Assembly: GCF_003309065.1 (NCBI RefSeq)
Contig: NZ_POAF01000006.1
Span: 186,001-250,000, forward strand
DNA: 64,000 nt
Direction of reading: 5' to 3'
Source of the DNA: Glutamicibacter soli
GTDB lineage: Bacteria > Actinomycetota > Actinomycetes > Actinomycetales > Micrococcaceae
Both the position numbers and the translations under genes were made by a program. Below, piece by piece: positions 1 to 64,000 of the stretch. The notes under the pieces were generated by a model, which saw only the letters and a list, made by a program, of their open reading frames with translations, made no database searches and had not been told where the DNA came from. Each line of letters begins with the position of its first letter. The first letter of the stretch is position 1.

Positions 1-285
1 GGGGTCATCCGTGTGCTCCTCGACCAGGGTGGCCCCGGCCGCCAGCAGCTCGCCGACTTCCTTGGCACGGTCGGCCTTGGCCTCAAGGTCCAGATGCACC
101 CGGTTCTTGCCTTCAGTCACCTCGTCGACCTGCTGGAAGCCGATTCTGGCCGGGAACCCGGGAATCGAGAGCATGGTGAAGCCGGGGTACTGGCCCGCGT
201 ATTCGCCGTGCAGCACCAGCCGCCACCAGGCAGCCGCCGACTGCTCGTCCAGGGTATCGAGAGTGATCATGCCGATATTCGCCAT
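1..285 (-). CDS. VOC (glyoxalase/bleomycin-resistance-like) family protein, C-terminus cut by window edge
   Basis: The first 95 codons are visible, read leftward from an ATG at 285 and running off the window. The translation begins MANIGMITLDTLDEQSAAAW and contains a compact hydrophobic beta strand pattern (GFTMLSIPGFPARIGFQQV) followed by HLDLEAKADRAKEVGELLAAGA, which is the usual second half of a beta-alpha-beta-beta-beta VOC module where a dimer of modules holds a metal or ligand. This is a family-level call only; substrate cannot be told. The gene lies downstream of the Clp ATPase gene on the same strand but is separated from it by a strong hairpin, so it is probably its own transcript. 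Partial at the left edge. Confidence 0.7.
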   Translation of the reverse strand, partial: MANIGMITLDTLDEQSAAAWWRLVLHGEYAGQYPGFTMLSIPGFPARIGFQQVDEVTEGKNRVHLDLEAKADRAKEVGELLAAGATLVEEHTDDP

Positions 286-348
286 GGGTACCAACCTACC
301 GGGGCGCGGGGATCTTGGGTAGGGCAACGCAAGCAATTGACCGGGACG

Positions 349-399
349 GCGAAGGGCGGCCTGCGGGACCATTGCCGGTTCCCGTAGGCCGCCCTTCGC
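349..399 (-). terminator. strong stem-loop terminator after the Clp ATPase gene
   Basis: An 18-bp stem, GCGAAGGGCGGCCTGCGG at 349-366 pairing with CCGTAGGCCGCCCTTCGC at 382-399, with one G-T wobble and a 15-nt loop. It sits 18 bp past the stop codon of the leftward Clp gene. There is no long T-run, so release may need help, but the stem is very stable. Confidence 0.8.
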
Positions 400-416
400 T
401 GGCCTGGCTGCGCTGG

Positions 417-2972
<2,556 letters not shown>

Positions 2973-2991
2973 GTGAGCCTCCTAGTAGAAA

Positions 2992-3012
2992 CTTGAGCGG
3001 TCTATGCTCATG
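2992..3012 (-). promoter_or_regulatory. HAIR-like HspR operator
   Basis: CTTGAGC-N7-GCTCATG, closely matching the actinobacterial HAIR consensus CTTGAGT-N7-ACTCAAG: the spacing is exact, the T to C change is symmetric in both arms, and one further base differs in the right arm. It lies 20 bp upstream of the TTG start of the Clp ATPase, where a repressor would cover the promoter or early transcript. HspR binding is inferred from the motif only. Confidence 0.65.
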
Positions 3013-3036
3013 TTCAACGTATTCGGCGCAAATCTA

Positions 3037-3056
3037 TTCCCGGCACCTGCCGGGAA
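3037..3056 (-). terminator. palindromic hairpin after the response-regulator gene
   Basis: TTCCCGGCA-CC-TGCCGGGAA, a perfect 9-bp inverted repeat 40 bp beyond the response-regulator stop codon and 25 bp upstream of the HAIR-like element. It probably separates the regulator transcript from the Clp promoter. No T-run follows. Confidence 0.6.
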
Positions 3057-3095
3057 GGCGTGTTAGGAGACCTATTTCACCATCGGCGAAGCGGC

Positions 3096-3773
3096 TTACT
3101 GATCGCGTGGAATCTCGATGAGACCCATGCGTGTAGCGGCGACCAGCGCTTGGACGCGGTCGCGGACTTCGAGCTTGGAGAAGATCTTGGCCATATGCGT
3201 TTTTACGGTGGCTTCTGAAATCTTCAATTTTCGGCTGATTTCAGTGTTATTAAGTCCGTTCGCCAGAAGGTTCAGAATTTCCACCTCTCGCGCAGTGAGG
3301 CCGAGATCCTCGATCAGATCCCGGACTTCCTGACTGGTGTCCCGGTATGCCGATTGAATTGCGGAGACGAGGTCCGAAGACACCGAGGGGGAAATGGCTG
3401 CGGTGCCGTTGTGGACCGCATGGATCGCGCTGATGATCTCTGCCGGTTCGGTGTCTTTGACCAAGTAGCCTCCGGCTCCGGCAGCCAGCACGGGGACGAG
3501 GTAATCGTCCGAGGAAAAGGCGGTGATGGCCAGGATTGCAGGGCTGTTTCGAGCCGTCTTAATTTCGCGTGTGGCCTCGACGCCGTCCATGATCGGCATC
3601 TGCAAATCCATCAGAACAACGTCGACTTCATTGTCCCGGCAAAATTCAACCGCTTTTAAACCGTTATCTACAGATTCAAGCGTTACAATTCTCTGATCCG
3701 TTGCTAGGATTGTGCCCAGCGCATTCCGAATTAGAGGCTCGTCGTCGACGATGAGCACTTTGATCTGCTCCAT
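3096..3773 (-). CDS. NarL/LuxR-family response regulator
   Basis: A 225-residue two-component regulator. The receiver domain shows the acidic pair D10-D11 and phosphoacceptor D56 in VVLMDLQMPIMDG; the C-terminal LuxR-type helix-turn-helix (about 158-215) reads LTAREVEILNLLANGLNNTE then ATVKTHMAKIFSKL. The start at 3773 is chosen because AAGGAAA lies just upstream; an in-frame codon 45 bp further out lacks a comparable site. It is divergent from the small secreted peptide gene and the histidine kinase, which is of the matching HPK7 class, so the three probably form one signalling unit. Target genes are unknown; the short shared intergenic segment (3774-3858) is the first place to look. Base composition is AT-richer than neighbours. 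Confidence 0.9.
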   Translation of the reverse strand: MEQIKVLIVDDEPLIRNALGTILATDQRIVTLESVDNGLKAVEFCRDNEVDVVLMDLQMPIMDGVEATREIKTARNSPAILAITAFSSDDYLVPVLAAGAGGYLVKDTEPAEIISAIHAVHNGTAAISPSVSSDLVSAIQSAYRDTSQEVRDLIEDLGLTAREVEILNLLANGLNNTEISRKLKISEATVKTHMAKIFSKLEVRDRVQALVAATRMGLIEIPRDQ

Positions 3774-3858
3774 CAGTTTCCTTAGAAAGATACTGCAGGC
3801 CAGGTCCGGACTGCTCACTCGAAACTATATATAAGAATACTCAAACATGGGGTGTGTT

Positions 3859-4050
3859 ATGAAGGCACTGAAGATGCTCGCGGTAGCGGCATTGGTACTC
3901 GCGCCGGTTACTGCAGTTGCAGCTCCGGCATCGGCCGCAACCGCTGGCAGCCAGCTGATCTCGAAGGGTGGCGCAGTTGCAACGCCTGCTGGCTGGGGCA
4001 ACGACCTTTCTATTTGGTTCTGCAAGAACTACGGCCTTGCATGCGGCTAA
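3859..4050 (+). CDS. small secreted peptide (candidate signalling peptide or bacteriocin) with two cysteines
   Basis: A 63-residue product with a clear Sec signal peptide: MKALKMLAVAALVLAPVTAV followed by an A-P-A-S-A cleavage region near residue 26. The mature part would be about 36-37 residues, Gly/Ala-rich, ending SIWFCKNYGLACG, with Cys55 and Cys62 spaced to close an 8-residue ring. ATG 3859 is preceded by a GGGGTG stretch; an in-frame ATG at 3847 would add four residues. It is followed 46 bp later by a histidine kinase and lies divergent to the cognate-type response regulator. I recognise no family. By position it resembles the ComX/ComP/ComA arrangement (secreted peptide, multi-TM HPK7 kinase, LuxR-type regulator), but no modifying enzyme is present. 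It could instead be an antimicrobial peptide. Confidence 0.7.
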   Translation: MKALKMLAVAALVLAPVTAVAAPASAATAGSQLISKGGAVATPAGWGNDLSIWFCKNYGLACG

Positions 4051-4062
4051 GCGTATCCGCTT
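4049..4062 (+). other. small hairpin between peptide and kinase genes
   Basis: AAGCG-TATC-CGCTT overlaps the peptide stop codon. It is short and lacks a T-run, so it may only dampen read-through into the kinase gene or stabilise the peptide message. Low certainty. Confidence 0.35.
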
Positions 4063-4096
4063 GACTTCATGGCTCTGCCAGTGAAGTATTCGGCGT

Positions 4097-5281
4097 ATGA
4101 AAGCACGACTTAAAGACACCCTGACCAAGCAGTTTTCTGGTCGGGGTGTCATTATTTTGCTAGGGGTAGCAGCACTTTTAGCAGTTTCTGCAACTGAGAT
4201 TATCTCGATCCTGCAAGATGGTTTCGTTGCCTCTACTAGCACCTCGATCCGTGGGGCGTTGTCGGGAGTGATCTTGTGCATCGCGCTCATAATTGGGCGC
4301 CGTTGGGTAGCTGCCTCTTTGGGTATATATCTGGCAACAGCGTTCTTCTTCTTTGGTAATGGAATGCTGCTGATCTGGATGGTGCTTTCAGCAGTAATTT
4401 TTTCAGCTCTGGCGGCTACGGCTCTGTCGCGACACATCCGGGTCTGGTACTTGACCATCTTGGTGGGCTGGATGATTCAGTTCATCATTCGAGCTGGCGA
4501 TGATGCCATATTGCTCGTGCTCATTGCTCCCCTCGCGTTATCGGCATTCGCCCTAACTCGGAGCATCTTCGTCTTGCGGGAGAGGAACGCGAGAACAAGC
4601 AAGGAAATGGAAGAGGCCGACGCAAGAGCGCGACAAGCCATTGAAGCCGAGCGAAAGAATATCGCACGCGATCTCCATGACATCGTGGCTCACGACATCA
4701 CCGTGGTCGCGATGCAATCCAAAGCGGCAAAATTCGCCAATGACGGACAGATGGCCTTAGATGCTATTGACGTCATCGCCAAACTCAGTACCGAAACCCT
4801 GCATGACTTGCGCTTGATGCTCAACGTTCTGCGTACTGACGGAACCATGGCAGACCCGGCAGTGAGCGTTAATGACAAGCCAGCCGCAACCACGGTTTAT
4901 GCGGTCCAGGGCGTCGAACTTTTCTCCCAACGGCTCCGTGAAGCAAACTTTGTTGTGTCATCTCACACCGAAGAAAAAATTTCCGAACTACCGCGCTCTG
5001 CGCAGACCGCACTCTATCGGGTTATGCAAGAGGCAACGACTAACGTCATCAAGCATGCTTTGCCGGGCGGTGAATGCTCGATTTCACTGACGGCCCAAGG
5101 CACGGAAGCAAAGCTTAAAATTACTAATCAGGTACCAAATCTGGGTAGCCCTAAGAACTCGCTGCCAATTGGCGGCAGCGGACTCATTGGCATGGAGGAC
5201 CGCATGAAGGCTTTCGGTGGAAGATTCAATACTTCAGAGCGCAATGGGCGCTGGATTTTGACGGCCAGTATCCCGTTCTAG
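4097..5281 (+). CDS. sensor histidine kinase, HPK7 (NarL/DesK) type, multi-TM
   Basis: A 394-residue membrane kinase. The first ~160 residues hold about five or six hydrophobic segments with only short loops and no extracytoplasmic domain. A coiled linker leads into the HisKA_3 dimerisation helix with ERKNIARDLHDIVAH; the phosphoacceptor is H194. The C-terminal ATPase domain has the N-box QEATTNVIKHA and G-box GGSGLIGMEDRMKAFGG; the usual D-G-G of the first G-box is replaced by ITNQVPN, as in some HPK7 kinases. It follows the small secreted peptide gene on the same strand, so the membrane region may sense that peptide; the partner is the divergent LuxR-type regulator. The ribosome-binding site is weak (GTGAAG). 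Markedly lower GC than the flanking chromosome. Confidence 0.9.
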   Translation: MKARLKDTLTKQFSGRGVIILLGVAALLAVSATEIISILQDGFVASTSTSIRGALSGVILCIALIIGRRWVAASLGIYLATAFFFFGNGMLLIWMVLSAVIFSALAATALSRHIRVWYLTILVGWMIQFIIRAGDDAILLVLIAPLALSAFALTRSIFVLRERNARTSKEMEEADARARQAIEAERKNIARDLHDIVAHDITVVAMQSKAAKFANDGQMALDAIDVIAKLSTETLHDLRLMLNVLRTDGTMADPAVSVNDKPAATTVYAVQGVELFSQRLREANFVVSSHTEEKISELPRSAQTALYRVMQEATTNVIKHALPGGECSISLTAQGTEAKLKITNQVPNLGSPKNSLPIGGSGLIGMEDRMKAFGGRFNTSERNGRWILTASIPF

Positions 5282-5342
5282 GCCTACCCTCCTACTAAAG
5301 TATGATTTCGCAATTCTTGCAGACACGATAAGTTATAGATGT

Positions 5343-5415
5343 ATCGGTGAAGACCGATCACCGGTTAGGTACTTGGTGGTGTTTTGCGAGTGGCACCACG
5401 AAGGACCAAGGTGAT
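5343..5415. ncRNA. structured intergenic segment, possible small RNA
   Basis: After the kinase stop, 5282-5622 has no gene. Inside it, 5343-5358 forms ATCGGT-GAAG-ACCGAT. Alternatively 5357-5415 forms a nested rod: ATCAC (5357-5361) with GTGAT (5411-5415), CTTGGT (5372-5377) with ACCAAG (5405-5410), and GGTG (5378-5381) with CACC (5394-5397). It abuts the 95-bp palindrome directly. Such nested helices suggest a folded RNA or fold-back element, but I match it to no known RNA family. Confidence 0.35.
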
Positions 5416-5510
5416 TAAAAGGTACGTTGCGTTACTGAGCGGACGATCTTTCATCGGCGTTGTGCCCCCATCGCACGCCGTTGTCCGCAAGTGACGTAAC
5501 GTACCTTTTA
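5416..5510. repeat. 95-bp near-perfect palindrome (fold-back element, MITE-like)
   Basis: Outer arms TAAAAGGTACGTTGCGTTAC (from 5416) and the reverse complement ending at 5510 pair with two mismatches. The fold continues with GCGGAC/GTCCGC, then CGGCG and GTGC pairing with GCAC and CGCCG around a CCCCATC loop. Nearly the whole element is one hairpin. It has no coding capacity. It could be a miniature inverted-repeat element, a very strong bidirectional terminator, or part of a non-coding RNA. No clear target-site duplication is visible. Confidence 0.6.
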
Positions 5511-5622
5511 TAACGCAGGGCTTATGCGCATTCTAGTGACAGTGTTCACAAAGCGGCAATAGCGGCACGGGAACTTTATATCCTATTCACCAAGGATCCG
5601 TGAAAACTGCGAAAGCGAGCCC

Positions 5623-6243
5623 ATGACCATTCAAGCTGAATCCAGCATCTACGAAGCACTTTCGATCGATCCGGCTGCCGCCGATCAACTTTTCTTCGAA
5701 GCCCGCAGCGCGAATTCATTCAGCGATGAGCCAGTATCCGATGAAACCCTCGATGCCATCTACGACGCGATGAAGATGGGTCCTACGCTGATGAACAATC
5801 AGCCGCTTCGCATTACCTGGGTCAAATCGGACGAAGCACGGCAAACCATCGCTGGAACCATGTCGGGAACGAATGCGCAGAAGGCGCTGACCGCGCCTGC
5901 GCTGGCGGTGCTGTCCTTCGACACCGAGTGGCATGAAGAATTCCCGAGCTTCTTCCCCCACGCTCCAGAGCGCAAGTCCATGTTCGAGAATCCCGACGTG
6001 CGCACCGCGGTGGGCAACAACAATGCCTGGCTCCAGGCCGGATACTTCATCATGGCCGTGCGCGCCGTCGGCTTGGCTGCCGGCCCCATGGGCGGTTTCG
6101 ACAAGGCTGCTGTCGACCAGGCCATCAACGCGGACAACAACCACAAGTCGTTCCTGATCGTGAACGTCGGCAAGCCAGGCGAGAACCCGTGGTTCGACCG
6201 CCTGCCGCGCCACTCAAGCGAGCTGGCAACCCGCAGCATCTAG
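5623..6243 (+). CDS. nitroreductase-family protein, malonic semialdehyde reductase (RutE)-like
   Basis: A 206-residue flavin enzyme. Family marks are the N-terminal ARSANSFSDEPVSDETLDAI (FMN-phosphate binding R-S region), MKMGPTLMNNQPLRITWV, and the C-terminal GLAAGPMGGFDKAAVDQAI followed by FLIVNVGKPGENPWFDRLPR. The GP-M-GG-D and NP-W-RLPR pattern is that of the RutE/HadB branch that reduces 3-oxopropanoate (malonic semialdehyde) with NAD(P)H. No other rut genes are near, so a general detoxifying reductase is equally possible. Followed by a strong terminator at 6266-6311. Confidence 0.82.
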   Translation: MTIQAESSIYEALSIDPAAADQLFFEARSANSFSDEPVSDETLDAIYDAMKMGPTLMNNQPLRITWVKSDEARQTIAGTMSGTNAQKALTAPALAVLSFDTEWHEEFPSFFPHAPERKSMFENPDVRTAVGNNNAWLQAGYFIMAVRAVGLAAGPMGGFDKAAVDQAINADNNHKSFLIVNVGKPGENPWFDRLPRHSSELATRSI

Positions 6244-6265
6244 CGGATGGGTTGTTCAAGGAAAT

Positions 6266-6311
6266 AAAGGCTGAAGGAGTGCGACGCATCTGTCGCACTC
6301 CTTCAGCCTTT
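6266..6311. terminator. bidirectional terminator between convergent genes
   Basis: AAAGGCTGAAGGAGTGCGAC (6266-6285) pairs perfectly with GTCGCACTCCTTCAGCCTTT (6292-6311) around a 6-nt loop. A/T tracts flank both sides, so it can serve both the nitroreductase gene and the leftward gene ending at 6332. Confidence 0.92.
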
Positions 6312-6331
6312 AAGGTTTTCCGCGATGCGCC

Positions 6332-7555
6332 CTATTTGGCCACATCGGCCTCAGCATCCTCGGATTCCGCGTTGCCGCCAAGTACGTGGTCGGAAACCTT
6401 GGCGAGCGCGCGTTCCAGCGCCGAGCGCAGTACGACGGGGACGGTGATCTCCTCGTCGATCACGACAAGTCCTTCGCGCTCGAAATTGCGCAGCAGGCTT
6501 TCGACCTGCGGGACGACAATCTCAAGGCTCGGGATCAGGTGGTGTTGCTCTTCCGGCAGGTCGTCGGTGGTGGGAACCTGCAGCGCGAACTCCGTGCGCG
6601 GAGGCGTGCTGGAGGCCGCGTTGCTCAGCACGCCGGCCGTCATTTCCGCGATGGTCGACTGGCCCGGGGTTTCCAGCGTATTGATCAGCACGTGCGAGAA
6701 GAGGACTTCCGCGATGAGTTCCTTGACCAGGCGTGAGCCGGGGCCGGTCGAGCCGAGCAATGCCTGGGCCAAAGATTCGGTCGGCATGGCGTTCGGTGCC
6801 TGGTAGCGCAGCATGGCGGTGCCGATCAGCGCGTCCCAGTAGGCCGAAAGGCGCGGGACTTCGGCCAGGCTGGATACGGTTGTGCCGTCTTCCGGCTCCC
6901 AGAGGACCGATCCGGCCGCCGCGGGTTCCGCGCTCTCGTCGACGGTGACCAGCAGGCCCAGTGCGGACGCCGCATCCTGAAGGGTCTGGCCGGTCAGCAC
7001 GCCCGAAGGCGAAGTGGGTTTGCCTTCGCCGACCCAGTTGACCAGCTCGCGGGCGGCATAAACGTAAGGCATGGATTCCAGCGCGGCGTTTGCCTCGTCG
7101 TCTTCGAGGAACGGTGCGATGATCGGCGAATCGCCGGCCATGCGGGAGAGGAACTCGAAGGTCTGCTTGAAGTCATCCACGCTGCCGCCGAAGTTGGCGG
7201 TGGTGCCCAGGAAGGTCAAATAGTGCTTGAGGATCGCGGCGCTGGCCTCGGCAACTTCCTTGCCCAGCGACGACAGATGGCCCAGCTGTTCGCCGAGAAC
7301 TTCAGGGTCAAGCGTCTTCACGTCCACGGACTTGCGCAGCTGGGCGTGCACGGTCAGCAGCGTGGTCAGCCCTTCCAGCGCCGCACGGGTTTCGCTGGCA
7401 GGACGGCCCTCTTCCTGGAAATGGCGGAAGAGCTGGGACTTGAAAGGCTGCAGATCCTGTCGGACCTCGGATTCAAAGGGAACCGAGCTTGCGCCTTCAC
7501 GGCGGGCTGGATGGCCCTGCGACTGCTTTTTCTTGGCTGGTTTGCGTGATGCCAT
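6332..7555 (-). CDS. conserved hypothetical protein, mostly helical
   Basis: A 407-residue protein I cannot assign. It opens with a basic, Lys-rich tail (MASRKPAKKKQSQG) and is otherwise a long run of charged amphipathic helices with no signal peptide, membrane segment or catalytic motif that I can see. The last ~30 residues are acidic (GGNAESEDAEADVAK). Composition and codon use match the neighbouring chromosome, so it is a resident gene rather than a recent import. It is divergent from the D-amino-acid dehydrogenase gene; the 308-bp gap holds both promoters. An AGGAAA stretch lies about 13 bp before the ATG, a little far. Confidence 0.75.
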   Translation of the reverse strand: MASRKPAKKKQSQGHPARREGASSVPFESEVRQDLQPFKSQLFRHFQEEGRPASETRAALEGLTTLLTVHAQLRKSVDVKTLDPEVLGEQLGHLSSLGKEVAEASAAILKHYLTFLGTTANFGGSVDDFKQTFEFLSRMAGDSPIIAPFLEDDEANAALESMPYVYAARELVNWVGEGKPTSPSGVLTGQTLQDAASALGLLVTVDESAEPAAAGSVLWEPEDGTTVSSLAEVPRLSAYWDALIGTAMLRYQAPNAMPTESLAQALLGSTGPGSRLVKELIAEVLFSHVLINTLETPGQSTIAEMTAGVLSNAASSTPPRTEFALQVPTTDDLPEEQHHLIPSLEIVVPQVESLLRNFEREGLVVIDEEITVPVVLRSALERALAKVSDHVLGGNAESEDAEADVAK

Positions 7556-7863
7556 AAGTTTGCTGATTTTCCTTAGCTAGGCAGGAAAGATGATTCCACT
7601 CCAGTCTACGCAGGCAGCAAAATCCTCGACCCACAACTGTGCGAATCAACGGTGCTCCGGAGGCTTTCTATCCGTCGAAGTGTGATTGGCCGAAATAAAT
7701 ACGGCGCTTGAGTTTGATCTCCGTATAAAACGCAGATCACAGGTTGGTGTGTCCTCGCTCACCGTCGAATCCTCAGGACTCGTTGATTTTCGCCCTGTTT
7801 CACGCAAAAGTGAGTTGCGACGGCCCCGTGTGGAGGGGCTCTGAAAACTTAGGAGTGTGGATC
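7556..7863. promoter_or_regulatory. divergent intergenic region with inverted repeat
   Basis: A 308-bp gap between divergent genes with no coding sequence that I accept. It contains ATACGG (7699-7704) and CCGTAT (7721-7726) separated by 16 bp, immediately followed by an AT-rich TATAAAA that could be a -10 element for the rightward dehydrogenase gene. A regulator binding the repeat would block that promoter. No regulator gene is adjacent, so its identity is unknown. Confidence 0.4.
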
Positions 7864-9138
7864 ATGGGTGCAGCTGTTCCTGATCATGTTGTAGTTGTAG
7901 GCGCAGGTTTCGTTGGCCTGTCGACCGCTTGGTACCTGCAGGAAGCCGGCGTCAAGGTGACCGTCGTGGACCGCGGCGGCGTGGCCTCCGGCTCGTCGTG
8001 GGGCAATGCCGGCTGGCTGACCCCGGCGCTGACCCTGCCGATCGCCGAACCGTCGGTGTTCTCCAACGGCCTGAAGATGATGCTGGATCCAGCTTCGCCG
8101 CTCTACATTCCGCTGAAGGCCGATGGGAAGCTGCTGCGCTTCCTGCTCGGCTTCGCCTGGCACTCGACCCCGAAGAAGTGGGAAGAAGCCATGCGCATCT
8201 TCTCCGAGGTGGGCCACACCGGCCTGGACGCATTCGACGAAATCGCCGAAGACACCTCCGCCGGACCGGGCGCCCGCGAGCTGACCAAGCCTGCAGACCC
8301 GTTCCTGACCGGCTTTGTTTCCATGAAGGACCGCGACGCGCTGCTGCATGAGTTCGAGATGATCCACAAGACCGGTGGCCATGTCGACTTCGACCTGCTT
8401 TCCGGGGACCAGCTGCGCAGCATCGAGCCGACCCTGTCGGACAACGTTGCCGCCGGCATCGCCATCAAGGGCCAGCGCTACCTGAACCCGCCGAAGTTCA
8501 TGGAATCGCTCGCCGAGTCCGTGGTCGCCCGCGGCGGCGACATCATCGGCGCCTTCAACGTCACCGATGTGCGCGACAACGGTGGATCGGTCACCGTGAT
8601 CGGTTCCGAGGGCCGCGCCATCACCGCCGACCACGTGGTGCTGGCAACCGGCGCATGGATGACCGACCTGGCGGCCAAGTTCGGCGTCAAGGTGGTTGTC
8701 CAGGCAGGCCGTGGCTACTCGTTCACCGTGGAACCGGAGAGCATGCCGACCCACCCGATTTACTTCCCGTCCCAGCGCGTGGCCTGCACCCCGCTCGGCG
8801 ACCGCTTCCGCGTGGCCGGCACCATGGAGTTCCGCGACGTCAACCACAAGCTGGAACCGAAGCGCATCGAGGCCATCGTGGCCGCGGCCACCCCGGTCTA
8901 CAAGGGAATCAACTGGGAGAACCGCAAGGAAGAATGGGTCGGCGGACGCCCGTGCACCGCTGACGGCCTGCCGCTGGTTGGCCAGACCTCCTCCTCGCGC
9001 GTCTCGGTCGGCGGCGGGCACGGCATGTGGGGCGTTGCCCTCGGCCCGCTGACCGGCAAGATCCTTGCCGCCCAGATCACCGGCCAGGCCGCACCGGCCA
9101 TTTCCCGCCATTTCAACCCGTTGCGCAAGGGTTTCTAG
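7864..9138 (+). CDS. FAD-dependent D-amino-acid dehydrogenase (DadA-like)
   Basis: A 424-residue DAO-family flavoprotein. It starts with a dinucleotide-binding fold (VVVVGAGFVGLSTAWYLQEA) and the following VTVVDRGGVASGSSWGNAGW, which is the DadA-type FAD loop. The C-terminal FAD region reads PLVGQTSSSRVSVGGGHGMW. Family members oxidise D-amino acids (or glycine/sarcosine-type substrates) and pass electrons to quinone; substrate here is not fixed. The start at 7864 is chosen for the TTAGGAGTG site 8-10 bp upstream; an in-frame upstream extension to 7744 does not look like protein. It ends before a strong bidirectional terminator. Confidence 0.85.
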   Translation: MGAAVPDHVVVVGAGFVGLSTAWYLQEAGVKVTVVDRGGVASGSSWGNAGWLTPALTLPIAEPSVFSNGLKMMLDPASPLYIPLKADGKLLRFLLGFAWHSTPKKWEEAMRIFSEVGHTGLDAFDEIAEDTSAGPGARELTKPADPFLTGFVSMKDRDALLHEFEMIHKTGGHVDFDLLSGDQLRSIEPTLSDNVAAGIAIKGQRYLNPPKFMESLAESVVARGGDIIGAFNVTDVRDNGGSVTVIGSEGRAITADHVVLATGAWMTDLAAKFGVKVVVQAGRGYSFTVEPESMPTHPIYFPSQRVACTPLGDRFRVAGTMEFRDVNHKLEPKRIEAIVAAATPVYKGINWENRKEEWVGGRPCTADGLPLVGQTSSSRVSVGGGHGMWGVALGPLTGKILAAQITGQAAPAISRHFNPLRKGF

Positions 9139-9171
9139 CCCGTTTCGGTCCACACCCGGAACGTGAAAAGG

Positions 9172-9216
9172 CGAACCGGCCTGCACGCACCCATTCGGGT
9201 CGTGCAAGCCGGTTCG
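9172..9216. terminator. bidirectional terminator
   Basis: CGAACCGGC-C-TGCACG pairs with CGTGCA-A-GCCGGTTCG around an 11-13 nt loop. It lies between the convergent dehydrogenase (ends 9138) and SDR gene (ends 9235). Confidence 0.88.
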
Positions 9217-9234
9217 TATACGTTTAACCGCTGT

Positions 9235-10089
9235 TCAGGGGTGGCGCGATGATTCCCCGGCCAGCACCGAGCGGTAGCCTTCGCGGTACCCGGGGAATGC
9301 CAGCGTGAAGCCGGTGGACAGCAGCTTGGAGTTATCGATCCTGCGGTCCGCGGCGCGCCGGGCGGCGGGTTCGGTGGCCGCCGGGGGAACCGGCAGGTCC
9401 AGCTCGCCGGCCAGGAAGGTGAAGATGTCCTCCAGCTGCGCCGGTTCGTTGTCGGTCACCAGATACAGCTGCTCGGCGAGGTCGCCCAGTTCCGCCACAT
9501 GGACGATGGCCCGGGCCAGGTCGTCGCGGTGGATGCGGTTGGTCCAGTGGGATCCGAAAGGCAGCCGTGCGGTGCCGTTGCGCACCTGGGTGATCAGGTG
9601 GTTGCGTCCCGGTCCGTAGATGCCCGAAGCGCGCAGCACCGTCACCGGCAGCCCCGAATCGAGCAGTGCCTGCTCGGTGCGGGCCAGCACCACCGAGGTT
9701 TCGCGGTTGGGTTCCGAAGGGGTTGACTCGTCCACCCAGTCTCCGTGGTCTCCGCCGGAGACCGCCGAGGAGGAAACATAGATGATGCGCTCAAGCTGCG
9801 GCGCCTGCTCCTTGAGTGCGGCGACCAGCTTGTCGGCCACCTGCAGGTAGGCCCGCTCGTAGCCCGGCACGTCGCGGCTGGCAGGCACCGGGGTGAGCAC
9901 CGCGATCCGGGTTTCCGGGTCGATCCGCGGCCAGGGCTCGTCGCCCTGCAAATCGACGTCCTGGCCGTGCAGCGGCGCGGGCAGCTTGGAGCTGTTCCGG
10001 CGCCATCCGGTCACCTCGTGGCCGAGGGCGGCGAAGCGCAGCCCGGCTTCGGTGGCCACGTCGCCGCAGCTGATCAGCAGAATTTTCAC
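9235..10089 (-). CDS. NAD(P)-dependent epimerase/dehydratase-like SDR protein
   Basis: A 284-residue extended-SDR protein. The start is GTG at 10089, seven bp behind AAGGAG; a further upstream open frame lacks protein character. The N-terminus VKILLISCGDVATEAGLRFA has a degenerate nucleotide loop (G-D-V-A instead of GxxGxxG). The middle has YVSSSAVSGGDHGDWVDEST in place of the usual S-Y-x3-K, so the catalytic Tyr/Lys pair is not obvious, and VLRASGIYGPGRNHL resembles the YeeZ/epimerase substrate loop. It is probably a redox or binding member of the YeeZ-like group with unknown substrate. It is divergent from umuD, with 196 bp between. Confidence 0.75.
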   Translation of the reverse strand: MKILLISCGDVATEAGLRFAALGHEVTGWRRNSSKLPAPLHGQDVDLQGDEPWPRIDPETRIAVLTPVPASRDVPGYERAYLQVADKLVAALKEQAPQLERIIYVSSSAVSGGDHGDWVDESTPSEPNRETSVVLARTEQALLDSGLPVTVLRASGIYGPGRNHLITQVRNGTARLPFGSHWTNRIHRDDLARAIVHVAELGDLAEQLYLVTDNEPAQLEDIFTFLAGELDLPVPPAATEPAARRAADRRIDNSKLLSTGFTLAFPGYREGYRSVLAGESSRHP

Positions 10090-10214
10090 GGTACTCCTTG
10101 GCTGGAACGGTGCGGGCTGCGGATGCCGCGCTCTCCCAGCGTAGGTGCAGCCGTGTGTCCTGGCCATTTTGGGCTTCACAAATAGTCGTCGGCACGGTGT
10201 CGATCAAACAGGGT

Positions 10215-10228
10215 ACAATTCCAATTGT
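10215..10228. promoter_or_regulatory. palindrome upstream of umuDC
   Basis: ACAATT-CC-AATTGT lies 58 bp upstream of the umuD GTG. The following GTTCG resembles half of a LexA box, but the second half-site at the right spacing is missing. It may be an operator for umuDC or for the divergent SDR gene. Confidence 0.4.
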
Positions 10229-10285
10229 TCGAAAGTTTATGCGAATAAATTCTCCGTGGGATGGATCGAAGCAGGTGAGACAGCG

Positions 10286-10702
10286 GTGGCAGATGCGCAG
10301 CCGTACGTGCCGGAAGGCGCCAGCCAGGGGCCCGTGCAAGCGGTCTCCGCGATGGGCTTTCCTTCCCCCGCCCGCGACTATTTCGACGGCGGATTCGACC
10401 TGAACCGCCTGCTGGTCAAGGACCGGGTATCCACCTTCATCATGCGCGTGGGCGGAGGATCCATGCAGTCCGCCGGAATCTACGACGGCGACGAGATCAT
10501 CGTGGACCGCTCGATGCCGGTGCGCCACAACTCCGTGGTGGTCCTGACGCTCAACGGCCAGCTGCTGGTGCGCCGCTGGCAGATCGACGGACAGCGGGTC
10601 GGGCTGCTGTGCGACGAGTCCACGCTGCCGGTGGTGCTCGCCGAGGGAGACGACGTGAGCGTCTTCGGAGTGGTCACGAGGTGCCTGCACCATGTCCGGT
10701 GA
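10286..10702 (+). CDS. umuD: UmuD-like S24 protein with altered catalytic residues
   Basis: A 138-residue partner of the Y-family polymerase. It aligns well with Umu[21 protein letters not shown], then [20 protein letters not shown] and VFGVVTR near the end. GTG 10286 is chosen because AGGTGAGA precedes it and the protein begins where UmuD should. The nucleophile S59 is present, but the usual G-D-S-M is G-G-S-M, the catalytic Lys (E. coli K97 position, normally V-K-K/R-L) is R96 in LLVRRW, and the scissile Cys/Ala-Gly is Met23-Gly24. Self-cleavage may therefore be lost or altered. It overlaps umuC by 11 bp, indicating coupled translation. Confidence 0.88.
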
Positions 10703-11984
10703 ACACGTCGCGCTCGTCGACGTCAACAACTTCTACGTCTCCTGCGAGCGTGTTTTCGACCGCTCGCTGATGAACCGGCCGGTTGTGGTGCTCTCCAATA
10801 ACGACGGCTGCGTGGTGGCCCGCTCCCAGGAGGCCAAGGACCTGGGCATCGGGACCGGCGAGCCGTTCTTCAAGGTGCAGCGCTACATGCAAACCCACAA
10901 CCTCGCCGTGCGCTCAAGCAACTACGAACTCTACGGCGACATCTCGGCGCGGGTCATGGAACTGCTCGGCCGCTTCGGCACCTGGCATGAGGTGTACTCC
11001 ATCGACGAATCATTCGTCGGACTGGAGGGCGGCCTGGAACAGGTGCGTACCACGGCCGCGCAGATCCGTTCGTCCATCGACCGCCTGATCGGGGTCCCGG
11101 TGTGTGTCGGGGTGTCCTCGACCAAGACGCTGGCCAAGTTCGCCAACCACGTCGCCAAGCACAATGCGAACCTCGGCGGGGTGTGCGTGCAGGACCTCAT
11201 GGACCCGGACGTGCTCGCACGGATCAAGTCGCTGGTGCCAGCCACGGATGTCTGGGGCGTCGGGCGCAAGACCGGCGCCAAGCTGGCCGGCATGGGCATC
11301 GAATCCATTGCGGACCTCGAAGCAGCCGATCCGATGCTGATCCGGCGAAAATTCTCGGTGGTCCTGCAACGCACGGTGTTCGAGCTCAACGGGCAACGAT
11401 GCATCGGCCCGGTCGAGGAGCGCAGAGACAAGGGGCAGGTGATGTTCACCCGATCCTTCTCCTCCCCGGTGCGCACGCGCGAAGCCATGGAAGAAGTCAT
11501 GTCCATCTACGCGCAGAAGGCCGCCGCGCGCCTGGCCAAGGAAGGCCGCTATGCGTCGCTGCTGACGGTGATGGCCGGGACCAGCCGCTTCGCCCAGGGG
11601 GAGGCCTCCTTCCCCAGCACCCAGGTGCGGTTGCCCAAACCCACCCGCGACCCGATCCTGCTGACGCGTCTGGCCGTGGCCGCCATGAACGGGCTGATGC
11701 ACACCGGCGTGGACTATGTGCGCGGCGGAGTCATCCTCTCCGGGCTGAGCGACTCCCCGGGCGAAGCGCAGCTGGACCTCTTCGGCCAGGGCGGGAATGA
11801 TCCGGAGCACGAACCGGTGAACGTCTCGGGCGTGGTGCAGGACATCTCGGCGCGATTCGGGGCCAAGGCCATTGGCCTTGGACGCGCGGGGATCGCGCAG
11901 GCTCCGGCATGGTCGATGAAGCGGGAGCACATCTCCCAGCGCTACACCACCGAGTGGGACGAGCTGCCCCTGGTGAAGGCCTGA
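10692..11984 (+). CDS. umuC: UmuC-like Y-family DNA polymerase
   Basis: A 430-residue translesion polymerase. Motif I is [19 protein letters not shown], the second carboxylate motif is [11 protein letters not shown], and helix-hairpin-helix type sequence follows ([19 protein letters not shown]). The little-finger domain and the C-terminal UmuC-specific tail ([19 protein letters not shown]) are both present, so length and domain order are normal. It catalyses error-prone synthesis past lesions with UmuD. Start codon overlaps the end of umuD, so the two are one operon; no consensus LexA box was found upstream. Confidence 0.95.
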
Positions 11985-12040
11985 GATTCCCGGCCCGCCA
12001 AGCCAAGTTTCCTCGCAGGATCGAATGGAAGAATGTTCCC

Positions 12041-13330
12041 ATGACACCTTGTACGTGCCGGCTTGTTTCGCTGGGTATGCTTTCCGTCCTGGTGCTGGGC
12101 GGCTGCAGCGCCGCCCAGCCCGGCAACCAGAACCCCACCCCCAGCGCGTCCGCAACGTCTGCACCGGGGGTGGGCAGCTCAGCGTCCGCAAGCCCGCAGC
12201 CGTCCTCCACTCCGACCGAAGGCCCGGAGCAGAGCTCAGCGCCATCCAGCCAGGGCACCGAGTCCTCGACGCCCGCTGGCGGATCCGGCGTGCGGGAGCA
12301 GGCCGAGGCGCTGGTTGATGAGATGACTCTGGATGACCAGGCGGCCAGCCTGGTGATGGCCGGTGTTCCAGCCACCGGCGCCGGCGCAGCGCAGATCGCC
12401 GCGCTGGAGGAGCAGGGTATCTCGAATGTCTTCCTGCGCGGACGCTCGCAGCTCTCGGTCTCCCAAACTGCGGCGCAGGTCCGGAAAATCACCGACGCCC
12501 TGGACCGGAATGTCCCGGGCAAGCTGCCGGTATGGGTGGCCACCGACCAGGAAGGCGGCTTCGTCCGAGTCCTGCAGGGCCCCGGGTTCACCGAACTGCC
12601 CACTGCGTTGACACAGGGTGCCTGGTCCCAGGCCACGCTGAAATCAAGGATGTCCGCCGTTGGCGGCGAACTGGCCGAGGCAGGCATCAACGTGAACCTG
12701 GCGCCAGTGGCCGATGTGGTTCCTTCCAGCATCGGCACGGCCAACGACCCGATCGGCTACTTCGGCCGCGAGTATGCGAACAACGCCGCGGATGCCGCCG
12801 CGGACGTGCTGACGATCAACCAGGCGCTGGCGGCCGAAGGTGTCCAGCCGGTGGTCAAGCACTTCCCGGGGCTGGGGCGAGTCACCGCGAATACCGACAC
12901 CTCAAGCTCCGTCACTGACACATCGGTTGGCGCCGGGTCCCAGGATCTTGAGCCCTTCAAGGAAGCGATTGCGCAGGACCTGTCCTGGGTGATGGTTTCC
13001 AACGCCCGCTACACGCAGATCGATGGGAAGAACGACGCGCCATTTTCGTCCAAGGTGATCACCGGGTTGCTGCGCGACAAGCTGGGATACGACGGACTGG
13101 TCATCTCCGATGACCTGTGCAAGGCGGAACAGGTGTCGAGCGTTTCGGTGGGGCAGCGTGCGGTGAAATTCGTTGCGGCCGGCGGCACCGTGCCGCTGTG
13201 CGTGAATACTTCGGACGCCGTCACGATGGCCGCGGCGCTGGCTCGTGAAGCCAAATCCGACAAGCAGTTCGCTGCCCAGGTCCGCGAGGCGGCGGTGATG
13301 GTGCTGGAGGAGAAGCTGGAAGGAAGATAG
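12041..13330 (+). CDS. GH3-family lipoprotein, NagZ-like beta-N-acetylhexosaminidase
   Basis: A 429-residue predicted lipoprotein. The signal peptide ends in a lipobox L-G-G-C with Cys22 lipidated, followed by a ~65-residue Ser/Pro/Thr-rich spacer. The GH3 TIM barrel shows VATDQEGGFVRVLQGPGFT, NLAPVADVV and KHFPGLGRVTANTD; the nucleophile region is GLVISDDL. NagZ enzymes cleave GlcNAc-MurNAc muropeptides in cell-wall recycling. The loop that in NagZ carries the Asp-Ser-His acid/base dyad here reads NTDTSSSVTD, with no His, so catalysis may differ. ATG 12041 is chosen because the signal peptide starts there. Single-gene unit ending in a bidirectional terminator. Confidence 0.88.
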   Translation: MTPCTCRLVSLGMLSVLVLGGCSAAQPGNQNPTPSASATSAPGVGSSASASPQPSSTPTEGPEQSSAPSSQGTESSTPAGGSGVREQAEALVDEMTLDDQAASLVMAGVPATGAGAAQIAALEEQGISNVFLRGRSQLSVSQTAAQVRKITDALDRNVPGKLPVWVATDQEGGFVRVLQGPGFTELPTALTQGAWSQATLKSRMSAVGGELAEAGINVNLAPVADVVPSSIGTANDPIGYFGREYANNAADAAADVLTINQALAAEGVQPVVKHFPGLGRVTANTDTSSSVTDTSVGAGSQDLEPFKEAIAQDLSWVMVSNARYTQIDGKNDAPFSSKVITGLLRDKLGYDGLVISDDLCKAEQVSSVSVGQRAVKFVAAGGTVPLCVNTSDAVTMAAALAREAKSDKQFAAQVREAAVMVLEEKLEGR

Positions 13331-13369
13331 CCAGACTGCACCTCGGGGGAATCGTTTTTAACAGGCGGC

Positions 13370-13410
13370 GGCCCGGACGACTTCTTACTCGCGAAGAAGC
13401 CGTCCGGGCC
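13370..13410. terminator. bidirectional terminator
   Basis: GGCCCGGACG-A-CTTCTT pairs with AAGAAG-C-CGTCCGGGCC around a 7-nt loop, between the convergent GH3 and subtilase genes. Confidence 0.9.
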
Positions 13411-13447
13411 GGTCTATTGCTGGGACGCTGGCTGGGAGCCTGCGGTC

Positions 13448-16400
13448 CTAGCGGATTTTGAGCACCTGGGCACGTTCGCCCGACTCATTGTGCAGGTGCA
13501 GCAGCAGCGCCTTGGCATCCTTGGCGTTGCGGGCAACCGAGACTGGCAGGCGGGTGTCGTCCAGGTCGGTGAACAAGGTTCCGGTTGCGCCGAAGTCGAC
13601 CTTCGGAGCGGTCACATTGAACTTGACCCATCCGGTCTCGTCAATCGGAACCATCGAACCCTCCTCGTTGGTGTTGTACCAGGAGTAGCTCGCCACGCGG
13701 TAGGAGATGTCCGACGACTTCTCGGTCAGGCCCAGAGCAGCCAGCGACACCGGGAGGATTGCCGTGTTGGTGTCGAAGCTGTTGGTGTCCACATCGCCCA
13801 GTACGCCGTTGACCGGCTGCAGGTCGACCTGCTGGAGGGTCTTCAAATCGAAGGTTGCCACCAGATCGAGATCGATCTCGTCGATCGCGGTGGTGAAGCT
13901 GACAAAGTCGGCCTCGCCATCGTTGTTGGTGTCGATCTCGACATCAAGCTCGGTTCCGCCGGCCAGGTGAGCCCAGTTGGCGTAGGTCGAAATACCGACA
14001 TTCAGCAGACCGTCGGCGACACCGGTGCGCGGAGCTGTGGTCGAGGCACCGACGTGCTGCAGGTCCATCGACCGTGCGCCTGGAATGGCGTCCAGCGAGG
14101 ACGGGCCGCGCTTGCTGCTAGCGCCCAGTTCAAAGGCTCCCATCAGGGAGAAGACTTGGCTTGGGCCCTGGCCCGCGATGACGTCATCACCCTTGAGCGA
14201 AAGTTCCAGAGCCGAATCGTGCTTGCCGTTCTTGACCTTCTTGACCTTGGCCGACATGTCGGCGACTAGCTTCGGAGCAGCCTGGACAGGCACGCGCAGG
14301 GTTGGCGCGGACTTGCTGGTCAGCTCTACGCGTCCGGTGGCGTCTGCCAGCCACGCGCGGTCGAGGCCCGACTGCTGGGCGTCCATGGTTGGATCCATGG
14401 TCTTGGCCCAACGCTTCGGATCAACCTGCAAGGTGACCTTGACCTTGGTGCTCTTGCCCGGGGCGACAGTCACCGAACGGCGGTCGAGGCTGTAGGTGGC
14501 ACCCGGAATCTCGGTGGCAGGTACATACTTCACCGCGTAGGTCTGGGTCTTCTTGCTGGTGTTCTTCACCGTGATGTCGCGGCTGGCCTTGTACTTCTTC
14601 TTGCCCTCAAGCTCGACAACCCCGAAGACAACGCTGGTCAGATCCGAGTCCTTGGACGCGTAGGCGTAGGCCGGAGTGGAGATGGCCTTGTCTGCCATGA
14701 CGCGGCCGGCGCCCACGCGGTTCGGACCGTAGACGTCGCCGTCGGCATCCTTGATGTCGGTGGCGGCGGTGTTCATCACGATGCTCTTGGCCTGGGCCGG
14801 CGTCAGATCCGTGTCCTCAAGCACCAGTGCTGCAATGCCGGCAACCAGCGGGGTGGCCATGGACGTACCGGACATGACGGCGACGCCGTTGCCGGTGCCC
14901 ACGCCGACCGAACCGATCTGGGTACCCATGGCGGCGACATCCGGCTTCACGATGCCGTTGGACCCATGCACGCCTCGCGACGAGGACGAGTTCAAGGTAT
15001 CGAGCACACCGGAAGGGCTGGAAGCCGCGCCGGCGAAGTCGGGGGAGAGGGTGACCTTCAGCGTTCCGGCCTCGGCGGCAGGGCGCAGCTTGGTGGAATT
15101 ATCCAAGGTCAGCTGGGCGCCGGGGATGGTCGTGTTGCCGGCGATGCCGGCGTCGAAGACGTTGGCTTCGGAATCCAGCAGGACACCGGTGGCGCCTGCA
15201 GCCTCCGCGTTATTGAATCGAGCTGCGGAACCGCAGGGGAATTCGCCGTTTTCACTCCACTGCAGCCAGACCCACTTGCCCTTCAGCGAACCGGGCTCGA
15301 ACGGGCTGCAACCGAAGGCGTTGGACGAGGGGGCCATAACAACTTCGCCGGTCAGCTCGGCAGGATCTGCGTTGGTGTAATTGAAGTTCGCAGAGTACTG
15401 GCCAGCCACGTCACCGGCGACATCTGCCGGGGCGTCGACGCGAATCTTGTCCATGGTGAGCTTCGAGCCGACCGAGTTTGCCACGGTGAGCGAGCTGCGG
15501 GAGTTGCCCGGCGAGCCGCCCACATCGGTGACGTCGCCGGCGTTGCCGGAGGCCACCACGGAGAGGATGCCTGCAGCCGACAGCGCATCGACGATGTCAT
15601 TTTCCGGATCTTCCACTGGGGAGTGGTCCGAACCGAGGGACATGTTCACCACGTCGGCGCGGTCGGAGAAATCGCCGTCGCCGTTGGGATCAAGTACGTA
15701 GTCAAGTGCCTGGCCCACCACGTCGGATGAACCGGTGCAGCCGAAGACGCGGATGCCGATCAGCTGCGCCTCCGGGGCGGAACCGGGACCGACCTTCATG
15801 CCCATGACGTCGTCAGCCTTGAGCTTGGAGTAGTCGCCGGTGAAGGTGGTGCCGTCCGCGTTGACGCCGTACCCGGCTGCGGTGCCTGCCACGTGGGATC
15901 CGTGCCCGGCGAGTTCGCAGTCCAACGGGTTGGGATCAGGATTCGGGATCGGCTGGTAGTCGTCGGCATCCGGGTCGGCGTTGTAGTTGTCTCCGACCAG
16001 GTCCCAGCCGCCGATGAACTTCTTCGGGTCCAGCAGGCCAGAATCCGCAGCGGGAAGGCCCTTCGATGCCTGGGCTTGCTTGTAGCCCTCCAGGGTTCCG
16101 GGGCCGCCGAAGCTGGCGTGGGTGTAGTCGATGCCGGTGTCCAGCACCGCGATCTTCACCCCGTCACCGGTCTTGTCCAGTGCCGTCCACGACTCCAGCG
16201 CGCCGGTATCGATAACCGACCCGCGGTTGGATGGTTTCTTGGGAACAATGGCGCTGATCTTGGCGACATCCGTGCGCTCGGCCAGTGCCCGGAGCGCGTC
16301 TGCGTCACCGGTCAATGCCACGCCGCGCACGGCGTTGGACGTCGAGTAGATGACCTCGGAATCCGCCTGGGCGGCGAGCTCCTTGCCCTTCTGCTTGACC

Positions 16401-16711
16401 TCTGAGCGGATCTTCTTGACCTTGGCCGCATCCTTGGACTTGCCGGACTTCTTGACCTCCTGGAAGGCTCCGTCGCCTTCCAGCTGGACGAAGACCGAGA
16501 CTTCTCCGCTGGCCTTGGCCAAGGGCTTGGAAACCTTGAGGTTTGAAAGGGTATCGCTGCGGGTGACGGACAGCGAAGCTGCCTCATCCCCGTCCGCAGG
16601 TTGTGGAATATTGACTGCGCTTGCCGGACCGCCGATGGTGACCGCCAATGCCAAAGCAGTGGCTGATCCCAGCAGCAGGCGCGGCAGTGTGCCAGTGCGC
16701 CGTATGACCAT
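13448..16711 (-). CDS. secreted subtilisin-like serine protease (S8) with PA domain
   Basis: A 1087-residue exported protease. The order is: signal peptide (cleavage after ASA near residue 32), I9-type propeptide (about 60-160), S8 catalytic domain with Asp191 in VKIAVLDTGIDYTH, His270 in AGHGSHVAGTAAG and the Ser in MSGTSMATPLVAG, interrupted by a PA domain (GCSPFEPGSLKGKWVWLQW), then ~400 residues of beta-sandwich C-terminal region. ATG 16711 is supported by AGGAGA 5 bp upstream; an earlier in-frame ATG would place a non-signal tail in front. It degrades extracellular protein. No sortase motif or transmembrane anchor is visible at the end (GERAQVLKIR), so it is probably released. Confidence 0.93.
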   Translation of the reverse strand: MVIRRTGTLPRLLLGSATALALAVTIGGPASAVNIPQPADGDEAASLSVTRSDTLSNLKVSKPLAKASGEVSVFVQLEGDGAFQEVKKSGKSKDAAKVKKIRSEVKQKGKELAAQADSEVIYSTSNAVRGVALTGDADALRALAERTDVAKISAIVPKKPSNRGSVIDTGALESWTALDKTGDGVKIAVLDTGIDYTHASFGGPGTLEGYKQAQASKGLPAADSGLLDPKKFIGGWDLVGDNYNADPDADDYQPIPNPDPNPLDCELAGHGSHVAGTAAGYGVNADGTTFTGDYSKLKADDVMGMKVGPGSAPEAQLIGIRVFGCTGSSDVVGQALDYVLDPNGDGDFSDRADVVNMSLGSDHSPVEDPENDIVDALSAAGILSVVASGNAGDVTDVGGSPGNSRSSLTVANSVGSKLTMDKIRVDAPADVAGDVAGQYSANFNYTNADPAELTGEVVMAPSSNAFGCSPFEPGSLKGKWVWLQWSENGEFPCGSAARFNNAEAAGATGVLLDSEANVFDAGIAGNTTIPGAQLTLDNSTKLRPAAEAGTLKVTLSPDFAGAASSPSGVLDTLNSSSSRGVHGSNGIVKPDVAAMGTQIGSVGVGTGNGVAVMSGTSMATPLVAGIAALVLEDTDLTPAQAKSIVMNTAATDIKDADGDVYGPNRVGAGRVMADKAISTPAYAYASKDSDLTSVVFGVVELEGKKKYKASRDITVKNTSKKTQTYAVKYVPATEIPGATYSLDRRSVTVAPGKSTKVKVTLQVDPKRWAKTMDPTMDAQQSGLDRAWLADATGRVELTSKSAPTLRVPVQAAPKLVADMSAKVKKVKNGKHDSALELSLKGDDVIAGQGPSQVFSLMGAFELGASSKRGPSSLDAIPGARSMDLQHVGASTTAPRTGVADGLLNVGISTYANWAHLAGGTELDVEIDTNNDGEADFVSFTTAIDEIDLDLVATFDLKTLQQVDLQPVNGVLGDVDTNSFDTNTAILPVSLAALGLTEKSSDISYRVASYSWYNTNEEGSMVPIDETGWVKFNVTAPKVDFGATGTLFTDLDDTRLPVSVARNAKDAKALLLHLHNESGERAQVLKIR

Positions 16712-17049
16712 GATTCTCCTAGCCGAGCTGGACAGCGGAAATGCTCCCGAGGCCGGGCGGCCGATACGACAAAGCGGTGCGTGCCATGATGATCGTCCAG
16801 GGGCCGACGTCCGCCGAAGCATCAAGCCCCTAGTCTGGAATCATAGGTGACGCACGCCATATATCAAGGGGATATTGAACAATTATTGCGGGCCCGGCGG
16901 GCGGCCTGAATCCGTCTTTCATATTCAGTTGGCGGAAATTTCAACGGAGAATCGCCGATAGGTCAACGTGCGAGAGCCAAAATTTTTAGATTATTCCGTT
17001 CCGGGGCACGCGGCCTGTGACGGAAAGTGCATCGGCAGAGGAGGCGACG
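16712..17049. other. gene-free region upstream of the subtilase gene
   Basis: About 340 bp without a gene. It should hold the subtilase promoter. AT-rich patches (around 16855-16885 and 16977-16995) and a short ATATC/GATAT repeat near 16860-16877 are visible, but I can assign no specific operator. Confidence 0.5.
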
Positions 17050-17084
17050 CCGGCGGAACAAGGCATGTTTCCCTGCTCCGCCGG
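17050..17084 (-). terminator. terminator after the FBP-type gene
   Basis: CCGGCGGAACAAGG (17050-17063) pairs with CCCTGCTCCGCCGG (17071-17084) with two wobbles, 8 bp past the stop of the leftward gene at 17092. Confidence 0.75.
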
Positions 17085-17091
17085 AGGCCAG

Positions 17092-17580
17092 CTAGACGCG
17101 TTGGATGAAGCTGTCCACGCGCTCATCGAGCTGGATGATGCGCTGCGCAACGACCGCCATGGGATCGGGATTGATGGGGTCCTTCGGCGGAGCGATGCGT
17201 ACGTTGGCGGAGCATTCGAAACGGGTGCAGAGCAGGGTGCCCAACGTGTCCCCGTCGCGGCCGGCCTGGCCGGAGCGGCGGGTGGTGAACATTCCCACCG
17301 CGCACGGCAAGGTGACGTCGCGACACATCTCGCACATGGCGGCGCTGCCACCCTTGCGCGCGCCGTCGGTGGCGCGCAGCAGCAGGCCGCGGGTTTCCCC
17401 TGCGGTATTCGTATAGATCATGTAGCCGCGCTGCGGCATCTTGGGATCGCGCCATCCGAGGTATTCCAGCGACTCCCAGTCGAGGCTGTTGAAGTTTTCC
17501 GGCAGGGTGAGTTTTTTGGCTTCCTGGCGGCTGGCGTTGATGAAGCTGGCGCGGATGGTTTTTTCGGTCAATGGCTGCAT
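17092..17580 (-). CDS. FBP (elongation factor G-binding-like) treble-clef zinc-finger protein
   Basis: A 162-residue cytosolic protein. The N-terminal half is helical (TEKTIRASFINASRQEAKKL); the C-terminal half has a four-cysteine treble clef built from CEMCRD and LLCTRFECSANVR, with the RSGQAGRDGDTLGTLLC signature of the FBP C-terminal domain. Related FusB/Far1 proteins bind EF-G and release it from fusidic-acid-stalled ribosomes; in actinobacteria the chromosomal role is not established. ATG 17580 is chosen for the AAGGAATT site upstream. A stem (CGTCCGG/CCGGACG, 17600-17628) lies in its 5' leader and could influence expression. Confidence 0.85.
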   Translation of the reverse strand: MQPLTEKTIRASFINASRQEAKKLTLPENFNSLDWESLEYLGWRDPKMPQRGYMIYTNTAGETRGLLLRATDGARKGGSAAMCEMCRDVTLPCAVGMFTTRRSGQAGRDGDTLGTLLCTRFECSANVRIAPPKDPINPDPMAVVAQRIIQLDERVDSFIQRV

Positions 17581-17908
17581 GGTAATTCCTTGGAGGTTCC
17601 GTCCGGTGCCCGGCGGGAATGCCGGACGGCGCGCCAAAGGCGCTGAATAGTGGGAAGGATCGGGTCCCGTCTAAGGCGCGGAAACGATGCAGGGCAGCAA
17701 GGCATTGGCCGTCAACGCTGGAGTTGAAGCCGTGCTATTTGCCAGTTGCCCCGTCCGCCGCAGGGACGAACGGGCAGAGCGTCAAAGTGGCGTGCATCGC
17801 CGACCGCCCTTTCCCGTGCCCAGGCACGCAACAAATTGAGATACTTCAACCACTTTAGCAAGCCAGCCCGCTTGCCCCCAAGAACGTCTGGTCAGGTGGT
17901 TAAATACA
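17581..17908. other. gene-free region with leader hairpin
   Basis: About 330 bp between the FBP-type gene start and the pdxK terminator. It contains the 17600-17628 stem noted for the FBP leader and otherwise no ORF or motif that I can support. The FBP-gene promoter must lie here. Confidence 0.5.
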
Positions 17909-17942
17909 GACGCCGAGGAGAACGGTGGTTTTCCTCGGCGTC
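17909..17942 (-). terminator. terminator after pdxK
   Basis: GACGCCGAGGA (17909-17919) pairs perfectly with TCCTCGGCGTC (17932-17942), 24 bp past the pdxK stop codon. Confidence 0.85.
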
Positions 17943-17965
17943 GGCGGTTCCGCGTGCGGGACGGA

Positions 17966-18790
17966 CTAGCGGCGGCCGCCCTGCCACAGGGCGTCGAATG
18001 GAGTCTTGCCGGCGACGCGGTTGCGGATGCCTTCGGTGACGAATGCCTTCGCGGTGCGTGCAGCCTCAAGCGGGGTCGCGCCCTTGGCCAGTTCGGAGGT
18101 CACTGCGGCGGCCAGGGAGCAGCCGGCGCCGGAAACGGCGACTTCGCCGATCTTCTTCTCGCGCAGGATTTCGAGGGTCTCGCCGTCGTAGAACACGTCC
18201 ACGGCGTCGTCGCCCGCGATGCGGACTCCGCCCTTGGCGAGCACCGCTGCGCCGGAGATTTCATGGATCTTCTTGGCCGCGGCCACCAGATCCTCTTCCG
18301 AGGTGATGGTCAGCCCCGAGAGCTGTTCGGCCTCGAAGTGGTTCGGGGTGACGAAGGTGGCCAGCGGCAGCAGGTTGGCCTTCAGCGCCTCGTCGGTGTC
18401 CAGGGCATGGCCTGGCTCCTGGCCCTTGCAGATCAGGACCGGATCCAGCAGGATATTGTCCCACTCCTGGGACTTCAGTGCGGTGGCGACGGTGTTGATC
18501 GTGGCAGGCGAACCCATCATGCCCAGCTTCACGGTGCCGAGCTTGCCTTCGTAGCAGGTCTGGATGGCTTCGAGCTGGTCGGCGATGACCTGCTGATCCA
18601 CTGGCACGAAGCGGTGGTTCCAGGAATCCTTGGGGTCGAAGGACACGATGCAAGTCAGCGCGACGATGCCGTAGGTTCCCAGTTCCTGGAAGGTCTTCAG
18701 GTCGGCCTGGGCACCGGCGCCGCCGGTGGCCTCGGAGCCTGCGATGGTCAGGGTGAGCGCAGGGCTGCTTCCGGTGTTTGTATTAGTCAT
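17966..18790 (-). CDS. pdxK: ThiD-like pyridoxal/pyridoxine kinase (PdxK)
   Basis: A 274-residue ribokinase-fold enzyme phosphorylating B6 vitamers (PL, PN, PM) with ATP. Family marks: TIAGSEATGGAGAQADLKTF, the loop DPKDSWNHRFVPVD, DPVLICKGQEPG, and the anion-hole motif VSGAGCSLAAAVTSELAKGA. The SWNH, CKG and GAGC motifs match the Bacillus-type PdxK that evolved from ThiD, rather than a true HMP-P kinase, though HMP phosphorylation cannot be excluded. No thiamin genes or TPP riboswitch are near. The ribosome-binding site before ATG 18790 is modest (ATGGGACT). Confidence 0.85.
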   Translation of the reverse strand: MTNTNTGSSPALTLTIAGSEATGGAGAQADLKTFQELGTYGIVALTCIVSFDPKDSWNHRFVPVDQQVIADQLEAIQTCYEGKLGTVKLGMMGSPATINTVATALKSQEWDNILLDPVLICKGQEPGHALDTDEALKANLLPLATFVTPNHFEAEQLSGLTITSEEDLVAAAKKIHEISGAAVLAKGGVRIAGDDAVDVFYDGETLEILREKKIGEVAVSGAGCSLAAAVTSELAKGATPLEAARTAKAFVTEGIRNRVAGKTPFDALWQGGRR

Positions 18791-18826
18791 AGTCCCATGA
18801 ATGGTTGTGCGTACTGGTGGTTACTT

Positions 18827-19441
18827 TTAGCCCTGTTGCCAGAAGCTGAGGTCGGTGGCCTTGGACCAGCCTTCGGCCAACGTTCCCGCATTTTCGCTGG
18901 ACGCGACCAATAACAGCCATGGTATACCGTGCCCATAGGCAGCTCCGGCAAAGTTCGCGAGAATCGCCCGGCGGGCGGTATCGGGGTCGCTGGGCGCATG
19001 CAGGTCGGGATCCGACAGCAGGCCGAAGTTGGAACCGTAGTGCATTCGGCCGCGGGCAACCGGGCGATCGAAGTCCGTGACCTCGACGACGTCGTAGTCG
19101 TTCATGGGGGCTTCGAACAATGCCGAGGTGTCGGGAAGTTTCACGACCTGTTCGACGTCCTCCGGCTTGCCTGCCAGCAGCGACATCTTCGCGGTTTCCT
19201 TCCAGCCTGCATCCTGCAGGCCTGCCGCGGTCTGTTCGTCGACAGGTCCGAGGAAGATCAGTCGCTGGGCATCGGCCGGAGCGGTCCAGGAGGCATCCGG
19301 CCAGTATCCGAGGACCTCGACATCTTCGCCGTCAAGGTTAACCGAACGAATCTCGCCGGGAGTGGGAAACGAAGCGATGCGGTCCCGCAGGAGCGCGTAC
19401 GCCTCGGTCCAGGCTGGCAATTCACGTCGTGTTCCGCTCAT
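18827..19441 (-). CDS. conserved hypothetical protein
   Basis: A 204-residue soluble protein of unknown function. It is acidic and Trp-rich (LPAWTEAYALL, GYWPDASWTAPADAQRL, SKATDLSFWQQG), with no signal peptide or membrane segment. AAGGAG lies 11 bp before ATG 19441; codons upstream to 19501 also remain open but lack a site. It is 36 bp upstream of pdxK on the same strand, so the two may be co-transcribed, which is the only functional hint. Confidence 0.7.
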   Translation of the reverse strand: MSGTRRELPAWTEAYALLRDRIASFPTPGEIRSVNLDGEDVEVLGYWPDASWTAPADAQRLIFLGPVDEQTAAGLQDAGWKETAKMSLLAGKPEDVEQVVKLPDTSALFEAPMNDYDVVEVTDFDRPVARGRMHYGSNFGLLSDPDLHAPSDPDTARRAILANFAGAAYGHGIPWLLLVASSENAGTLAEGWSKATDLSFWQQG

Positions 19442-19585
19442 GTTGTATCGCACTCCTTCGAAGCCAGTGTCACCGGTTGTCACTTCCGACTTTACGCCCA
19501 AAACATGGCACCGCCAGAATGCGAACCGTGAACGTCCTGTGCGAGGCGTGGAGCTCCGCTGTCGCTTGCCGCGCAGGGGCCCGAA

Positions 19586-20290
19586 TCAAGAAGCTTTGAA
19601 AACCTTCGGATCCGATGCTTGGCCTTCCTCTTGATCCCGAATCGAGTTTCCCGAATCCATGAGGGACAGGACATCTTCGAACAAAGAGCGCACCACCGGC
19701 AGCCTGCAGAGCACCGCGAACTTTGCGACCACGGGCGCGGCGTTGTTCATGAGCAGCATCGAGCGTCGCTGGTTGGCTGACTGGTCGTAGGCCCAGGCGG
19801 AGAACAGCTGCCGCGACAGGAGCCAGAGGAATTTCGGCAGATCCCTACGGATGCCCAATGGGGGCAGCGGCCGTGCGCCGGAAACGGCTTTTTCCCAGAG
19901 GGAGAATTCCACCGCGGAAAGTTCGTTGTCCATCAGATCCTGGGACAGCAGAACCTTCAGGAATGCGGGCCCGAACTCATGGTAGGGCTGCATGACATGC
20001 AGGCCCGAGGTGAAAACTGAACGGATGTTGCTTTCGAGTGTGTTTCCTTCATTGAGTGCGGCGTGGCATTGATCGAATTGCTCGGTGCGCAGATTCAGCA
20101 ACAGCCGGGCGACGATGTCCTCCTTGGAGGAGAAGTAGTAGTAGGCGTGGGAAAGCGAGACCCCGGCGCGCGCGGCAATGACACGCATGCTGGAGGCTTT
20201 ATACCCTTCGGCGGCAAAGCAGTCCAGCGCCGTGTGCAGGAGTTTGGCTTGGGTTTCCTGCCCTTTGAGCGTGCGCGGCTGAATGGTCAT
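19586..20290 (-). CDS. TetR-family transcriptional regulator
   Basis: A 234-residue repressor. The N-terminal helix-turn-helix reads TQAKLLHTALDCFAAEGYKA, MRVIAARAGVSLSHAYYYFS and KEDIVARLL. The C-terminal ligand domain is unassigned, but PFHEFGP-type and LWLLSRQLFSAW patches resemble regulators of lipid or drug efflux genes. A perfect 20-bp palindrome 18 bp upstream is the likely autoregulatory operator. The queuosine-precursor transporter gene is divergent and 338 bp away, so it may or may not be a target. Confidence 0.9.
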   Translation of the reverse strand: MTIQPRTLKGQETQAKLLHTALDCFAAEGYKASSMRVIAARAGVSLSHAYYYFSSKEDIVARLLLNLRTEQFDQCHAALNEGNTLESNIRSVFTSGLHVMQPYHEFGPAFLKVLLSQDLMDNELSAVEFSLWEKAVSGARPLPPLGIRRDLPKFLWLLSRQLFSAWAYDQSANQRRSMLLMNNAAPVVAKFAVLCRLPVVRSLFEDVLSLMDSGNSIRDQEEGQASDPKVFKAS

Positions 20291-20308
20291 GTGGACGATT
20301 CTACCGAG

Positions 20309-20328
20309 TTTTTGAACGCGTTCAAAAA
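20309..20328. promoter_or_regulatory. perfect palindromic operator for the TetR regulator
   Basis: TTTTTGAACGCGTTCAAAAA is a perfect 20-bp palindrome 18 bp before the TetR start codon. Its length and position are typical of a TetR self-operator; the GAACG-CGTTC core is the likely recognition sequence. Confidence 0.8.
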
Positions 20329-20627
20329 CATGTCGAGTTCATGCGGAAGTAGGGGAGGCTCGTCACCAGGCTTCTTCGTACCTCGATTTCATGTTCCAAA
20401 GAAGTTCAAGTGAGATGTCTCTTTTGCAACTCTTGAATACGCGAATCATTGTTACTATGAAGTAGGTCACTCGGCGGGGCGTGCTGGTGCATGGGATACT
20501 TGCTGGGTAAGTGCTAATACAGCGGGACAGCATGCTGAACGCCCTGCGCATCTCGAACCACGTACCGTGGCGAGGCGGCATCGGCCAAGGGCGGTCCTGG
20601 CGAACCACTTTGACAAGGAAAATAATC
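20329..20627. other. gene-free leader upstream of the queuosine-precursor transporter
   Basis: About 300 bp, AT-rich near 20380-20470 and then GC-rich. It should hold the promoter of the transporter gene. I looked for a preQ1 riboswitch and could not recognise one. Confidence 0.45.
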
Positions 20628-21341
20628 ATGGGCGAATCCAACGCCAAAACCACTCTGCCCCCATCTTCAAAGGCGGTTTTCGCCGCTGCGGGGTCCCCGT
20701 ACTTCTCCACCGTTCTGACCCTGATGGGAGCGGTGGTCATCCTCTCGAACATCGGCGCTTCCAAGGGCGTCACCCTAGGCCCGCTGGTGACCGATGGCGG
20801 GTTCTTCCTGTTTCCACTGGCCTATATCCTCGGCGACGTCATTTCCGAGGTCTACGGGCTGAAGGCGGCGCGGCGGTCGATCATCACCACCTTCGTGCTC
20901 GCATTCTTCGCGGTGGCCTGCTTCTGGATCATGATCCAGCTGCCAGCCGCCGACTTCTACGACGGCCAAGAAGCCCTTGAGCGTACGCTCGGACCGATCT
21001 GGCAGATCGTTGCCGCCTCGGCCGCCGGTTTCCTGGTGGGCCAGCTGGCCAACTCGTGGGTGCTGGTCAAGCTCAAGGAACGCACGGGCGAACGCGGACT
21101 GGTCGCGCGCCTGATCGGTTCCAGCGGCGTCGGCGAGCTGCTGGACACCATCATCTTCTGCGCCATCGCAGCTCCGGTCATCGGCATTGCCGACGCCCCG
21201 ACGTTCATCAACTACGTGGTGGTCGGTTTCCTCTACAAGACCGCCGTGGAGATTATTTTCGTCCCCGTCACCTCGTTGGTGATCCGCTGGTTCAAGAAGC
21301 GCGAGCCGGGATACGGGCGGCTGGCCGCCGGACAGGAGTAA
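20628..21341 (+). CDS. queuosine precursor transporter (YhhQ/VUT family)
   Basis: A 237-residue integral membrane protein with about six TM segments. It shows the family pattern LGDVISEVYGLKAARRSI, GELLDTIIFCAIAAPV and FLYKTAVEIIFVPVTSLV. YhhQ/QPTR proteins import preQ0, preQ1 or queuine for tRNA modification. A strong AAGGAAA site fixes ATG 20628. A tRNA-guanine transglycosylase gene (tgt) lies 2.4 kb away at 23707-25014, which supports a salvage role. The ABC pair between them follows 60 bp downstream on the same strand. Confidence 0.87.
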   Translation: MGESNAKTTLPPSSKAVFAAAGSPYFSTVLTLMGAVVILSNIGASKGVTLGPLVTDGGFFLFPLAYILGDVISEVYGLKAARRSIITTFVLAFFAVACFWIMIQLPAADFYDGQEALERTLGPIWQIVAASAAGFLVGQLANSWVLVKLKERTGERGLVARLIGSSGVGELLDTIIFCAIAAPVIGIADAPTFINYVVVGFLYKTAVEIIFVPVTSLVIRWFKKREPGYGRLAAGQE

Positions 21342-21401
21342 TCCTCCAAGTCATCATTTCGAGCGACTCCATGCCGTGCTCGCGCTCGATACGCTGGGCA
21401 G

Positions 21402-22097
21402 ATGGCGACAGAATCAGAGACCCGGACGCATCTGGAAGCCCGCGGACTGGTCATCGGCTATCCGGAGCGCACAATCTGCGGCCCCCTGAACCTGAAGATC
21501 GGCACCGGCGACGGGCTGGGAATCATCGGTTCCAACGGCAGCGGCAAATCCACTTTGCTGGCAACCCTGCTCGGACGCACCCCGGCCCAATCCGGTGAAA
21601 CAGCGTTCCGCGGCCTGCCCCTGGACGAGGATTCGCTGGACTTCCGCCGGAACGTTGCCGTGCAGGTCAGCGACGGCGCGTTCTTCGAAGAACTGAGTGT
21701 CGCCGAGCACCTGGAAATGGTGGCACGGGGGCATTCGGTGCCCGGCTGGGAAAAGAAAGTCCAGAACGAGCTGGAGTTCTTCGAGCTCACGACGGTCGCC
21801 GGCCACCTTCCGGGGGACCTCTCCTCGGGACAACGGCGCAAGCTGCTGCTGGCCGCGACGCTGATCCGCCCGGCCGAGCTCCTGATCCTCGACGAGCCCG
21901 AACAGCGCCTGGACCTGAGGATCCGCCAGCAGTTCTACGAGCGGCTGGCCGGGCTGCGCCGCGAAGCGGTCAGCATCTTGGCGGTGACGCACGATCCTGC
22001 CATGCTGCGGCTGTGCCTGGACCAGGCGCTCCTGCTGGACGGCGACACCGGGGAATACCTGGAGTCCGAGCGCGGAGCGCAGTGGCTTGAACGCTAG
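21402..22097 (+). CDS. ABC transporter ATP-binding protein
   Basis: A 231-residue ATPase with Walker A GSNGSGKST, signature LSSGQRRK, Walker B LLILDEPEQ and H-switch VTHD. It carries no membrane segment. The final 11 bp overlap the start of the adjacent membrane-protein gene, so the two form one transporter. This type, paired with a large ~520-residue membrane protein, is usually annotated as an exporter of unknown substrate in actinobacteria. Confidence 0.9.
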   Translation: MATESETRTHLEARGLVIGYPERTICGPLNLKIGTGDGLGIIGSNGSGKSTLLATLLGRTPAQSGETAFRGLPLDEDSLDFRRNVAVQVSDGAFFEELSVAEHLEMVARGHSVPGWEKKVQNELEFFELTTVAGHLPGDLSSGQRRKLLLAATLIRPAELLILDEPEQRLDLRIRQQFYERLAGLRREAVSILAVTHDPAMLRLCLDQALLLDGDTGEYLESERGAQWLER

Positions 22098-23655
22098 TCC
22101 AGGCATGCCATCGGCCACCAGTTACGATCCGCGCGAGATCCTTCGACGTGTGCGTTCGGCGCGCAGTTTTTCCGAACGCTTCGACTCGTTCTCCGACATC
22201 TACGTCTGGGTGCTCGCCGCCATCGTGGCGCTGACCTATCTGGCCAGCGCCCTCTATGGAACGATCTTCGTGCTGCTGGGCGAAGGCGTGCCGCACCTGG
22301 AGCTGGCCAGCGCGCGCTGGAGCCTTGATGCGGTCGTGCTGTTCCTGCTGCCGGTGCTGCTGTTGTTGGTCTTCCGGCTCATGCTTTATCTCGGTCCCAA
22401 CGCCGTGGGACCCCAGCAGGCCGACTGGTGGTTGCCCCTGCCGGCGGACCGCCGGGTGCTGCTGCTCCCGGCTTGGCGCCGTGCACTGGGGCTGGGCGCC
22501 GCTGCCGGCATTTTCCTCGGGCTGCTGTGGGTGCTGGCGCTCTTCGCGCTGACGGGTACCTGGTCCCCGCCGCTGCTGTTGTGGGCAGTGGGCTTTTTCG
22601 CGCTGGCCGGGCTCGGCTCGGCGGCAGCGGCCGGAGTGCTTCAAGGCGCCGGACGCCAGCAGGCCGCGAGGCGGTTCTGCTCCGCAGGGCTGCGGGTGCT
22701 CGCCGCCAGTTATGTGCTGCTGTGGGCGTCGCAGCTGTTCGGGATGGGCGCAGCCGACGCCGGGCTGGTGGCCTGGCAGCAGTCGTTGCTGGAGGTCGGG
22801 CTCTGGATGATTTTGTGCAGCGGCGCCCTGGCCGCCGCCGTGCCATGCATTCTCTGGTCATCGCGGCGGCTTGCCGGAACCCCCGGGGCGGCGCTGCGCG
22901 AGGGCGGGCTGCGCCAGCAGCAGCTTGCCGGAGCGATCATGCAGGCCGATGCGCGCGGCGTGCAACTGGATGCTGGCCGCAGGCGGAACCGCGGCAGTGG
23001 CCGGCTTGCCCGCGGGCTGCCGGTGGCCCTAGCGGTTATCGTCCTGCGCTGCGTGCGCGGAGGCTACTGGAAGCCGGCGCTGGGGTTCAGCGCGGCGATC
23101 CTGGTGCTGCTGCTCAGTGTCCGCGCTGCGGCCAATCCGCTGGCACTGGCCGGGGCTCTGGCAATCCTGTTGGTGGTCCTGGGCACGAGCCTGGCCGAGG
23201 TGCTCCGGCCCACCGCCACCCAGCCGGAGCTCGGGCTGATGATCGGGGTGGCCCGCAGCCAGATGGAGCGCGCAATGACCGTGGTCGCTGTGGGACTGTC
23301 GTTGGCGGTCCTGGGCTTCTGGAGTCTCGGGCTGTGGGGTATCGGAGCGCTGGCGGAGGCGACCTGGTGGGCTTGGGCCGCGGCCATGCTGTTCGCCGCG
23401 CTGGGCCTGGCCTCGGCAGGCCTGGCGCACGCGCGGCGTGCGGAGCGCGACTGGGAAGAAATCTTCGCCGGAGCCGCGAATGAGATGTCCCTCGCGGCGG
23501 TGCTCATCCAGCAGGCCTGGACCCTGTTGCGCGCAGCCGCCTCGGGAGCTGCGCTGTATGTCCTGATCCTCGCCCCGACGGCCGCCGTCCCGTGGGGGAT
23601 CTGGGCGGTGTGCCTGCTCAGCGCCGCCCCGTCGCTTAAAAAGATCGCCGGGTGA
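22087..23655 (+). CDS. ABC-associated membrane protein (possible permease, DUF6297-like)
   Basis: A 522-residue membrane protein with roughly ten to twelve hydrophobic segments and a very Leu/Ala-rich sequence. No binding-protein or MacB-type motif is seen. It starts inside the last codons of the ATPase gene (coupled translation), so it is the presumed permease partner. The substrate is unknown. Its stop codon lies inside a stem-loop shared with tgt. Confidence 0.75.
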   Translation: MNASPGMPSATSYDPREILRRVRSARSFSERFDSFSDIYVWVLAAIVALTYLASALYGTIFVLLGEGVPHLELASARWSLDAVVLFLLPVLLLLVFRLMLYLGPNAVGPQQADWWLPLPADRRVLLLPAWRRALGLGAAAGIFLGLLWVLALFALTGTWSPPLLLWAVGFFALAGLGSAAAAGVLQGAGRQQAARRFCSAGLRVLAASYVLLWASQLFGMGAADAGLVAWQQSLLEVGLWMILCSGALAAAVPCILWSSRRLAGTPGAALREGGLRQQQLAGAIMQADARGVQLDAGRRRNRGSGRLARGLPVALAVIVLRCVRGGYWKPALGFSAAILVLLLSVRAAANPLALAGALAILLVVLGTSLAEVLRPTATQPELGLMIGVARSQMERAMTVVAVGLSLAVLGFWSLGLWGIGALAEATWWAWAAAMLFAALGLASAGLAHARRAERDWEEIFAGAANEMSLAAVLIQQAWTLLRAAASGAALYVLILAPTAAVPWGIWAVCLLSAAPSLKKIAG

Positions 23656-23691
23656 CGAACCCCGAATCCTGCGGAGGTTCGCCGCCCGGCG
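23646..23691. terminator. bidirectional terminator overlapping the permease stop codon
   Basis: CGCCGGGTGACGAACC (23646-23661) pairs with GGTTCGCCGCCCGGCG (23676-23691) with two wobbles. It separates the convergent permease and tgt genes. Confidence 0.75.
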
Positions 23692-23706
23692 GGTGGTGCG
23701 CGGCTC

Positions 23707-25014
23707 CTACTTGGCAGGCTGCGCTACCGGCTGGCCCTGCGGGTCCGGTGCGCCGGCGTAGTAGCTGGCCAGCACCCGCTCCTTGAGCTGGAAGAACGTT
23801 CCGTCCTCGATCGCCTGGCGGGCGGACTCGACCAGGCTCACGGTGAAGTGCTCGTTGTGGATCGAGATCAGCGTGTGGCTGAGCAGCTCCTTGGCCTTGT
23901 ACAGGTGGTGGATGTAGGCGCGGGAGAAATTCTGGCAGGCGTAGCATTCGCAGCCGTCCACCAGCGGGGTGAAATCGCGCTTGTACCGTGCTCCGGAGAG
24001 GTTGAAGCGGCCCCACGGGGTGTAGAACGCGGAGTTGCGCGCGACGCGGGTCGGGGAGACGCAGTCGAAGGTGTCAGCGCCGTTCTCGATCGCGGTGAAG
24101 ATGTCGTCCGGCTCGGAAATGCCCAGCAGGTGCCGCGGCTTGTCCTCGGGCAGCTCCTCGGCGCACCAGCCGACGATGGTTCCCAGGTTCTCCTTCTCCA
24201 GCGCGCCGCCGATGCCGAAGCCGTCGAATGCCATGGCGCCGAGATCCCGGCAGGCCTTGCGGCGCAGGTCTTCGTACTGCGCGCCCTGGATGACCCCGAA
24301 CAACGCCTGGTAGTCCTTGCCCTCGCGGGAATCGGTCAGCGAGAAGTGCTCGGCAATGCAGCGCTCGGCCCAGCGGCGGGTGCGCTCCAGCGACTCGACC
24401 TGGTAGCCGCGCGAATTCTGCAGCGTGGTCAGCTCGTCGAAGGCGAACATGATGTCCGCGCCGATCTGGTGCTGCACGCCCATGGAGATCTCGGGGGAGA
24501 AGCGGTGGCGGTTTCCGTCCAGGTGGGACTTGAACCAGACGCCGTCCTCGTCCACGTTGGCCAGGCGTTCCTTGCCCGGGGCGACCGCGTCGTCCGGGCC
24601 TGACTGGTCCACGGACTTCATGTCGATGACCTTCTTGAAACCCGAGCCCAGGCTCATCACTTGGAATCCGCCGGAGTCGGTGAAGGTCGGGCCGTCCCAG
24701 CCCATGAACTTGCCCAGACCGCCGGCCTCGTCCAGGATGTCGGCGCCCGGCTGCAGGTACAGGTGGTAGGCGTTGGACAGCACCGCCTGGGCGCCGAGCT
24801 GCTTGACGTGCTCGGGGGTCAGCGCCTTGACTGTCGCCTTGGTGCCGACGGCGATGAACGCAGGGGTCTTCACTTCGCCATGCGGCGTGCGGATCACGCC
24901 GGTGCGTCCGAGCATCGGGGTTCCGTCCTCGGCAGTCAGTCGGGTCCCGACTTCAAAGCCGAATTCTTGCTGGCGCGGGTGGGGGGCACTGGGATCAAAG
25001 TTCATATCGGGCAC
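23707..25014 (-). CDS. tgt: tRNA-guanine transglycosylase
   Basis: A 435-residue enzyme exchanging G34 of GUN-anticodon tRNAs for preQ1. It carries the nucleophilic-loop motif TFTDSGGFQVMS, the second catalytic Asp region ADTFDCVSPTRVARN, and the zinc site GCECYACQNFSRAYIHHLY with the final His in LISIHNEHF. An insert with DMKSVDQSG and GVWFKSHLDGNRHRF is typical of actinobacterial members. GTG 25014 and ATG 25005 are both possible starts; neither has a clear ribosome-binding site, and a TAATAC element 14 bp upstream suggests a leaderless or very short leader. Functional partner of the YhhQ-type transporter nearby. Confidence 0.95.
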   Translation of the reverse strand: MPDMNFDPSAPHPRQQEFGFEVGTRLTAEDGTPMLGRTGVIRTPHGEVKTPAFIAVGTKATVKALTPEHVKQLGAQAVLSNAYHLYLQPGADILDEAGGLGKFMGWDGPTFTDSGGFQVMSLGSGFKKVIDMKSVDQSGPDDAVAPGKERLANVDEDGVWFKSHLDGNRHRFSPEISMGVQHQIGADIMFAFDELTTLQNSRGYQVESLERTRRWAERCIAEHFSLTDSREGKDYQALFGVIQGAQYEDLRRKACRDLGAMAFDGFGIGGALEKENLGTIVGWCAEELPEDKPRHLLGISEPDDIFTAIENGADTFDCVSPTRVARNSAFYTPWGRFNLSGARYKRDFTPLVDGCECYACQNFSRAYIHHLYKAKELLSHTLISIHNEHFTVSLVESARQAIEDGTFFQLKERVLASYYAGAPDPQGQPVAQPAK

Positions 25015-25106
25015 GTACCAAGTTTGCCGTATTAAAGAGCCGGTGAGTAAAACGACAGTGTGATCCGGCCCCGAAACCTAGGCTTTCACATGGGAAAGAG
25101 CGAATA

Positions 25107-26249
25107 ATGGAGGCTGTCTTGTTGTGTGCAACGCGACGGAAGGAAGCTGTGGGTCTAGAGCAATTGAAAGAATCCGCGAAGTCATTGATCACGCTGGGCC
25201 CTGCCCGCAAGGACCACTGGATCGGCCTGCGTACCGCCGTCGGCGTTTTCGCCCCGCTGATCTTCCTGATGGCCATCGACCGCCTGGACCTGGTGGTGTT
25301 CGCGGTCTTCGGCGCCTTCGTCGGCGTCTACGGCCGGGTGGACGGCTACTGGAACCGCCTGCGCATGCAGGTGCGTTCAAGCGCGCTGCTGTTCGGCGTC
25401 ATCGCCGCGGCGCTGGCCGCTTCCCACCTGTGGATCGCCCACGACCAGCCGGAGCTCAAGGCATGGCAAATCGTCGGCGCCACGACGCTGGTTGCGGGGC
25501 TCTGCTCGGTGCTCGCTGGATTCCTGCGGCTGCGTCCGGCCGGTTCGCTGTTCCACATCTTCGCGTTTGCCGCGATTGCCTCCATTTCCAACCCGGTCCC
25601 GGCCTGGCAGGGACTGCTGGTGGCGGTGCTGACCATGATGCTGGCGCTGGTGATCGGCGCGGCCGGAGCATTGGGCCAGTGGTCGAGCCTGTGGCAGCGC
25701 ACGCCGCTGCCACCGCTGTCGGACAACGTCCGCTCCGCGATCTGGTGGGAAGGGCTGTTCTACATCCTGACCGCCGGCATCGCCGGAGCCCTGGCCAACA
25801 TCGTGGGAAGTCGGCTGGAAGCCGGCCACAACTACTGGGCCATGGTGGCCGCGGTGGTGCCGCTGGTCGGGCACACCACCAAGCTCAGGATGCGCCGCGG
25901 CATCCACCGCGTGCTGGGAACCCTGGTCGGGCTGGTGCTCATGGCGCTGCTGATCGTGCTGAATCCGCCGTTGTGGCTGCTGCTGACGCTGATCGGATTC
26001 TTCCAGTTCATGGCCGAGATGCTGGTCATGCGCAACTACTTCATGGCGCAGATCTTCGTCACCCCGCTGGCGCTGGTGGGCGTCTCCGTGATGTCGGGAC
26101 TGTCCACGGCGCTGCTCTACGACCGCATGGTGGAAACCGTGATCGGTTCCGTGGTCGGCATCCTCGGGGTGCTCCTGGGGAGCTGGTTTGGCGGGATCAA
26201 GCGGCGCCAGGCCGGCATCGACCCGCCAAACCCGGGCAAGCAGTTCTAG
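25107..26249 (+). CDS. FUSC-family membrane protein (aromatic-acid exporter-like)
   Basis: A 380-residue protein with two sets of hydrophobic segments (about 30-170 and 210-360) separated by a soluble stretch, the usual FUSC/YccS half arrangement. Distinctive sequence is DRLDLVVFAVFGAFVGVYGR and NYWAMVAAVVPLVGHTTKLR. Homologues are proposed to export aromatic acids or fusaric acid-like compounds. ATG 25107 or GTG 25149 (preceded by GAAGGAAG) could be the start. Its last 4 bp overlap the end of the convergent NUDIX-type gene. Confidence 0.82.
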   Translation: MEAVLLCATRRKEAVGLEQLKESAKSLITLGPARKDHWIGLRTAVGVFAPLIFLMAIDRLDLVVFAVFGAFVGVYGRVDGYWNRLRMQVRSSALLFGVIAAALAASHLWIAHDQPELKAWQIVGATTLVAGLCSVLAGFLRLRPAGSLFHIFAFAAIASISNPVPAWQGLLVAVLTMMLALVIGAAGALGQWSSLWQRTPLPPLSDNVRSAIWWEGLFYILTAGIAGALANIVGSRLEAGHNYWAMVAAVVPLVGHTTKLRMRRGIHRVLGTLVGLVLMALLIVLNPPLWLLLTLIGFFQFMAEMLVMRNYFMAQIFVTPLALVGVSVMSGLSTALLYDRMVETVIGSVVGILGVLLGSWFGGIKRRQAGIDPPNPGKQF

Positions 26250-26785
26250 ATATTCACTCCGACGTGGGCTAATGCCTGACGGAGAATATTTTCGCGGCCT
26301 CCGGCGAACTCGCCCTGGATGTCGCTGCTCAGCGCTTCGGCAGGGGTGAGCCAGGTCAGTTCCAGCGCGTCCTGGCGTGGCGAGGACTCGCCGCGCACCG
26401 GCACGATATAGCACATGGAGACCGCATGTTGGCGGTCGTCGGTCAGCCCGGTTTCGCTGGGCGCCGGGAAGTACTCGGCCACGGTGAACGGCACCGGGGA
26501 CGCCGGGAGCTGCGGCAGCACCATGGTGCCCAGATCCTTCTCGATGTGCCGGATCAATGCGGCACGGATCGTTTCGCGGTACATGACGCGTCCGGAGACG
26601 AAGGTGCGCAACATGCGCCCGTCGTTGTCCGCGGTCAGCAGCAGGCCGACCTCGTTGACGTAGCCCAGCGGGTCCAGGCGCACCGGAATGGCCTCGACGT
26701 ACAGCATGGGGAGGCGCTGGCGGGCCTCGTAGAGATCTTCCTCAGAGAGCCATCCAGGGTAGGGATCAGGCGTGCGCACGTTCAT
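26246..26785 (-). CDS. NUDIX hydrolase family protein (DUF4916)
   Basis: A 179-residue soluble protein. Typical sequences are PDPYPGWLSEEDLYEARQRL at the start, LLLTADNDGRMLRTFVSGRV, and EYFPAPSETGLTDDRQHAVS. The canonical Nudix box G-x5-E-x7-REUxEE is not preserved (RETIRAALIRHIEKDLG is the nearest match), so hydrolase activity is uncertain. ATG 26785 is chosen because conserved sequence begins there; the ribosome-binding site is weak. Confidence 0.8.
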   Translation of the reverse strand: MNVRTPDPYPGWLSEEDLYEARQRLPMLYVEAIPVRLDPLGYVNEVGLLLTADNDGRMLRTFVSGRVMYRETIRAALIRHIEKDLGTMVLPQLPASPVPFTVAEYFPAPSETGLTDDRQHAVSMCYIVPVRGESSPRQDALELTWLTPAEALSSDIQGEFAGGRENILRQALAHVGVNI

Positions 26786-26902
26786 GGTTCCATCTTGGTA
26801 CACAAACACCTCTTAGGCCATGAATCTGTATCCGTGTTGCGCAACTCACCAATCTGCTACGCCCGTGCCCTAGTATCGCGCCGAGGCGCTCTGTAGAATT
26901 GA

Positions 26903-28429
26903 TTGGGCTATCCCAATCAGAATGCATCTGACCCTGGATCGGCCGACCATTCCCGCACTTCTCTTGGAAGCAGACCTGTTGTGTCACACGCTCCGGACCG
27001 CTTGAGCAAACAAAACTTCACCACGATTGCCGTGCTGATCGTCTCCAGCTTCGTTGTCATCCTCAATGAAACCATCATGAACGTGGCACTGCCCGTGCTG
27101 ATGGAGGAATTCAACGTCACCGCCGACGCCATCCAGTGGCTCGCCACGATCTTCATGCTGACCATGGCGGTGGTCATCCCGACCACCGGATTCCTGCTGC
27201 AGCGGCTGAGCACCCGCAAGGTCTTCGTGCTGGCCATCGGCCTGTTCACCCTGGGCACCGTGCTGGCCGCGGTCTCCCCGGGCTTCTCCGTGCTGCTGGT
27301 CGCCCGCGTCATCCAGGCCTGCGGCACCGCGATCATGATGCCGTTGCTGATGACCACGATCCTCGACCTGGTGCCGCCGGCACGCCGCGGGGTGCTGATG
27401 GGCAACGTGTCGATCGTGATCTCGGTGGCCCCTGCCATCGGCCCGACCCTGTCCGGCATCATCCTGCAGTACCTGTCCTGGCGGTTCATGTTCATCGTGA
27501 TCATCCCGATCGCCGTGGCGGCGCTGCTGATCGGCACCCCGCGCCTGTCCAACGAACCGGGCGACAACTCCGCGCCGCTGTCCATCCCGTCGCTGATCCT
27601 GGCCGTGCCGGGCTTCGGCGGCCTGGTCTACGGCCTGAGCGGCCTGTCGGCCGGCGTGACCCCGCTGGGCCTCGGGATCCTGGCGGTCTCGGTGCTGTGC
27701 CTGACCGCCTTTGTGCTGCTGCAGGTCAAGCTGCAGCACGGGGACAAGGCCCTGCTGGACCTGCGCTCGCTGACCTACCGCGACTTCACGCTGTCGCTGG
27801 CGCTGATGATGTGCGCGATGATCTCCCTGTTCGGCGTGATCATCCTGCTACCGCTGTTCTTCACGACGGTGCTGGGCATCGAGACGCTGACCACCGGCCT
27901 GATCATGCTGCCCGGCGGCCTGCTCATGGGCCTGCTGGCCCCGCTGGTCGGCAAGCTCTACGACAAGGTCGGCGCCCGCCCGCTGATCGTTCCGGGCTCC
28001 ATCATCCTGCTGGCGTCGCTGTTCGGCTACGCGCTGATCCTGAACGCCGCCACCCCGATCTGGCTGCTGGTTCTGCTGCACCTGGTCATGAGCCTGGGCC
28101 TGGCCTTCATCTTCACCCCGGCGTTCACCACCGCGCTGAACCCGCTGCCGCACCACCTGCACTCGCACGGCTCGGCGCTGCTCTCCACCCTGCAGCAGCT
28201 GGCCGGCGCCATGGGCACCGCGCTGATCGTCGGCGTGGTGGCCGCGTCCACCGCCTCGAAGATCGCCGCAGGCACGGACGTCGTCACCGCGACGGTTCAG
28301 GGCTTCAAGCCCGGCTTCCTGGTGGGCGCCGCGTGCAGCATCGGCATCCTGGTCATCGGGATCCTGCTGGGCGGCAAGAAGCAGGAGAGCCAGCAGCCTT
28401 CCGACCAGGCTCCGGTGGCATCCCACTAG
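26903..28429 (+). CDS. MFS drug transporter, DHA2 (14-TM) type
   Basis: A ~508-residue proton-driven efflux protein of the EmrB/QacA group. Motif D1-like LNETIMNVALPVLMEEFNV starts TM1, the A-loop is QRLSTRKVF, and motif C reads IVISVAPAIGPTLSGIILQ, the antiporter signature. It has about 14 TM segments. The start is uncertain: TTG 26903 gives a polar 30-residue tail, GTG 26981 (GGAAG upstream) gives a start nearer TM1. Substrate not predictable. Ends in a rho-independent terminator. Confidence 0.9.
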   Translation: MGYPNQNASDPGSADHSRTSLGSRPVVSHAPDRLSKQNFTTIAVLIVSSFVVILNETIMNVALPVLMEEFNVTADAIQWLATIFMLTMAVVIPTTGFLLQRLSTRKVFVLAIGLFTLGTVLAAVSPGFSVLLVARVIQACGTAIMMPLLMTTILDLVPPARRGVLMGNVSIVISVAPAIGPTLSGIILQYLSWRFMFIVIIPIAVAALLIGTPRLSNEPGDNSAPLSIPSLILAVPGFGGLVYGLSGLSAGVTPLGLGILAVSVLCLTAFVLLQVKLQHGDKALLDLRSLTYRDFTLSLALMMCAMISLFGVIILLPLFFTTVLGIETLTTGLIMLPGGLLMGLLAPLVGKLYDKVGARPLIVPGSIILLASLFGYALILNAATPIWLLVLLHLVMSLGLAFIFTPAFTTALNPLPHHLHSHGSALLSTLQQLAGAMGTALIVGVVAASTASKIAAGTDVVTATVQGFKPGFLVGAACSIGILVIGILLGGKKQESQQPSDQAPVASH

Positions 28430-28460
28430 CCAGAGCGGAATTCTTCGGCTTTGCCGCGCA

Positions 28461-28489
28461 GCCCGGCACCCTCGTGGTGCCGGGCTTTT
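28461..28489 (+). terminator. rho-independent terminator after the MFS gene
   Basis: GCCCGGCACC-CTCGT-GGTGCCGGGC followed by TTTT, a perfect 10-bp stem 32 bp past the stop codon. Confidence 0.92.
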
Positions 28490-28588
28490 GCGTGCGCGCG
28501 GGCTCCCGGGCACCGGGATCCGGATCTTCACCTTTGTCCATGCGGGCGATAGGCTGACCGGAGATTCACGACTATCGAAGGGGTTTGC

Positions 28589-29365
28589 ATGCAGCTACGG
28601 GATTCGGTCGCGCTGGTGACCGGCGGACTGTCCGGGTTGGGACGGGCCACGGCCCAGAAACTGGCTGCGCAGGCCAAGCACGTGGTGGTGCTGGACCTGC
28701 CGCGCGAGGACGGGGATGAAATCGCCGCGGCGATCGGCGCGAACGTGCGCTACGTCCCGGCGGACGTCACCAGTTCCGAGGAAGTGGCCGACGTGATGGA
28801 GCGCGTGCGCGAGCTGGGCCAGCTGCGGGTGCTGGTGAACTGCGCAGGGGTGGCAACCCCGGGCAAGGTGCTGGGACGCGAGGGCGTGCTGCCGCTGGAG
28901 AAGTTCGCCAAGGTGCTCCAGATCAATGTCAACGGCACGTTCAACGTGATCCGCCTGGGTGCCGAGCTGATGGCGCACAGCGAGTCGCTCATCGATGCGC
29001 AGGGCACCGCCGAGCGCGGGGTCATCATCAACACCGCCTCCGTGGCGGCCTTCGACGGGCAGATCGGGCAGCCGGCCTACGCCGCCTCCAAGGGCGCTGT
29101 GGCGGCGATGACGCTGCCGCTGGCCCGTGAGCTGGCGCAGCACCAGATCCGCGTCATGACCATCGCCCCGGGCATCTTCCAGACGCCGATGCTGGCAGGG
29201 CTGCCGCAGGCGGCGCAGGATTCGCTCGGCGCGCAGGTGCCACACCCCTCGCGGTTGGGCCGCCCGGAGGAGTACGCGGCCTTGGTGGAGCACATCGTGG
29301 CCAACCCGATGCTCAACGGGGAGACGATCCGTTTGGACGGCGCCATCCGCATGGCGCCGCGCTGA
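28589..29365 (+). CDS. SDR oxidoreductase, 3-hydroxyacyl-CoA dehydrogenase type II-like
   Basis: A 258-residue classical SDR. It has the cofactor loop [15 protein letters not shown], the D-V-T and NCAG motifs, and the catalytic S-x12-Y-x3-K in [21 protein letters not shown]. The acidic residue after beta 2 (VVVLDLPRE) predicts NAD+. The overall pattern, including [17 protein letters not shown] and [15 protein letters not shown], is that of HSD10/type II 3-hydroxyacyl-CoA dehydrogenases acting on short or branched acyl-CoAs. No beta-oxidation genes adjoin it. A GAAGGGG site precedes the ATG. Confidence 0.87.
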
Positions 29366-29374
29366 ACCCGCGGC

Positions 29375-29417
29375 GCAGGCGGGCCGGACTCAGAAATCCA
29401 GGGTCCGGCCCGCCTGC
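29375..29417. terminator. bidirectional terminator overlapping the 3' end of the next gene
   Basis: GCAGGCGGGCCGGAC (29375-29389) pairs perfectly with GTCCGGCCCGCCTGC (29403-29417), a 15-bp stem. The right arm is coding sequence for the last residues of the leftward membrane-protein gene, whose stop lies in the loop. Confidence 0.85.
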
Positions 29418-30289
29418 ACCCGGTGCTCGGCGTGGCTGATCTGGAACCGCCGGTTCTCCGCGCAGACGAACACCACGATCGCCAGGAACACCCACAGCAC
29501 GCAGGCCCACAGCGGGGTGGCGCCCAGCATCCAGCCCTGGGCCGCGGCAGCGGCCAGCGCCAGGCCGAACCCGCTGGCGAAGGCATGCCTGCCGCGTTCG
29601 GAGTGGGCGAACACCGCCGCCGGCACCGCGGCGGCCACCGCGACCAGCGACACCGCCAGCGCATGGCCCGGCTCGTTCCAGCCGGCGGCTGCGAACACCA
29701 GCTGCAGCGTGTAGACCAGGGCGAATCCGGCGAAGAAGCCCAGCGGCATGTCCGTGGCGATACGCTCGGTCCGGTTGCGGGCGGTATTCAGGTTCAGCTG
29801 GTGCACCCCGTACAGCGCGATCCCGGCGGCCGCCGCGGAGACCGCCGCGGCGGTCCAGGGCAGGAACCCGGAGGCGAGCGTCAGCGCGCAGCTCAGCAGG
29901 GCCGCGGCGCTCAGCGCATGGATGCCGGCGGCGCGCTGCCGGCGCGAGGAGAGCTGGGCGGGCAGGGCGCTGAAGGCGGCGCTGGCGATCAGCGCGATCC
30001 CGATGACCGGCCAGATCACCGCATGCACCAGCCCGGTATCCAGCAGGCTGGCCTGGCTGCGGGCATCCATCCCGGCGCCGAAGGCCAGCGAGGTGGCCAG
30101 CAGCAGCACCCCGGACAGGGCGAACAGCCCGGCGCGGACCTTGTCGAAGACTTCCACCGCGGGATTGGGCCGCAGGTCAGGGGCCGTATAGGGCAGCTCG
30201 AACGCAGGCCTGCGCGTGGACTCGGCGATGGCCCGCTGGGCGGAGCCCACCAGGGTGCGCAGCTGCATATTGGGCTGTGGCTCGGCCAT
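29390..30289 (-). CDS. hypothetical membrane protein
   Basis: A 299-residue protein of unknown function. After a ~60-residue cytosolic N-terminus (MAEPQPNMQLRTLVGSAQRA) it has about eight hydrophobic Ala/Leu-rich segments and a short polar tail ending AGRTLDF. No transporter or enzyme motif is recognised. ATG 30289 is preferred (GAAGGATGG upstream); the frame stays open further out but that sequence looks non-coding. It is a single gene between terminators. Confidence 0.75.
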   Translation of the reverse strand: MAEPQPNMQLRTLVGSAQRAIAESTRRPAFELPYTAPDLRPNPAVEVFDKVRAGLFALSGVLLLATSLAFGAGMDARSQASLLDTGLVHAVIWPVIGIALIASAAFSALPAQLSSRRQRAAGIHALSAAALLSCALTLASGFLPWTAAAVSAAAAGIALYGVHQLNLNTARNRTERIATDMPLGFFAGFALVYTLQLVFAAAGWNEPGHALAVSLVAVAAAVPAAVFAHSERGRHAFASGFGLALAAAAAQGWMLGATPLWACVLWVFLAIVVFVCAENRRFQISHAEHRVQAGRTLDF

Positions 30290-30365
30290 GGCATACCATC
30301 CTTCGTCGGGCCCGTGCAGGGGTGTGCAACAGCCTAGGGTAAATATGCCGAGGTGAGAAGAGGCG

Positions 30366-31379
30366 CTAGGCGGCCGGGGCTTCGCGCAGGCTCTGCGCGG
30401 AACTGAAGCTGCGCGCGGCGCCGGTGATCGGGTCGGTGAAGGAAATGGTGTGCGCCAGCAGCTGCAGCGGGCGGTCGTAGTCGTCCGGCGCCAGGTCCCA
30501 CAGCCGCGGGTAGAAGGCATCGTTGACGATGCCCAGGCCCAGCGAGGCGAGGTGGATGCGCAGCTGGTGGGTTTTGCCCGAATGCGGCTCCAGATCCATC
30601 AGCGCCACCTCGGTGCCCGCGTGGAATCCGGCGCTGCGGCCGATGGCCTCCACGCTGATCAGCGTCTGCGCGTTGGGCTCGCCGTCCTCGACGATCGAGC
30701 GCAGCTGGCCCTTCACCTTGGACATGCGGTTCTCGTAGGTCATCGGCATGCCAGCCAGCAGGGCGCGCAGTTCTTCGCTGGTGCGTTGCTGGCTGTGCTC
30801 CCCATTGGCCTGCAGCACCACGCCGGTCTCCAGCCCGTCGCCGGGGGCCAGCGCGACCACCGCCTTGTAGCGTTTGGCGATCTCGCGGCGCTCGAAGAGC
30901 ATCTGGTAGGCGCCGCGGGTTTCCGGGTTGACGGCGAAGAGGATCACCCCGGCGGTGGCCCGGTCCAGCCGGTGCATCGGCACCAGATCGTCGATGCCGG
31001 TCTGGTTGCGCAGCCGCACCAGGACGGATTCCTGGATGAACTTGCCGCCCGGAGTGGTGGGCAGGAAGTGCGGTTTGTCCACCACCAGCAGGTGCTCGTC
31101 CTGGTGGAGGATCTTGGCTTCGAAGGGGATCGGGGTCTCCACCGGCAGCGAGCGGTAGTACCAGATGAACTCGTGCTCGCCCATAGGCGTCTGCCGGTCC
31201 AGCTTCACCCCGCCGATTCCCACGATCTCGCCGTCATCGAAGCGGCGCAGGATGCCCTCGGGGTCCACATGCCCGAACCGTTCGAGCAGATACTGGGCCA
31301 CCGTGTCCCATGGACCGGTGCGCGGCAGGTGCAGACGGGTGGCGTTGACGCCGTTGCGGACGGGGAGCGGAGATGCCAT
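30366..31379 (-). CDS. RluA-family pseudouridine synthase
   Basis: A 337-residue RNA-modifying enzyme. The catalytic motif is VPMHRLDRATAGVILFA with the essential Asp in HRLD-R; KTHQLRIHLASLGLGIVND is the second family signature. It isomerises uridine to pseudouridine in rRNA or tRNA; the exact target cannot be named. ATG 31379 has GGGAG eight bp upstream; ATG 31385 is an alternative. It lies 47 bp behind nei2 in a run of leftward genes with lhr, so they are probably co-transcribed. Confidence 0.88.
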   Translation of the reverse strand: MASPLPVRNGVNATRLHLPRTGPWDTVAQYLLERFGHVDPEGILRRFDDGEIVGIGGVKLDRQTPMGEHEFIWYYRSLPVETPIPFEAKILHQDEHLLVVDKPHFLPTTPGGKFIQESVLVRLRNQTGIDDLVPMHRLDRATAGVILFAVNPETRGAYQMLFERREIAKRYKAVVALAPGDGLETGVVLQANGEHSQQRTSEELRALLAGMPMTYENRMSKVKGQLRSIVEDGEPNAQTLISVEAIGRSAGFHAGTEVALMDLEPHSGKTHQLRIHLASLGLGIVNDAFYPRLWDLAPDDYDRPLQLLAHTISFTDPITGAARSFSSAQSLREAPAA

Positions 31380-31426
31380 GGCCATGGCTCCCATTCTTTC
31401 ATCTTTGCCCCGGGCCGTTGTCCTCA

Positions 31427-32254
31427 TCAGTGCGCAGCCGGCTGGCAGGAAGGGCAGAAGTAGCAGTCTCGCTCCAGGCCCGAATCCTCGGCCGCGATCT
31501 TCAGCAGCTGGATCTTCGCGCCGCAGCGCAGGCAGGGCTTGCCGGCGCGCCCGTACACCCAATAGGGCTCGCGGGTCCGGGCCAGGCCGGTGGTCACCCT
31601 GCGCGGCCGGTCCTTGTTGACTTCCAGCAGGCGCTGCGACATCTCGATGACCTTCCCGAGGTCCACGACCTGTCCCACGGGCGTGAGTGGGTGCAGCCGG
31701 GTGAGGAACAGGACCTCGCAGCGGTAGATGTTGCCCACCCCCGCCATCAGCCGCTGGTCCAGCAGCGCCTCGCCGATCCCGCGGTGCGGCTGCGCCCGGA
31801 AATTCGCGGCCGCCGCCTGCGCGTCCCAGCCGGGCCCCAGCAGGTCCGGGCCCAGATGCCCGACCAGCTGCGCTTCCTCGGCAGTGGGCACGAGCTTGAC
31901 CTGGGCGATGTCGAAGCCGACCGCCACGACGCCGTCGCAGGCGAGCACCACGCGTGCGGTGTGCGCCGGACGCTTGAAGCGGGCTCCCGGACCGTAGAGA
32001 TCCCACCGCCCCTCCATGAGCAGGTGCGAATGCAGGGTCAGCGGCGGCTGGTTGAAGGCAGGTTCCGCCGTGGCGGGAGGCTGCAGCCGCATGAGCAGGT
32101 GCTTGCCGCGCGGGAGGACCTCGGACACCGTGTAGCCGGCCAGGTCCACCGTGGACAGTGCCGGGACCCGGAAGTCCGAACGCAGGATGCTCTTCCCGGC
32201 CAGCGCATGGTGCAGCCTTGCGGTGGCCCGGTAAACGGAATCGCCTTCCGGCAT
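31427..32254 (-). CDS. Fpg/Nei-family DNA glycosylase (endonuclease VIII, Nei2-like)
   Basis: A 275-residue base-excision enzyme. The catalytic N-terminus is M-P-E-G-D-S (Pro2 nucleophile, Glu3), LPRGKHLLMRL carries the conserved Lys, and a C-terminal CxxC-x16-CxxC zinc finger (CLRCGAKI and CYFCPSCQ) is intact. The P-E-G-D start places it with Nei rather than Fpg. It removes oxidised pyrimidines and cleaves the AP site. It follows lhr by 54 bp; the same pairing occurs in mycobacteria (lhr with nei), which supports a shared repair role. Confidence 0.92.
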   Translation of the reverse strand: MPEGDSVYRATARLHHALAGKSILRSDFRVPALSTVDLAGYTVSEVLPRGKHLLMRLQPPATAEPAFNQPPLTLHSHLLMEGRWDLYGPGARFKRPAHTARVVLACDGVVAVGFDIAQVKLVPTAEEAQLVGHLGPDLLGPGWDAQAAAANFRAQPHRGIGEALLDQRLMAGVGNIYRCEVLFLTRLHPLTPVGQVVDLGKVIEMSQRLLEVNKDRPRRVTTGLARTREPYWVYGRAGKPCLRCGAKIQLLKIAAEDSGLERDCYFCPSCQPAAH

Positions 32255-32308
32255 GGTGCATCTCCTTTGCTGCTGCCAGCCGCCGCGTACAGCGCGCTGG
32301 TGTCCAGG

Positions 32309-35300
32309 CTACCGCCGGAAGCGGATGCCCTGCGGGGTCGAGTAGAAACCGGCGCCCAGCAGGGCGGCGGCCGCCGGGTGCTCCTGCACAGGTTCGCCGT
32401 TGACCGTGGCGATGGCGATCTTGTCCACCCCGGCACGGCGCAGCGCCGCAACCAGCCTGGCCGCCAGCAGCGCCCAGGCCTGCTCTCCGGGTTCGCCAAA
32501 GGCCAGCACGGTGCGTCCGCCGCGTTCGAGGTACAGCACCAGCTCGCCGTCCAGCATGCCCACGATCGCCCCGGCCTTGCGCCCGGGACGGTGCCCGGTC
32601 TGCGTGGCGGGCCACGGCAGCGCCGCGCCATAGGGGTTGGCCGGGTCGGTGGCGGCCAGCACCACTGCTTCGGGCTGGCGGCGCGGGTCCTCGGGCAGCA
32701 CGAAGCCGCGCAGCCGGTCAATGGTGTTCGAGGTGGAGAACTGCGCGGCGCCCAGCTTCTCGATGAAGTAGCCACGGCGCGCATGCCCGGCCTCCTCCAG
32801 CTTGGACAGCACCCGGTAAAGCTGTCCGAAGCCCCCCGGCACCGCCTCGGCGGCCACCGAGCCGCGGGTCAGCACCCCGTAGCGCTCGAGCATGATTTCC
32901 GCGGTGGCGTGCGCGGCGATGGTGGGGTCGCGCACCGGCTCGGGCAGCAGCGCCCAGCGCGCCGAACCGCGGGTGCTGCGCGCATGCACCACGCCCTGCT
33001 CGCGGGCCATGCGGCTGAGTCCGGACAGCCGGTTCAGCCGGGCGGCGCGGGCGCGCGGCGCGGGCTTGGCGATCTTGTGCGCGGTGCTGCCCCCGGCCAG
33101 GTAGCCGCGCACCGGCGCCAGGGTGTCAGGGGAGATGAACCCGGCCCAGAACAACTGCCAGCAAGCCTCGGTGATCTCCTGCTCGCTGGGCGGGCGCCCC
33201 TCGCCGGGGTGGATGCGCGCGGCGATCTCCTGCACGAAGTACGCGCCGGTCGGGTCGAAGGATTCAAGCACCCGGCGGGCCAGCGCATCCAGCGGCGCGG
33301 GGTCCGGGATCGGCAGGCTCAGCGGGGCATGCTCGGCGGTATGCAGCGAGAGCCAGCCGTCCTTGCCCCCGGCCGCGCCGGCGCCGCAGATGAGCACGTC
33401 CCCGGCGCTGGTCAGCTCGTCCAGCCAGGCGCTCTGGTAGCCGGGCAGCCGGGCAGGCAGCACAAAGGACTCCAGCGCGGAGGCGGGCAGCTCGACGCCT
33501 GCCAGCTGCATCGCCACCTCGTAGACTCCGTCGCTGCCCTCCAGCCGGGAGCCGACCTGCTGCCAGGCCGGCAGGAAACGCGCGAAAGCCAGCTGGTCCA
33601 CCGGCTCCACCTCGGCGCGCAGGGCGGCCAGCGAGCGGGTGCGGATGGTGCGCAGCACCTGCACGTCGCAGTACTCGTCCCCGCTGACGCCCTCGGGAAT
33701 CAGCTCCACCGGGCGGAAGGCTCCCAGCGAGAGCCGCCCGGCGGCGGTCATGGCATCCAGCACCGGACGCAGCACCGCCACGCCCAGGCCCAGCACCCCG
33801 GAGATCTCGGTGAGCGTGAACGGGGCGTGGGTGCGGGCATAGCGCGAAACCAGGTCCTCGACGGGCTGGGCCGCGGGCTCCAGGAAGGCGGCGGGGATGC
33901 CGGTGGGCAGCGGGGTGCCCAGTGCGTCGCGCAGCTTGGCCGCGTCCTCGATTCCCGCGTAGGCCAGCTGCCCGCCGATCCGCAGGGTGAACGCACGCCG
34001 GGTGGCCACCAGCGATTCGGCGTGCGCGCGGGCCGCCGCCTCGGCCAGCGGGGCCTGCTCGTCGGCAGGATCACGCAGGCGTTCAGCCAGCTGAGCGGCG
34101 GTCAGGGGGCCCAGCAGCCGCAGCAGGTCCGCGGCCCCCTCCATGCCGGCCAGCCGGCGCTTGGGGGCCAGGTACTGCAGCTGCTGCGCCAGCTCGGCGA
34201 TGACCTGCGGATCCAGGATCTCGCGCACGTCGTTGCGGCCCAGCAGCTCGCCCAGCAGCACCGGGTCCAGGCTCAGCGCCGCGGCCCGGCGTTCGGCCAG
34301 CGGAGCGTCGGATTCGTAGAGGAACTGCGCCACATAGCCGAAGAGCAGCGACTGCGCGAAGGGCGAAGGCAGCTCGGTGGTGACCTCCACCAGCCGGATG
34401 GCGCGCGAAGAGACCTGGGACAGGATCCGGGTCAGCGCTGGCAGGTCGTACACGTCGTTCAGGCATTCGCGTACGGTTTCCAGGATGATCGGGAAATCCG
34501 GGTAGTTGCGGGCCACGTCCAGCAGCTGGCTGGCGCGCTGGCGCTGCTGCCACAGCGGGGTGCGCTTGGTCGGGTTGATGCGCGGCAGCAGCAGCGCCCG
34601 GGCGGCGCATTCGCGGAAGCGCGCGGCGAACAGCGCCGAATTGGCCACCTGCCCGGTGACCAGATCCACGATCTCGTCGGACTCGAACGCGAACAGCTCG
34701 GCCCCGGGCGGCTCGTCGTCCATGGCGGGGATGCGCAGCACGATCCCGTCATCGGCGGCCATCGCGGAGGCGTCCAGCCCCCAGCGTTCACGCACCCGCG
34801 CACCGACTGCCAACGCCCACGGGGCGTGCACCGCCAGCCCGAAGGGCGAATGCAGGATCACCCGCCAGTCGCCCAGCTCGTCGTGGAAGCGCTCCACCAC
34901 GAAGGTCTGGTGGTTGGGGACCTGCCCGGTGGCCTCGCGCTGCTCGCCCAGGTAGTTCAGCAGGTTCTGCGCGGCGAAGGCATCCAGTCCTCCTGCGCCC
35001 AGCTCTTCGGCGGCCTCGGAGCGTTCGCGGGCCAGCAGGCCGGTGGTGAATTCGCCCAACGCCGCGCCCAGCTCCACCGGGCGGCCCAGCCCGTCGCCGT
35101 GCCAGAAGGGCAGCTTGCCGGGCTGGCCGAAGGCGGGGGTGACCAGCACCCGGTCGTGGGTGATGTCCTCGATGCGCCAACTGGTGGCGCCCAGGGCGAA
35201 CACGTCGCCCACCCGGGACTCGTAGACCATTTCCTCGTCCAGCTCGCCCACGCGTTTGGGCGCCTTGTCGTCCTCGGATCCGGCCAGGAACACGCCGAAC

Positions 35301-36973
35301 AGCCCGCGGTCAGGGATGGTGCCGCCGGAGATCACGGCCAGGCGCTGCGCTCCGGGGCGCGCGGAGAGCACCCCGGCGTCGCGGTCCCAGATGATCCGCG
35401 GCTTGAGCGTGGCGAATTCGTCGGAGGGGTACTTGCCGGTGAGCATGTCCAGCGTGGCCAGGTACACGCTGCGCGGCAGCTGCTGGTAGGGGGCCGCGCG
35501 CCGGACGGTGTCGAACCATGCCTCGACGTCCAGGTCTTCCATGGCCACCGCAGCAAGGGTCTGCTGGGCCAGCACATCGAGCGGATTGGCAGGGATCGCC
35601 ATCTTCTCGATCTTGCCCTCGCGCATGCGGGTGACCACCAGCGCGGTGGAGAGCAGGTCGGCGCGGTGCTTGGGGAAGAAGATTCCCTGGGAGACCGAAC
35701 CCACTTGGTGGCCTGCGCGGCCCACGCGCTGCAGTCCGGAAGACACCGAGTTGGGGGACTCGACCTGGATCACCAGGTCCACCAGCCCCATGTCGATGCC
35801 CAGTTCCAGCGAGCTGGTGGCGACCACCGCACGCAGCCGGCCGAGCTTCAAATCCTCCTCGATGGCCGCGCGGGCGTCCTTGGAGACCGAGCCGTGGTGG
35901 GCGCGGGCCAGCAGCGGCGCCTCGGGATTCGCGGCCGCGGTGGACCCGGCCTGCGCCATCATCACCGCGGGGGAGGAGGACAGCTGGTTCTCTACCGCGA
36001 AGCCCTCGCGCTCGGCATAGATTTCATTCAGCCGCCCGGTCAGCCGTTCGGCCAGCCGCCGGGAGTTGGCGAAGATGATGGTCGAGTGGTTGGCCAGCAC
36101 CAGGTCCACCAGCTGGTTCTCCACGTGCGGCCAGATGCTGGCCGCGGCTGCCGGAGACGAGCCGGGGCCCAGGTCGTGGGCGGCGGCAGCGGAGGGCAGG
36201 TCGGTCATGTCCTCGACCGGAACCCGCACCTCAAGCTCCCATTGCTTGGTGGATTCCGGTCGCACGGTGTTCACCGGGGCGGAGCCGGCCAGGAAGCGCG
36301 CGACTTCCTCGGGCGGCTCGACGGTAGCTGACAGGCCGATGCGCTGTGCCGGGGCGGCGAGCAGGGAATCCAGCCGTTCCAGGGACAGCGCCAGATGGGT
36401 GCCGCGCTTGGTGTTGGCGATCGCGTGGATCTCGTCGATGATCACCGTGTGCACCTGCGACAGCGTGGTGCGCGCCTGGCTGGTCAGCATCAGGTACAGC
36501 GACTCGGGTGTGGTAATCAGGATGTCCGGGGGATTGCGCAGCAGCTGCCGGCGCTCGGAAGCGGGGGTGTCGCCCGAGCGCACGCCCACCGAGACCGAGG
36601 GCTGGGAGAGTCCCAGCTCGTGGGCGGTGGCCCGGATGCCGGCCAGCGGGGAGCGCAGGTTGCGCTCCACATCCACGCCCAGGGCCTTCAGCGGCGAAAT
36701 GTAGAGCACCTTGGTGCCGGTGCCCGTCGGATGGTCGCTGTCCTGGTCCAGTCCGGGCAGCGCCGGGGCATCCAATTCCGCGTGGTGCAGCCGATCCAGC
36801 GCCCAGAGGAAGGCCGCCAAGGTCTTGCCGGAGCCGGTCGGGGCGATGACCAGCGTGTGGTTGCCTTCGGAGATGGATGTCCAGGCACCGACCTGTGCGG
36901 TGGTCGGCTCGGTGAAGACTTCGGTGAACCACTTCTGGGTGGCCGCGCCGAAGCGGGTCAGGACATCGCTCAT
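32309..36973 (-). CDS. lhr: large helicase-related protein Lhr (SF2 DNA repair helicase)
   Basis: A 1554-residue ATP-dependent 3'-5' helicase. Motif I is APTGSGKTLAAFLWAL, motif II is IDEIHA, motif III SATVEP, motif V/VI region VIQVESPNSVSSGLQRVGRAG. A winged-helix/Lhr-core domain follows, and the C-terminal ~600 residues form the Lhr-CTD with further winged helices. Length matches the long actinobacterial Lhr. It unwinds RNA:DNA hybrids and translocates on ssDNA. ATG 36973 has TAGGA upstream. Operon: lhr, nei2, pseudouridine synthase. Confidence 0.94.
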   Translation of the reverse strand: MSDVLTRFGAATQKWFTEVFTEPTTAQVGAWTSISEGNHTLVIAPTGSGKTLAAFLWALDRLHHAELDAPALPGLDQDSDHPTGTGTKVLYISPLKALGVDVERNLRSPLAGIRATAHELGLSQPSVSVGVRSGDTPASERRQLLRNPPDILITTPESLYLMLTSQARTTLSQVHTVIIDEIHAIANTKRGTHLALSLERLDSLLAAPAQRIGLSATVEPPEEVARFLAGSAPVNTVRPESTKQWELEVRVPVEDMTDLPSAAAAHDLGPGSSPAAAASIWPHVENQLVDLVLANHSTIIFANSRRLAERLTGRLNEIYAEREGFAVENQLSSSPAVMMAQAGSTAAANPEAPLLARAHHGSVSKDARAAIEEDLKLGRLRAVVATSSLELGIDMGLVDLVIQVESPNSVSSGLQRVGRAGHQVGSVSQGIFFPKHRADLLSTALVVTRMREGKIEKMAIPANPLDVLAQQTLAAVAMEDLDVEAWFDTVRRAAPYQQLPRSVYLATLDMLTGKYPSDEFATLKPRIIWDRDAGVLSARPGAQRLAVISGGTIPDRGLFGVFLAGSEDDKAPKRVGELDEEMVYESRVGDVFALGATSWRIEDITHDRVLVTPAFGQPGKLPFWHGDGLGRPVELGAALGEFTTGLLARERSEAAEELGAGGLDAFAAQNLLNYLGEQREATGQVPNHQTFVVERFHDELGDWRVILHSPFGLAVHAPWALAVGARVRERWGLDASAMAADDGIVLRIPAMDDEPPGAELFAFESDEIVDLVTGQVANSALFAARFRECAARALLLPRINPTKRTPLWQQRQRASQLLDVARNYPDFPIILETVRECLNDVYDLPALTRILSQVSSRAIRLVEVTTELPSPFAQSLLFGYVAQFLYESDAPLAERRAAALSLDPVLLGELLGRNDVREILDPQVIAELAQQLQYLAPKRRLAGMEGAADLLRLLGPLTAAQLAERLRDPADEQAPLAEAAARAHAESLVATRRAFTLRIGGQLAYAGIEDAAKLRDALGTPLPTGIPAAFLEPAAQPVEDLVSRYARTHAPFTLTEISGVLGLGVAVLRPVLDAMTAAGRLSLGAFRPVELIPEGVSGDEYCDVQVLRTIRTRSLAALRAEVEPVDQLAFARFLPAWQQVGSRLEGSDGVYEVAMQLAGVELPASALESFVLPARLPGYQSAWLDELTSAGDVLICGAGAAGGKDGWLSLHTAEHAPLSLPIPDPAPLDALARRVLESFDPTGAYFVQEIAARIHPGEGRPPSEQEITEACWQLFWAGFISPDTLAPVRGYLAGGSTAHKIAKPAPRARAARLNRLSGLSRMAREQGVVHARSTRGSARWALLPEPVRDPTIAAHATAEIMLERYGVLTRGSVAAEAVPGGFGQLYRVLSKLEEAGHARRGYFIEKLGAAQFSTSNTIDRLRGFVLPEDPRRQPEAVVLAATDPANPYGAALPWPATQTGHRPGRKAGAIVGMLDGELVLYLERGGRTVLAFGEPGEQAWALLAARLVAALRRAGVDKIAIATVNGEPVQEHPAAAALLGAGFYSTPQGIRFRR

Positions 36974-37017
36974 GGAATCGATCCTACGTTCTGGCACGGA
37001 CAGCTGGAGAGACTGGG

Positions 37018-37476
37018 TTAAACGTGGTGGTACTTGCCGCCGGCCGCGATGTCCTGGGCGCGGTACAGCTGCTCGGTGAGGATCAGGCGGACCAACTGGT
37101 GCGGGAACACCAGCTTGGACAGCGACCAGGTGAAGTTCGCCCGCGCGTGAACGGTTGGATCAACGCCGTAGGCTCCGCCGATGATGATCACGACATTTCG
37201 CGCGGAGTCGATCGGCGTGCGCAGGGTATTGGCCAGCGCTGGGGAGTCGACGTTCTTCCCGCGCTCATCGAGCAGCACCACGAAGTCCCGGTCGTCGATT
37301 TTGGCCAGGATGCGGGCCGACTCCTCGGTGCGTGCCGCGTCGTTTTCCCGCGAGGAATGCGAGAGTAGCTGCCACGACAGGTCGAAGGGTTTCTTCAGCC
37401 GCTTCTCATAGCGGGAGATCCCCTCGTCCACCCAAGACTCATGCTTCTTGCCGACGGCCAACACCTTGATTGTCAT
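37018..37476 (-). CDS. rlmH: 23S rRNA (pseudouridine1915-N3)-methyltransferase RlmH
   Basis: A 152-residue SPOUT methyltransferase acting on helix 69 of 23S rRNA in the assembled 70S ribosome, with SAM. Trefoil-knot motifs are VVLLDERGKNVDS, NVVIIIGGAYGVD and the end LILTEQLYRAQDIAAGGKYHH-V. ATG 37476 is where conserved sequence MTIKVLAVGKKHE begins; no strong ribosome-binding site is seen. It lies 44 bp upstream of lhr on the same strand and divergent from the PAP2 gene. Confidence 0.95.
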   Translation of the reverse strand: MTIKVLAVGKKHESWVDEGISRYEKRLKKPFDLSWQLLSHSSRENDAARTEESARILAKIDDRDFVVLLDERGKNVDSPALANTLRTPIDSARNVVIIIGGAYGVDPTVHARANFTWSLSKLVFPHQLVRLILTEQLYRAQDIAAGGKYHHV

Positions 37477-37532
37477 GGTTCTATTCTTCCGCATAGCCGA
37501 CGGTCAGCGAACACAGTGGGTCTGTGGATACG

Positions 37533-38237
37533 ATGGAGACCATGCGATCTTCATGGTTTTTCCGCCCGGGTCAGCGATCACGCGGCGTGCAGGCGTTGTG
37601 GATCGCCTTTGGACTCATCGTGGTGCTGTTCTATTTCACCCGGCGAATGCTGGTCTCCCTCAGGATCGGGGGATGGTCCAAGGATGTCGACCTGCCCGTC
37701 GAGCAGTGGGTTCTGGCTCACCAGGATCCTGTGTGGCACTCGGTTGCCACCGTGCTCTATCTCTGGGGATCAACGCCCGGCATGACAGTGACCATGGTGA
37801 TCCTGACGGCAATCATTTGCCTGTGGGCGCGCAGCTGGTGGCCTTTGGCCACGGTAGCCTTCACCGCCTTGGGGTCGGTGCTGCTGACGGTGGTGCTCAA
37901 ATCAGTGCTGCAGGTTGCGCGCCCGACTGGCGTGCCCGGAGGCCCTGCGCCGCCGGGGTCCTTCTCGTTCCCCAGCGGGCACACGCTGAATGCGGCAGCG
38001 CTGATTGGCATCGCCACCTACCTGGCTGTGGTCTACGGATTACGTCGCTACGCATACCTACTGGGCGGCATAGCGGTGTTGTTCGTCGTGGCCATGGGAG
38101 CCTCCAGGGTCTACCTTTCCCACCACTGGGTTTCTGACGTCCTGGTCGGCTTGCTCATTGGCGCAGGCTGGGCGGCTGTTGTCGCTATCTTGCACTATTT
38201 CTTCGTCCCCTCGAAGAGGACTCGGCAATCTTCCTAG
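37533..38237 (+). CDS. PAP2-family membrane phosphatase
   Basis: A ~234-residue membrane protein with six TM segments. All three PAP2 motifs are present: K-S-V-L-Q-V-A-R-P, S-F-P-S-G-H-T and SRVYLSHHWVSD. Members dephosphorylate lipid phosphates such as undecaprenyl pyrophosphate or phosphatidic acid on the outer face. Start codons GTG 37524, ATG 37533 and ATG 37542 all lack a strong site; the TM1 position fits any of them. Confidence 0.88.
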   Translation: METMRSSWFFRPGQRSRGVQALWIAFGLIVVLFYFTRRMLVSLRIGGWSKDVDLPVEQWVLAHQDPVWHSVATVLYLWGSTPGMTVTMVILTAIICLWARSWWPLATVAFTALGSVLLTVVLKSVLQVARPTGVPGGPAPPGSFSFPSGHTLNAAALIGIATYLAVVYGLRRYAYLLGGIAVLFVVAMGASRVYLSHHWVSDVLVGLLIGAGWAAVVAILHYFFVPSKRTRQSS

Positions 38238-38290
38238 CTTGCTGAACATCCCCGGTGGATGTGACATTAACTTCAAATATGATTCCGACA

Positions 38291-38316
38291 TCGCGGGCCG
38301 ACTTATCGGCCTGCGA
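38291..38316 (+). terminator. hairpin after the PAP2 gene
   Basis: TCGC-G-GGCCGA-CTTA-TCGGCC-T-GCGA, a compact stem with one internal mismatch, 54 bp past the PAP2 stop. No T-run. Confidence 0.65.
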
Positions 38317-38650
38317 TGCGCTGCTTAACGACCCTATTGGTGTTGCTCAACTAGCCCGGAGTTCAAAAGCGCCGCTTTAGCGCACGTCAGTACGCGGAAC
38401 CTCGGGAGATTTCATGTTGTTCAACAATCCATTGGAGAATTTGGGCATGATTCCGGGGCGCTGCCGGCGAGGCACACCTTTTTCCAGCGACTGAGAATTT
38501 GCCCCGATTCTTTCTCACTCGGTGAGAATTTCGATTTGTCCTCGCCGCATACATGACAGAACAATGGTTCATTGTGCCAATTTCCGCCGGCGGGCGGACC
38601 CGCACGAAAAAGTTGTTCACGGCCGTCCACGGCCTCTCGATGAAGGTGCC
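38317..38650. promoter_or_regulatory. upstream region of the iclR-hutG-gltS operon
   Basis: About 330 bp without a gene. It is more AT-rich than the flanks and must contain the operon promoter. A pair of short repeats around TTTTTCCAG and GAATTT/GAGAATT elements at 38480-38535 is visible, but I cannot assign a specific operator. Confidence 0.45.
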
Positions 38651-39385
38651 ATGAGCGTAAGGAAAGAGTCCGATTCACAGACCGCACGGGTCTTGTGGAT
38701 TCTCTCTGCATTGGCGAAGGTTCCGCAGGCAAGCGTGCGCGAGCTGTCCACCGAAACCGGCATTCCGGTGAGCTCGGTGTACCGTCTGCTGGACCACTTG
38801 GTGTTCTCCGGCTTCGTCCACAAAACTTCCTCCGGACACTACGGCGCCGGCGCCGCGGCCGTGCAGCTTGCCGAACGTTACTGGGATTCCAGCCTGGCGA
38901 GCGGAACCGTCGCCCCCTACCTGCGCCAGCTGTCGCAGGACTCCGGCGAACTCGCCGCCTTCATCGTGGCCCATGGCGCCGAATCGGTGTGCGTGGAAAC
39001 CATCGAGTCCACCCAGGCGTTGCGGTGCAGCTACTCGGTGGGCACTTCCCACCCGCTGACCCTCGGGGCCTCGGGCACCATGCTGATGGCCCTGATGTCC
39101 CGGGAGCAACGCGCCGAAATCTTCGACTTCCATGATGTCGATGCTCCGTCGAGGACACGCCTTGAGCAGGCCTGCGAATCGGCCTTCCGAGCGGGCTACG
39201 CAGTCAGCCTCTCTGAGGTGGAGGAAGGCGTCTGGTGCGTCAGCTCCCCGGTCACGGACCTGAACGGAGAGCTGCAAGCAGTGGTGAGCCTAATGGCTCC
39301 CGCCCAGCGCAGCCTCGAACGCCAAGCTGAACTGATCCAACAAACCTGCAGAACCGCACTGAGCCTGAGTGGAGGAATCAAATGA
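38651..39385 (+). CDS. IclR-family regulator of the hutG-gltS operon
   Basis: A 244-residue regulator with an N-terminal winged helix (VRELSTETGIPVSSVYRLLD then HLVFSGFVHKTSSGHY) and a C-terminal effector domain (SGTMLMALMSREQRAEIFDF). GAAGG lies just before ATG 38651. Its last four bases overlap the hutG start (ATGA), so translation is coupled and it very probably regulates this operon. Effector might be histidine, urocanate or formiminoglutamate; this is inferred. Confidence 0.88.
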   Translation: MSVRKESDSQTARVLWILSALAKVPQASVRELSTETGIPVSSVYRLLDHLVFSGFVHKTSSGHYGAGAAAVQLAERYWDSSLASGTVAPYLRQLSQDSGELAAFIVAHGAESVCVETIESTQALRCSYSVGTSHPLTLGASGTMLMALMSREQRAEIFDFHDVDAPSRTRLEQACESAFRAGYAVSLSEVEEGVWCVSSPVTDLNGELQAVVSLMAPAQRSLERQAELIQQTCRTALSLSGGIK

Positions 39386-40320
39386 CCTGGAAACAGGCAA
39401 CCGACTGGACCGGACGCAACGATGGTCCCGGTCCGGAGCATGCCCGCTGGCACAACACCATCCAGGCCTGGACAGCCGGGGCCGAACCCGGCGCCGCGCT
39501 GCTGGGTTTCGCCAGCGACGAAGGCGTGCGCCGCAACAAGGGCCGAGTGGGTGCGCGCGACGGGGCGCAGGCCCTGCGCACCGCGCTGTCCTCCATTGCC
39601 CTGCACGAACCGGTCAAGCTCTACGACGCCGGAGACATCGAGGTCGACGGCGAAGACCTGGAATCCGGGCAAGAGGCCTTCGCTGACGTGCTGGCCCAGC
39701 TGCTGCGCGAAGGACACTTCACCGTGGGTCTTGGCGGAGGCCACGAAATCACCTTCGCCAGCTACGCCGGACTGGCCCGCGCCCTCGGCGAAGACTCCAG
39801 CTGGAGTCTGGGCATACTGAACATCGATGCGCACTTCGACCTGCGCGAGGCGCCGCTGCCGAGCTCCGGCACCGGTTTCGCGCAGATCGCCAAGGCCCAG
39901 GCAGCCGCCGGGCGCCCCTTCCGCTATGCGGCCGTGGGCATCAGCGAAGCAGCCAACACCAAGGTGCTCTTCGACCGCGCCGCCGAGCTTGGCGTCGAGG
40001 TGCTTCTGGACACCGAATGCCATCTGGGCAACCTGCAGGCGGTGCGCGAATTCATCGCGAACTTCGCCGACTCGGTGGACCACCTGTACCTGACCATCGA
40101 CCTGGACGCGCTGCCGGCCAGCGTGGCACCAGGCGTCAGCGCCCCGGCCGGCTTCGGCGTCAGCCTTGAAATGGTCCGCGAGATCGTCTTGGCCGCCGCC
40201 CGCAGCGGCAAGCTCAAGCACGCAGATATTGCTGAGCTCAACCCTCTCTTTGACATCGATCAGCGCACCGCCCGCACTGGCGCGCGACTGCTCAATGACC
40301 TGATCTTGAACCGAGGTTAA
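39382..40320 (+). CDS. hutG: formimidoylglutamase (HutG), arginase superfamily
   Basis: A 312-residue binuclear-Mn hydrolase converting N-formimidoyl-L-glutamate to glutamate and formamide, the last step of the four-enzyme histidine pathway. Metal ligands are in GLGGGHEI, LNIDAHFDLR and TIDLDALPA; the FASDEGVRRNKGRVGARDGA segment near the N-terminus is characteristic of HutG rather than agmatinase. Other hut genes are not in the window. Followed 5 bp later by gltS. Confidence 0.92.
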   Translation: MTWKQATDWTGRNDGPGPEHARWHNTIQAWTAGAEPGAALLGFASDEGVRRNKGRVGARDGAQALRTALSSIALHEPVKLYDAGDIEVDGEDLESGQEAFADVLAQLLREGHFTVGLGGGHEITFASYAGLARALGEDSSWSLGILNIDAHFDLREAPLPSSGTGFAQIAKAQAAAGRPFRYAAVGISEAANTKVLFDRAAELGVEVLLDTECHLGNLQAVREFIANFADSVDHLYLTIDLDALPASVAPGVSAPAGFGVSLEMVREIVLAAARSGKLKHADIAELNPLFDIDQRTARTGARLLNDLILNRG

Positions 40321-40325
40321 GATAT

Positions 40326-41612
40326 ATGGAATTACAACTATCCTTGGTCCAGACCGCGGCACTGGCGCTGATCCTGCTGGTCTTCGGCGAGTTCGCCCGC
40401 CGCCGCGTCGCCTTTCTGGAGAAGTTCTGCATCCCGGCCCCCGTGGTCGGCGGCTTCCTGTTCGCCCTGCTGGTGCTCGTGCTGCGCCAGACCGGCACCG
40501 TGGAAATCAGCCTGGACACCTCCCTGCAGACCCCGGCGATGATCGCGTTCTTCACCACCATCGGCCTGGCAGGTTCGCTGGCGACCATCAAAAAGGGCGG
40601 CAAGCTGCTGCTGATCTACCTGGTGGCCTGCTGGACGCTGGCCTTCGCGCAGAACATCATCGGCATGGGCATGGCCAAGCTGCTTGGCGTGGACCCGATG
40701 CTGGGCATCATGGCCGGCGCGGTCAGCCTCGAAGGCGGACACGGCGGCGCCGCGGCCTTCGGCCCTACCGCTGAATCCATGGGCGTCGAAGGCGCCACCA
40801 CCGTGGCCATCGCCTCGGCCACCTTCGGCCTGGTGGCAGGCAGCCTGATCGGCGGCATGCTCGCCAGCTTCCTGATGCACCGCCACAAGCTGGAAGTTCC
40901 TGCCAAGCCGCAGACGATCGCCCAGAAGGTCGGCGCAGGCTACGGCGTGAAGAAGCTTGCAGGCGGCGGCGGTTTCGCCGGCGGCCCGGCCACCGGAGAG
41001 GACCTCGACGAGGCCATCAAGCAGCCGGGCGACGAGATCAGCAACTACTCCTCGATCCTCTCCACCTCCACCATCATCGGCATCATCATGGTGCTGGGCA
41101 TGCTGCTGGGCGACTGGATCGCGCAGATGACCGGCTTCTCGCTGCCCGCCTACGTGGGCGCCATGATCGCCGCGGTGATCTTCCGCAACCTGAACGACAA
41201 GTTCAACTGGGTGAAGATCAATGACGACTCGGTCAACCTGATCTCCCAGCTGACCCTCGGCTTCTTCCTGACCCAGGCCATGATGAGCCTGAAGATCTGG
41301 GAACTGGCGAACCTCGCCGGCCCGCTGTCCATCATCCTGCTGGTGCAGCTGGTGTTCATCACCCTGTTTAGCGCGATCGTGGTCTTCCGCATCATGGGCA
41401 AGAACTACGACGCGGCCACCATGGTCGCAGGTTTCATGGGCCACGGCCTGGGCGCGACCCCCAACACCCTGGCGAACATGGACTCCTTCAACGCCAAGTA
41501 CGGCGTGCGCTCGGAGAAGGCGTTCCTGATCGTGCCGCTGGCCGGCGCGGTGCTCATCGACCTGGTGGCGCTGCCCTGGATCGTGTGGTGCATGAACCTC
41601 GTGGCAGGTTAA
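40326..41612 (+). CDS. gltS: sodium/glutamate symporter
   Basis: A 428-residue secondary transporter with two inverted halves, each with about five TMs and a re-entrant loop: SLEGGHGGAAAFGPTAESMG in the first and VAGFMGHGLGATPNTLANMD in the second, both with the G-H-G loop of the ESS family. It co-transports Na+ and glutamate. Being downstream of hutG, whose product is glutamate, it may import glutamate or related acids, or act in exchange. Ends in a strong bidirectional terminator. Confidence 0.93.
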   Translation: MELQLSLVQTAALALILLVFGEFARRRVAFLEKFCIPAPVVGGFLFALLVLVLRQTGTVEISLDTSLQTPAMIAFFTTIGLAGSLATIKKGGKLLLIYLVACWTLAFAQNIIGMGMAKLLGVDPMLGIMAGAVSLEGGHGGAAAFGPTAESMGVEGATTVAIASATFGLVAGSLIGGMLASFLMHRHKLEVPAKPQTIAQKVGAGYGVKKLAGGGGFAGGPATGEDLDEAIKQPGDEISNYSSILSTSTIIGIIMVLGMLLGDWIAQMTGFSLPAYVGAMIAAVIFRNLNDKFNWVKINDDSVNLISQLTLGFFLTQAMMSLKIWELANLAGPLSIILLVQLVFITLFSAIVVFRIMGKNYDAATMVAGFMGHGLGATPNTLANMDSFNAKYGVRSEKAFLIVPLAGAVLIDLVALPWIVWCMNLVAG

Positions 41613-41627
41613 ATCCGCTCACCACCA

Positions 41628-41669
41628 AGTGCCCTCGGCGCATCGGGAATACGATGCGCCGAGGGCACT
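41628..41669. terminator. bidirectional terminator
   Basis: AGTGCCCTCGGCGCATC pairs perfectly with GATGCGCCGAGGGCACT around GGGAATAC, a 17-bp stem between the convergent gltS and hydroxyacid-dehydrogenase genes. Confidence 0.93.
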
Positions 41670-41684
41670 GCTGTCTGCACGGGA

Positions 41685-42656
41685 TTAATTCAGCACCCGC
41701 ACCGGTTTGCCCTTGGCCCAGGCCCGGATGTCCGCGGCCGCGTCCTGGTAGAACATCGCGAACTGCTCCACGGTCACGTAGCCGATGTGCGGGGTGGCGA
41801 TGACCCCGCGGGTTGCGGCCAGCCGGTCGCCCTCCGGCAGCGGCTCCACATCGAAGACGTCCACCGCGGCCAGGTAGAGCTGCTCGTTTTCCAGCGCCTG
41901 GATCAGTGCATCGGTCTGCACGATGCGGCTGCGCGAGGTGTTCACCAGGATCGCGTCGGGCTTCATCCAGGCCAGCTGCTTGGAGCCCACCACCTCGGTG
42001 CTGCGCTCGGAGAGCTTGAGGTGGATGGTCAGCACGTCGCTGGTGGCGAACAGCTCGTGCTCGCTCACCTTGCGCACGCCGACCTGGGCGGCGCGCTCCG
42101 CGGTCAGGTTCTGGCTGTAGGCGATCACGTGCATGCCGAAGGCCAGCCCGATCTTCGCCACCCGGGAGCCGAGGTTTCCCAGCCCGTAGATGCCCAGGGT
42201 CTTGCCCGACAAGCCGATGCCCATGGTGCTCTGCCACCCTGTGGGATGCTCCAGCGGGCGCTGCGCGGAGAAGATCTCCACATCCAGGCGCCGGGCCGCG
42301 GCGAGGATCAGCGCCCAGGTGTGCTCGGCGGCGTCGGTGGCGATGTAGCCGGTATGGCTGACCACCACGCCGTGCTCCGCGGCCGCGTCGAGGTCGATGG
42401 AGCCGTTGCGCCGTCCGGTGGTCACCAGCAGCTTCAGGTTCGGCAGGGCCTGCAGCCGGGCGCGCGGAAACGGCGTGCGTTCGCGCATCGCGACGATGAC
42501 GTCGAAGGGCTGAAGCGCCGCGATCACGGTGGCGTCGTCATGCCCCAGGAATTCGGTGAAGACGCTCAGTTCGGCGTCCAGCTCCTGGGCCAGGGACTGG
42601 AAATCGGCGAGCGTGCGGGAGATGTCGTGGTAATCGTCGAGGACGGCAATTCGCAT
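41685..42656 (-). CDS. D-2-hydroxyacid dehydrogenase family protein
   Basis: A 323-residue NAD-dependent oxidoreductase. The Rossmann loop is TLGIYGLGNLGSRVAKIGLA; the catalytic Arg is in VNTSRSRIVQT, the Glu in DVFDVEPLPE and the His in TPHIGYVTVEQF. This is the phosphoglycerate dehydrogenase-like group without an ACT domain; substrate is unknown. It is divergent from the hypothetical gene at 42770, with two palindromes between. Confidence 0.87.
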   Translation of the reverse strand: MRIAVLDDYHDISRTLADFQSLAQELDAELSVFTEFLGHDDATVIAALQPFDVIVAMRERTPFPRARLQALPNLKLLVTTGRRNGSIDLDAAAEHGVVVSHTGYIATDAAEHTWALILAAARRLDVEIFSAQRPLEHPTGWQSTMGIGLSGKTLGIYGLGNLGSRVAKIGLAFGMHVIAYSQNLTAERAAQVGVRKVSEHELFATSDVLTIHLKLSERSTEVVGSKQLAWMKPDAILVNTSRSRIVQTDALIQALENEQLYLAAVDVFDVEPLPEGDRLAATRGVIATPHIGYVTVEQFAMFYQDAAADIRAWAKGKPVRVLN

Positions 42657-42673
42657 GGCTCAATACTAAGCAC

Positions 42674-42703
42674 CACCGGTGCCGGGAAACGAGAGTATTT
42701 CCC
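42674..42703. promoter_or_regulatory. paired palindromes in a divergent promoter region
   Basis: CACCGGTG (42674-42681) is a perfect 8-bp palindrome; GGGAAA (42684-42689) and TTTCCC (42698-42703) form an inverted repeat around 8 bp. They lie 20-45 bp upstream of the leftward dehydrogenase start. Candidate operators; regulator unknown. Confidence 0.4.
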
Positions 42704-42769
42704 TTATTTCCGCTGACCAGCACGCACTCTGGCAGACTGGGTGGAAACTTCCGGGTGAAGGGAACATCC

Positions 42770-43894
42770 ATGGACTTGAAACAATCCCTGCTCGCCGGGC
42801 GCCGCGGCCGCCGGCTGCTCAGCAGTATCGTGCTGTCCGGGACCGCCCCCGAGGCGCAACACCTGATGCGTTCGGTGTTCGACGCGTCCTTCGAATTGGC
42901 GCAGCAACGAGGCGACGGGGTTGTGCGCTTCACCATGGCCGAGGAAAGTGCAGGTGCAGAGCCGCAGGAATCCGCCGCGGATGAAACGGCGCCATCGATT
43001 GCCCAGATTGCGCAGATGCTCCGCACCGTGCCCCTGCCCGAAGCGATGCCCGAGCTGATTCGCTCAGCGCTGGCGGACAGCGTCGATTGGGCCATGTACT
43101 GGCAGCCTCCGGATGCCGAGGACACCTTGTTCGGCGACCCCCGACTCGTTCAAGCACTGGAGCGGGTAGCAGAGCATGTCGCGTCAACCGGCATCATCCA
43201 GAGCTGGATGGGCGCATCCACGCAGGCGAACCAGTGGATGATCACCTGGACGGGCGAAAGCGCCGAAGGCCAGTGGGAACCGGGCCTTGAACCTGCGCAA
43301 TCCCAGCTGAAGGCGTGGAACCTCGATCTCGCGGAGAAAGAACGCGCCAGCAAGGCAGACCTGGGGGAAAAGATGGACCAGCTGGCCAGCGGGCACTGGT
43401 GGTCGAATCCGCCGGGCGGGCTGTACCGCAGCTTCGGAACCTTCGAGCTTGAAGAGCCCATCGGCCTGGCTTGTGTGGAGGACGGCATGGGATGGAGCTC
43501 GGCGCTGGTGCGGCGCCTGCAGATCGAATGCCGGAAGCCGGTATTCCACATCACCGAGCCAAGGCACTGGGCCGATTTGTGCCGCCGCTACCCGCTGGAA
43601 GTCAGCGCAACGATGCGGCGCAACTGGTTTGAAACGACCGGGCGCGACGGGCTCTGGGTCCAGCCGGACTGGCAGGCCGTGGCCGAGGACTACGACGGGG
43701 TGCATCTGGGCCTTGGCGCCTATCTGGCCGGAGCGGGGGAGATCATCGCGGTGGATGCCCGGCGCGCCAGCGTCATCGCCGGATGGAACCCCGATGAGAC
43801 CTACTGGTTCACCGATGCCGTGCAACCGGTGGACGAGGTGCGTACGTGGGGAATCAGTGATGCGGGTGGGCGCGATGTTTGGTTGCGAAGATAG
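42770..43894 (+). CDS. conserved hypothetical protein
   Basis: A 374-residue protein I cannot assign. The N-terminal half is helical with an acidic, Ala-rich stretch (ESAGAEPQESAADETAPSIA); the C-terminal third is Trp-rich (WFETTGRDGLWVQPDWQAVA, YDGVHLGLGAYLAGAGEIIA and AGWNPDETYWF). No signal peptide or TM segment. AAGGGAA 5 bp before ATG 42770 fixes the start; a GTG 15 bp earlier is less likely. Normal chromosomal composition. Confidence 0.75.
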   Translation: MDLKQSLLAGRRGRRLLSSIVLSGTAPEAQHLMRSVFDASFELAQQRGDGVVRFTMAEESAGAEPQESAADETAPSIAQIAQMLRTVPLPEAMPELIRSALADSVDWAMYWQPPDAEDTLFGDPRLVQALERVAEHVASTGIIQSWMGASTQANQWMITWTGESAEGQWEPGLEPAQSQLKAWNLDLAEKERASKADLGEKMDQLASGHWWSNPPGGLYRSFGTFELEEPIGLACVEDGMGWSSALVRRLQIECRKPVFHITEPRHWADLCRRYPLEVSATMRRNWFETTGRDGLWVQPDWQAVAEDYDGVHLGLGAYLAGAGEIIAVDARRASVIAGWNPDETYWFTDAVQPVDEVRTWGISDAGGRDVWLRR

Positions 43895-44024
43895 CCTTTG
43901 CGGTGCGCATGGACCCGGCATTCAGGACACTCCAGCGGGACGGTCCGCACTCGCGCAGCTCCAAGCTGTTCGGGTGCAAGCCGCCCCGCAGATTTTTTAG
44001 CGCCAATGCGCGACATCGCGGCGG
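43895..44024. other. short convergent intergenic region
   Basis: About 130 bp between convergent genes. No convincing terminator stem; a small CGCGA-CA-TCGCG palindrome and ATTTTTTAG tract are the only structures. Base composition changes here from GC-rich chromosome to the AT-richer 44-48 kb block. Confidence 0.5.
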
Positions 44025-44801
44025 CTAATGCGGTTCGGCGCGCCGCATGCGGATGAATCCCACCGCAAACGGCAGGAGAACCCATAGGGCAAATGAGGAC
44101 AACGCAGTGCCCATACTTCCGTCGCCGATCAAGGAATTGGACATCGAGGCGGTTTGCAGGAAAGGTCCGATGCCACCGGGCAGCAACAACAGCAGATTGT
44201 CGATGAGCAGCACTTGGATGATCACTATCACCACCGAAAGCGGCGTCGACAGCAACGCGGAGCCCAATGCCGCACCGCTCAGCGAACCGGCAAACGACAA
44301 CACAATTAGCATGCCGAGGACCTCCAGCGAACCTTGGGCAGTCCAGGCCATCCCAAAGGCGCTGGCCAGCCCGAAACTAACTGCCAGGCCGGTCGCGATG
44401 AACGCCGCGCAAAGAGCGACGCCGATGAGCACGGAGGTCACCAGTTTCGCCAGGAAAACACGGTGGCGACGTGGTTCCAACGCCAGAATCATCAGTATGT
44501 CCCGATGCTGCCAATCCATCGTATAGACCAGAATTCCAAGAATTGGGGTTCCCAAGGCCGCACATACGGTAAACGCCATCATGATGACTGAGAAGGACAA
44601 CTCGGCTTCCTCCTGGGCAATTAGCACCCAGCACACTCCGAAGGACAGCAAGAGCCCAAGCCCAAGCATGCTCCACAGCACTGACTGCCCGGAACGAACC
44701 GTTGTCAGTTTCCGAAATTCCAGCCCCACCAAGCGGCCCAGTGTGGGCCGGGATCCAACAAGCGGTTGCCGTTCTGGTGTATCAGTGGTTTTCATAGTCA
44801 A
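44025..44801 (-). CDS. ABC-2 type permease
   Basis: A 258-residue membrane protein with six TM segments. After a ~35-residue cytosolic start (LVGLEFRKLTTVRSGQS), the EFRK motif and overall plan match the permeases of bacteriocin/lantibiotic immunity and export ABC systems (BcrB/LanE-type). It overlaps the ATPase gene by 4 bp and is the last gene of the operon that begins with the Trp-rich secreted peptide. Likely role: export of, or self-protection against, that peptide. Confidence 0.83.
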   Translation of the reverse strand: MTMKTTDTPERQPLVGSRPTLGRLVGLEFRKLTTVRSGQSVLWSMLGLGLLLSFGVCWVLIAQEEAELSFSVIMMAFTVCAALGTPILGILVYTMDWQHRDILMILALEPRRHRVFLAKLVTSVLIGVALCAAFIATGLAVSFGLASAFGMAWTAQGSLEVLGMLIVLSFAGSLSGAALGSALLSTPLSVVIVIIQVLLIDNLLLLLPGGIGPFLQTASMSNSLIGDGSMGTALSSFALWVLLPFAVGFIRMRRAEPH

Positions 44802-45709
44802 AGTACTTCCGTCCGGTGAACACTGTATTCACCCTGTGTAAGGCGCAGGTAGGCTTCCTCCAGCTGGTGCTCCTGTTGCGATCCCAGCGAGGTGATCAGT
44901 ATTCTGTGCTCCATGGCAATCTGCGCCACCTGTCGATTGCTGGCCTGGACCTTGAGCCAACCAGGGACGGCATGGTCCGAGACGGCAAATCCATGAGCCA
45001 GCAGCAACTTGGCGAGTTTCTCCGGCTCGTCGGCTTCGACGCTGACTTGTGAATCCGGGTTGCTGAGATCCGACAGCGTGGATTCCGTCGCGACGCTGCC
45101 GCGGTCGATGATGACCACGCGATGAGCGTAGGATTGCAGCTCCTGCAGGAGATGGCTGGAAACCAAAACGCTTCCCCCGTCCTGGGCGAACCCTGTCAAC
45201 AAGCCGCGCAGCCAGCTGATGGCTTCGATGTCCAGCCCGTTGACGGGCTCATCCAGGATCAGGCACCGAGGACGCCCCAGGATTGCAATTCCAAGCCCGA
45301 CGCGCTGGCGCATCCCGAGAGAGAGGGACTTGAATCGTCGTTTGGCAACAGATTCCAATCCCATTTGCTCAATAACTTCGTCGCGGCGGCTGTTGCTGAT
45401 CCCGAGCATGCCTGCTGCAAGACTGAAGCTGTCGCGAACATTTCGTCCTGGATGCCGAGCGGCTGCGTCCAGCAGCGAACCGACTGCCGCTCCCGGGTTC
45501 GGCAGGTCGGAATACCTGACCCCGTCGTAAAGAATGGAGCCTGAATCGGGGGTGCCCAGACCCAGCACCATTCGCATCAGCGTAGATTTTCCGGAACCGT
45601 TAGGGCCCAAAAGGCCGGTGATTTGTCCTGCAGGTATCGAGCACGATATCTCCTTGAGGATATGCGCCTTCCCGTAATGCTTGGATACCGAAGAAACTTG
45701 GATATGCAT
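44798..45709 (-). CDS. ABC transporter ATP-binding protein (BcrA-type)
   Basis: A 303-residue ATPase. Walker A GPNGSGKST, signature LSLGMRQRVGLGIA, Walker B RCLILDEPVNGLD, H-loop VSSHLLQE. The ~75-residue C-terminal extension after the ATPase core is typical of BcrA/CcmA-type multidrug and bacteriocin ABC systems. Its neighbours on the same strand are 2 bp (upstream membrane protein) and a 4-bp overlap (permease), so the operon is translationally tight. Confidence 0.9.
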   Translation of the reverse strand: MHIQVSSVSKHYGKAHILKEISCSIPAGQITGLLGPNGSGKSTLMRMVLGLGTPDSGSILYDGVRYSDLPNPGAAVGSLLDAAARHPGRNVRDSFSLAAGMLGISNSRRDEVIEQMGLESVAKRRFKSLSLGMRQRVGLGIAILGRPRCLILDEPVNGLDIEAISWLRGLLTGFAQDGGSVLVSSHLLQELQSYAHRVVIIDRGSVATESTLSDLSNPDSQVSVEADEPEKLAKLLLAHGFAVSDHAVPGWLKVQASNRQVAQIAMEHRILITSLGSQQEHQLEEAYLRLTQGEYSVHRTEVL

Positions 45710-45711
45710 GC

Positions 45712-46101
45712 TTATTCAACGCCCTTTGGGATTCGATGATCTACCATTGCGCCAATGATCGAGCCGATGAAAGCTATGGCCAGCGCGCCGACGAGGGTCA
45801 GAACGCTGATCAGCGGGTTGGACTCCCCGGCTGTAGCAAACGAGGTAACCACCCGGCCGAGGACCACTAGTACGGCGACGGCAACAGCAACGGTGATGAT
45901 CCAAAAACCCTTCGATGTGGCTTTCCCCTTGGTGAACGTTTCGGCGAAACTTTTCTCCGGACCGAAAAGTTCCAATGGGGTGCTTTGAGCCGCCTCGGAT
46001 TCCGCGCGGACTTCCCGGAGGGTTTGTGCGACGACGGACTCCGGCATGCGGCGCCAGCGAAGCTGATAGGCCAGGTTCTTGAAGTATTCGTCGTTCATCA
46101 T
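45712..46101 (-). CDS. small protein with PadR-associated helical domain and two TM segments
   Basis: A 129-residue protein. The first ~55 residues are a charged helical bundle (YFKNLAYQLRWRRMPESVVA, then LREVRAESE) of the type commonly encoded beside PadR regulators and ABC transporters (HAAS/DUF1700-like). Two hydrophobic segments follow (about 68-90 and 97-120). It probably links regulator and transporter, as in other PadR-HAAS-ABC cassettes. It lies one base after padR. Confidence 0.68.
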   Translation of the reverse strand: MMNDEYFKNLAYQLRWRRMPESVVAQTLREVRAESEAAQSTPLELFGPEKSFAETFTKGKATSKGFWIITVAVAVAVLVVLGRVVTSFATAGESNPLISVLTLVGALAIAFIGSIIGAMVDHRIPKGVE

Positions 46102-46102
46102 G

Positions 46103-46447
46103 TCAGTGCTTCTCTTCGTCTAGTAATTGATTGGTGACCGCAGTGAACTCACGCCACATTTTGGTCTCCGTTTTCAGAGCAACAAGGCCGGCGGCGGTGA
46201 TTCGATATGTCTTGCGGCTTGGGCCGTGCTCCCCTTCTACCCATTCAGTCTCGACCAATTCGTCGTCGACGAGGCGTCGGAGGAGCGGATACAGGGTTCC
46301 TCCGCCAACATTCCCGAGGCCGTAGCCCGCCAACAATCCGATAACTTCATGCCCGTACGTTCCGCTGTGGCGATGGATGGTCCTCAGCACACATAGCGTC
46401 AAGGAAGCCTTGAGCCACCCGCTGGGCCATTTCTCCGCTTGATTCAT
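46103..46447 (-). CDS. PadR-family transcriptional regulator
   Basis: A 114-residue winged-helix repressor: LKASLTLCVLRTIHRHSGTY, YGHEVIGLLAGYGLGNVGGG-T-L-YPLLRRL and the wing SRKTYRITAAG. The start at 46447 is two bases past the CPBP gene stop. A TAGATCG-N5-CGATCTA palindrome immediately before it may be its operator. PadR proteins respond to toxic compounds and control ABC exporters; the inducer here may be the operon's own peptide or a cell-wall stress signal. Confidence 0.88.
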   Translation of the reverse strand: MNQAEKWPSGWLKASLTLCVLRTIHRHSGTYGHEVIGLLAGYGLGNVGGGTLYPLLRRLVDDELVETEWVEGEHGPSRKTYRITAAGLVALKTETKMWREFTAVTNQLLDEEKH

Positions 46448-46449
46448 AA

Positions 46450-47127
46450 CTAGATCGTAATCCGATCTACAAAGGAAGTCAATGAAGGTCGCTTTGCGTT
46501 GCCAAGGAGCAGTAGCCAGCTGACCGCAAGGACCAGCGCAATATCCATGCCGAGAATCACGGGACCTACCAACAACTCGCTGGCTGTTTCCGAAAGGGAT
46601 ATAACCATGAGATTGGCGATCAAGTGAGTGGCTGCAGAGGCAATCCATGAGCCAGTCAGCGCACATATGGCGAATGCCGCCAAGGAAAACAATGCTCGAT
46701 CAGCAACTAGCCAGGGGTTGCTGATCGGGTGGGCTAGGCAGAATCCAACAGTCGCTGCAGCTGGGATCATCCATCGATGGCGTGGACGAAGATGCTTGCG
46801 CATCCTCCAGGGAAAGTACCTGAAGGCAAGCTCTTCGGCACATGAGGCGAGGGCCAGCCCGATGAGCACTGCGGGAGACGTCCACTGGGCGACTCCCGCG
46901 ATCAAGGCGAATAGGACGGCGACCACGCCTATGAATTTTCCGGTAGACGGGCTTCCGGCTTCTGGATATTTTTCAGGGTTGTTGCAGATCAGGTAGGCGG
47001 CCGTGGCCGCGGTTGCCATAACGAGCGCGCCAAACCATTCGCTCGCCACGAGGTGATCCCATGCTAGCGCCAGGCTAGCGAGAGTTAGCATGGCGCTGAT
47101 GGCCACATATGCAAGAAGTCTTGTCAT
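46450..47127 (-). CDS. CPBP (Abi/CAAX-like) intramembrane protease
   Basis: A 225-residue protein with about seven or eight TM segments. The CPBP catalytic motifs are all present: E-E-L-A-F-R in LASCAEELAFRYFPWR, F-C-L-A-H in TVGFCLAHPISN, and H-L-I-A-N. Such proteins are known immunity or processing factors in class II bacteriocin loci. It is the second gene of the operon, 55 bp after the Trp-rich peptide gene and separated from it by a stem-loop, so it is expected to be expressed at lower level than the peptide. Confidence 0.88.
   Translation of the reverse strand: MTRLLAYVAISAMLTLASLALAWDHLVASEWFGALVMATAATAAYLICNNPEKYPEAGSPSTGKFIGVVAVLFALIAGVAQWTSPAVLIGLALASCAEELAFRYFPWRMRKHLRPRHRWMIPAAATVGFCLAHPISNPWLVADRALFSLAAFAICALTGSWIASAATHLIANLMVISLSETASELLVGPVILGMDIALVLAVSWLLLLGNAKRPSLTSFVDRITI
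46451..46469 (-). promoter_or_regulatory. palindrome at the CPBP/padR junction
   Basis: TAGATCG-TAATC-CGATCTA lies in the last codons of the CPBP gene and ends four bases before the padR ATG. Position and symmetry suit a PadR autoregulatory site, possibly with an internal promoter, but overlap with coding sequence means it could be chance. Confidence 0.45.
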
Positions 47128-47145
47128 TTCGAATTGGGTTCTACA

Positions 47146-47174
47146 GGGTCGCCCGCGTTGCTCGCGGGCGACCC
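47146..47174 (-). terminator. attenuating stem-loop between peptide and CPBP genes
   Basis: GGGTCGCCCGC pairs perfectly with GCGGGCGACCC around a 7-nt loop, 8 bp after the peptide stop codon and 18 bp before the CPBP start. No long T-run follows, so it is likely a partial terminator or 3'-stabiliser giving high peptide and lower downstream expression. Confidence 0.7.
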
Positions 47175-47182
47175 GCTAGATG

Positions 47183-47647
47183 CTAGAAGAAGTAGTGCCA
47201 GAGAGCGTCGAAGAGCTCCCAGAGGCCACCCGAGGCAACGAAGTCGATTCCCCAGCGGATCCACGAAGCGAGGCTATTCCACCATTTCTTAAACGCGTTC
47301 CATCCTTTTTTGACGGCGGACTTCATGCTGTTCCAGATTTGAGGAGCATTTTTCTTGATCCAGTCAATGACTGGCTTGATGCTGATTCTCTTCTGCGCGT
47401 CGGAGGCCGAAGCTGTTCCGAGATCCGGGGAGGCGACGCTGCGCGTGCCGCTATCCGCAGCAATGGATCCGGACGATACGGTGCTCGCCGACGATGCGAC
47501 AGTTTGGACGGACGAGATTGAGGGCTGGGCAATGGCGCTAGCGGCTCCGGTAACTGGCGCAAACAGCAGGGCGCCACAGAGTGCCGCAGCCAGGGTGCGA
47601 CGCTTGATCGGATTGGCCGATGGCGTCGTCTTTCGAGCTTGACTCAT
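47183..47647 (-). CDS. secreted precursor with Trp/Lys-rich C-terminus (candidate bacteriocin)
   Basis: A 154-residue product with three zones. Residues 1-40 are a Sec-type signal (NPIKRRTLAAALCGALLFAP, cleavage near AxA at 36-38). Residues 41-88 are a low-complexity Ser/Ala/Thr/Val stretch. Residues 89-154 are a cationic amphipathic segment with nine Trp (96, 105, 116, 122, 123, 129, 132, 143, 150) and eight Lys, ending GLWELFDALWHYFF. This resembles Trp/Lys-rich aureocin A53-like bacteriocins or long-pro-region bacteriocins such as closticin, but I recognise no family. AAAGGAAC precedes ATG 47647. It heads an operon with CPBP, PadR and ABC genes, which strongly supports an antimicrobial or membrane-active role. 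Lower GC than the chromosome. Confidence 0.72.
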   Translation of the reverse strand: MSQARKTTPSANPIKRRTLAAALCGALLFAPVTGAASAIAQPSISSVQTVASSASTVSSGSIAADSGTRSVASPDLGTASASDAQKRISIKPVIDWIKKNAPQIWNSMKSAVKKGWNAFKKWWNSLASWIRWGIDFVASGGLWELFDALWHYFF

Positions 47648-47718
47648 TTCGAGTTCCTTTGTCTCTCTTGTGAATGATGATGGTCCTGCAGGATCCGAGA
47701 CTAATGTATATAAATCCA

Positions 47719-47739
47719 TCGCATTTATGTCCAATGCGA
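47719..47739 (-). promoter_or_regulatory. inverted repeat in the promoter of the peptide operon
   Basis: TCGCATT-N7-AATGCGA lies 72 bp before the peptide start and just upstream (in the leftward sense) of the AT-rich TTTATATACATT that could be the -10 region. This is a good position for an operator; the binding protein may be PadR or another regulator. Confidence 0.5.
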
Positions 47740-48309
47740 CAAAATGTTAAGGCAAGCGTGGTGCGTTTGGATATCCTGTAGCGGTTTGGCGGCAGAGTCA
47801 TGTTATATTGCCGTAAGTTGACTAAACCCCAATTCATTCACGCTAAGTTATCAAGTATTAGCAAGCAAGATGACCTATTTTTGTCTTGAGATCATTCTGA
47901 ATGCTTGTAGATGCGGTGCGTGTTTGGCCCCTGTTCGGCCGCCTGTTGCATCTGGGGGATTGACGCAGTTCGCGGTTGGCGACACAAAACACTATCTGTT
48001 AGTGTTTTGAACTGCTTTCTGATGGGTTGCGCAGTCCGTCCGTTCGGGCGCGGCCTAGCCGCACTTCCGAAAAAGGTATTTAAGGTCGGAACTTGCTTTT
48101 GCCTGTGCGGCAACAGATGCGTACGCGACAGCCTTGTGGCTTCCGTCAGATCGTTCGCCGACAGGCAATGAATGAGTAGCAGATGACCCTGTCGATTCGA
48201 AACGTGGCCCGTGCGCGGCACGCGATGGCGGTTGCAGAAGCAACTCGCGCGGTGCCGTGGCCTCAAAGATTTTCAGCGTTGGTTCGAATGCCAGGTGTAA
48301 TAGCGCCAA
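47740..48309. other. gene-free region upstream of the peptide operon
   Basis: About 570 bp with no ORF I accept. It includes AAAACACTA-TCTGT-TAGTGTTTT (47986-48008), a terminator-like hairpin with T-tracts on both strands, and mixed composition, AT-rich on the left and GC-rich on the right. It looks like decayed mobile DNA joining the operon to the transposase remnant. Confidence 0.5.
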
Positions 48310-48612
48310 AGTTAAAGGTGCGCTGGGTGCCGAACGACAACGGGCTGTTCCGCCGGCCCCACGCATTCACGGACGCGGGGGCCAGCGAAGAAGCATCGGC
48401 ATTTGCGTCTGTGCCGGCCGCAGACCAAGAGCAAGGTGCAGCGGTTCAACCGGACGATGCTGGAGCAGTGGGCGTACGCGATCCGGTACCGCGCGGTGGC
48501 TGAGCCGGTTGCTGCTTTGCAGGAGTGGCTAGGTTATGAGAACTACCGTCGAGGGCAAGCTTCGCTGAAGGCCCGAGTACCGACCGACAGTGTTCTCAAC
48601 CTTGGCAACACA
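48310..48612 (+). pseudogene. remnant of an IS481/IS3-type transposase (C-terminal part)
   Basis: Two frames together read like the end of an rve-fold transposase: first VRWVPNDNGLFRRPHAFTDA (the D-N-G region), then after a frameshift near 48385 RPQTKSKVQRFNRTMLEQWA, AYAIRYRAVAEPVAALQEWL, GYENYRRGQASLKARVPTDS. The canonical T-N-G-K-x-E-R-F has become T-K-S-K-V-Q-R-F, and the first ~200 residues and both inverted repeats are missing. It is decayed and not functional. It ends within a few bases of the pcaC stop codon, marking an old insertion at the edge of the pca cluster. Confidence 0.75.
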
Positions 48613-48613
48613 G

Positions 48614-49012
48614 CTAGGAGGCCTCGTACTCGGCCAAAACTTTCTTGCCGATCTTGAACGCGACGTTGGCCGCGGGCACCGAGCAGTAGATGGCGCTCTG
48701 GAGGAAAACTTCCTTGATTTCATCAGGGGTCATGCCGTTGCGCAGGGCCGCATGCACGTGCATTTCCAGCTCCTCCCAGTAGCCGCCGGCGATCATGGCG
48801 GTCAGGGTGATGGCGCTGCGGGTGGTGCGCGGCAGGCCGTCGCGGGTCCAGATGGTGCCCCAGGCGTAGCGGGTGATCATCTCCTGGAACTCGTCGGTGA
48901 AGTCGTTCGAGGTGCTGGTGGCGCGGTCGACGTGCTCGCCGCCGAGCACTTCGCGGCGCACCACCATGCCGGCGTCGTAGGTGTCGCCGGGCAGGCGCTG
49001 GGAGTCAGTCAT
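48614..49012 (-). CDS. pcaC: 4-carboxymuconolactone decarboxylase
   Basis: A 132-residue enzyme making 3-oxoadipate enol-lactone. Motifs are YDAGMVVRREVLGGEHVDRA, ITRYAWGTIWTRDGLPRTTR and YCSVPAANVAFKIG; GMTPDEIKEVFLQ is the family helix. Length is standard. In many actinobacteria PcaC is fused to PcaD as PcaL; here it is a separate gene 15 bp downstream of pcaD. It is the last pca gene on this strand, next to a transposase remnant. Confidence 0.95.
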   Translation of the reverse strand: MTDSQRLPGDTYDAGMVVRREVLGGEHVDRATSTSNDFTDEFQEMITRYAWGTIWTRDGLPRTTRSAITLTAMIAGGYWEELEMHVHAALRNGMTPDEIKEVFLQSAIYCSVPAANVAFKIGKKVLAEYEAS

Positions 49013-49027
49013 GTAGCTAGGCCTTTG

Positions 49028-49825
49028 CTAGTTGGCGGTGAAGAAGTTGATCAGCTCTCGTGCGGTCGCGGCCGGGTCCTCGGCCGGGGCCAGATGGGCC
49101 ACGGTGTCGATGACGGCGAAGGCTCCCTTCGGGGCGTGCTCGGCGATGAACTGCGCGTCGCTTGGCGGGCAGACCTGGTCGTGGGCGCCGTTCAGGCCCA
49201 GGATCGGATCGGTCATGGCCGCCAGCTGCTCGCGCAGGTCGAACCCGGCCAGCGCACCGCAGACGTGGGCGTAGGAGAAGCGGTCGGCATCCTGCAGGTT
49301 GTGCAGCAGGTTGGTGGAGGTGACCGCGTCCTTCTCGATGAAGCCGGGGGCGAACCAGCGCTGCGCGGAGCCGACCACCATGGTCGGGGTGCCGGCCTGG
49401 GCGGCCAGTTCGGCGCGTTCGGTCCAGGCTTCCGGGGTGCCGATCTTCGCCGCGGAGCACACCACGGACAGAGCCTTGAAAACGCCTGCATGGTCGTTGG
49501 CCAGCTGCAGGGCGATGGCCCCGCCCACCGAGACGCCGGCGTAGTACAGCGCCGCGTCCTGTCCGATGACGCCGTCGCCGCGCAGCGCGTCGATGGCGTC
49601 CATGACGCCCTGGGCGAGCTGCGCCATGGTGAACGGTTCGGTGGACGGCTTGCTTTCGCCGTGGCCGGGCAGGTCCCAGGCGATGAGCTGGAAGTGGTCC
49701 TTGAGGAAAGGCGCGGCCGGCCCCCATAGGTGCAGCGAGGAGGTGCCCAGCGAGGGGCCCAGGATCAGCGTCGGCAGCGAGGTATCGAGGTTCAGCAGCG
49801 AGGGGGTTAGTTGTGGGACAGCCAT
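49028..49825 (-). CDS. pcaD: 3-oxoadipate enol-lactonase
   Basis: A 265-residue alpha/beta hydrolase converting the enol-lactone to beta-ketoadipate. The nucleophile elbow is GVSVGGAIAL, the acid is in NGAHDQVC, the His is in TVAHLAPAE. It overlaps the end of pcaB by 19 bp, so translation is coupled; pcaC follows after 15 bp. ATG 49825 is where the conserved N-terminus MAVPQLTPSLLNLD begins. Confidence 0.93.
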   Translation of the reverse strand: MAVPQLTPSLLNLDTSLPTLILGPSLGTSSLHLWGPAAPFLKDHFQLIAWDLPGHGESKPSTEPFTMAQLAQGVMDAIDALRGDGVIGQDAALYYAGVSVGGAIALQLANDHAGVFKALSVVCSAAKIGTPEAWTERAELAAQAGTPTMVVGSAQRWFAPGFIEKDAVTSTNLLHNLQDADRFSYAHVCGALAGFDLREQLAAMTDPILGLNGAHDQVCPPSDAQFIAEHAPKGAFAVIDTVAHLAPAEDPAATARELINFFTAN

Positions 49826-51210
49826 GATTCCTTCCACAGGGCATAATCGGCAAGAACTGTATGGGTGAAGCGTGCGGCGCTGCCCAGGTATCCGGCGGGA
49901 TCCAGCAGCGCGTCGAGCTGGGCGTCGGAGAGGTCCGCGTGGGAAACCTCCAGGCGCAGCAGCTGGCGCAGCCCGATCGGCTCGGTGAGCGAACGCAGCA
50001 CAAGTTTCTGGATGGAGGGCTTGCCGCCGGTGATGACCGGGGCCAGCACGGTGGCGATGCGCTCGGAGAGCACCGCATCCCCGCCCAGGGCGAGGTTGCG
50101 GGCCAGCGCCGGCTCGTTGACGGTCAGCCCGTTGGCCAGCACATCCGCGTGCTCGGCGGCGCCAATTGCCAGGCGCAGCAGCTCGCGCAGCGCCGGCCAT
50201 TCGGCATGCCAGCCGCCGTCCGGGCGCTCGTCCGCCGCGGTGCCGGCGGCGGTGAAGAGCGTGGAGACCAGGCCCGGGGCGCCCAGCGCGGCGGTGCGCA
50301 GCAGCAGCGAATGCACGGGGTTCTGCTTCTGCGGCATGGCCGAGGAGCCGCCCTTGCCTGCCTCGCGCGGTTCGGACAGCTCGCCGATTTCCGGGCGGGA
50401 GGCGGTGAGCACGTCGGTGCCGAAGGTGCCCAGCGCAGCGATCACCGCGCCCAAGGCGGAGCCTGCCTGCAGCAGCGGCACGCGGTTGGTGTGCCAGGGG
50501 ACCTGCGGGTCGCTCAGCTGCAGCTGATTGGCCAGTTGCGCGGCCAGCTGCGCGCTGTCCGCGGCGCTGGCCGAGGTCGAGAGGAACTGGTCCAGCGAGG
50601 CGAGGGTGCCCACCGCGCCGCCCCACTGCAGCTGCAGTCCGGCGGCCACCGATTCCAGCTGGCGGCCGGCGGCGAGCACCGCCGACAGCCAGGAGGCGGC
50701 CTTCCAGCCGAAGGTGGTGGGCAGCGCATGCTGGGTCAGCGACCGGGCGATGCACGGGGTGTCGTCGTAGCTGCGGGCCAGTTCAGCCAGCCCGGAGGCC
50801 GCCGAGCGCAGCCGGGGGAGCAGCTCGCGGATGCCGCGGGACAGCAGCAGCATCAGCGCGGTGTCGATGATGTCCTGGCTGGTGGCCCCGCGGTGCAGGG
50901 CAGTGCCTGAACCGGCCGGAGCGCCGTCGTCGACCAGCCGGGCGCGCATCATGCCCAGCAGCGGGATCAGCGCGTTGGCCCCGTCGGGGGTCAGCGCGGC
51001 CAGCTCGGCCAGGTCGTAGCGCCCAACGTCGGCTACCGCCTCCACGGCGGCAGACTGCGCGGCGGTGCACAACCCGGCGGCCGCCTGCACGCGCACCCAG
51101 GCGGCCTCGACATCCAGCATCGCCTGCACGAAGGCCGCGTCATCGGCCAGCCGGGCGCCGGCCCCGCCGGCCCAAACCGGGTTCAGCACCCCGTAGTCGG
51201 CATTCATCAT
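49807..51210 (-). CDS. pcaB: 3-carboxy-cis,cis-muconate cycloisomerase
   Basis: A 467-residue fumarase/aspartase-superfamily enzyme forming 4-carboxymuconolactone. The superfamily signature GSSAMPQKQNPVHSLLLRTA is intact, and HRGATSQDIIDTALML is the second conserved region. GAGG lies 8 bp before ATG 51210. A 58-nt hairpin separates it from pcaG, so this gene and pcaD-pcaC may be expressed at a different level from pcaHG. Confidence 0.94.
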   Translation of the reverse strand: MMNADYGVLNPVWAGGAGARLADDAAFVQAMLDVEAAWVRVQAAAGLCTAAQSAAVEAVADVGRYDLAELAALTPDGANALIPLLGMMRARLVDDGAPAGSGTALHRGATSQDIIDTALMLLLSRGIRELLPRLRSAASGLAELARSYDDTPCIARSLTQHALPTTFGWKAASWLSAVLAAGRQLESVAAGLQLQWGGAVGTLASLDQFLSTSASAADSAQLAAQLANQLQLSDPQVPWHTNRVPLLQAGSALGAVIAALGTFGTDVLTASRPEIGELSEPREAGKGGSSAMPQKQNPVHSLLLRTAALGAPGLVSTLFTAAGTAADERPDGGWHAEWPALRELLRLAIGAAEHADVLANGLTVNEPALARNLALGGDAVLSERIATVLAPVITGGKPSIQKLVLRSLTEPIGLRQLLRLEVSHADLSDAQLDALLDPAGYLGSAARFTHTVLADYALWKESWLSHN

Positions 51211-51243
51211 GGCAAAACCTCACTTGTGGCAGTACGTCCAATA

Positions 51244-51301
51244 CCCCGCCGGGGTGGAAGGCCGCGGTGCGCGGGCACCTGCAGCTTCCACCCTAGCGGG
51301 G
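51244..51301 (-). other. stem-loop between pcaG and pcaB
   Basis: CCCCGC (51244-51249) with GCGGGG (51296-51301) and GGTGGAAG (51253-51260) with CTTCCACC (51285-51292) form a 58-nt rod in the 109-bp gap. It could be a partial terminator, RNase processing or mRNA-stability site. Confidence 0.6.
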
Positions 51302-51319
51302 CACATGGTCTTCTTGTAT

Positions 51320-51898
51320 TCAGCTTTCGCGCGGGTAGGACAGGAACACGGTCTCGTCCTCGCCCTGCAGGCGGATGTCGAAACGCAGCGAACCGTCCGC
51401 CTCGCGGGTGGCGATCAGCGTCTTGCGGCGGTCCTCGGGCAGCGAGGTCAGCAGTGGGTCATTGGCCAGCGCTTCGGTGTCCTCCGGCAGGTAGATGCGG
51501 GTGAACAGGCGGTTGAGCAGTCCGCGGGCGAAGACGGTGAGCATGATGAACGGGGCCTTGCCCTCCTCGGTGGGGCCCGGGTTCACCGTCGTGAAGGTGT
51601 AGTGGCCCACGTTGTCCACCGGCACGCGGCCCCAACCGGTGAAGGTGTAGCCGTCGCGGACCAGCGAACCGTCGGCCGAGGCCACGTTGCCGTGCTCGTC
51701 CGCCTGCCAGATTTCAAGCATCGAGTCCGGGATGACCTCGCCGTTGCCGTCGTAGACCACGCCGTGCAGGCGCACCGCGGCCGGGTGGGCCTGGTTGACC
51801 AGCTCGCCGCCCTTCTCGAAGGGCAGCGCGTAGCCGTAGAACGGGCCGATGGTCTGTCCCGGGGTCGGGACGAGCTTCAGTTCAGGTGCCTGTGCCAT
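51320..51898 (-). CDS. pcaG: protocatechuate 3,4-dioxygenase alpha subunit
   Basis: A 192-residue subunit of the intradiol dioxygenase. It has the core TPGQTIGPFYGYAL, VRLHGVVYDGNGEVIPDSML-EIWQADEHG and FTTVNPG, and lacks the iron ligands held by the beta subunit, as is normal. It begins one base after the pcaH stop, giving near-equal expression for the alpha-beta complex that cleaves protocatechuate to 3-carboxy-cis,cis-muconate. Confidence 0.95.
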   Translation of the reverse strand: MAQAPELKLVPTPGQTIGPFYGYALPFEKGGELVNQAHPAAVRLHGVVYDGNGEVIPDSMLEIWQADEHGNVASADGSLVRDGYTFTGWGRVPVDNVGHYTFTTVNPGPTEEGKAPFIMLTVFARGLLNRLFTRIYLPEDTEALANDPLLTSLPEDRRKTLIATREADGSLRFDIRLQGEDETVFLSYPRES

Positions 51899-52732
51899 TT
51901 AGTTCTCCCCCTCTTCGTCTTCCATCCAGGTGCGGTTGCTGCCGGTGAGCACGATGTCCCAGTTGTAGCCGGTGGCCCATTCGTGGCTCGTGATCGAGTG
52001 GTCGTAGGTCGCGACCAGGCGGTCGCGGGCCTTCTGGTCGGTGATCGCCTGGTAGATCGGGTCCAGGGCGAACAGCGGATCGCCCGGGAAGTACATCTGG
52101 GTGATCATGCGCTGGGTGAAGTCGGTGCCGAACAGCGAGAAGTGGATGTGTGCCGGACGCCAGGCGTTGTGGTGGTTCTTCCACGGGTACGGGGCCGGCT
52201 TGATGGTGGTGAAGGAGTATTCGCCGTTCGGTCCGGTGATCGCGCGGCCCACGCCGGTGAAGTTCGGGTCGATCGGGGCCGGGTGCTGGTCGCGCTTGTG
52301 CACGTAGCGGCCCGCGGCATTGGCCTGCCAGATCTCGATCAGCTGTCCCGCCACCGGGCGGCCGTCGCCGTCCAGCACGCGGCCAGCCACGACGATGCGC
52401 TCGCCGATCGGTTCGCCGTTGTGCTGGATGGTCAAGTCGGATTCGAGGATGTGCACGTCGCGCTGGCCGAAGGCCGGGGAGTGCAGCTCGATGGTCTCCG
52501 GGTCGGTGTGGTGCAGGTCCTTGGTCGGGTGGCGCAGCAGCGAGGAGCGGTAGGGCGCGAAGTCCACGCGCGGCTGCGTTTCTTCCTTGGCCCCGGCCAG
52601 CACCTGCTGGCGGTAGGCCGCGTGGGCGTCGCTGATTTCGGTGCTGATTTCCTCCTGGGACGCGGTGGACGCGGCGGGATCCAGGACGTGGGCGTTCTCG
52701 AAGGACTCGTCCGGTGCGGTCTGGGTGCTCAT
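51899..52732 (-). CDS. pcaH: protocatechuate 3,4-dioxygenase beta subunit
   Basis: A 277-residue subunit carrying the non-haem Fe(III). Iron ligands are in the Tyr-containing GRYVHKRDQHPAPIDPNF and APYPWKNHHNAW segments and in RPAHIHFSLFG (two His). The N-terminal ~60 residues are extended relative to proteobacterial PcaH, as in other actinobacteria. ATG 52732 has AAAGGAG at good spacing. It is 43 bp downstream of pobA. Confidence 0.95.
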   Translation of the reverse strand: MSTQTAPDESFENAHVLDPAASTASQEEISTEISDAHAAYRQQVLAGAKEETQPRVDFAPYRSSLLRHPTKDLHHTDPETIELHSPAFGQRDVHILESDLTIQHNGEPIGERIVVAGRVLDGDGRPVAGQLIEIWQANAAGRYVHKRDQHPAPIDPNFTGVGRAITGPNGEYSFTTIKPAPYPWKNHHNAWRPAHIHFSLFGTDFTQRMITQMYFPGDPLFALDPIYQAITDQKARDRLVATYDHSITSHEWATGYNWDIVLTGSNRTWMEDEEGEN

Positions 52733-52775
52733 CGGTGGGCTCCTTTCGTGGTTTGGTGGGCGTGGGGTGCGGGAA

Positions 52776-53972
52776 TTAGGAGTGCGGCCAGCCGGTGTAG
52801 GACTCGGCCAGGTACTGCATCCCATAGCGCGAGGAGGTCACGGTGTCGAGCTCCCCGAGGGCGCGCTGGGCCATGAACGGATCGGCGTCCACCGGCGTGT
52901 GCAGCATGGAGGTCATCCAGTAGGAGAAGTTCTGGGCCTTCCAGACCCGCTTCAGCGCGAGGTCCGAGTAGCCGCCCAGCAGCTTGTCGCTGCCGGTGGA
53001 GAAGAACGAGTCGAGCGCTTCGAAAAGCACCTTGACATCGGCGAATGCCAGGTTCAGGCCCTTGGCGCCGGTGGGCGGCACGGTGTGCCCGGCGTCGCCG
53101 ATCAGGAACATGCGCCCGTGCGAGAGCGGCTGGCGCACAAAGGAGCGGAAGCCCAGCACGGTCTTGTCGAAGATCGGCCCGGTCTTCAGCTCGAAGCCGT
53201 CAGGCCCCGCCACGCGCTTGTTCAGCTCGGTCCAGATGCGGTCCTCGCTCCAGTTATCCACGTTTTCGTTCGGGTCGCACTGGAAGTACATGCGCTGCAC
53301 GGTTTCGCTGCGCTGGGAGATCAGCGCGAAGCCGTGCGGGGAGTTCGCGTAGATCAGCTCCGGGGAGGACTTCGGAGCCTCGGTGAGGATGCCGAACCAG
53401 GCGAACGGGTAGGTGACCTTGAAGTCCTGCTTCACGGAATCAGGCATCTGGCGGCGGGCGAAGGAGCGCGAGCCGTCGGCGCCGACGATCACGTCGGCGT
53501 GCACCTCGAATTCGACGCCCTCGGCGTCGGTGAAGCGGAACTTCGGGGTGCTGGTCTCCATGTCCAGGATCTCGGTGACCTCGCAGTTGAAGCGCACGTC
53601 GCCGTTGTCGCGGGCGCGGGCCGCAGCGAGGTCCACGAACACCTCGTTCTGCGCGTAGAGGGTGACGGTGGCGTCCACCAGGTCGCGGAAGTCCAGCGGG
53701 TGGGATTCGCCGTTGAAGCGCAGGTCGATGCCGGCGTGCTCGTCGCCGTGGGTCAGCACGCGTCCCTCGACGCCGGAATCGGTCAGCATGGAGACCGCCT
53801 GGGACTCCAGGATGCCGGCGCGGTGGGTGTTGCTGATGGTCTCGTGGTCGCGCATCTCGACAACGATGTTCTCGATCCCGGACTTGGAGAGCAGGTGGGA
53901 GAGCATGAGGCCGGCGGGGCCGCCGCCGATGATGCCGACCTTGGTTTTGAGGATACGGGCTGCCTGCGCCAT
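52776..53972 (-). CDS. pobA: 4-hydroxybenzoate 3-monooxygenase
   Basis: A 398-residue FAD aromatic hydroxylase converting 4-hydroxybenzoate to protocatechuate. The FAD motifs are VGIIGGGPAGLMLSHLL, the DG motif VIVGADGSRSFARR, and LIGDAGHTVPPTGAKGLNLA. Substrate-site residues of the PobA family (PYAN-like and Tyr-rich segments) look conserved in general pattern. NADPH or NADH preference cannot be read. It heads the leftward run pobA-pcaH-pcaG, with 283 bp to the divergent aspartate-dehydrogenase-like gene. Confidence 0.95.
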   Translation of the reverse strand: MAQAARILKTKVGIIGGGPAGLMLSHLLSKSGIENIVVEMRDHETISNTHRAGILESQAVSMLTDSGVEGRVLTHGDEHAGIDLRFNGESHPLDFRDLVDATVTLYAQNEVFVDLAAARARDNGDVRFNCEVTEILDMETSTPKFRFTDAEGVEFEVHADVIVGADGSRSFARRQMPDSVKQDFKVTYPFAWFGILTEAPKSSPELIYANSPHGFALISQRSETVQRMYFQCDPNENVDNWSEDRIWTELNKRVAGPDGFELKTGPIFDKTVLGFRSFVRQPLSHGRMFLIGDAGHTVPPTGAKGLNLAFADVKVLFEALDSFFSTGSDKLLGGYSDLALKRVWKAQNFSYWMTSMLHTPVDADPFMAQRALGELDTVTSSRYGMQYLAESYTGWPHS

Positions 53973-54159
53973 GGAGGCTCCTTTGTGTGTACTGCCATGT
54001 GTTGTGGGAGAAGACCGGCCTGCGCGGCCGCGTCGTCAACATGGACGCCGACGTTGAATCCTCTACAGCATGACGGTGCGGTGCCTCACACTTCGCCTTT
54101 GTTCTTATTGAATGGGAAAAGTGTCTGTGTGCGGGATGGTGGCTTGAGGGCCGTGACGA

Positions 54160-54189
54160 CTTAGGCCTCGGCGTGTGAGGTGGCCTAAG
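54160..54189. promoter_or_regulatory. inverted repeat between pobA and the aspartate-dehydrogenase-like gene
   Basis: CTTAGGCC-N14-GGCCTAAG. A second hairpin near 54199-54222 (CCCC-T-TCGG with CCGA-GGGG) follows. The repeat lies in the divergent promoter region and may be an operator for one of the cluster IclR regulators or a transcript leader stem. Confidence 0.5.
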
Positions 54190-54255
54190 CTGGCGGTAGC
54201 CCCCTTCGGCCTTCCGAGGGGCTGGCAATCATGCTGCACTACTGAATGGATGGTC

Positions 54256-55053
54256 ATGGCCAGGGGCGCCGAACGACGAATTGGAGTCCTGGGGCACGGG
54301 GCCATCGGATCCCTGGTCGCCGCCCAGATAGCGGCCGGCCATGTGGCCGGGGGAGTGCTGGAAGGCGTGATCCTGCGCCGCCGGCAGGATCTTCCCTATG
54401 AGCAGTTTTCCCTAGACGAGGCGCTGGAGCGCTGCGACATGATTGTCGAATGCGCCGGGCAGCAGGCAGTGCGTGAGCATGCGGTGCGCATCCTTGAAGC
54501 CGGCGCGGACCTGTTGGTGATCTCGGTGGGAGTGATGGCAGACCGGGAATTCGCCGCGCGCCTGGAGCTGGCAGGGCCTGGCCGGCTGTACTTCAGTTCC
54601 GGCGCGGTGGGCGGCTTGGACCTGCTGGCCTCCGGAGCCCGCATGGGTGCATTCTCCGAGGTTGTCATCACCACCCGCAAGCTTCCTGCAACCCTGGCCC
54701 AGCCATGGATGAGCCAAGCGCAGCGCACCGAACTGGAATCTTCCGCGGCGCCGGTAGAGGTTTATTCCGGATCGGCGCGGCAGGCCGCGCAGCAGTTTCC
54801 CAAGTCCCTGAACGTCGCCGCGGCGGTGGCCCTGGCGGTCGGGAACTGGGATGTGGTCTCGGTGCGCCTGCTGGCCGACCCCGACGCCGCCTTGACCGAA
54901 CACGTGATCGAGGCCCGTGGCGCCAGCGGGGAGTACAGTTTTTCGATCAGGAACCAGCCCTCGGCGCATAACCCGCGCACCAGCGGCGTGGTGCCCTGGG
55001 CGGTGCTGCGCTCGCTGGAAACCGCGCTCGGCGCGCGCGGAGGCCTTCTCTAG
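54256..55053 (+). CDS. aspartate dehydrogenase-like oxidoreductase (NadX family)
   Basis: A 265-residue NAD(P)-dependent enzyme. The nucleotide loop is IGVLGHGAIGSLVAAQIA, the middle has RLYFSSGAVGGLDLLASGAR, and the C-terminus SLNVAAAVALAVGNW and NPRTSGVVPWAVLRSLE, which is the DUF108/aspartate dehydrogenase pattern. Known members form iminoaspartate for NAD synthesis, or act in catabolism. Its place inside the pca cluster suggests a catabolic role that is not obvious. ATG 54256 or 54250 could be used; no strong site. Confidence 0.8.
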   Translation: MARGAERRIGVLGHGAIGSLVAAQIAAGHVAGGVLEGVILRRRQDLPYEQFSLDEALERCDMIVECAGQQAVREHAVRILEAGADLLVISVGVMADREFAARLELAGPGRLYFSSGAVGGLDLLASGARMGAFSEVVITTRKLPATLAQPWMSQAQRTELESSAAPVEVYSGSARQAAQQFPKSLNVAAAVALAVGNWDVVSVRLLADPDAALTEHVIEARGASGEYSFSIRNQPSAHNPRTSGVVPWAVLRSLETALGARGGLL

Positions 55054-55062
55054 GAGCCGGTT

Positions 55063-55812
55063 CTAGGCGTCCGCCGCGTAGCCCAGCGCGCGGGAGATGC
55101 CGCGCGCCGCGGTGCGCAACGCCAGCGCGGCGGCCGGTAGTGTCGCGGAACCGCGCGGCACCACCACGGACAGCACCGCCAGCGCGTAGCCTTGCAGGTC
55201 CAGGATGGGCGCGGCCACGCCGGTGGTTTCCTCATCGATGTAGCCGTCCATGGAGGCGAAGCCGTTGCGGCGGATCTCGGCCATTTCCGCGCGGAAGTTC
55301 GGGTGGGTGGCCAGCATCAGCTCGCGGTGGCGTTCAAGGAACCCGTGGATGGCCTCCGGCCGGGAGAAGGCAAGCAGCGCCATGCCCATCGAGGTGCGGT
55401 GCACCGGCATGCGCCCGGCCACGCTCGCCTGGTTGACCACGGATCCCGGGCGGGAGAGCCGCTCGATGATCAGCACCTCGTCCTCGTGCAGCAGGGACAG
55501 CTGGGTGTTCTGCCCCAGCAGCGCGTTGATGTCCTCCATGAAGGGCAGCGCCGCCTTGCGCAGGCCCTGCGTCGCGGCGCTGCGGTTGGCCAGCTCCCAC
55601 AAGCGCAGGCCCAGGGTTACCTGGCCGTCCTTGCCGCGGGAGAGCAGTCCGTGGGACACCATCTCGTCGAGCAGCCGGTACATGGTCGCCTTGGGAATCT
55701 GCGCGCGCCGGGCCAGCGCCAGTACGCTCATCGACGGCGTGTGCTGGTCGAACGCGTCGAGGATGCGGACCAGCCGGTCCAGCATCGAATCCCCACTGGG
55801 CGAATTGGCCAT
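55063..55812 (-). CDS. IclR-family transcriptional regulator
   Basis: A 249-residue regulator with N-terminal winged helix (VLALARRAQIPKATMYRLLD, EMVSHGLLSRGKDGQ) and effector domain ending in LGYAADA. It is convergent with the aspartate-dehydrogenase-like gene and lies between pobA and pcaK, so it may control pobA-pcaHG, pcaK or the dehydrogenase. It is one of two IclR regulators in the cluster. Confidence 0.88.
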   Translation of the reverse strand: MANSPSGDSMLDRLVRILDAFDQHTPSMSVLALARRAQIPKATMYRLLDEMVSHGLLSRGKDGQVTLGLRLWELANRSAATQGLRKAALPFMEDINALLGQNTQLSLLHEDEVLIIERLSRPGSVVNQASVAGRMPVHRTSMGMALLAFSRPEAIHGFLERHRELMLATHPNFRAEMAEIRRNGFASMDGYIDEETTGVAAPILDLQGYALAVLSVVVPRGSATLPAAALALRTAARGISRALGYAADA

Positions 55813-55856
55813 GGAACCTACTCTAACTGCCCGATCCGGCAGGCGGTCGGACGACG

Positions 55857-55887
55857 AACGCCGGGCCCTTGGGAGGGGCCCGGCGTT
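55857..55887 (-). terminator. terminator after pcaK
   Basis: AACGCCGGGCCC pairs perfectly with GGGCCCGGCGTT around a 7-nt loop, 29 bp past the pcaK stop. Confidence 0.9.
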
Positions 55888-55915
55888 GCTCGAATGGAAT
55901 TGATTGAGTGCGCCG

Positions 55916-57109
55916 CTAGGCGCTCTTGGGCTTCGGGATCTGCGCGATGACCAGGACCGCGATCAGCGCCGCGCCTCCGTAGAGGAAGAACGCGCCCGGG
56001 TAGGCGGTGCCGGCGGCCACCATCAGGCCGGTGACGTAGGGGCCGATGATCGCCCCGAAGCGTCCGATGCCCGAGGCCAGGCCGATACCGGTGGCCACCA
56101 TGTCACGCGGGTACACGTGGCCTGCATACACGTACATCAGGCACTGCGAGCTGAAGACGAACACGCCGGTTACGAACAGCACGGTGTTCAGCAGCACCTG
56201 GCTGCCGAACGGCACTGCCAGCAGGACCAGGAAGACCGCGGAGGCGGCGAACCAGAGCAGCGAGATGAGCTTGATGCCCTTGGCATCGGCCGCGTAGGCG
56301 CTGATGATCAGGCCGGCGATCGCGCCGAGGTTCAGCACGAAGAGCATGGTCAGCGAATCGGCCACCGGGTAGCCGGCGGCGCCCATGATCTTCGGCAGCC
56401 AGGCGTTCAGGCCGTAGACCAGCACCAGGCCCATGAACGCGGCGATCCACAACCCGATGGAGCTGCGCAGGTACTTGGGCTTGAGCACGTCCATGATGGA
56501 GGTCCGCTCGCCGGACGGGGTGATGTCGCTTTCGGGCAGCTTGAACCACAGCAGCGCCAGCAGTACCAGGCCCAGGCCGCCGCCCAGGTAGTAGAGGAGC
56601 GACCAGTGGACCCCGGCGGCCTTGCCGGCCAGCGAGGCCAGTACCGCACCCAGGTGGTAGCCGACCATCGGCAGGTTGTTGGCCAGCGCGCGGCGTCCCA
56701 CCGGGGCGTTCTCCTGCATCAGCGCCAACGCCACCGGCATGCAGCCGCCCAGGCCGAGACCTGCGATGAAGCGCACCAGGCCCATCAGGGTGGCCGAGGG
56801 CATGATCGGGAAGATGAGGGTGAAGATCGAGAAGACGAGCACCGCGAGCAGCAGCGGGCGGCGACGCCCGAAGCGGTCCGCCAGCCGGCCCATGAAGGCC
56901 GCGCCGACGCCCACGCCGATCAGGGAGAAGGTGTTGACCCAGTTCATTTCATCGACGCTGAAGCCGCCGACGTTCGGGTCGGTGAGCACTGGGATCGTCG
57001 CGCCCAGGGCGACGATGTCGTAGCCCTCGAAAACCACGATGAAGAAGCAGAGGGCGGCGATCCAGCCACCGAGTTTGACTCGGGTGGTGCCGGCGGATGT
57101 CGTGGCCAA
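55916..57109 (-). CDS. pcaK: aromatic acid:H+ symporter (AAHS family MFS), PcaK-like
   Basis: A 397-residue MFS importer with 12 TM segments. The AAHS signature in TM1 is FEGYDIVALGATIPVL, and GRLADRFGRRRPLLL is the loop 2-3 motif. Family members take up 4-hydroxybenzoate and protocatechuate, matching the adjacent enzymes. It is divergent from pcaF, with a shared control region of 222 bp holding IclR-type palindromes. Confidence 0.9.
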   Translation of the reverse strand: MATTSAGTTRVKLGGWIAALCFFIVVFEGYDIVALGATIPVLTDPNVGGFSVDEMNWVNTFSLIGVGVGAAFMGRLADRFGRRRPLLLAVLVFSIFTLIFPIMPSATLMGLVRFIAGLGLGGCMPVALALMQENAPVGRRALANNLPMVGYHLGAVLASLAGKAAGVHWSLLYYLGGGLGLVLLALLWFKLPESDITPSGERTSIMDVLKPKYLRSSIGLWIAAFMGLVLVYGLNAWLPKIMGAAGYPVADSLTMLFVLNLGAIAGLIISAYAADAKGIKLISLLWFAASAVFLVLLAVPFGSQVLLNTVLFVTGVFVFSSQCLMYVYAGHVYPRDMVATGIGLASGIGRFGAIIGPYVTGLMVAAGTAYPGAFFLYGGAALIAVLVIAQIPKPKSA

Positions 57110-57180
57110 TTCAGGTCCTTTCGAAAACTACTCGCCATGAATGGTGACGCTTATCATGACCTAGTGAGACTAGCACCTCA

Positions 57181-57212
57181 TTCGCAGTGTGGACAAATGT
57201 TCACTCTGCGAA
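57181..57212. promoter_or_regulatory. inverted repeat, left IclR-type site
   Basis: TTCGCAG (57181-57187) and CTGCGAA (57206-57212) flank a TGTTCACT half-site in the pcaK/pcaF intergenic region. Position (72 bp from the pcaK start) suits repression or activation of pcaK. Confidence 0.5.
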
Positions 57213-57282
57213 CTCCTTGAATCGATCGCTTTCATCCAAACCCTTGAGGTCGCAGGTGTGGGACTGGTAAAGTTCTTATTAT

Positions 57283-57307
57283 GAACTTAAGTTCACACAG
57301 TGAACTT
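57283..57307. promoter_or_regulatory. overlapping palindromes, probable IclR operator for pcaFIJ
   Basis: GAACTTAAGTTC (57283-57294) is a perfect palindrome and overlaps AAGTTCAC-ACA-GTGAACTT (57289-57307), an 8+3+8 perfect inverted repeat. They sit 24 bp before the pcaF ATG. Repeated GTTCAC half-sites in this region are typical of IclR-family (PcaR/PobR) control. Confidence 0.7.
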
Positions 57308-57331
57308 TTCAATCGTGATGGAGCAGTGACT

Positions 57332-58537
57332 ATGCAGAAGGCCTACCTGTACGACGCAATCCGCACCCCGTTCGGCAAGATCGGCGGCACGCTGTCCGGG
57401 CACCGCCCTGACGACCTGGCCGCGCATGTGGTGCGCGAGCTGGTGGCCCGCTCGGCCTCGCTGGACCCGGCAACCATCGACGAGTCGATCTTCGGCAACG
57501 CCAACGGCGCCGGCGAGGAAAACCGCAACGTCGCGCGCATGGCCACCCTGCTGGCGGGGCTGCCCACCTCCATCCCCGGCACCACGATGAACCGCCTGTG
57601 CGGCTCCTCGCTGGACGCTGCCATCGCCGCCTCCCGCCAGGTCGCCACCGGGGACGCCGATCTGGTGCTGGTCGGCGGCGTCGAGTCGATGAGCCGCGCC
57701 CCGTGGGTGCTTCCCAAGACCGAGCGCCCCTTCCCGATGAGCAACCTCGAGCTGTCAAACACCACCCTGGGCTGGCGCCTGGTCAACCCTGCCATGCCCG
57801 GCGAATGGACTGTCTCGCTGGGCGAGGCCACCGAGCAGCTGCGCGAACGCCACCAGATCACCCGCGAGGACCAGGATGAATTCTCCGCCCGCTCGCACCA
57901 GCAGGCCGCCGCGGCCTGGGACGCCGGCAAGTACCAGGACCTGGTGGTCCCGGTGCCGCCGGCGAACAAGCGCGGAGCCGAAGTCACCCGCGATGAAACC
58001 ATCCGCGCGGACTCCACCGCGCAGACCCTGGCCGGGCTGCGCACAGTCTTCCGCACCGGAGAGAACGCCACAGTCACCGCCGGCAACGCCTCGCCGATGT
58101 CCGACGGCGCCTCGGCGGCCTTCATCGGCTCCGAGCGCGGCGGCCAGCTGCTGGGCGCCAAGCCCATCGCCCGCATCGTCTCCAACGGAGCCTTCGCGCT
58201 GGATCCGCAGTTCTTCGGCTTCGCGCCGGTGGAAGCGGCCAACAAGGCAGTCGCCAAGGCCGGGCTGACCTGGAAGGACATCGCCGCGGTCGAGCTGAAC
58301 GAGGCCTTCGCCGCCCAGTCGCTGGCCTGCGTGCGCGCCTGGGACATCGACGAATCCATCGTCAACGCCTGGGGCGGAGCGATCGCCATCGGCCACCCGC
58401 TGGGCGCCTCGGGCCTGCGCATCCTTGGCACCTTGGCCCGCCGCCTGGCCGAATCCGGCCAACGCTACGGCGTGGCCGCCATCTGCATCGGCGTAGGCCA
58501 GGGCCTTGCCGTGGTCCTGGAAAACACCACCGCCTGA
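57332..58537 (+). CDS. pcaF: beta-ketoadipyl-CoA thiolase
   Basis: A 401-residue thiolase cleaving beta-ketoadipyl-CoA to succinyl-CoA and acetyl-CoA. The nucleophile Cys is in TTMNRLCGSSLDAAIAA, the His in AWGGAIAIGHPLGASGLR, and the second Cys in AAICIGVGQG. Length equals typical PcaF. ATG 57332 is chosen for the conserved MQKAYLYDAIRTPFGK; GGAG lies about 10 bp upstream. First gene of the pcaF-pcaI-pcaJ operon. Confidence 0.93.
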   Translation: MQKAYLYDAIRTPFGKIGGTLSGHRPDDLAAHVVRELVARSASLDPATIDESIFGNANGAGEENRNVARMATLLAGLPTSIPGTTMNRLCGSSLDAAIAASRQVATGDADLVLVGGVESMSRAPWVLPKTERPFPMSNLELSNTTLGWRLVNPAMPGEWTVSLGEATEQLRERHQITREDQDEFSARSHQQAAAAWDAGKYQDLVVPVPPANKRGAEVTRDETIRADSTAQTLAGLRTVFRTGENATVTAGNASPMSDGASAAFIGSERGGQLLGAKPIARIVSNGAFALDPQFFGFAPVEAANKAVAKAGLTWKDIAAVELNEAFAAQSLACVRAWDIDESIVNAWGGAIAIGHPLGASGLRILGTLARRLAESGQRYGVAAICIGVGQGLAVVLENTTA

Positions 58538-58548
58538 CAGCTGACCAA

Positions 58549-58567
58549 CGGGGGATGCGAACCCCCG
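58549..58567 (+). other. small hairpin between pcaF and pcaI
   Basis: CGGGGG-ATGCGAA-CCCCCG, 12 bp past the pcaF stop. It may be a stability or processing element; no T-run follows, so full termination is unlikely. Confidence 0.5.
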
Positions 58568-58602
58568 GCCCCACGACATTCTGAACCTAGAGAGGCAAAA
58601 AG

Positions 58603-59274
58603 ATGGCACCACGCATCGCCACCAGCGCGGCCGACGCGGTCGCGCAGATCACCGACGGTTCCACCGTCCTGATCGGCGGCTTCGGCAACGCCGGGCAGCC
58701 CATGGAACTGATCGACGCGCTCATGGAGTGCGGCGCCACCGACCTCACGGTGGTCAACAACAACGCCGGACAGGCCGACGCCGGCCTGGCGCTGCTGATC
58801 AAGGAGCGCCGGGTCAAGAAGATCATCTGCTCCTTCCCGCGCCAGTCCGACTCCTGGCACTTCGATGAGGCCTACCGCGCCGGGGAGATCGAGCTGGAAC
58901 TGGTCCCGCAGGGCAACCTGGCCGAGCGCATCCGCGCAGCCGGCGCCGGGATCGGCGGCTTCTTCACTCCGACCGGCTACGGCACGCTGCTGGCCGAGGG
59001 CAAGGAAACCCGCGTCATCGACGGGCGCGGCTACGTGCTGGAATCGCCGATCCACGCTGACTTCGCGCTGATCAAGGCGCTGCGCGCGGACAGCTTCGGC
59101 AACCTGGTCTACCGCAAGACCGCACGCAACTTCGGCCCCATCATGGCCACCGCCGCCGCACAGGCCATCGTCCAGGTGGACGAAATCGTGCCGGCCGGCG
59201 GCATCGATCCGGAAAACGTGATCACCCCGGGAATCTACGTCGACACCGTGGTGGCGCTGGGAGGCAGTAACTAA
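58603..59274 (+). CDS. pcaI: 3-oxoadipate CoA-transferase subunit A
   Basis: A 223-residue alpha subunit of the succinyl-CoA:3-oxoadipate CoA-transferase. It shows the CoA-binding GGFGNAGQPMELIDAL and GAGIGGFFTPTGYGT motifs. AGAGAGG precedes ATG 58603. Its stop codon TAA shares one base with the pcaJ ATG, so translation is coupled. Confidence 0.94.
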   Translation: MAPRIATSAADAVAQITDGSTVLIGGFGNAGQPMELIDALMECGATDLTVVNNNAGQADAGLALLIKERRVKKIICSFPRQSDSWHFDEAYRAGEIELELVPQGNLAERIRAAGAGIGGFFTPTGYGTLLAEGKETRVIDGRGYVLESPIHADFALIKALRADSFGNLVYRKTARNFGPIMATAAAQAIVQVDEIVPAGGIDPENVITPGIYVDTVVALGGSN

Positions 59275-59924
59275 TGACTACGTACACGCCAGAAAAACTC
59301 ACCCGCGATGAAATGGCGCAACAGGTGGCCGCGGACATCCCCGCCGGCGCCTTCGTGAACCTGGGCATCGGCCAGCCGACCAACGTCTCGAACTTCCTCA
59401 CCGCCGACCAGGGCGTCACCCTGCACACCGAGAACGGCATGCTGGGCATGGGCCCGGTCGCCACCGGAGAGGACATCGACCCGGATCTGATCAACGCAGG
59501 CAAGATCCCTGTCACCGAGCTGCCCGGCGCCAGCTTCTTCCACCACGCGGACTCCTTCGCGATGATGCGCGGTGGGCACCTGGACGTCTGCGTGCTCGGC
59601 GCCTTCCAGATCTCCGAGGCAGGGGACCTGGCCAACTGGCACACCGGCGCCGAGGGCGCCATCCCCGCAGTGGGCGGCGCCATGGATTTGGCTATCGGTG
59701 CCAAGCAGACCTGGGTCATGATGAGCCTGTTCACCAAGGCCGGCGAATCCAAGCTAGTCAAGGAGCTGAGCTACCCGGTCACCGGGCTGGGCTGCGTTTC
59801 GCGCATCTACACCGAGGTTGCGGTGTTCGAGCTGCGCGATTCCAAGGTGTTCGTACGCTCCACCCACGGCGTCAGCTTCGAGGAATTGGAAGCCCGCATC
59901 CCGGTGACGCTGGAGCGCGCCTAA
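59274..59924 (+). CDS. pcaJ: 3-oxoadipate CoA-transferase subunit B
   Basis: A 216-residue beta subunit. The active-site Glu is in TLHTENGMLGMGP, as required for the CoA thioester intermediate. NLGIGQPTNVSNFLT and GGHLDVCVLGAFQ are further family marks. Together with pcaI and pcaF it forms the last two steps of the beta-ketoadipate pathway. Followed by a rho-independent terminator. Confidence 0.94.
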   Translation: MTTYTPEKLTRDEMAQQVAADIPAGAFVNLGIGQPTNVSNFLTADQGVTLHTENGMLGMGPVATGEDIDPDLINAGKIPVTELPGASFFHHADSFAMMRGGHLDVCVLGAFQISEAGDLANWHTGAEGAIPAVGGAMDLAIGAKQTWVMMSLFTKAGESKLVKELSYPVTGLGCVSRIYTEVAVFELRDSKVFVRSTHGVSFEELEARIPVTLERA

Positions 59925-59957
59925 GCGGATCGGCTTTGGCAGACCAAGTAGATTAGT

Positions 59958-59994
59958 GGGGGTGCCCGTTGCGGGCGCCCCCGCTGGTATTTTT
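59958..59994 (+). terminator. rho-independent terminator after pcaJ
   Basis: GGGGGTGCCCG pairs with CGGGCGCCCCC (one wobble), followed by TGGTATTTTT. It separates pcaFIJ from pcaR. Confidence 0.9.
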
Positions 59995-60017
59995 CGACGA
60001 ATTTCAAAGGATGGCCG

Positions 60018-60800
60018 ATGAGCGAGCAGAGCACGGGCACCGCCGGTGTGCAGTCCCTGGCCCGCGGCCTGCAGGTGATCAGCAGCTTCGACGCGGAGCA
60101 CGCCTCCATGACGCTCTCCGAGGTGGCAGCCCGCACCGGCCTGTCCCGCGCCACCGCCCGGCGCTTCCTGCTCACTTTGCAGGATTTGGGCTATGTCCGC
60201 TCGGACGGCAAGTACTTCGAGCTGACTTCCAAGGTCCTGCAGCTAGGCTACGCCTACCTCTCCAGCGCCACGCTGCCGCAGCTGATCGAGCCGGTGCTCG
60301 AAAGCCTGTCGGCCGCCGTGGGCGAATCAGCCTCCGCCGCCGTGCTGGAAGGCAGCGAGATCATGTACGTGGCCCGCGTGCACACCCGCTCCATCATGCG
60401 GGTGGGCATCTCGGTGGGCACCAGGTTCCCCGCCATCCACACCTCCATGGGGCGTGTGCTGCTGGCCCACGCCGGCGAGCAGGCCATCGAGGCGGCGCTG
60501 GCCGGCATCCAGGGTCCGCTGGCCCCGAATACCATCACCGATCCGGCCGCGCTACGCGCCGAACTGGCGCTGGTCCGCGCCCAAGGCTTCGCCGTGGTGG
60601 ACCAGGAGCTGTCGGTGGGGCTGCGCTCGGTCGCGGTCCCGGTGCACCGCCCGGACGGCACCGTGGCCGCGGCCATGAACGTGTCCATGAGCGTGGGTCC
60701 GACCGGACCGGCTGACGCCTCCGAGGCCGCGCAGGCGATCCTGCCGCAGCTGACGGCCGCCGCCGCCCAGGTGGAACAGGCGCTGGCCGCCAGGAAATAG
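60018..60800 (+). CDS. pcaR: IclR-family regulator, PcaR/PobR-like
   Basis: A 260-residue regulator. The winged helix is LSEVAARTGLSRATARRFLL and the linker QDLGYVRSDGKYFELTSKVL with LQLGYAYLSS is the sequence pattern of the PcaR/PcaU/PobR subgroup. It follows pcaFIJ, and a terminator between them suggests its own promoter or partial read-through. It probably binds the GTTCAC palindromes at 57181-57307, with beta-ketoadipate, protocatechuate or 4-hydroxybenzoate as possible effectors. AAAGG precedes the ATG. Confidence 0.85.
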   Translation: MSEQSTGTAGVQSLARGLQVISSFDAEHASMTLSEVAARTGLSRATARRFLLTLQDLGYVRSDGKYFELTSKVLQLGYAYLSSATLPQLIEPVLESLSAAVGESASAAVLEGSEIMYVARVHTRSIMRVGISVGTRFPAIHTSMGRVLLAHAGEQAIEAALAGIQGPLAPNTITDPAALRAELALVRAQGFAVVDQELSVGLRSVAVPVHRPDGTVAAAMNVSMSVGPTGPADASEAAQAILPQLTAAAAQVEQALAARK

Positions 60801-60825
60801 GAGTCGCGCCGAGTTCGAAGACACA

Positions 60826-61545
60826 TTGTCCGGGGTGGAGGCTGTCGGCCGCCAGCTCGGGGCCTCGGGCGACCGGCGACGGCCTGCGCGGCCGGAAGCA
60901 TCCCTGGCACCTGCGCCTGGTGGCGACGACCTTCTGGGTGGGGGCGGTCTTCGACCCCGAGGCCGCGGACGGCTCCCAGGTCATCAGCGCCTACGAAGGC
61001 TGGCGGTATGAGCGCTCCGGCGGCTGCAACGGGGTCATCGAGGACGGCGTCTGCCAGACCGAGCCGCGCAGCGCGGAGAACGGCTTCTTCCCCAGCTCCA
61101 TGACTCCGAAGCAGACCCCCTTCTACCTGGACCTGCCCTTCGCCGACGTGAACAACGTCGCCGCCTTCGCCCTGCGCGGGCAGACCCCGTAGGCGCAGGA
61201 TCCGGGTTACGCCGGGGACCTGGAGAATCGGGAGTTCTCCTGCAAGAAGAACCGCTGGGTGCAACTGCAGTACAAGGGGAACACCTGCTTCGCGCAGATG
61301 CAGGACGCCGGCCCGGCCGAATACGACGAATTCGACTACGTGTTCGGCGACGGCGGCACCGGTCCGAAGGGCACCAAGCACAACGACGCCGAGCTGAACG
61401 GCACGCAGGCGGGGGTGTCCTGGCGCTTCGTGGACGAGGTGGACGTGCCCGATGGGCCGTGGAAAACCATCGTCACCGATTCCGGCTACGACTGGACCAG
61501 GGGCGGGCCCGCAGACAAGCAAGTCCGTCGAGGAGCAGGATCGCG
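60826..61545 (+). pseudogene. decayed conserved actinobacterial gene with internal TAG
   Basis: One reading frame shows coherent protein either side of an in-frame TAG at 61190-61192. Upstream: TGDGLRGRKHPWHLRLVATT, FWVGAVFDPEAADGSQVISA, PSSMTPKQTPFYLDLPFADV. Downstream: KKNRWVQLQYKGNTCFAQMQ, DAGPAEYDEFDYVFGDGGTG, VSWRFVDEVDVPDGPWKTIV. The order resembles a conserved extracellular-type actinobacterial protein of unknown function. No start codon and signal peptide are found in front, and the end merges with the TetR gene, so it is truncated as well as stopped. Confidence 0.65.
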
Positions 61546-61546
61546 C

Positions 61547-62098
61547 TCAAGCTGTCTCGGCCGCCGGCCTGCAGGCCAGTAGCTGCCTCACCAGCTGCTG
61601 CAGGGTGTCGGCGGTCAGGAAGCCGTCCTGGTGACCGCGCGAGATGTCCAGGTGGTAGCTGACCCCGTCGCCGGCCAGCAGTGCCAGCTTGGCCAGCATC
61701 GGGTCGCCCAGCGCGTCGTTGAGCACCTGGTACCAGAGGTCGCGCCCGCGGCGCAGCGCCGCGGAGGCATCCTCGTTGCCGCGCTGGGCCAGCCGGGTGG
61801 CAGCCACGACCATGCGTTCGAGCGGCGAGTCCTCCTCCATAGAAGAGGCGAAATAGTAGTGCACCGCCTGCGCGGGATCCGCGCTCATCGTCGCCACGTC
61901 CGCGTCGATCAGCTCGTTCAGGCGCCTCACCAGTTCGGTGTCCAGCGCCTGGCGCGAGCGGAAGTGGTGCAGCAGCCCCGCCTTGGACAAGCCGCTGCGC
62001 TTGGCGGTGGCATCGATCGTTGCCTCGCGGGCGCCGTGCTCGTAGAGCAGCGCCACGTAGGCGTCGAGGATGATCTCCTGCTTGGTTGCGGTGCTCAT
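61547..62098 (-). CDS. TetR-family transcriptional regulator
   Basis: A 183-residue repressor with N-terminal HTH IDATAKRSGLSKAGLLHHFR and a C-terminal helical ligand domain. It is 35 bp downstream of the saccharopine-dehydrogenase-like gene on the same strand, so the two may be one transcript and it may control that gene and the APC permease upstream. No operator palindrome was found near its start. Confidence 0.88.
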   Translation of the reverse strand: MSTATKQEIILDAYVALLYEHGAREATIDATAKRSGLSKAGLLHHFRSRQALDTELVRRLNELIDADVATMSADPAQAVHYYFASSMEEDSPLERMVVAATRLAQRGNEDASAALRRGRDLWYQVLNDALGDPMLAKLALLAGDGVSYHLDISRGHQDGFLTADTLQQLVRQLLACRPAAETA

Positions 62099-62133
62099 GG
62101 GCGCGGTTTCTCCAGGGGCTCAGGGCTGCAAGT

Positions 62134-63357
62134 TTACTTTTCGACGATACCCCACGGCGAGCCATAGCCCGCCGGTTCGGCCGCAGCCAGCAGGTCGAGG
62201 AACGGGGTGGCCTCGAAGGCCTCCGGGCCGAGCACGCCGGCGCCTGACCAGGTGCCGTTGGCCAGCAGCTCCAGGGCGATGACCGGGTTCACCGCGGTCT
62301 GCCAGACCACTGCCTGGGAGTCGTCGCGGGCCATGGTGTCCTCGTTGTCAGCCACGTGGTACAGGTAGCGCGAGCCGGTGGACCCGTCCTTCAGCGTGCC
62401 GGTGACCAGCACGCCGGCGCAGGTCTTGCCCTTCATCAGCGGGCCCAGGGTGGCGGGATCCGGCAGGCAGGCGGCGACGACGTCGCGCGGGGAAACCTGC
62501 ACGCCGCGCACCGGGACCGGGTCGGTGGAATCCAGGCCCAGCTTGTTCAGGGTCTTGAGCACCTCGATGAATTCGTTGCCCAGGCCGTACTTGAAGTCCA
62601 CGCGCTGCGCGTCAAGCCAGCGCGGCATCATGGTGACTTCCTCGTGCTCCACGTTCACGCATTCGACTTCGCCGATGCCCTCCGGGAACTCGAAGAGGAT
62701 CGGCTCGGAAAACGGCGCGGTGGTGTACCAGCCGCCCTTGGCCTTGTCGAACATCACCGGCGGGTTCAGGCATTCCTCGATGGTGGTCCAGATGGAGAAG
62801 GACGGGGCGAACTCGTAGCCCTCAACGCTCAGGTTGGCGCCGTCGCGCACGCTGAGCTCCTCGATCGTTTCGAACAGCTCGTCGGCCGCGTAGCGGGCCA
62901 GCACGTTGGACAGGCCCGGCTCCACGCCGATGCCCACCAAGGCCAGTTGCCCGTCGCGCTCCCATTCATCGGCCACGGCGAATTGCTCGTCGCCCAGCTT
63001 GATGTGGGTCTGGGTGAACGGCTGTTCGGGGTGGCGCTGGGACAGGCTCATGGCCATGTCCAGGTAGGTGACCCCGGCGGTTTTGCAGGCGTTGAAGATC
63101 GGCATCACGAAGCGCGGATCCACGGCGTTGAGCACGTGGGTGGCCCCGGTGGAACGGATCAGTTCCACCAGCGAGTCCTCGGAGGACGCGTCGACCTGGG
63201 CGGCGGCGTAGCGGGCGTCGCCAATGGCCTCGATCAGCTGCTGCGGGCGGGCGGGGTCGTAGTCGGCGATGGTGAGCGTCTCGAAGAAGCTGCGGCGGGA
63301 GGCGATGCGGGCCGCGGCGGAGCCGACGCCGCCGGCGCCGATGATCAGGATCTGCAT
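62134..63357 (-). CDS. saccharopine dehydrogenase-like enzyme
   Basis: A 407-residue NAD(P)-dependent protein. The Rossmann motif is MQILIIGAGGVGSAAARIAS; GATHVLNAVDPRFVMPIFNA and VGIGVEPGLSNVLARYAADE are the family pattern of Lys9/LYS1-type and carboxynorspermidine/saccharopine enzymes. Possible roles are lysine catabolism or polyamine synthesis. AAGGTG-type site upstream. The next gene upstream on this strand is an APC amino-acid permease, which favours amino-acid catabolism. Confidence 0.88.
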   Translation of the reverse strand: MQILIIGAGGVGSAAARIASRRSFFETLTIADYDPARPQQLIEAIGDARYAAAQVDASSEDSLVELIRSTGATHVLNAVDPRFVMPIFNACKTAGVTYLDMAMSLSQRHPEQPFTQTHIKLGDEQFAVADEWERDGQLALVGIGVEPGLSNVLARYAADELFETIEELSVRDGANLSVEGYEFAPSFSIWTTIEECLNPPVMFDKAKGGWYTTAPFSEPILFEFPEGIGEVECVNVEHEEVTMMPRWLDAQRVDFKYGLGNEFIEVLKTLNKLGLDSTDPVPVRGVQVSPRDVVAACLPDPATLGPLMKGKTCAGVLVTGTLKDGSTGSRYLYHVADNEDTMARDDSQAVVWQTAVNPVIALELLANGTWSGAGVLGPEAFEATPFLDLLAAAEPAGYGSPWGIVEK

Positions 63358-63439
63358 GGAAGGTGTTCCTTTGGTGGAGTAGCCGGGTGGAGGAAGTTGC
63401 TCGGGTAACGGGGCTAGGGGCGCCTAGTTCTCGGGACGC

Positions 63440-64000
63440 CTACTGCTCCGGAACCAGTACCGGGGTGTCGCGGTTCAGCGAGCGGCCGGCGAAGTAGTCG
63501 CGTGACGCCGGGCGCAGCGCCCACAGTCCCATGACCACCAGGCCCAGGGCCAGCGAGCCGACACCCATCACGAAGGTGCCGCTGATGCCCAGGATGGTGG
63601 TGGTGCCGTATTCCGGGTCGAGCATGCTGATGGCCGAGTAGATGAACACCGCTGACATCATCAGCCCGCCGACCAGCGGCATGACCAGGCGGAAGCACAG
63701 GTTGCGCAGCGAGTCGGTCAGCGAGGAGCGGAAGTACCAGATGCAGGCGAAGGAGGTGATCGCGTAGTACAGGGCCACTGCCAGCGAGGTGCTTTCGATG
63801 GTGTCGGCCAGGATGTCGCCGGAGATGATGGTCATGCCCACGTAGAAGACCAGCGAGGCCGAGCCGGTGAACAGCGTCGAGAATGCAGGGGTCTTGAAGG
63901 CCTCGTTGACCACGCCGAAGCGCTTGGGCAGCGCGCCGTAGACGCCCATGGACAGGGTGCCGCGGGCGGTGGGAAGGATGGTGGTCTGGCAGGTGGCCAA
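63440..64000 (-). CDS. APC-family amino acid permease, 5' end beyond the window
   Basis: The last 186 residues of an APC-type transporter, about five or six TM segments, are visible. The sequence TARGTLSMGVYGALPKRFGV is the loop typical of the APC superfamily (between TM8 and TM9), followed by hydrophobic segments and a polar C-terminus. The substrate is unknown; the neighbouring saccharopine-type enzyme suggests lysine or a related compound. It stops at 63440, with a short CTAGG-GGCG-CCTAG hairpin 13 bp beyond. Confidence 0.82.
   Translation of the reverse strand: MATCQTTILPTARGTLSMGVYGALPKRFGVVNEAFKTPAFSTLFTGSASLVFYVGMTIISGDILADTIESTSLAVALYYAITSFACIWYFRSSLTDSLRNLCFRLVMPLVGGLMMSAVFIYSAISMLDPEYGTTTILGISGTFVMGVGSLALGLVVMGLWALRPASRDYFAGRSLNRDTPVLVPEQ

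Follow-up and report, generated by a model that had tools for sequence, protein, structure and literature searches.

SdpC of Bacillus subtilis is a Sec precursor, and the skf operon of the same species carries a CPBP-type protein, its product SKF being modified by a radical SAM enzyme. The gene of the toxic peptide SdpC lies beside a convergent operon encoding an autorepressor (SdpR) and a polytopic membrane receptor and immunity protein (SdpI), and the skf operon combines a killing factor with a self-protecting ABC pair, SkfEF, as outlined in PMC1626106. Among membrane-acting bacteriocins, AS-48, lacticin Q and aureocin A53 are described as cationic, disulfide-free helical bundles (PMC6131525), and enterocin AS-48 contains 70 residues in five helices (PMC4284732). 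B. cereus shows PadR regulators together with a membrane protein (bcPadR1-BC4207) or a daunorubicin-type ABC pump (bcPadR2); the bcPadR1-BC4207 pair is reported to respond to bacteriocin, and a PadR/membrane-protein operon to be induced by AS-48, its membrane protein increasing resistance (PMC2774856, PMC3506622). The arrangement of PadR plus a DrrAB-like pump is known for resistance (PMC3506622), and PMC11237479 presents HAAS-PadR pairs as switches that respond to membrane stress in general.

The window, a stretch of 64,000 nucleotides from a Glutamicibacter genome, shows six frames on the minus strand between positions 44025 and 47647 (Table 1): an exported precursor, a CPBP protease, a PadR repressor, a HAAS-like protein, an ABC ATPase and a permease. 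The gap between the precursor and CPBP genes is 55 bp; the CPBP and PadR genes overlap by one base, or are separated by 2 bp if PadR starts at its ATG, and the remaining gaps, from PadR through the permease, are 1, 2 and 2 bp. Recomputed frames and gaps thus agree with the first-pass annotation, which had described six same-strand genes tightly spaced after the first. A TTG upstream of the precursor ATG is an alternative start that gives 183 residues.

Table 1. Features of the peptide locus in the window.
Feature	Coordinates	Strand	Remarks
Exported precursor, 154 aa from ATG	47183..47647	-	Signal-like N-terminus, then a spacer rich in Ser and Ala and a conserved C-terminal domain
Predicted mature peptide region, residues 85-154 from QKR	47186..47395	-	Five predicted helices; putative cleavage site
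CPBP (Rce1-like) membrane protease	46450..47127	-	EELAFR, FCLAH and HLIAN motifs
PadR repressor	46103..46450	-	Likely ATG at 46447
Candidate PadR operator, 7-5-7 dyad TAGATCG-N5-CGATCTA	46451..46469		Putative
HAAS-like protein	45712..46101	-	Helical N-terminus and two TM segments
ABC ATPase	44798..45709	-	Nearest NCBIfam model TIGR03740, below cut-off
ABC-2 type permease	44025..44795	-	Six hydrophobic segments; alternative TTG start at 44801
Acquired island, approximate extent	43895..48613		Between two genes that adjoin each other in congener G008
Integrase-core remnant, right end of island	48403..48657	+	PF13683, E = 4e-5, under its cut-off

The precursor shows a basic N-terminus followed by a hydrophobic segment (residues 21-39), unlike leaderless bacteriocins, which have no leader or signal peptide. 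Its final 66 residues contain nine Trp and eight Lys, as the first-pass annotation had counted; the maximum is seven Trp in any 66 residues of the 55 scored gene calls of the window, a set which excludes the precursor itself, since it fell below the scoring cut. The AlphaFold2 model contains five helices in 70 residues (pLDDT 85). No curated family of Pfam or NCBIfam matched the precursor, in keeping with the earlier description of a type that was not recognised. Solved structures gave no useful match for the peptide by sequence or by fold, and profile A6 against PDB sequences gave eight matches up to E = 10, none of which names a bacteriocin. The predicted peptide is like circular and leaderless bacteriocins, whose fold is saposin-like, in being cationic, Cys-free and multi-helical, and unlike them in its signal peptide and spacer and in the sequence and fold searches, which gave no link. 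The mature parts have a net charge of +3 to +13, are Cys-free and are amphipathic in 12 of 12 aligned rows (charge, Cys and Trp were scored in 12 members, L029, L033, L034 and L040 being left out). Trp is 9-11 per 68 residues in the members of Glutamicibacter, Arthrobacter and Sinomonas (four rows), six and three in two other ABC-linked members, and 2-5 in six PadR-type rows. The name Trp-rich given in the first pass hence suits the first of these sets and not the others, and since Trp is high only in some members, charge and helix pattern define the peptide family better.

The last ~70 residues of the precursor recur at 15 further actinobacterial loci, giving 16 non-identical loci overall. 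A mature-part profile made from seven PadR-type relatives only retrieves the L012 copy, which is 100% identical to the window protein, with E = 1e-7, and hhalign unites the ABC-type and PadR-type subtypes (95.7%, E = 1e-8); searches from the ABC-type profile to the PadR-type members are less even, with E ranging from 1.7e-8 to 0.013. Judged from these profiles, the resemblance between the two subtypes is greater than chance. The distribution is sparse and patchy, with a peptide gene in 13 of 395 family genomes. Most loci show a single gene, genome G000 contains only one, and G009 has two side by side. PF10518 matched one of 13 members (0.054). The orphan L033 (genome G267) is a weak but retained member, possibly with a Tat signal. 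Matches in G965, G1157, G1196 and G1334 were rejected because they are limited to the signal or low-complexity part; that in G482 (query 11-118) was rejected, the nearby gene calls showing neither PadR, an ABC pair nor a peptide-like protein, and the weak matches in G042, G013, G031 and G021 were rejected too.

The ABC pair is found at eight of the 16 peptide loci and CPBP at six, all of which are among the eight ABC-linked ones. PadR plus a HAAS-like protein occurs at nine loci and a HAAS-like protein without PadR at four; the Sinomonas, L046 and L051 loci have no PadR, and seven PadR loci show neither an ABC pair nor CPBP adjacent. Only L033 has no partner at all. No single partner gene is universal across the peptide loci. 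A profile and gene-order search proposed in the first pass thus gives a divided answer: the precursor family is linked to CPBP and ABC genes and its C-terminus varies, but neither ABC nor CPBP is a constant partner.

The window PadR (PF03551, 1.8e-15) is a stand-alone protein whose gene adjoins that of the HAAS-like protein. Genome G000 contains six PadR genes, so a gene picked at random has a ~0.6% chance of lying within 2 kb of one; another of its PadR genes is also followed by a HAAS-like gene. The fourth gene of the window, described in the first pass as a helical/TM protein, does show a helical N-terminus and two TM segments, and its description is corrected here to a HAAS-like PadR partner: it ranks first of 754 frames under the HAAS-like profile of its relatives (8.7e-16). 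The PF22564 profile gave no direct match in the window protein; among relatives, the HAAS domain scores are 6.4e-6 in L027 (26.9 bits, cut-off 27) and 5.1e-4 in L031, and the proteins of L028 and L029 were assigned by motif and position only. GxP is present in the HAAS-like proteins of L010, L026, L027, L031 and L045 and is replaced by FGP in the window and L011. The fourth gene is likely a HAAS-like partner of PadR, and the pair likely forms a sensor/repressor module. It resembles the described HAAS-PadR systems (PMC11237479) in that a stand-alone PadR adjoins a HAAS-like TM protein, as well as in the GxP of the five loci just named, and differs in being paired with a secreted peptide gene, in the FGP of the window and L011 and in the missing direct PF22564 match of the window protein. 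PadR with a membrane protein or an ABC pump also recalls the B. cereus systems, for which no peptide gene is described, whereas one is present here; the operator discussed for bcPadR is ATGT/ACAT-like and so differs from the dyad of these loci.

Seven PadR loci have no ABC pair next to them, and at every one padR is joined with the HAAS-like gene in a two-gene unit that runs convergently towards the peptide gene, just as sdpRI lies beside sdpABC; in the window all genes are co-directional and the convergent layout is absent. Unlike Sdp, PadR and the HAAS-like protein stand in for SdpR and SdpI, and the window adds CPBP and ABC genes on the same strand. The Pfam and NCBIfam matches listed at E <= 1 for the precursor, PadR and the HAAS-like protein include no Sdp family. 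Operator scoring covered inverted repeats generally and the TAG/CTA dyad. The dyad matches at least 12 of 14 positions directly upstream of padR at six of the nine loci, to a consensus taken by eye from these same loci, and the other three score 10, 9 and 9 of 14. In G000, a copy matching 11 of 14 positions also closely precedes each of two other PadR genes; across the genome the motif was counted 17 times, no more often than its reversed control (24).

The window CPBP belongs to PF02517 (1.7e-7), and the EExxxR, FxxxH and HxxxN motifs are present in the CPBP of the window, L027, L030, L032 and L034. The ATPase matches ABC_tran (3.7e-29) and reaches 176.3 bits with the lantibiotic-protection model TIGR03740, under the cut-off of 309.75. 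The permease matched no Pfam family and was assigned from its position and six hydrophobic segments. A precursor of a two-peptide or modified class, dependent on a partner peptide or on additional modification and with CPBP as the maturation enzyme, would account for the paired genes of G009, for CPBP beside most ABC-linked loci and for its loss in S. susongensis; nevertheless, a modification enzyme sought among the Pfam and NCBIfam matches of the operon was not found (unlike skf, it has no radical SAM enzyme) and one peptide gene is the rule, which leaves this the least probable of the explanations weighed here.

Windows of 1 kb inside 44.0-48.5 kb show a G+C of 0.54-0.585 and the flanks (38.5-44.5 kb and 48.5-54 kb) 0.63-0.74, one flank window (38.0-39.0 kb) being likewise low at 0.583. 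Congener G008 represents the empty site, in which the flanking genes adjoin. The island is acquired, and both the AT-richer composition and the acquisition proposed in the first pass hold. Two Sinomonas species show a broken peptide gene beside open ABC genes, one of them also with CPBP; in S. susongensis CPBP is missing along with part of the peptide gene, and the stop in S. gamaensis could be a sequencing error. Relatives carrying these genes without any peptide had been named in the first pass as evidence against its proposal, and these two species come part of the way to it. The Sinomonas permease is confined, among 15 genomes, to the four loci at which a peptide gene, or what is left of one, is present, because of which the two species are read as having lost production and kept immunity. 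The ABC genes have a dN/dS of 0.20-0.27, and much of their divergence may predate the loss of the peptide.

Retention of ABC genes without an intact peptide gene, and the resistance arrangement cited above from PMC3506622, could also fit a CPBP/PadR/ABC cassette against peptides of others, the secreted protein being a decoy or peptide-binding shield. This is improbable, since the Sinomonas permease occurs only at peptide loci and the mature parts, cationic and amphipathic in every row scored, are closer to an attacker than to an anionic decoy. Somewhat less improbable, but still unlikely, is that the peptide acts as a secreted signal or as an effector of envelope stress by which the cell tunes its own envelope, PadR/HAAS and ABC being an ordinary envelope-stress response: the general role described for HAAS-PadR pairs, the second such pair of G000 with its one peptide gene and the seven loci lacking an adjacent pump and protease suit it, whereas the patchy spread, the island acquisition and the broken peptide genes suit accessory warfare over housekeeping.

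Starting from what is directly observed (which genes are present, how they are conserved and linked, the dyad, the acquisition of the island, and ABC genes that stay open where the peptide gene is broken), the operon probably produces and controls a secreted, bacteriocin-like peptide that acts on membranes and belongs to an undescribed family, with inducible self-protection; its wiring is best read as like that of SdpC/SdpI/SdpR, with unrelated parts. The precursor would exit by the Sec route and be cut near the conserved QKR, freeing a Cys-free, cationic, multi-helix peptide of 65-70 residues that would enter the membranes of rival bacteria and kill them. PadR would shut its own promoter by binding the dyad that directly precedes padR, and the HAAS-like membrane protein would sense the peptide, or the resulting membrane stress, and release PadR from the DNA. 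Peptide lodged in the membrane may then be cleared by the ABC-2 pump, while the CPBP protease may process the peptide or contribute to immunity. Since the HAAS-like gene and the ABC genes come after padR in the window, the protective genes could rise separately from the peptide; in L027 the ABC genes precede the dyad, so this idea fails there. A further, more tentative proposal, held at less than even confidence, is that an Sdp-like circuit evolved a second time from unrelated parts, with HAAS as a killer-peptide receptor controlling PadR at its own dyad, and gained a CPBP protease and an ABC pump in Glutamicibacter and the L027 genome.

No exported helical bacteriocin-like peptide family was found described for Micrococcales in the open-access literature, and this secreted, positively charged helical family appears not to have been described before. 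If the mechanism is true, a specific trigger open to testing would become available for HAAS-PadR switches, along with a candidate operator; Sinomonas would offer natural pairs of carriers, with intact or broken peptide genes, for how immunity outlives production. If the Sdp-like circuit is true, dedicated bacteriocin sensors would be found among the HAAS-PadR pairs, for few of which an input is established.

The window shows six genes, all on the minus strand, from position 47647 to 44025 (see table). The first-pass annotation had counted nine Trp and eight Lys in the C-terminal 66 residues of the precursor, and a recount agrees. The genes from CPBP to the permease are joined by a one-base overlap and then gaps of 1-2 bp.

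Features of the window operon, peptide loci and related regions (G, genome; L, locus read; adjoining partners in brackets)
Feature	Genome or locus	Coordinates	Strand	Details
Exported precursor	window	47183-47647	-	first gene of six; 154 aa
CPBP protease	window		-	55 bp after precursor; PF02517 1.7e-7 and three motifs
PadR	window		-	one-base overlap with CPBP gene; PF03551 1.8e-15
Candidate operator (dyad)	window	46451-46469		
HAAS-like candidate	window	45712-46101	-	after PadR; 129 aa, helical N-terminus and two TM segments
ABC ATPase	window		-	after 129-aa protein gene; PF00005 3.7e-29
Six-TM permease	window		-	last gene of six; without Pfam match
Block compared with G. protophormiae	window	43500-49499		
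Peptide locus	window, G. soli			(ABC pair, CPBP, PadR, HAAS-like)
Peptide locus	L027, G336			(ABC pair, CPBP, PadR, HAAS-like)
Peptide locus	L030, Sinomonas sp. ASV322			(ABC pair, CPBP, HAAS-like)
Peptide locus	L032, S. humi			(ABC pair, CPBP, HAAS-like)
Peptide locus, broken	L034, S. gamaensis			(ABC pair, CPBP, HAAS-like)
Peptide locus, broken	L040, S. susongensis			(ABC pair, HAAS-like)
Peptide locus	L046, G640			(ABC pair, CPBP)
Peptide locus	L051, G1077			(ABC pair)
Peptide locus	L010, G009			(PadR, HAAS-like; convergent)
Peptide locus	L011, G027			(PadR, HAAS-like; convergent)
Peptide locus	L026, G118			(PadR, HAAS-like; convergent)
Peptide locus	L028, G092			(PadR, HAAS-like; convergent)
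Peptide locus	L029, G065			(PadR, HAAS-like; convergent)
Peptide locus	L031, G006			(PadR, HAAS-like; convergent)
Peptide locus	L045, G663			(PadR, HAAS-like; convergent)
Weak orphan locus	L033, G267			(none of these)
Two adjacent peptide genes	L010, G009	11685-11891		one reaches contig end
Start of peptide gene	L035, G009	1-264		opposite contig end
81-bp direct repeats	L011, G027	1-81; 2136-2216		perfect
CPBP domain in 616-aa protein	L046, G640	9080-10930		
76-aa membrane protein	L051, G1077	5158-5388		
Other PadR gene	L115, G000	148-492		contig 18
Four-gene set	L098, G004	677-7428		480, 207, 1161, 340 aa

As sole query against 58 relatives, the precursor matched eight at E <= 0.01, among them G027 (3e-9), G009 (2e-7) and, weakly, G042, G013, G031 and G021; it found a single peptide gene in the window's own genome (G000). 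Profile matches occur in 13 of 395 genomes at family rank, 4 of 396 at order, 4 of 394 at class and 4 of 396 at phylum, with G000 counted at all four ranks and its near twin G017 (G. protophormiae JCM 1973) in the family and order tallies. Class-level matches G482 and G965 and the three phylum-level matches other than G000 were rejected as members. There are 16 non-identical loci: the window and 15 others, including the weak orphan. The PadR-type and ABC-type subtypes are joined by hhalign at 95.7%, and a mature-part profile of PadR-type members only recovered, at 1e-7, the G. protophormiae copy, whose sequence is that of the window protein; the reverse search with the ABC-type profile found some members less strongly, the weakest at E = 0.013.

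The putative mature parts (residues 85-154 in the window) are cationic (+3 to +13) and Cys-free in all 12 examined, from the 16 loci, with 2 to 11 Trp per 68 residues, and QKR is invariant ahead of the conserved part in four ABC-type members. AlphaFold2 predicts a disordered spacer and five helices in the last 70 residues (pLDDT 85, pTM 0.69; 68-76 in the other four models). Foldseek and VIA-align gave no convincing match to this fold, and PDB sequences no useful match to the peptide. AS-48 and leaderless bacteriocins have similar charge, length and helices (PMC6131525, PMC4284732); a relationship was unsupported by any sequence or fold search run.

The ABC pair adjoins eight of the 16 loci, excluding a separate set about 4.4 kb off in L011; CPBP adjoins six and PadR with the HAAS-like gene nine, and the four Sinomonas loci have the HAAS-like gene without adjacent PadR. 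Since G000 has six PadR genes, the chance that a randomly chosen gene has one within 2 kb is about 0.6%; the binomial for this linkage was computed on 9 of 14 loci, before two were added. In G640 the CPBP domain protein directly follows the peptide gene and ABC pair. The 76-aa protein of G1077 (8.0-Mb genome) lies between the peptide and ABC genes, has a best Pfam E of 0.49 and is possibly another immunity protein. The peptide genes at both ends of one 95.9-kb contig of G009 suggest either that the replicon is circular or that the assembly broke within tandem copies. The repeats of G027 flank a 2-kb peptide-HAAS-PadR cassette; either the cassette may be mobile or the repeat may occur throughout the genome.

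The HAAS assignment proceeds stepwise, by matches through relatives' proteins. The HAAS model PF22564 matches the L027 protein (6.4e-6, slightly below the model cut-off) and the L031 protein (5e-4), other loci more weakly or not at all, and leaves the window protein itself unmatched. A profile built on seven HAAS-like proteins, all from loci outside the window, places the window protein first among 754 frames (8.7e-16) and also matches L034 (8e-5) and L030 (5e-4); those of L028 and L029 were assigned from motif and position.

A candidate operator precedes padR immediately: it is a dyad of 7-5-7 form, close to TAGATAG-N5-CTATCTA. Six of nine loci match it at 12 or 13 of 14 positions, L028 and L029 being close relatives; L031 has 10/14 (P = 0.02), and L011 and L026 have 9/14, not significant. 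In the regions ahead of 14 peptide genes the highest score is 10/14 (S. humi, without adjacent PadR), and the others reach at most 8. Elsewhere in the window there are no matches of 11 or more; the whole genome has four sites with two mismatches, and 17 with up to three, versus 24 for a reversed control. Position is the stronger argument, as the shuffle figures flatter the dyad because its consensus was drawn by eye from these loci. Two of the 17 sites directly precede other PadR genes of G000: that on contig 18, with a three-mismatch dyad just upstream, has a HAAS-like gene after it, the second a gene presumably resembling DUF1048. In the window the dyad has the peptide and CPBP genes on one side and padR, the HAAS-like gene and the ABC genes on the other, so protection could be induced separately, by itself; in L027, unlike the window, the ABC genes precede the dyad.

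Seven PadR loci lack an adjacent ABC pair, and in each of them padR and the HAAS-like gene make up a unit of two genes that converges on the peptide gene, with the HAAS-like gene nearer to it. This is the layout of Bacillus subtilis sdpRI beside sdpABC, where SdpI, receptor and immunity protein, retains SdpR, the autorepressor, at the membrane (PMC1626106); the window differs from both, with all genes on one strand. For membrane signals, HAAS-PadR pairs have been put forward as an alternative to two-component systems (PMC11237479). Studies of B. cereus describe a PadR/membrane-protein operon induced by AS-48, not nisin, whose membrane protein raises AS-48 resistance (PMC2774856), and bcPadR1 binding in vitro unchanged by AS-48, suggesting indirect sensing (PMC3506622). 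The boldest reading that the evidence allows, a tentative one to which we give somewhat less than even chances, is that unrelated parts make up an Sdp-like sensing circuit.

The island has G+C down to 0.54-0.585 and an integrase-core remnant at its right end. Congener G008 has an empty site, with about 11 bp between the two flanking genes by gene calls, and other genes occupy the slot in ten further congeners read. The four genes of G004 in this slot resemble, we assume, the JetABCD/Wadjet defence set in sizes and order, and accessory modules may have a hotspot here. Identity to G. protophormiae is 98-100% across the block (500-bp bins) and 74-98% at its sides, with the sharper difference on the left, which suggests, from sequence comparison, recent exchange between species.

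The permease occurs in four of 15 Sinomonas genomes, always at the peptide locus. The peptide frame is intact in S. humi and ASV322; in S. gamaensis it has an internal stop, possibly a sequencing error, and in S. susongensis CPBP is lost along with a portion of the peptide gene. S. humi, S. gamaensis and S. susongensis all have open frames for the ABC ATPase, the permease and the HAAS-like protein; dN/dS between pairs is 0.16-0.28 (ASV322 left out), and much of this divergence may be older than the peptide losses. This pattern fits immunity outliving production, and the one case of S. susongensis places CPBP on the side of production. The likeliest reading, at about two chances in three, is a family of bacteriocin-like peptides with self-protection.
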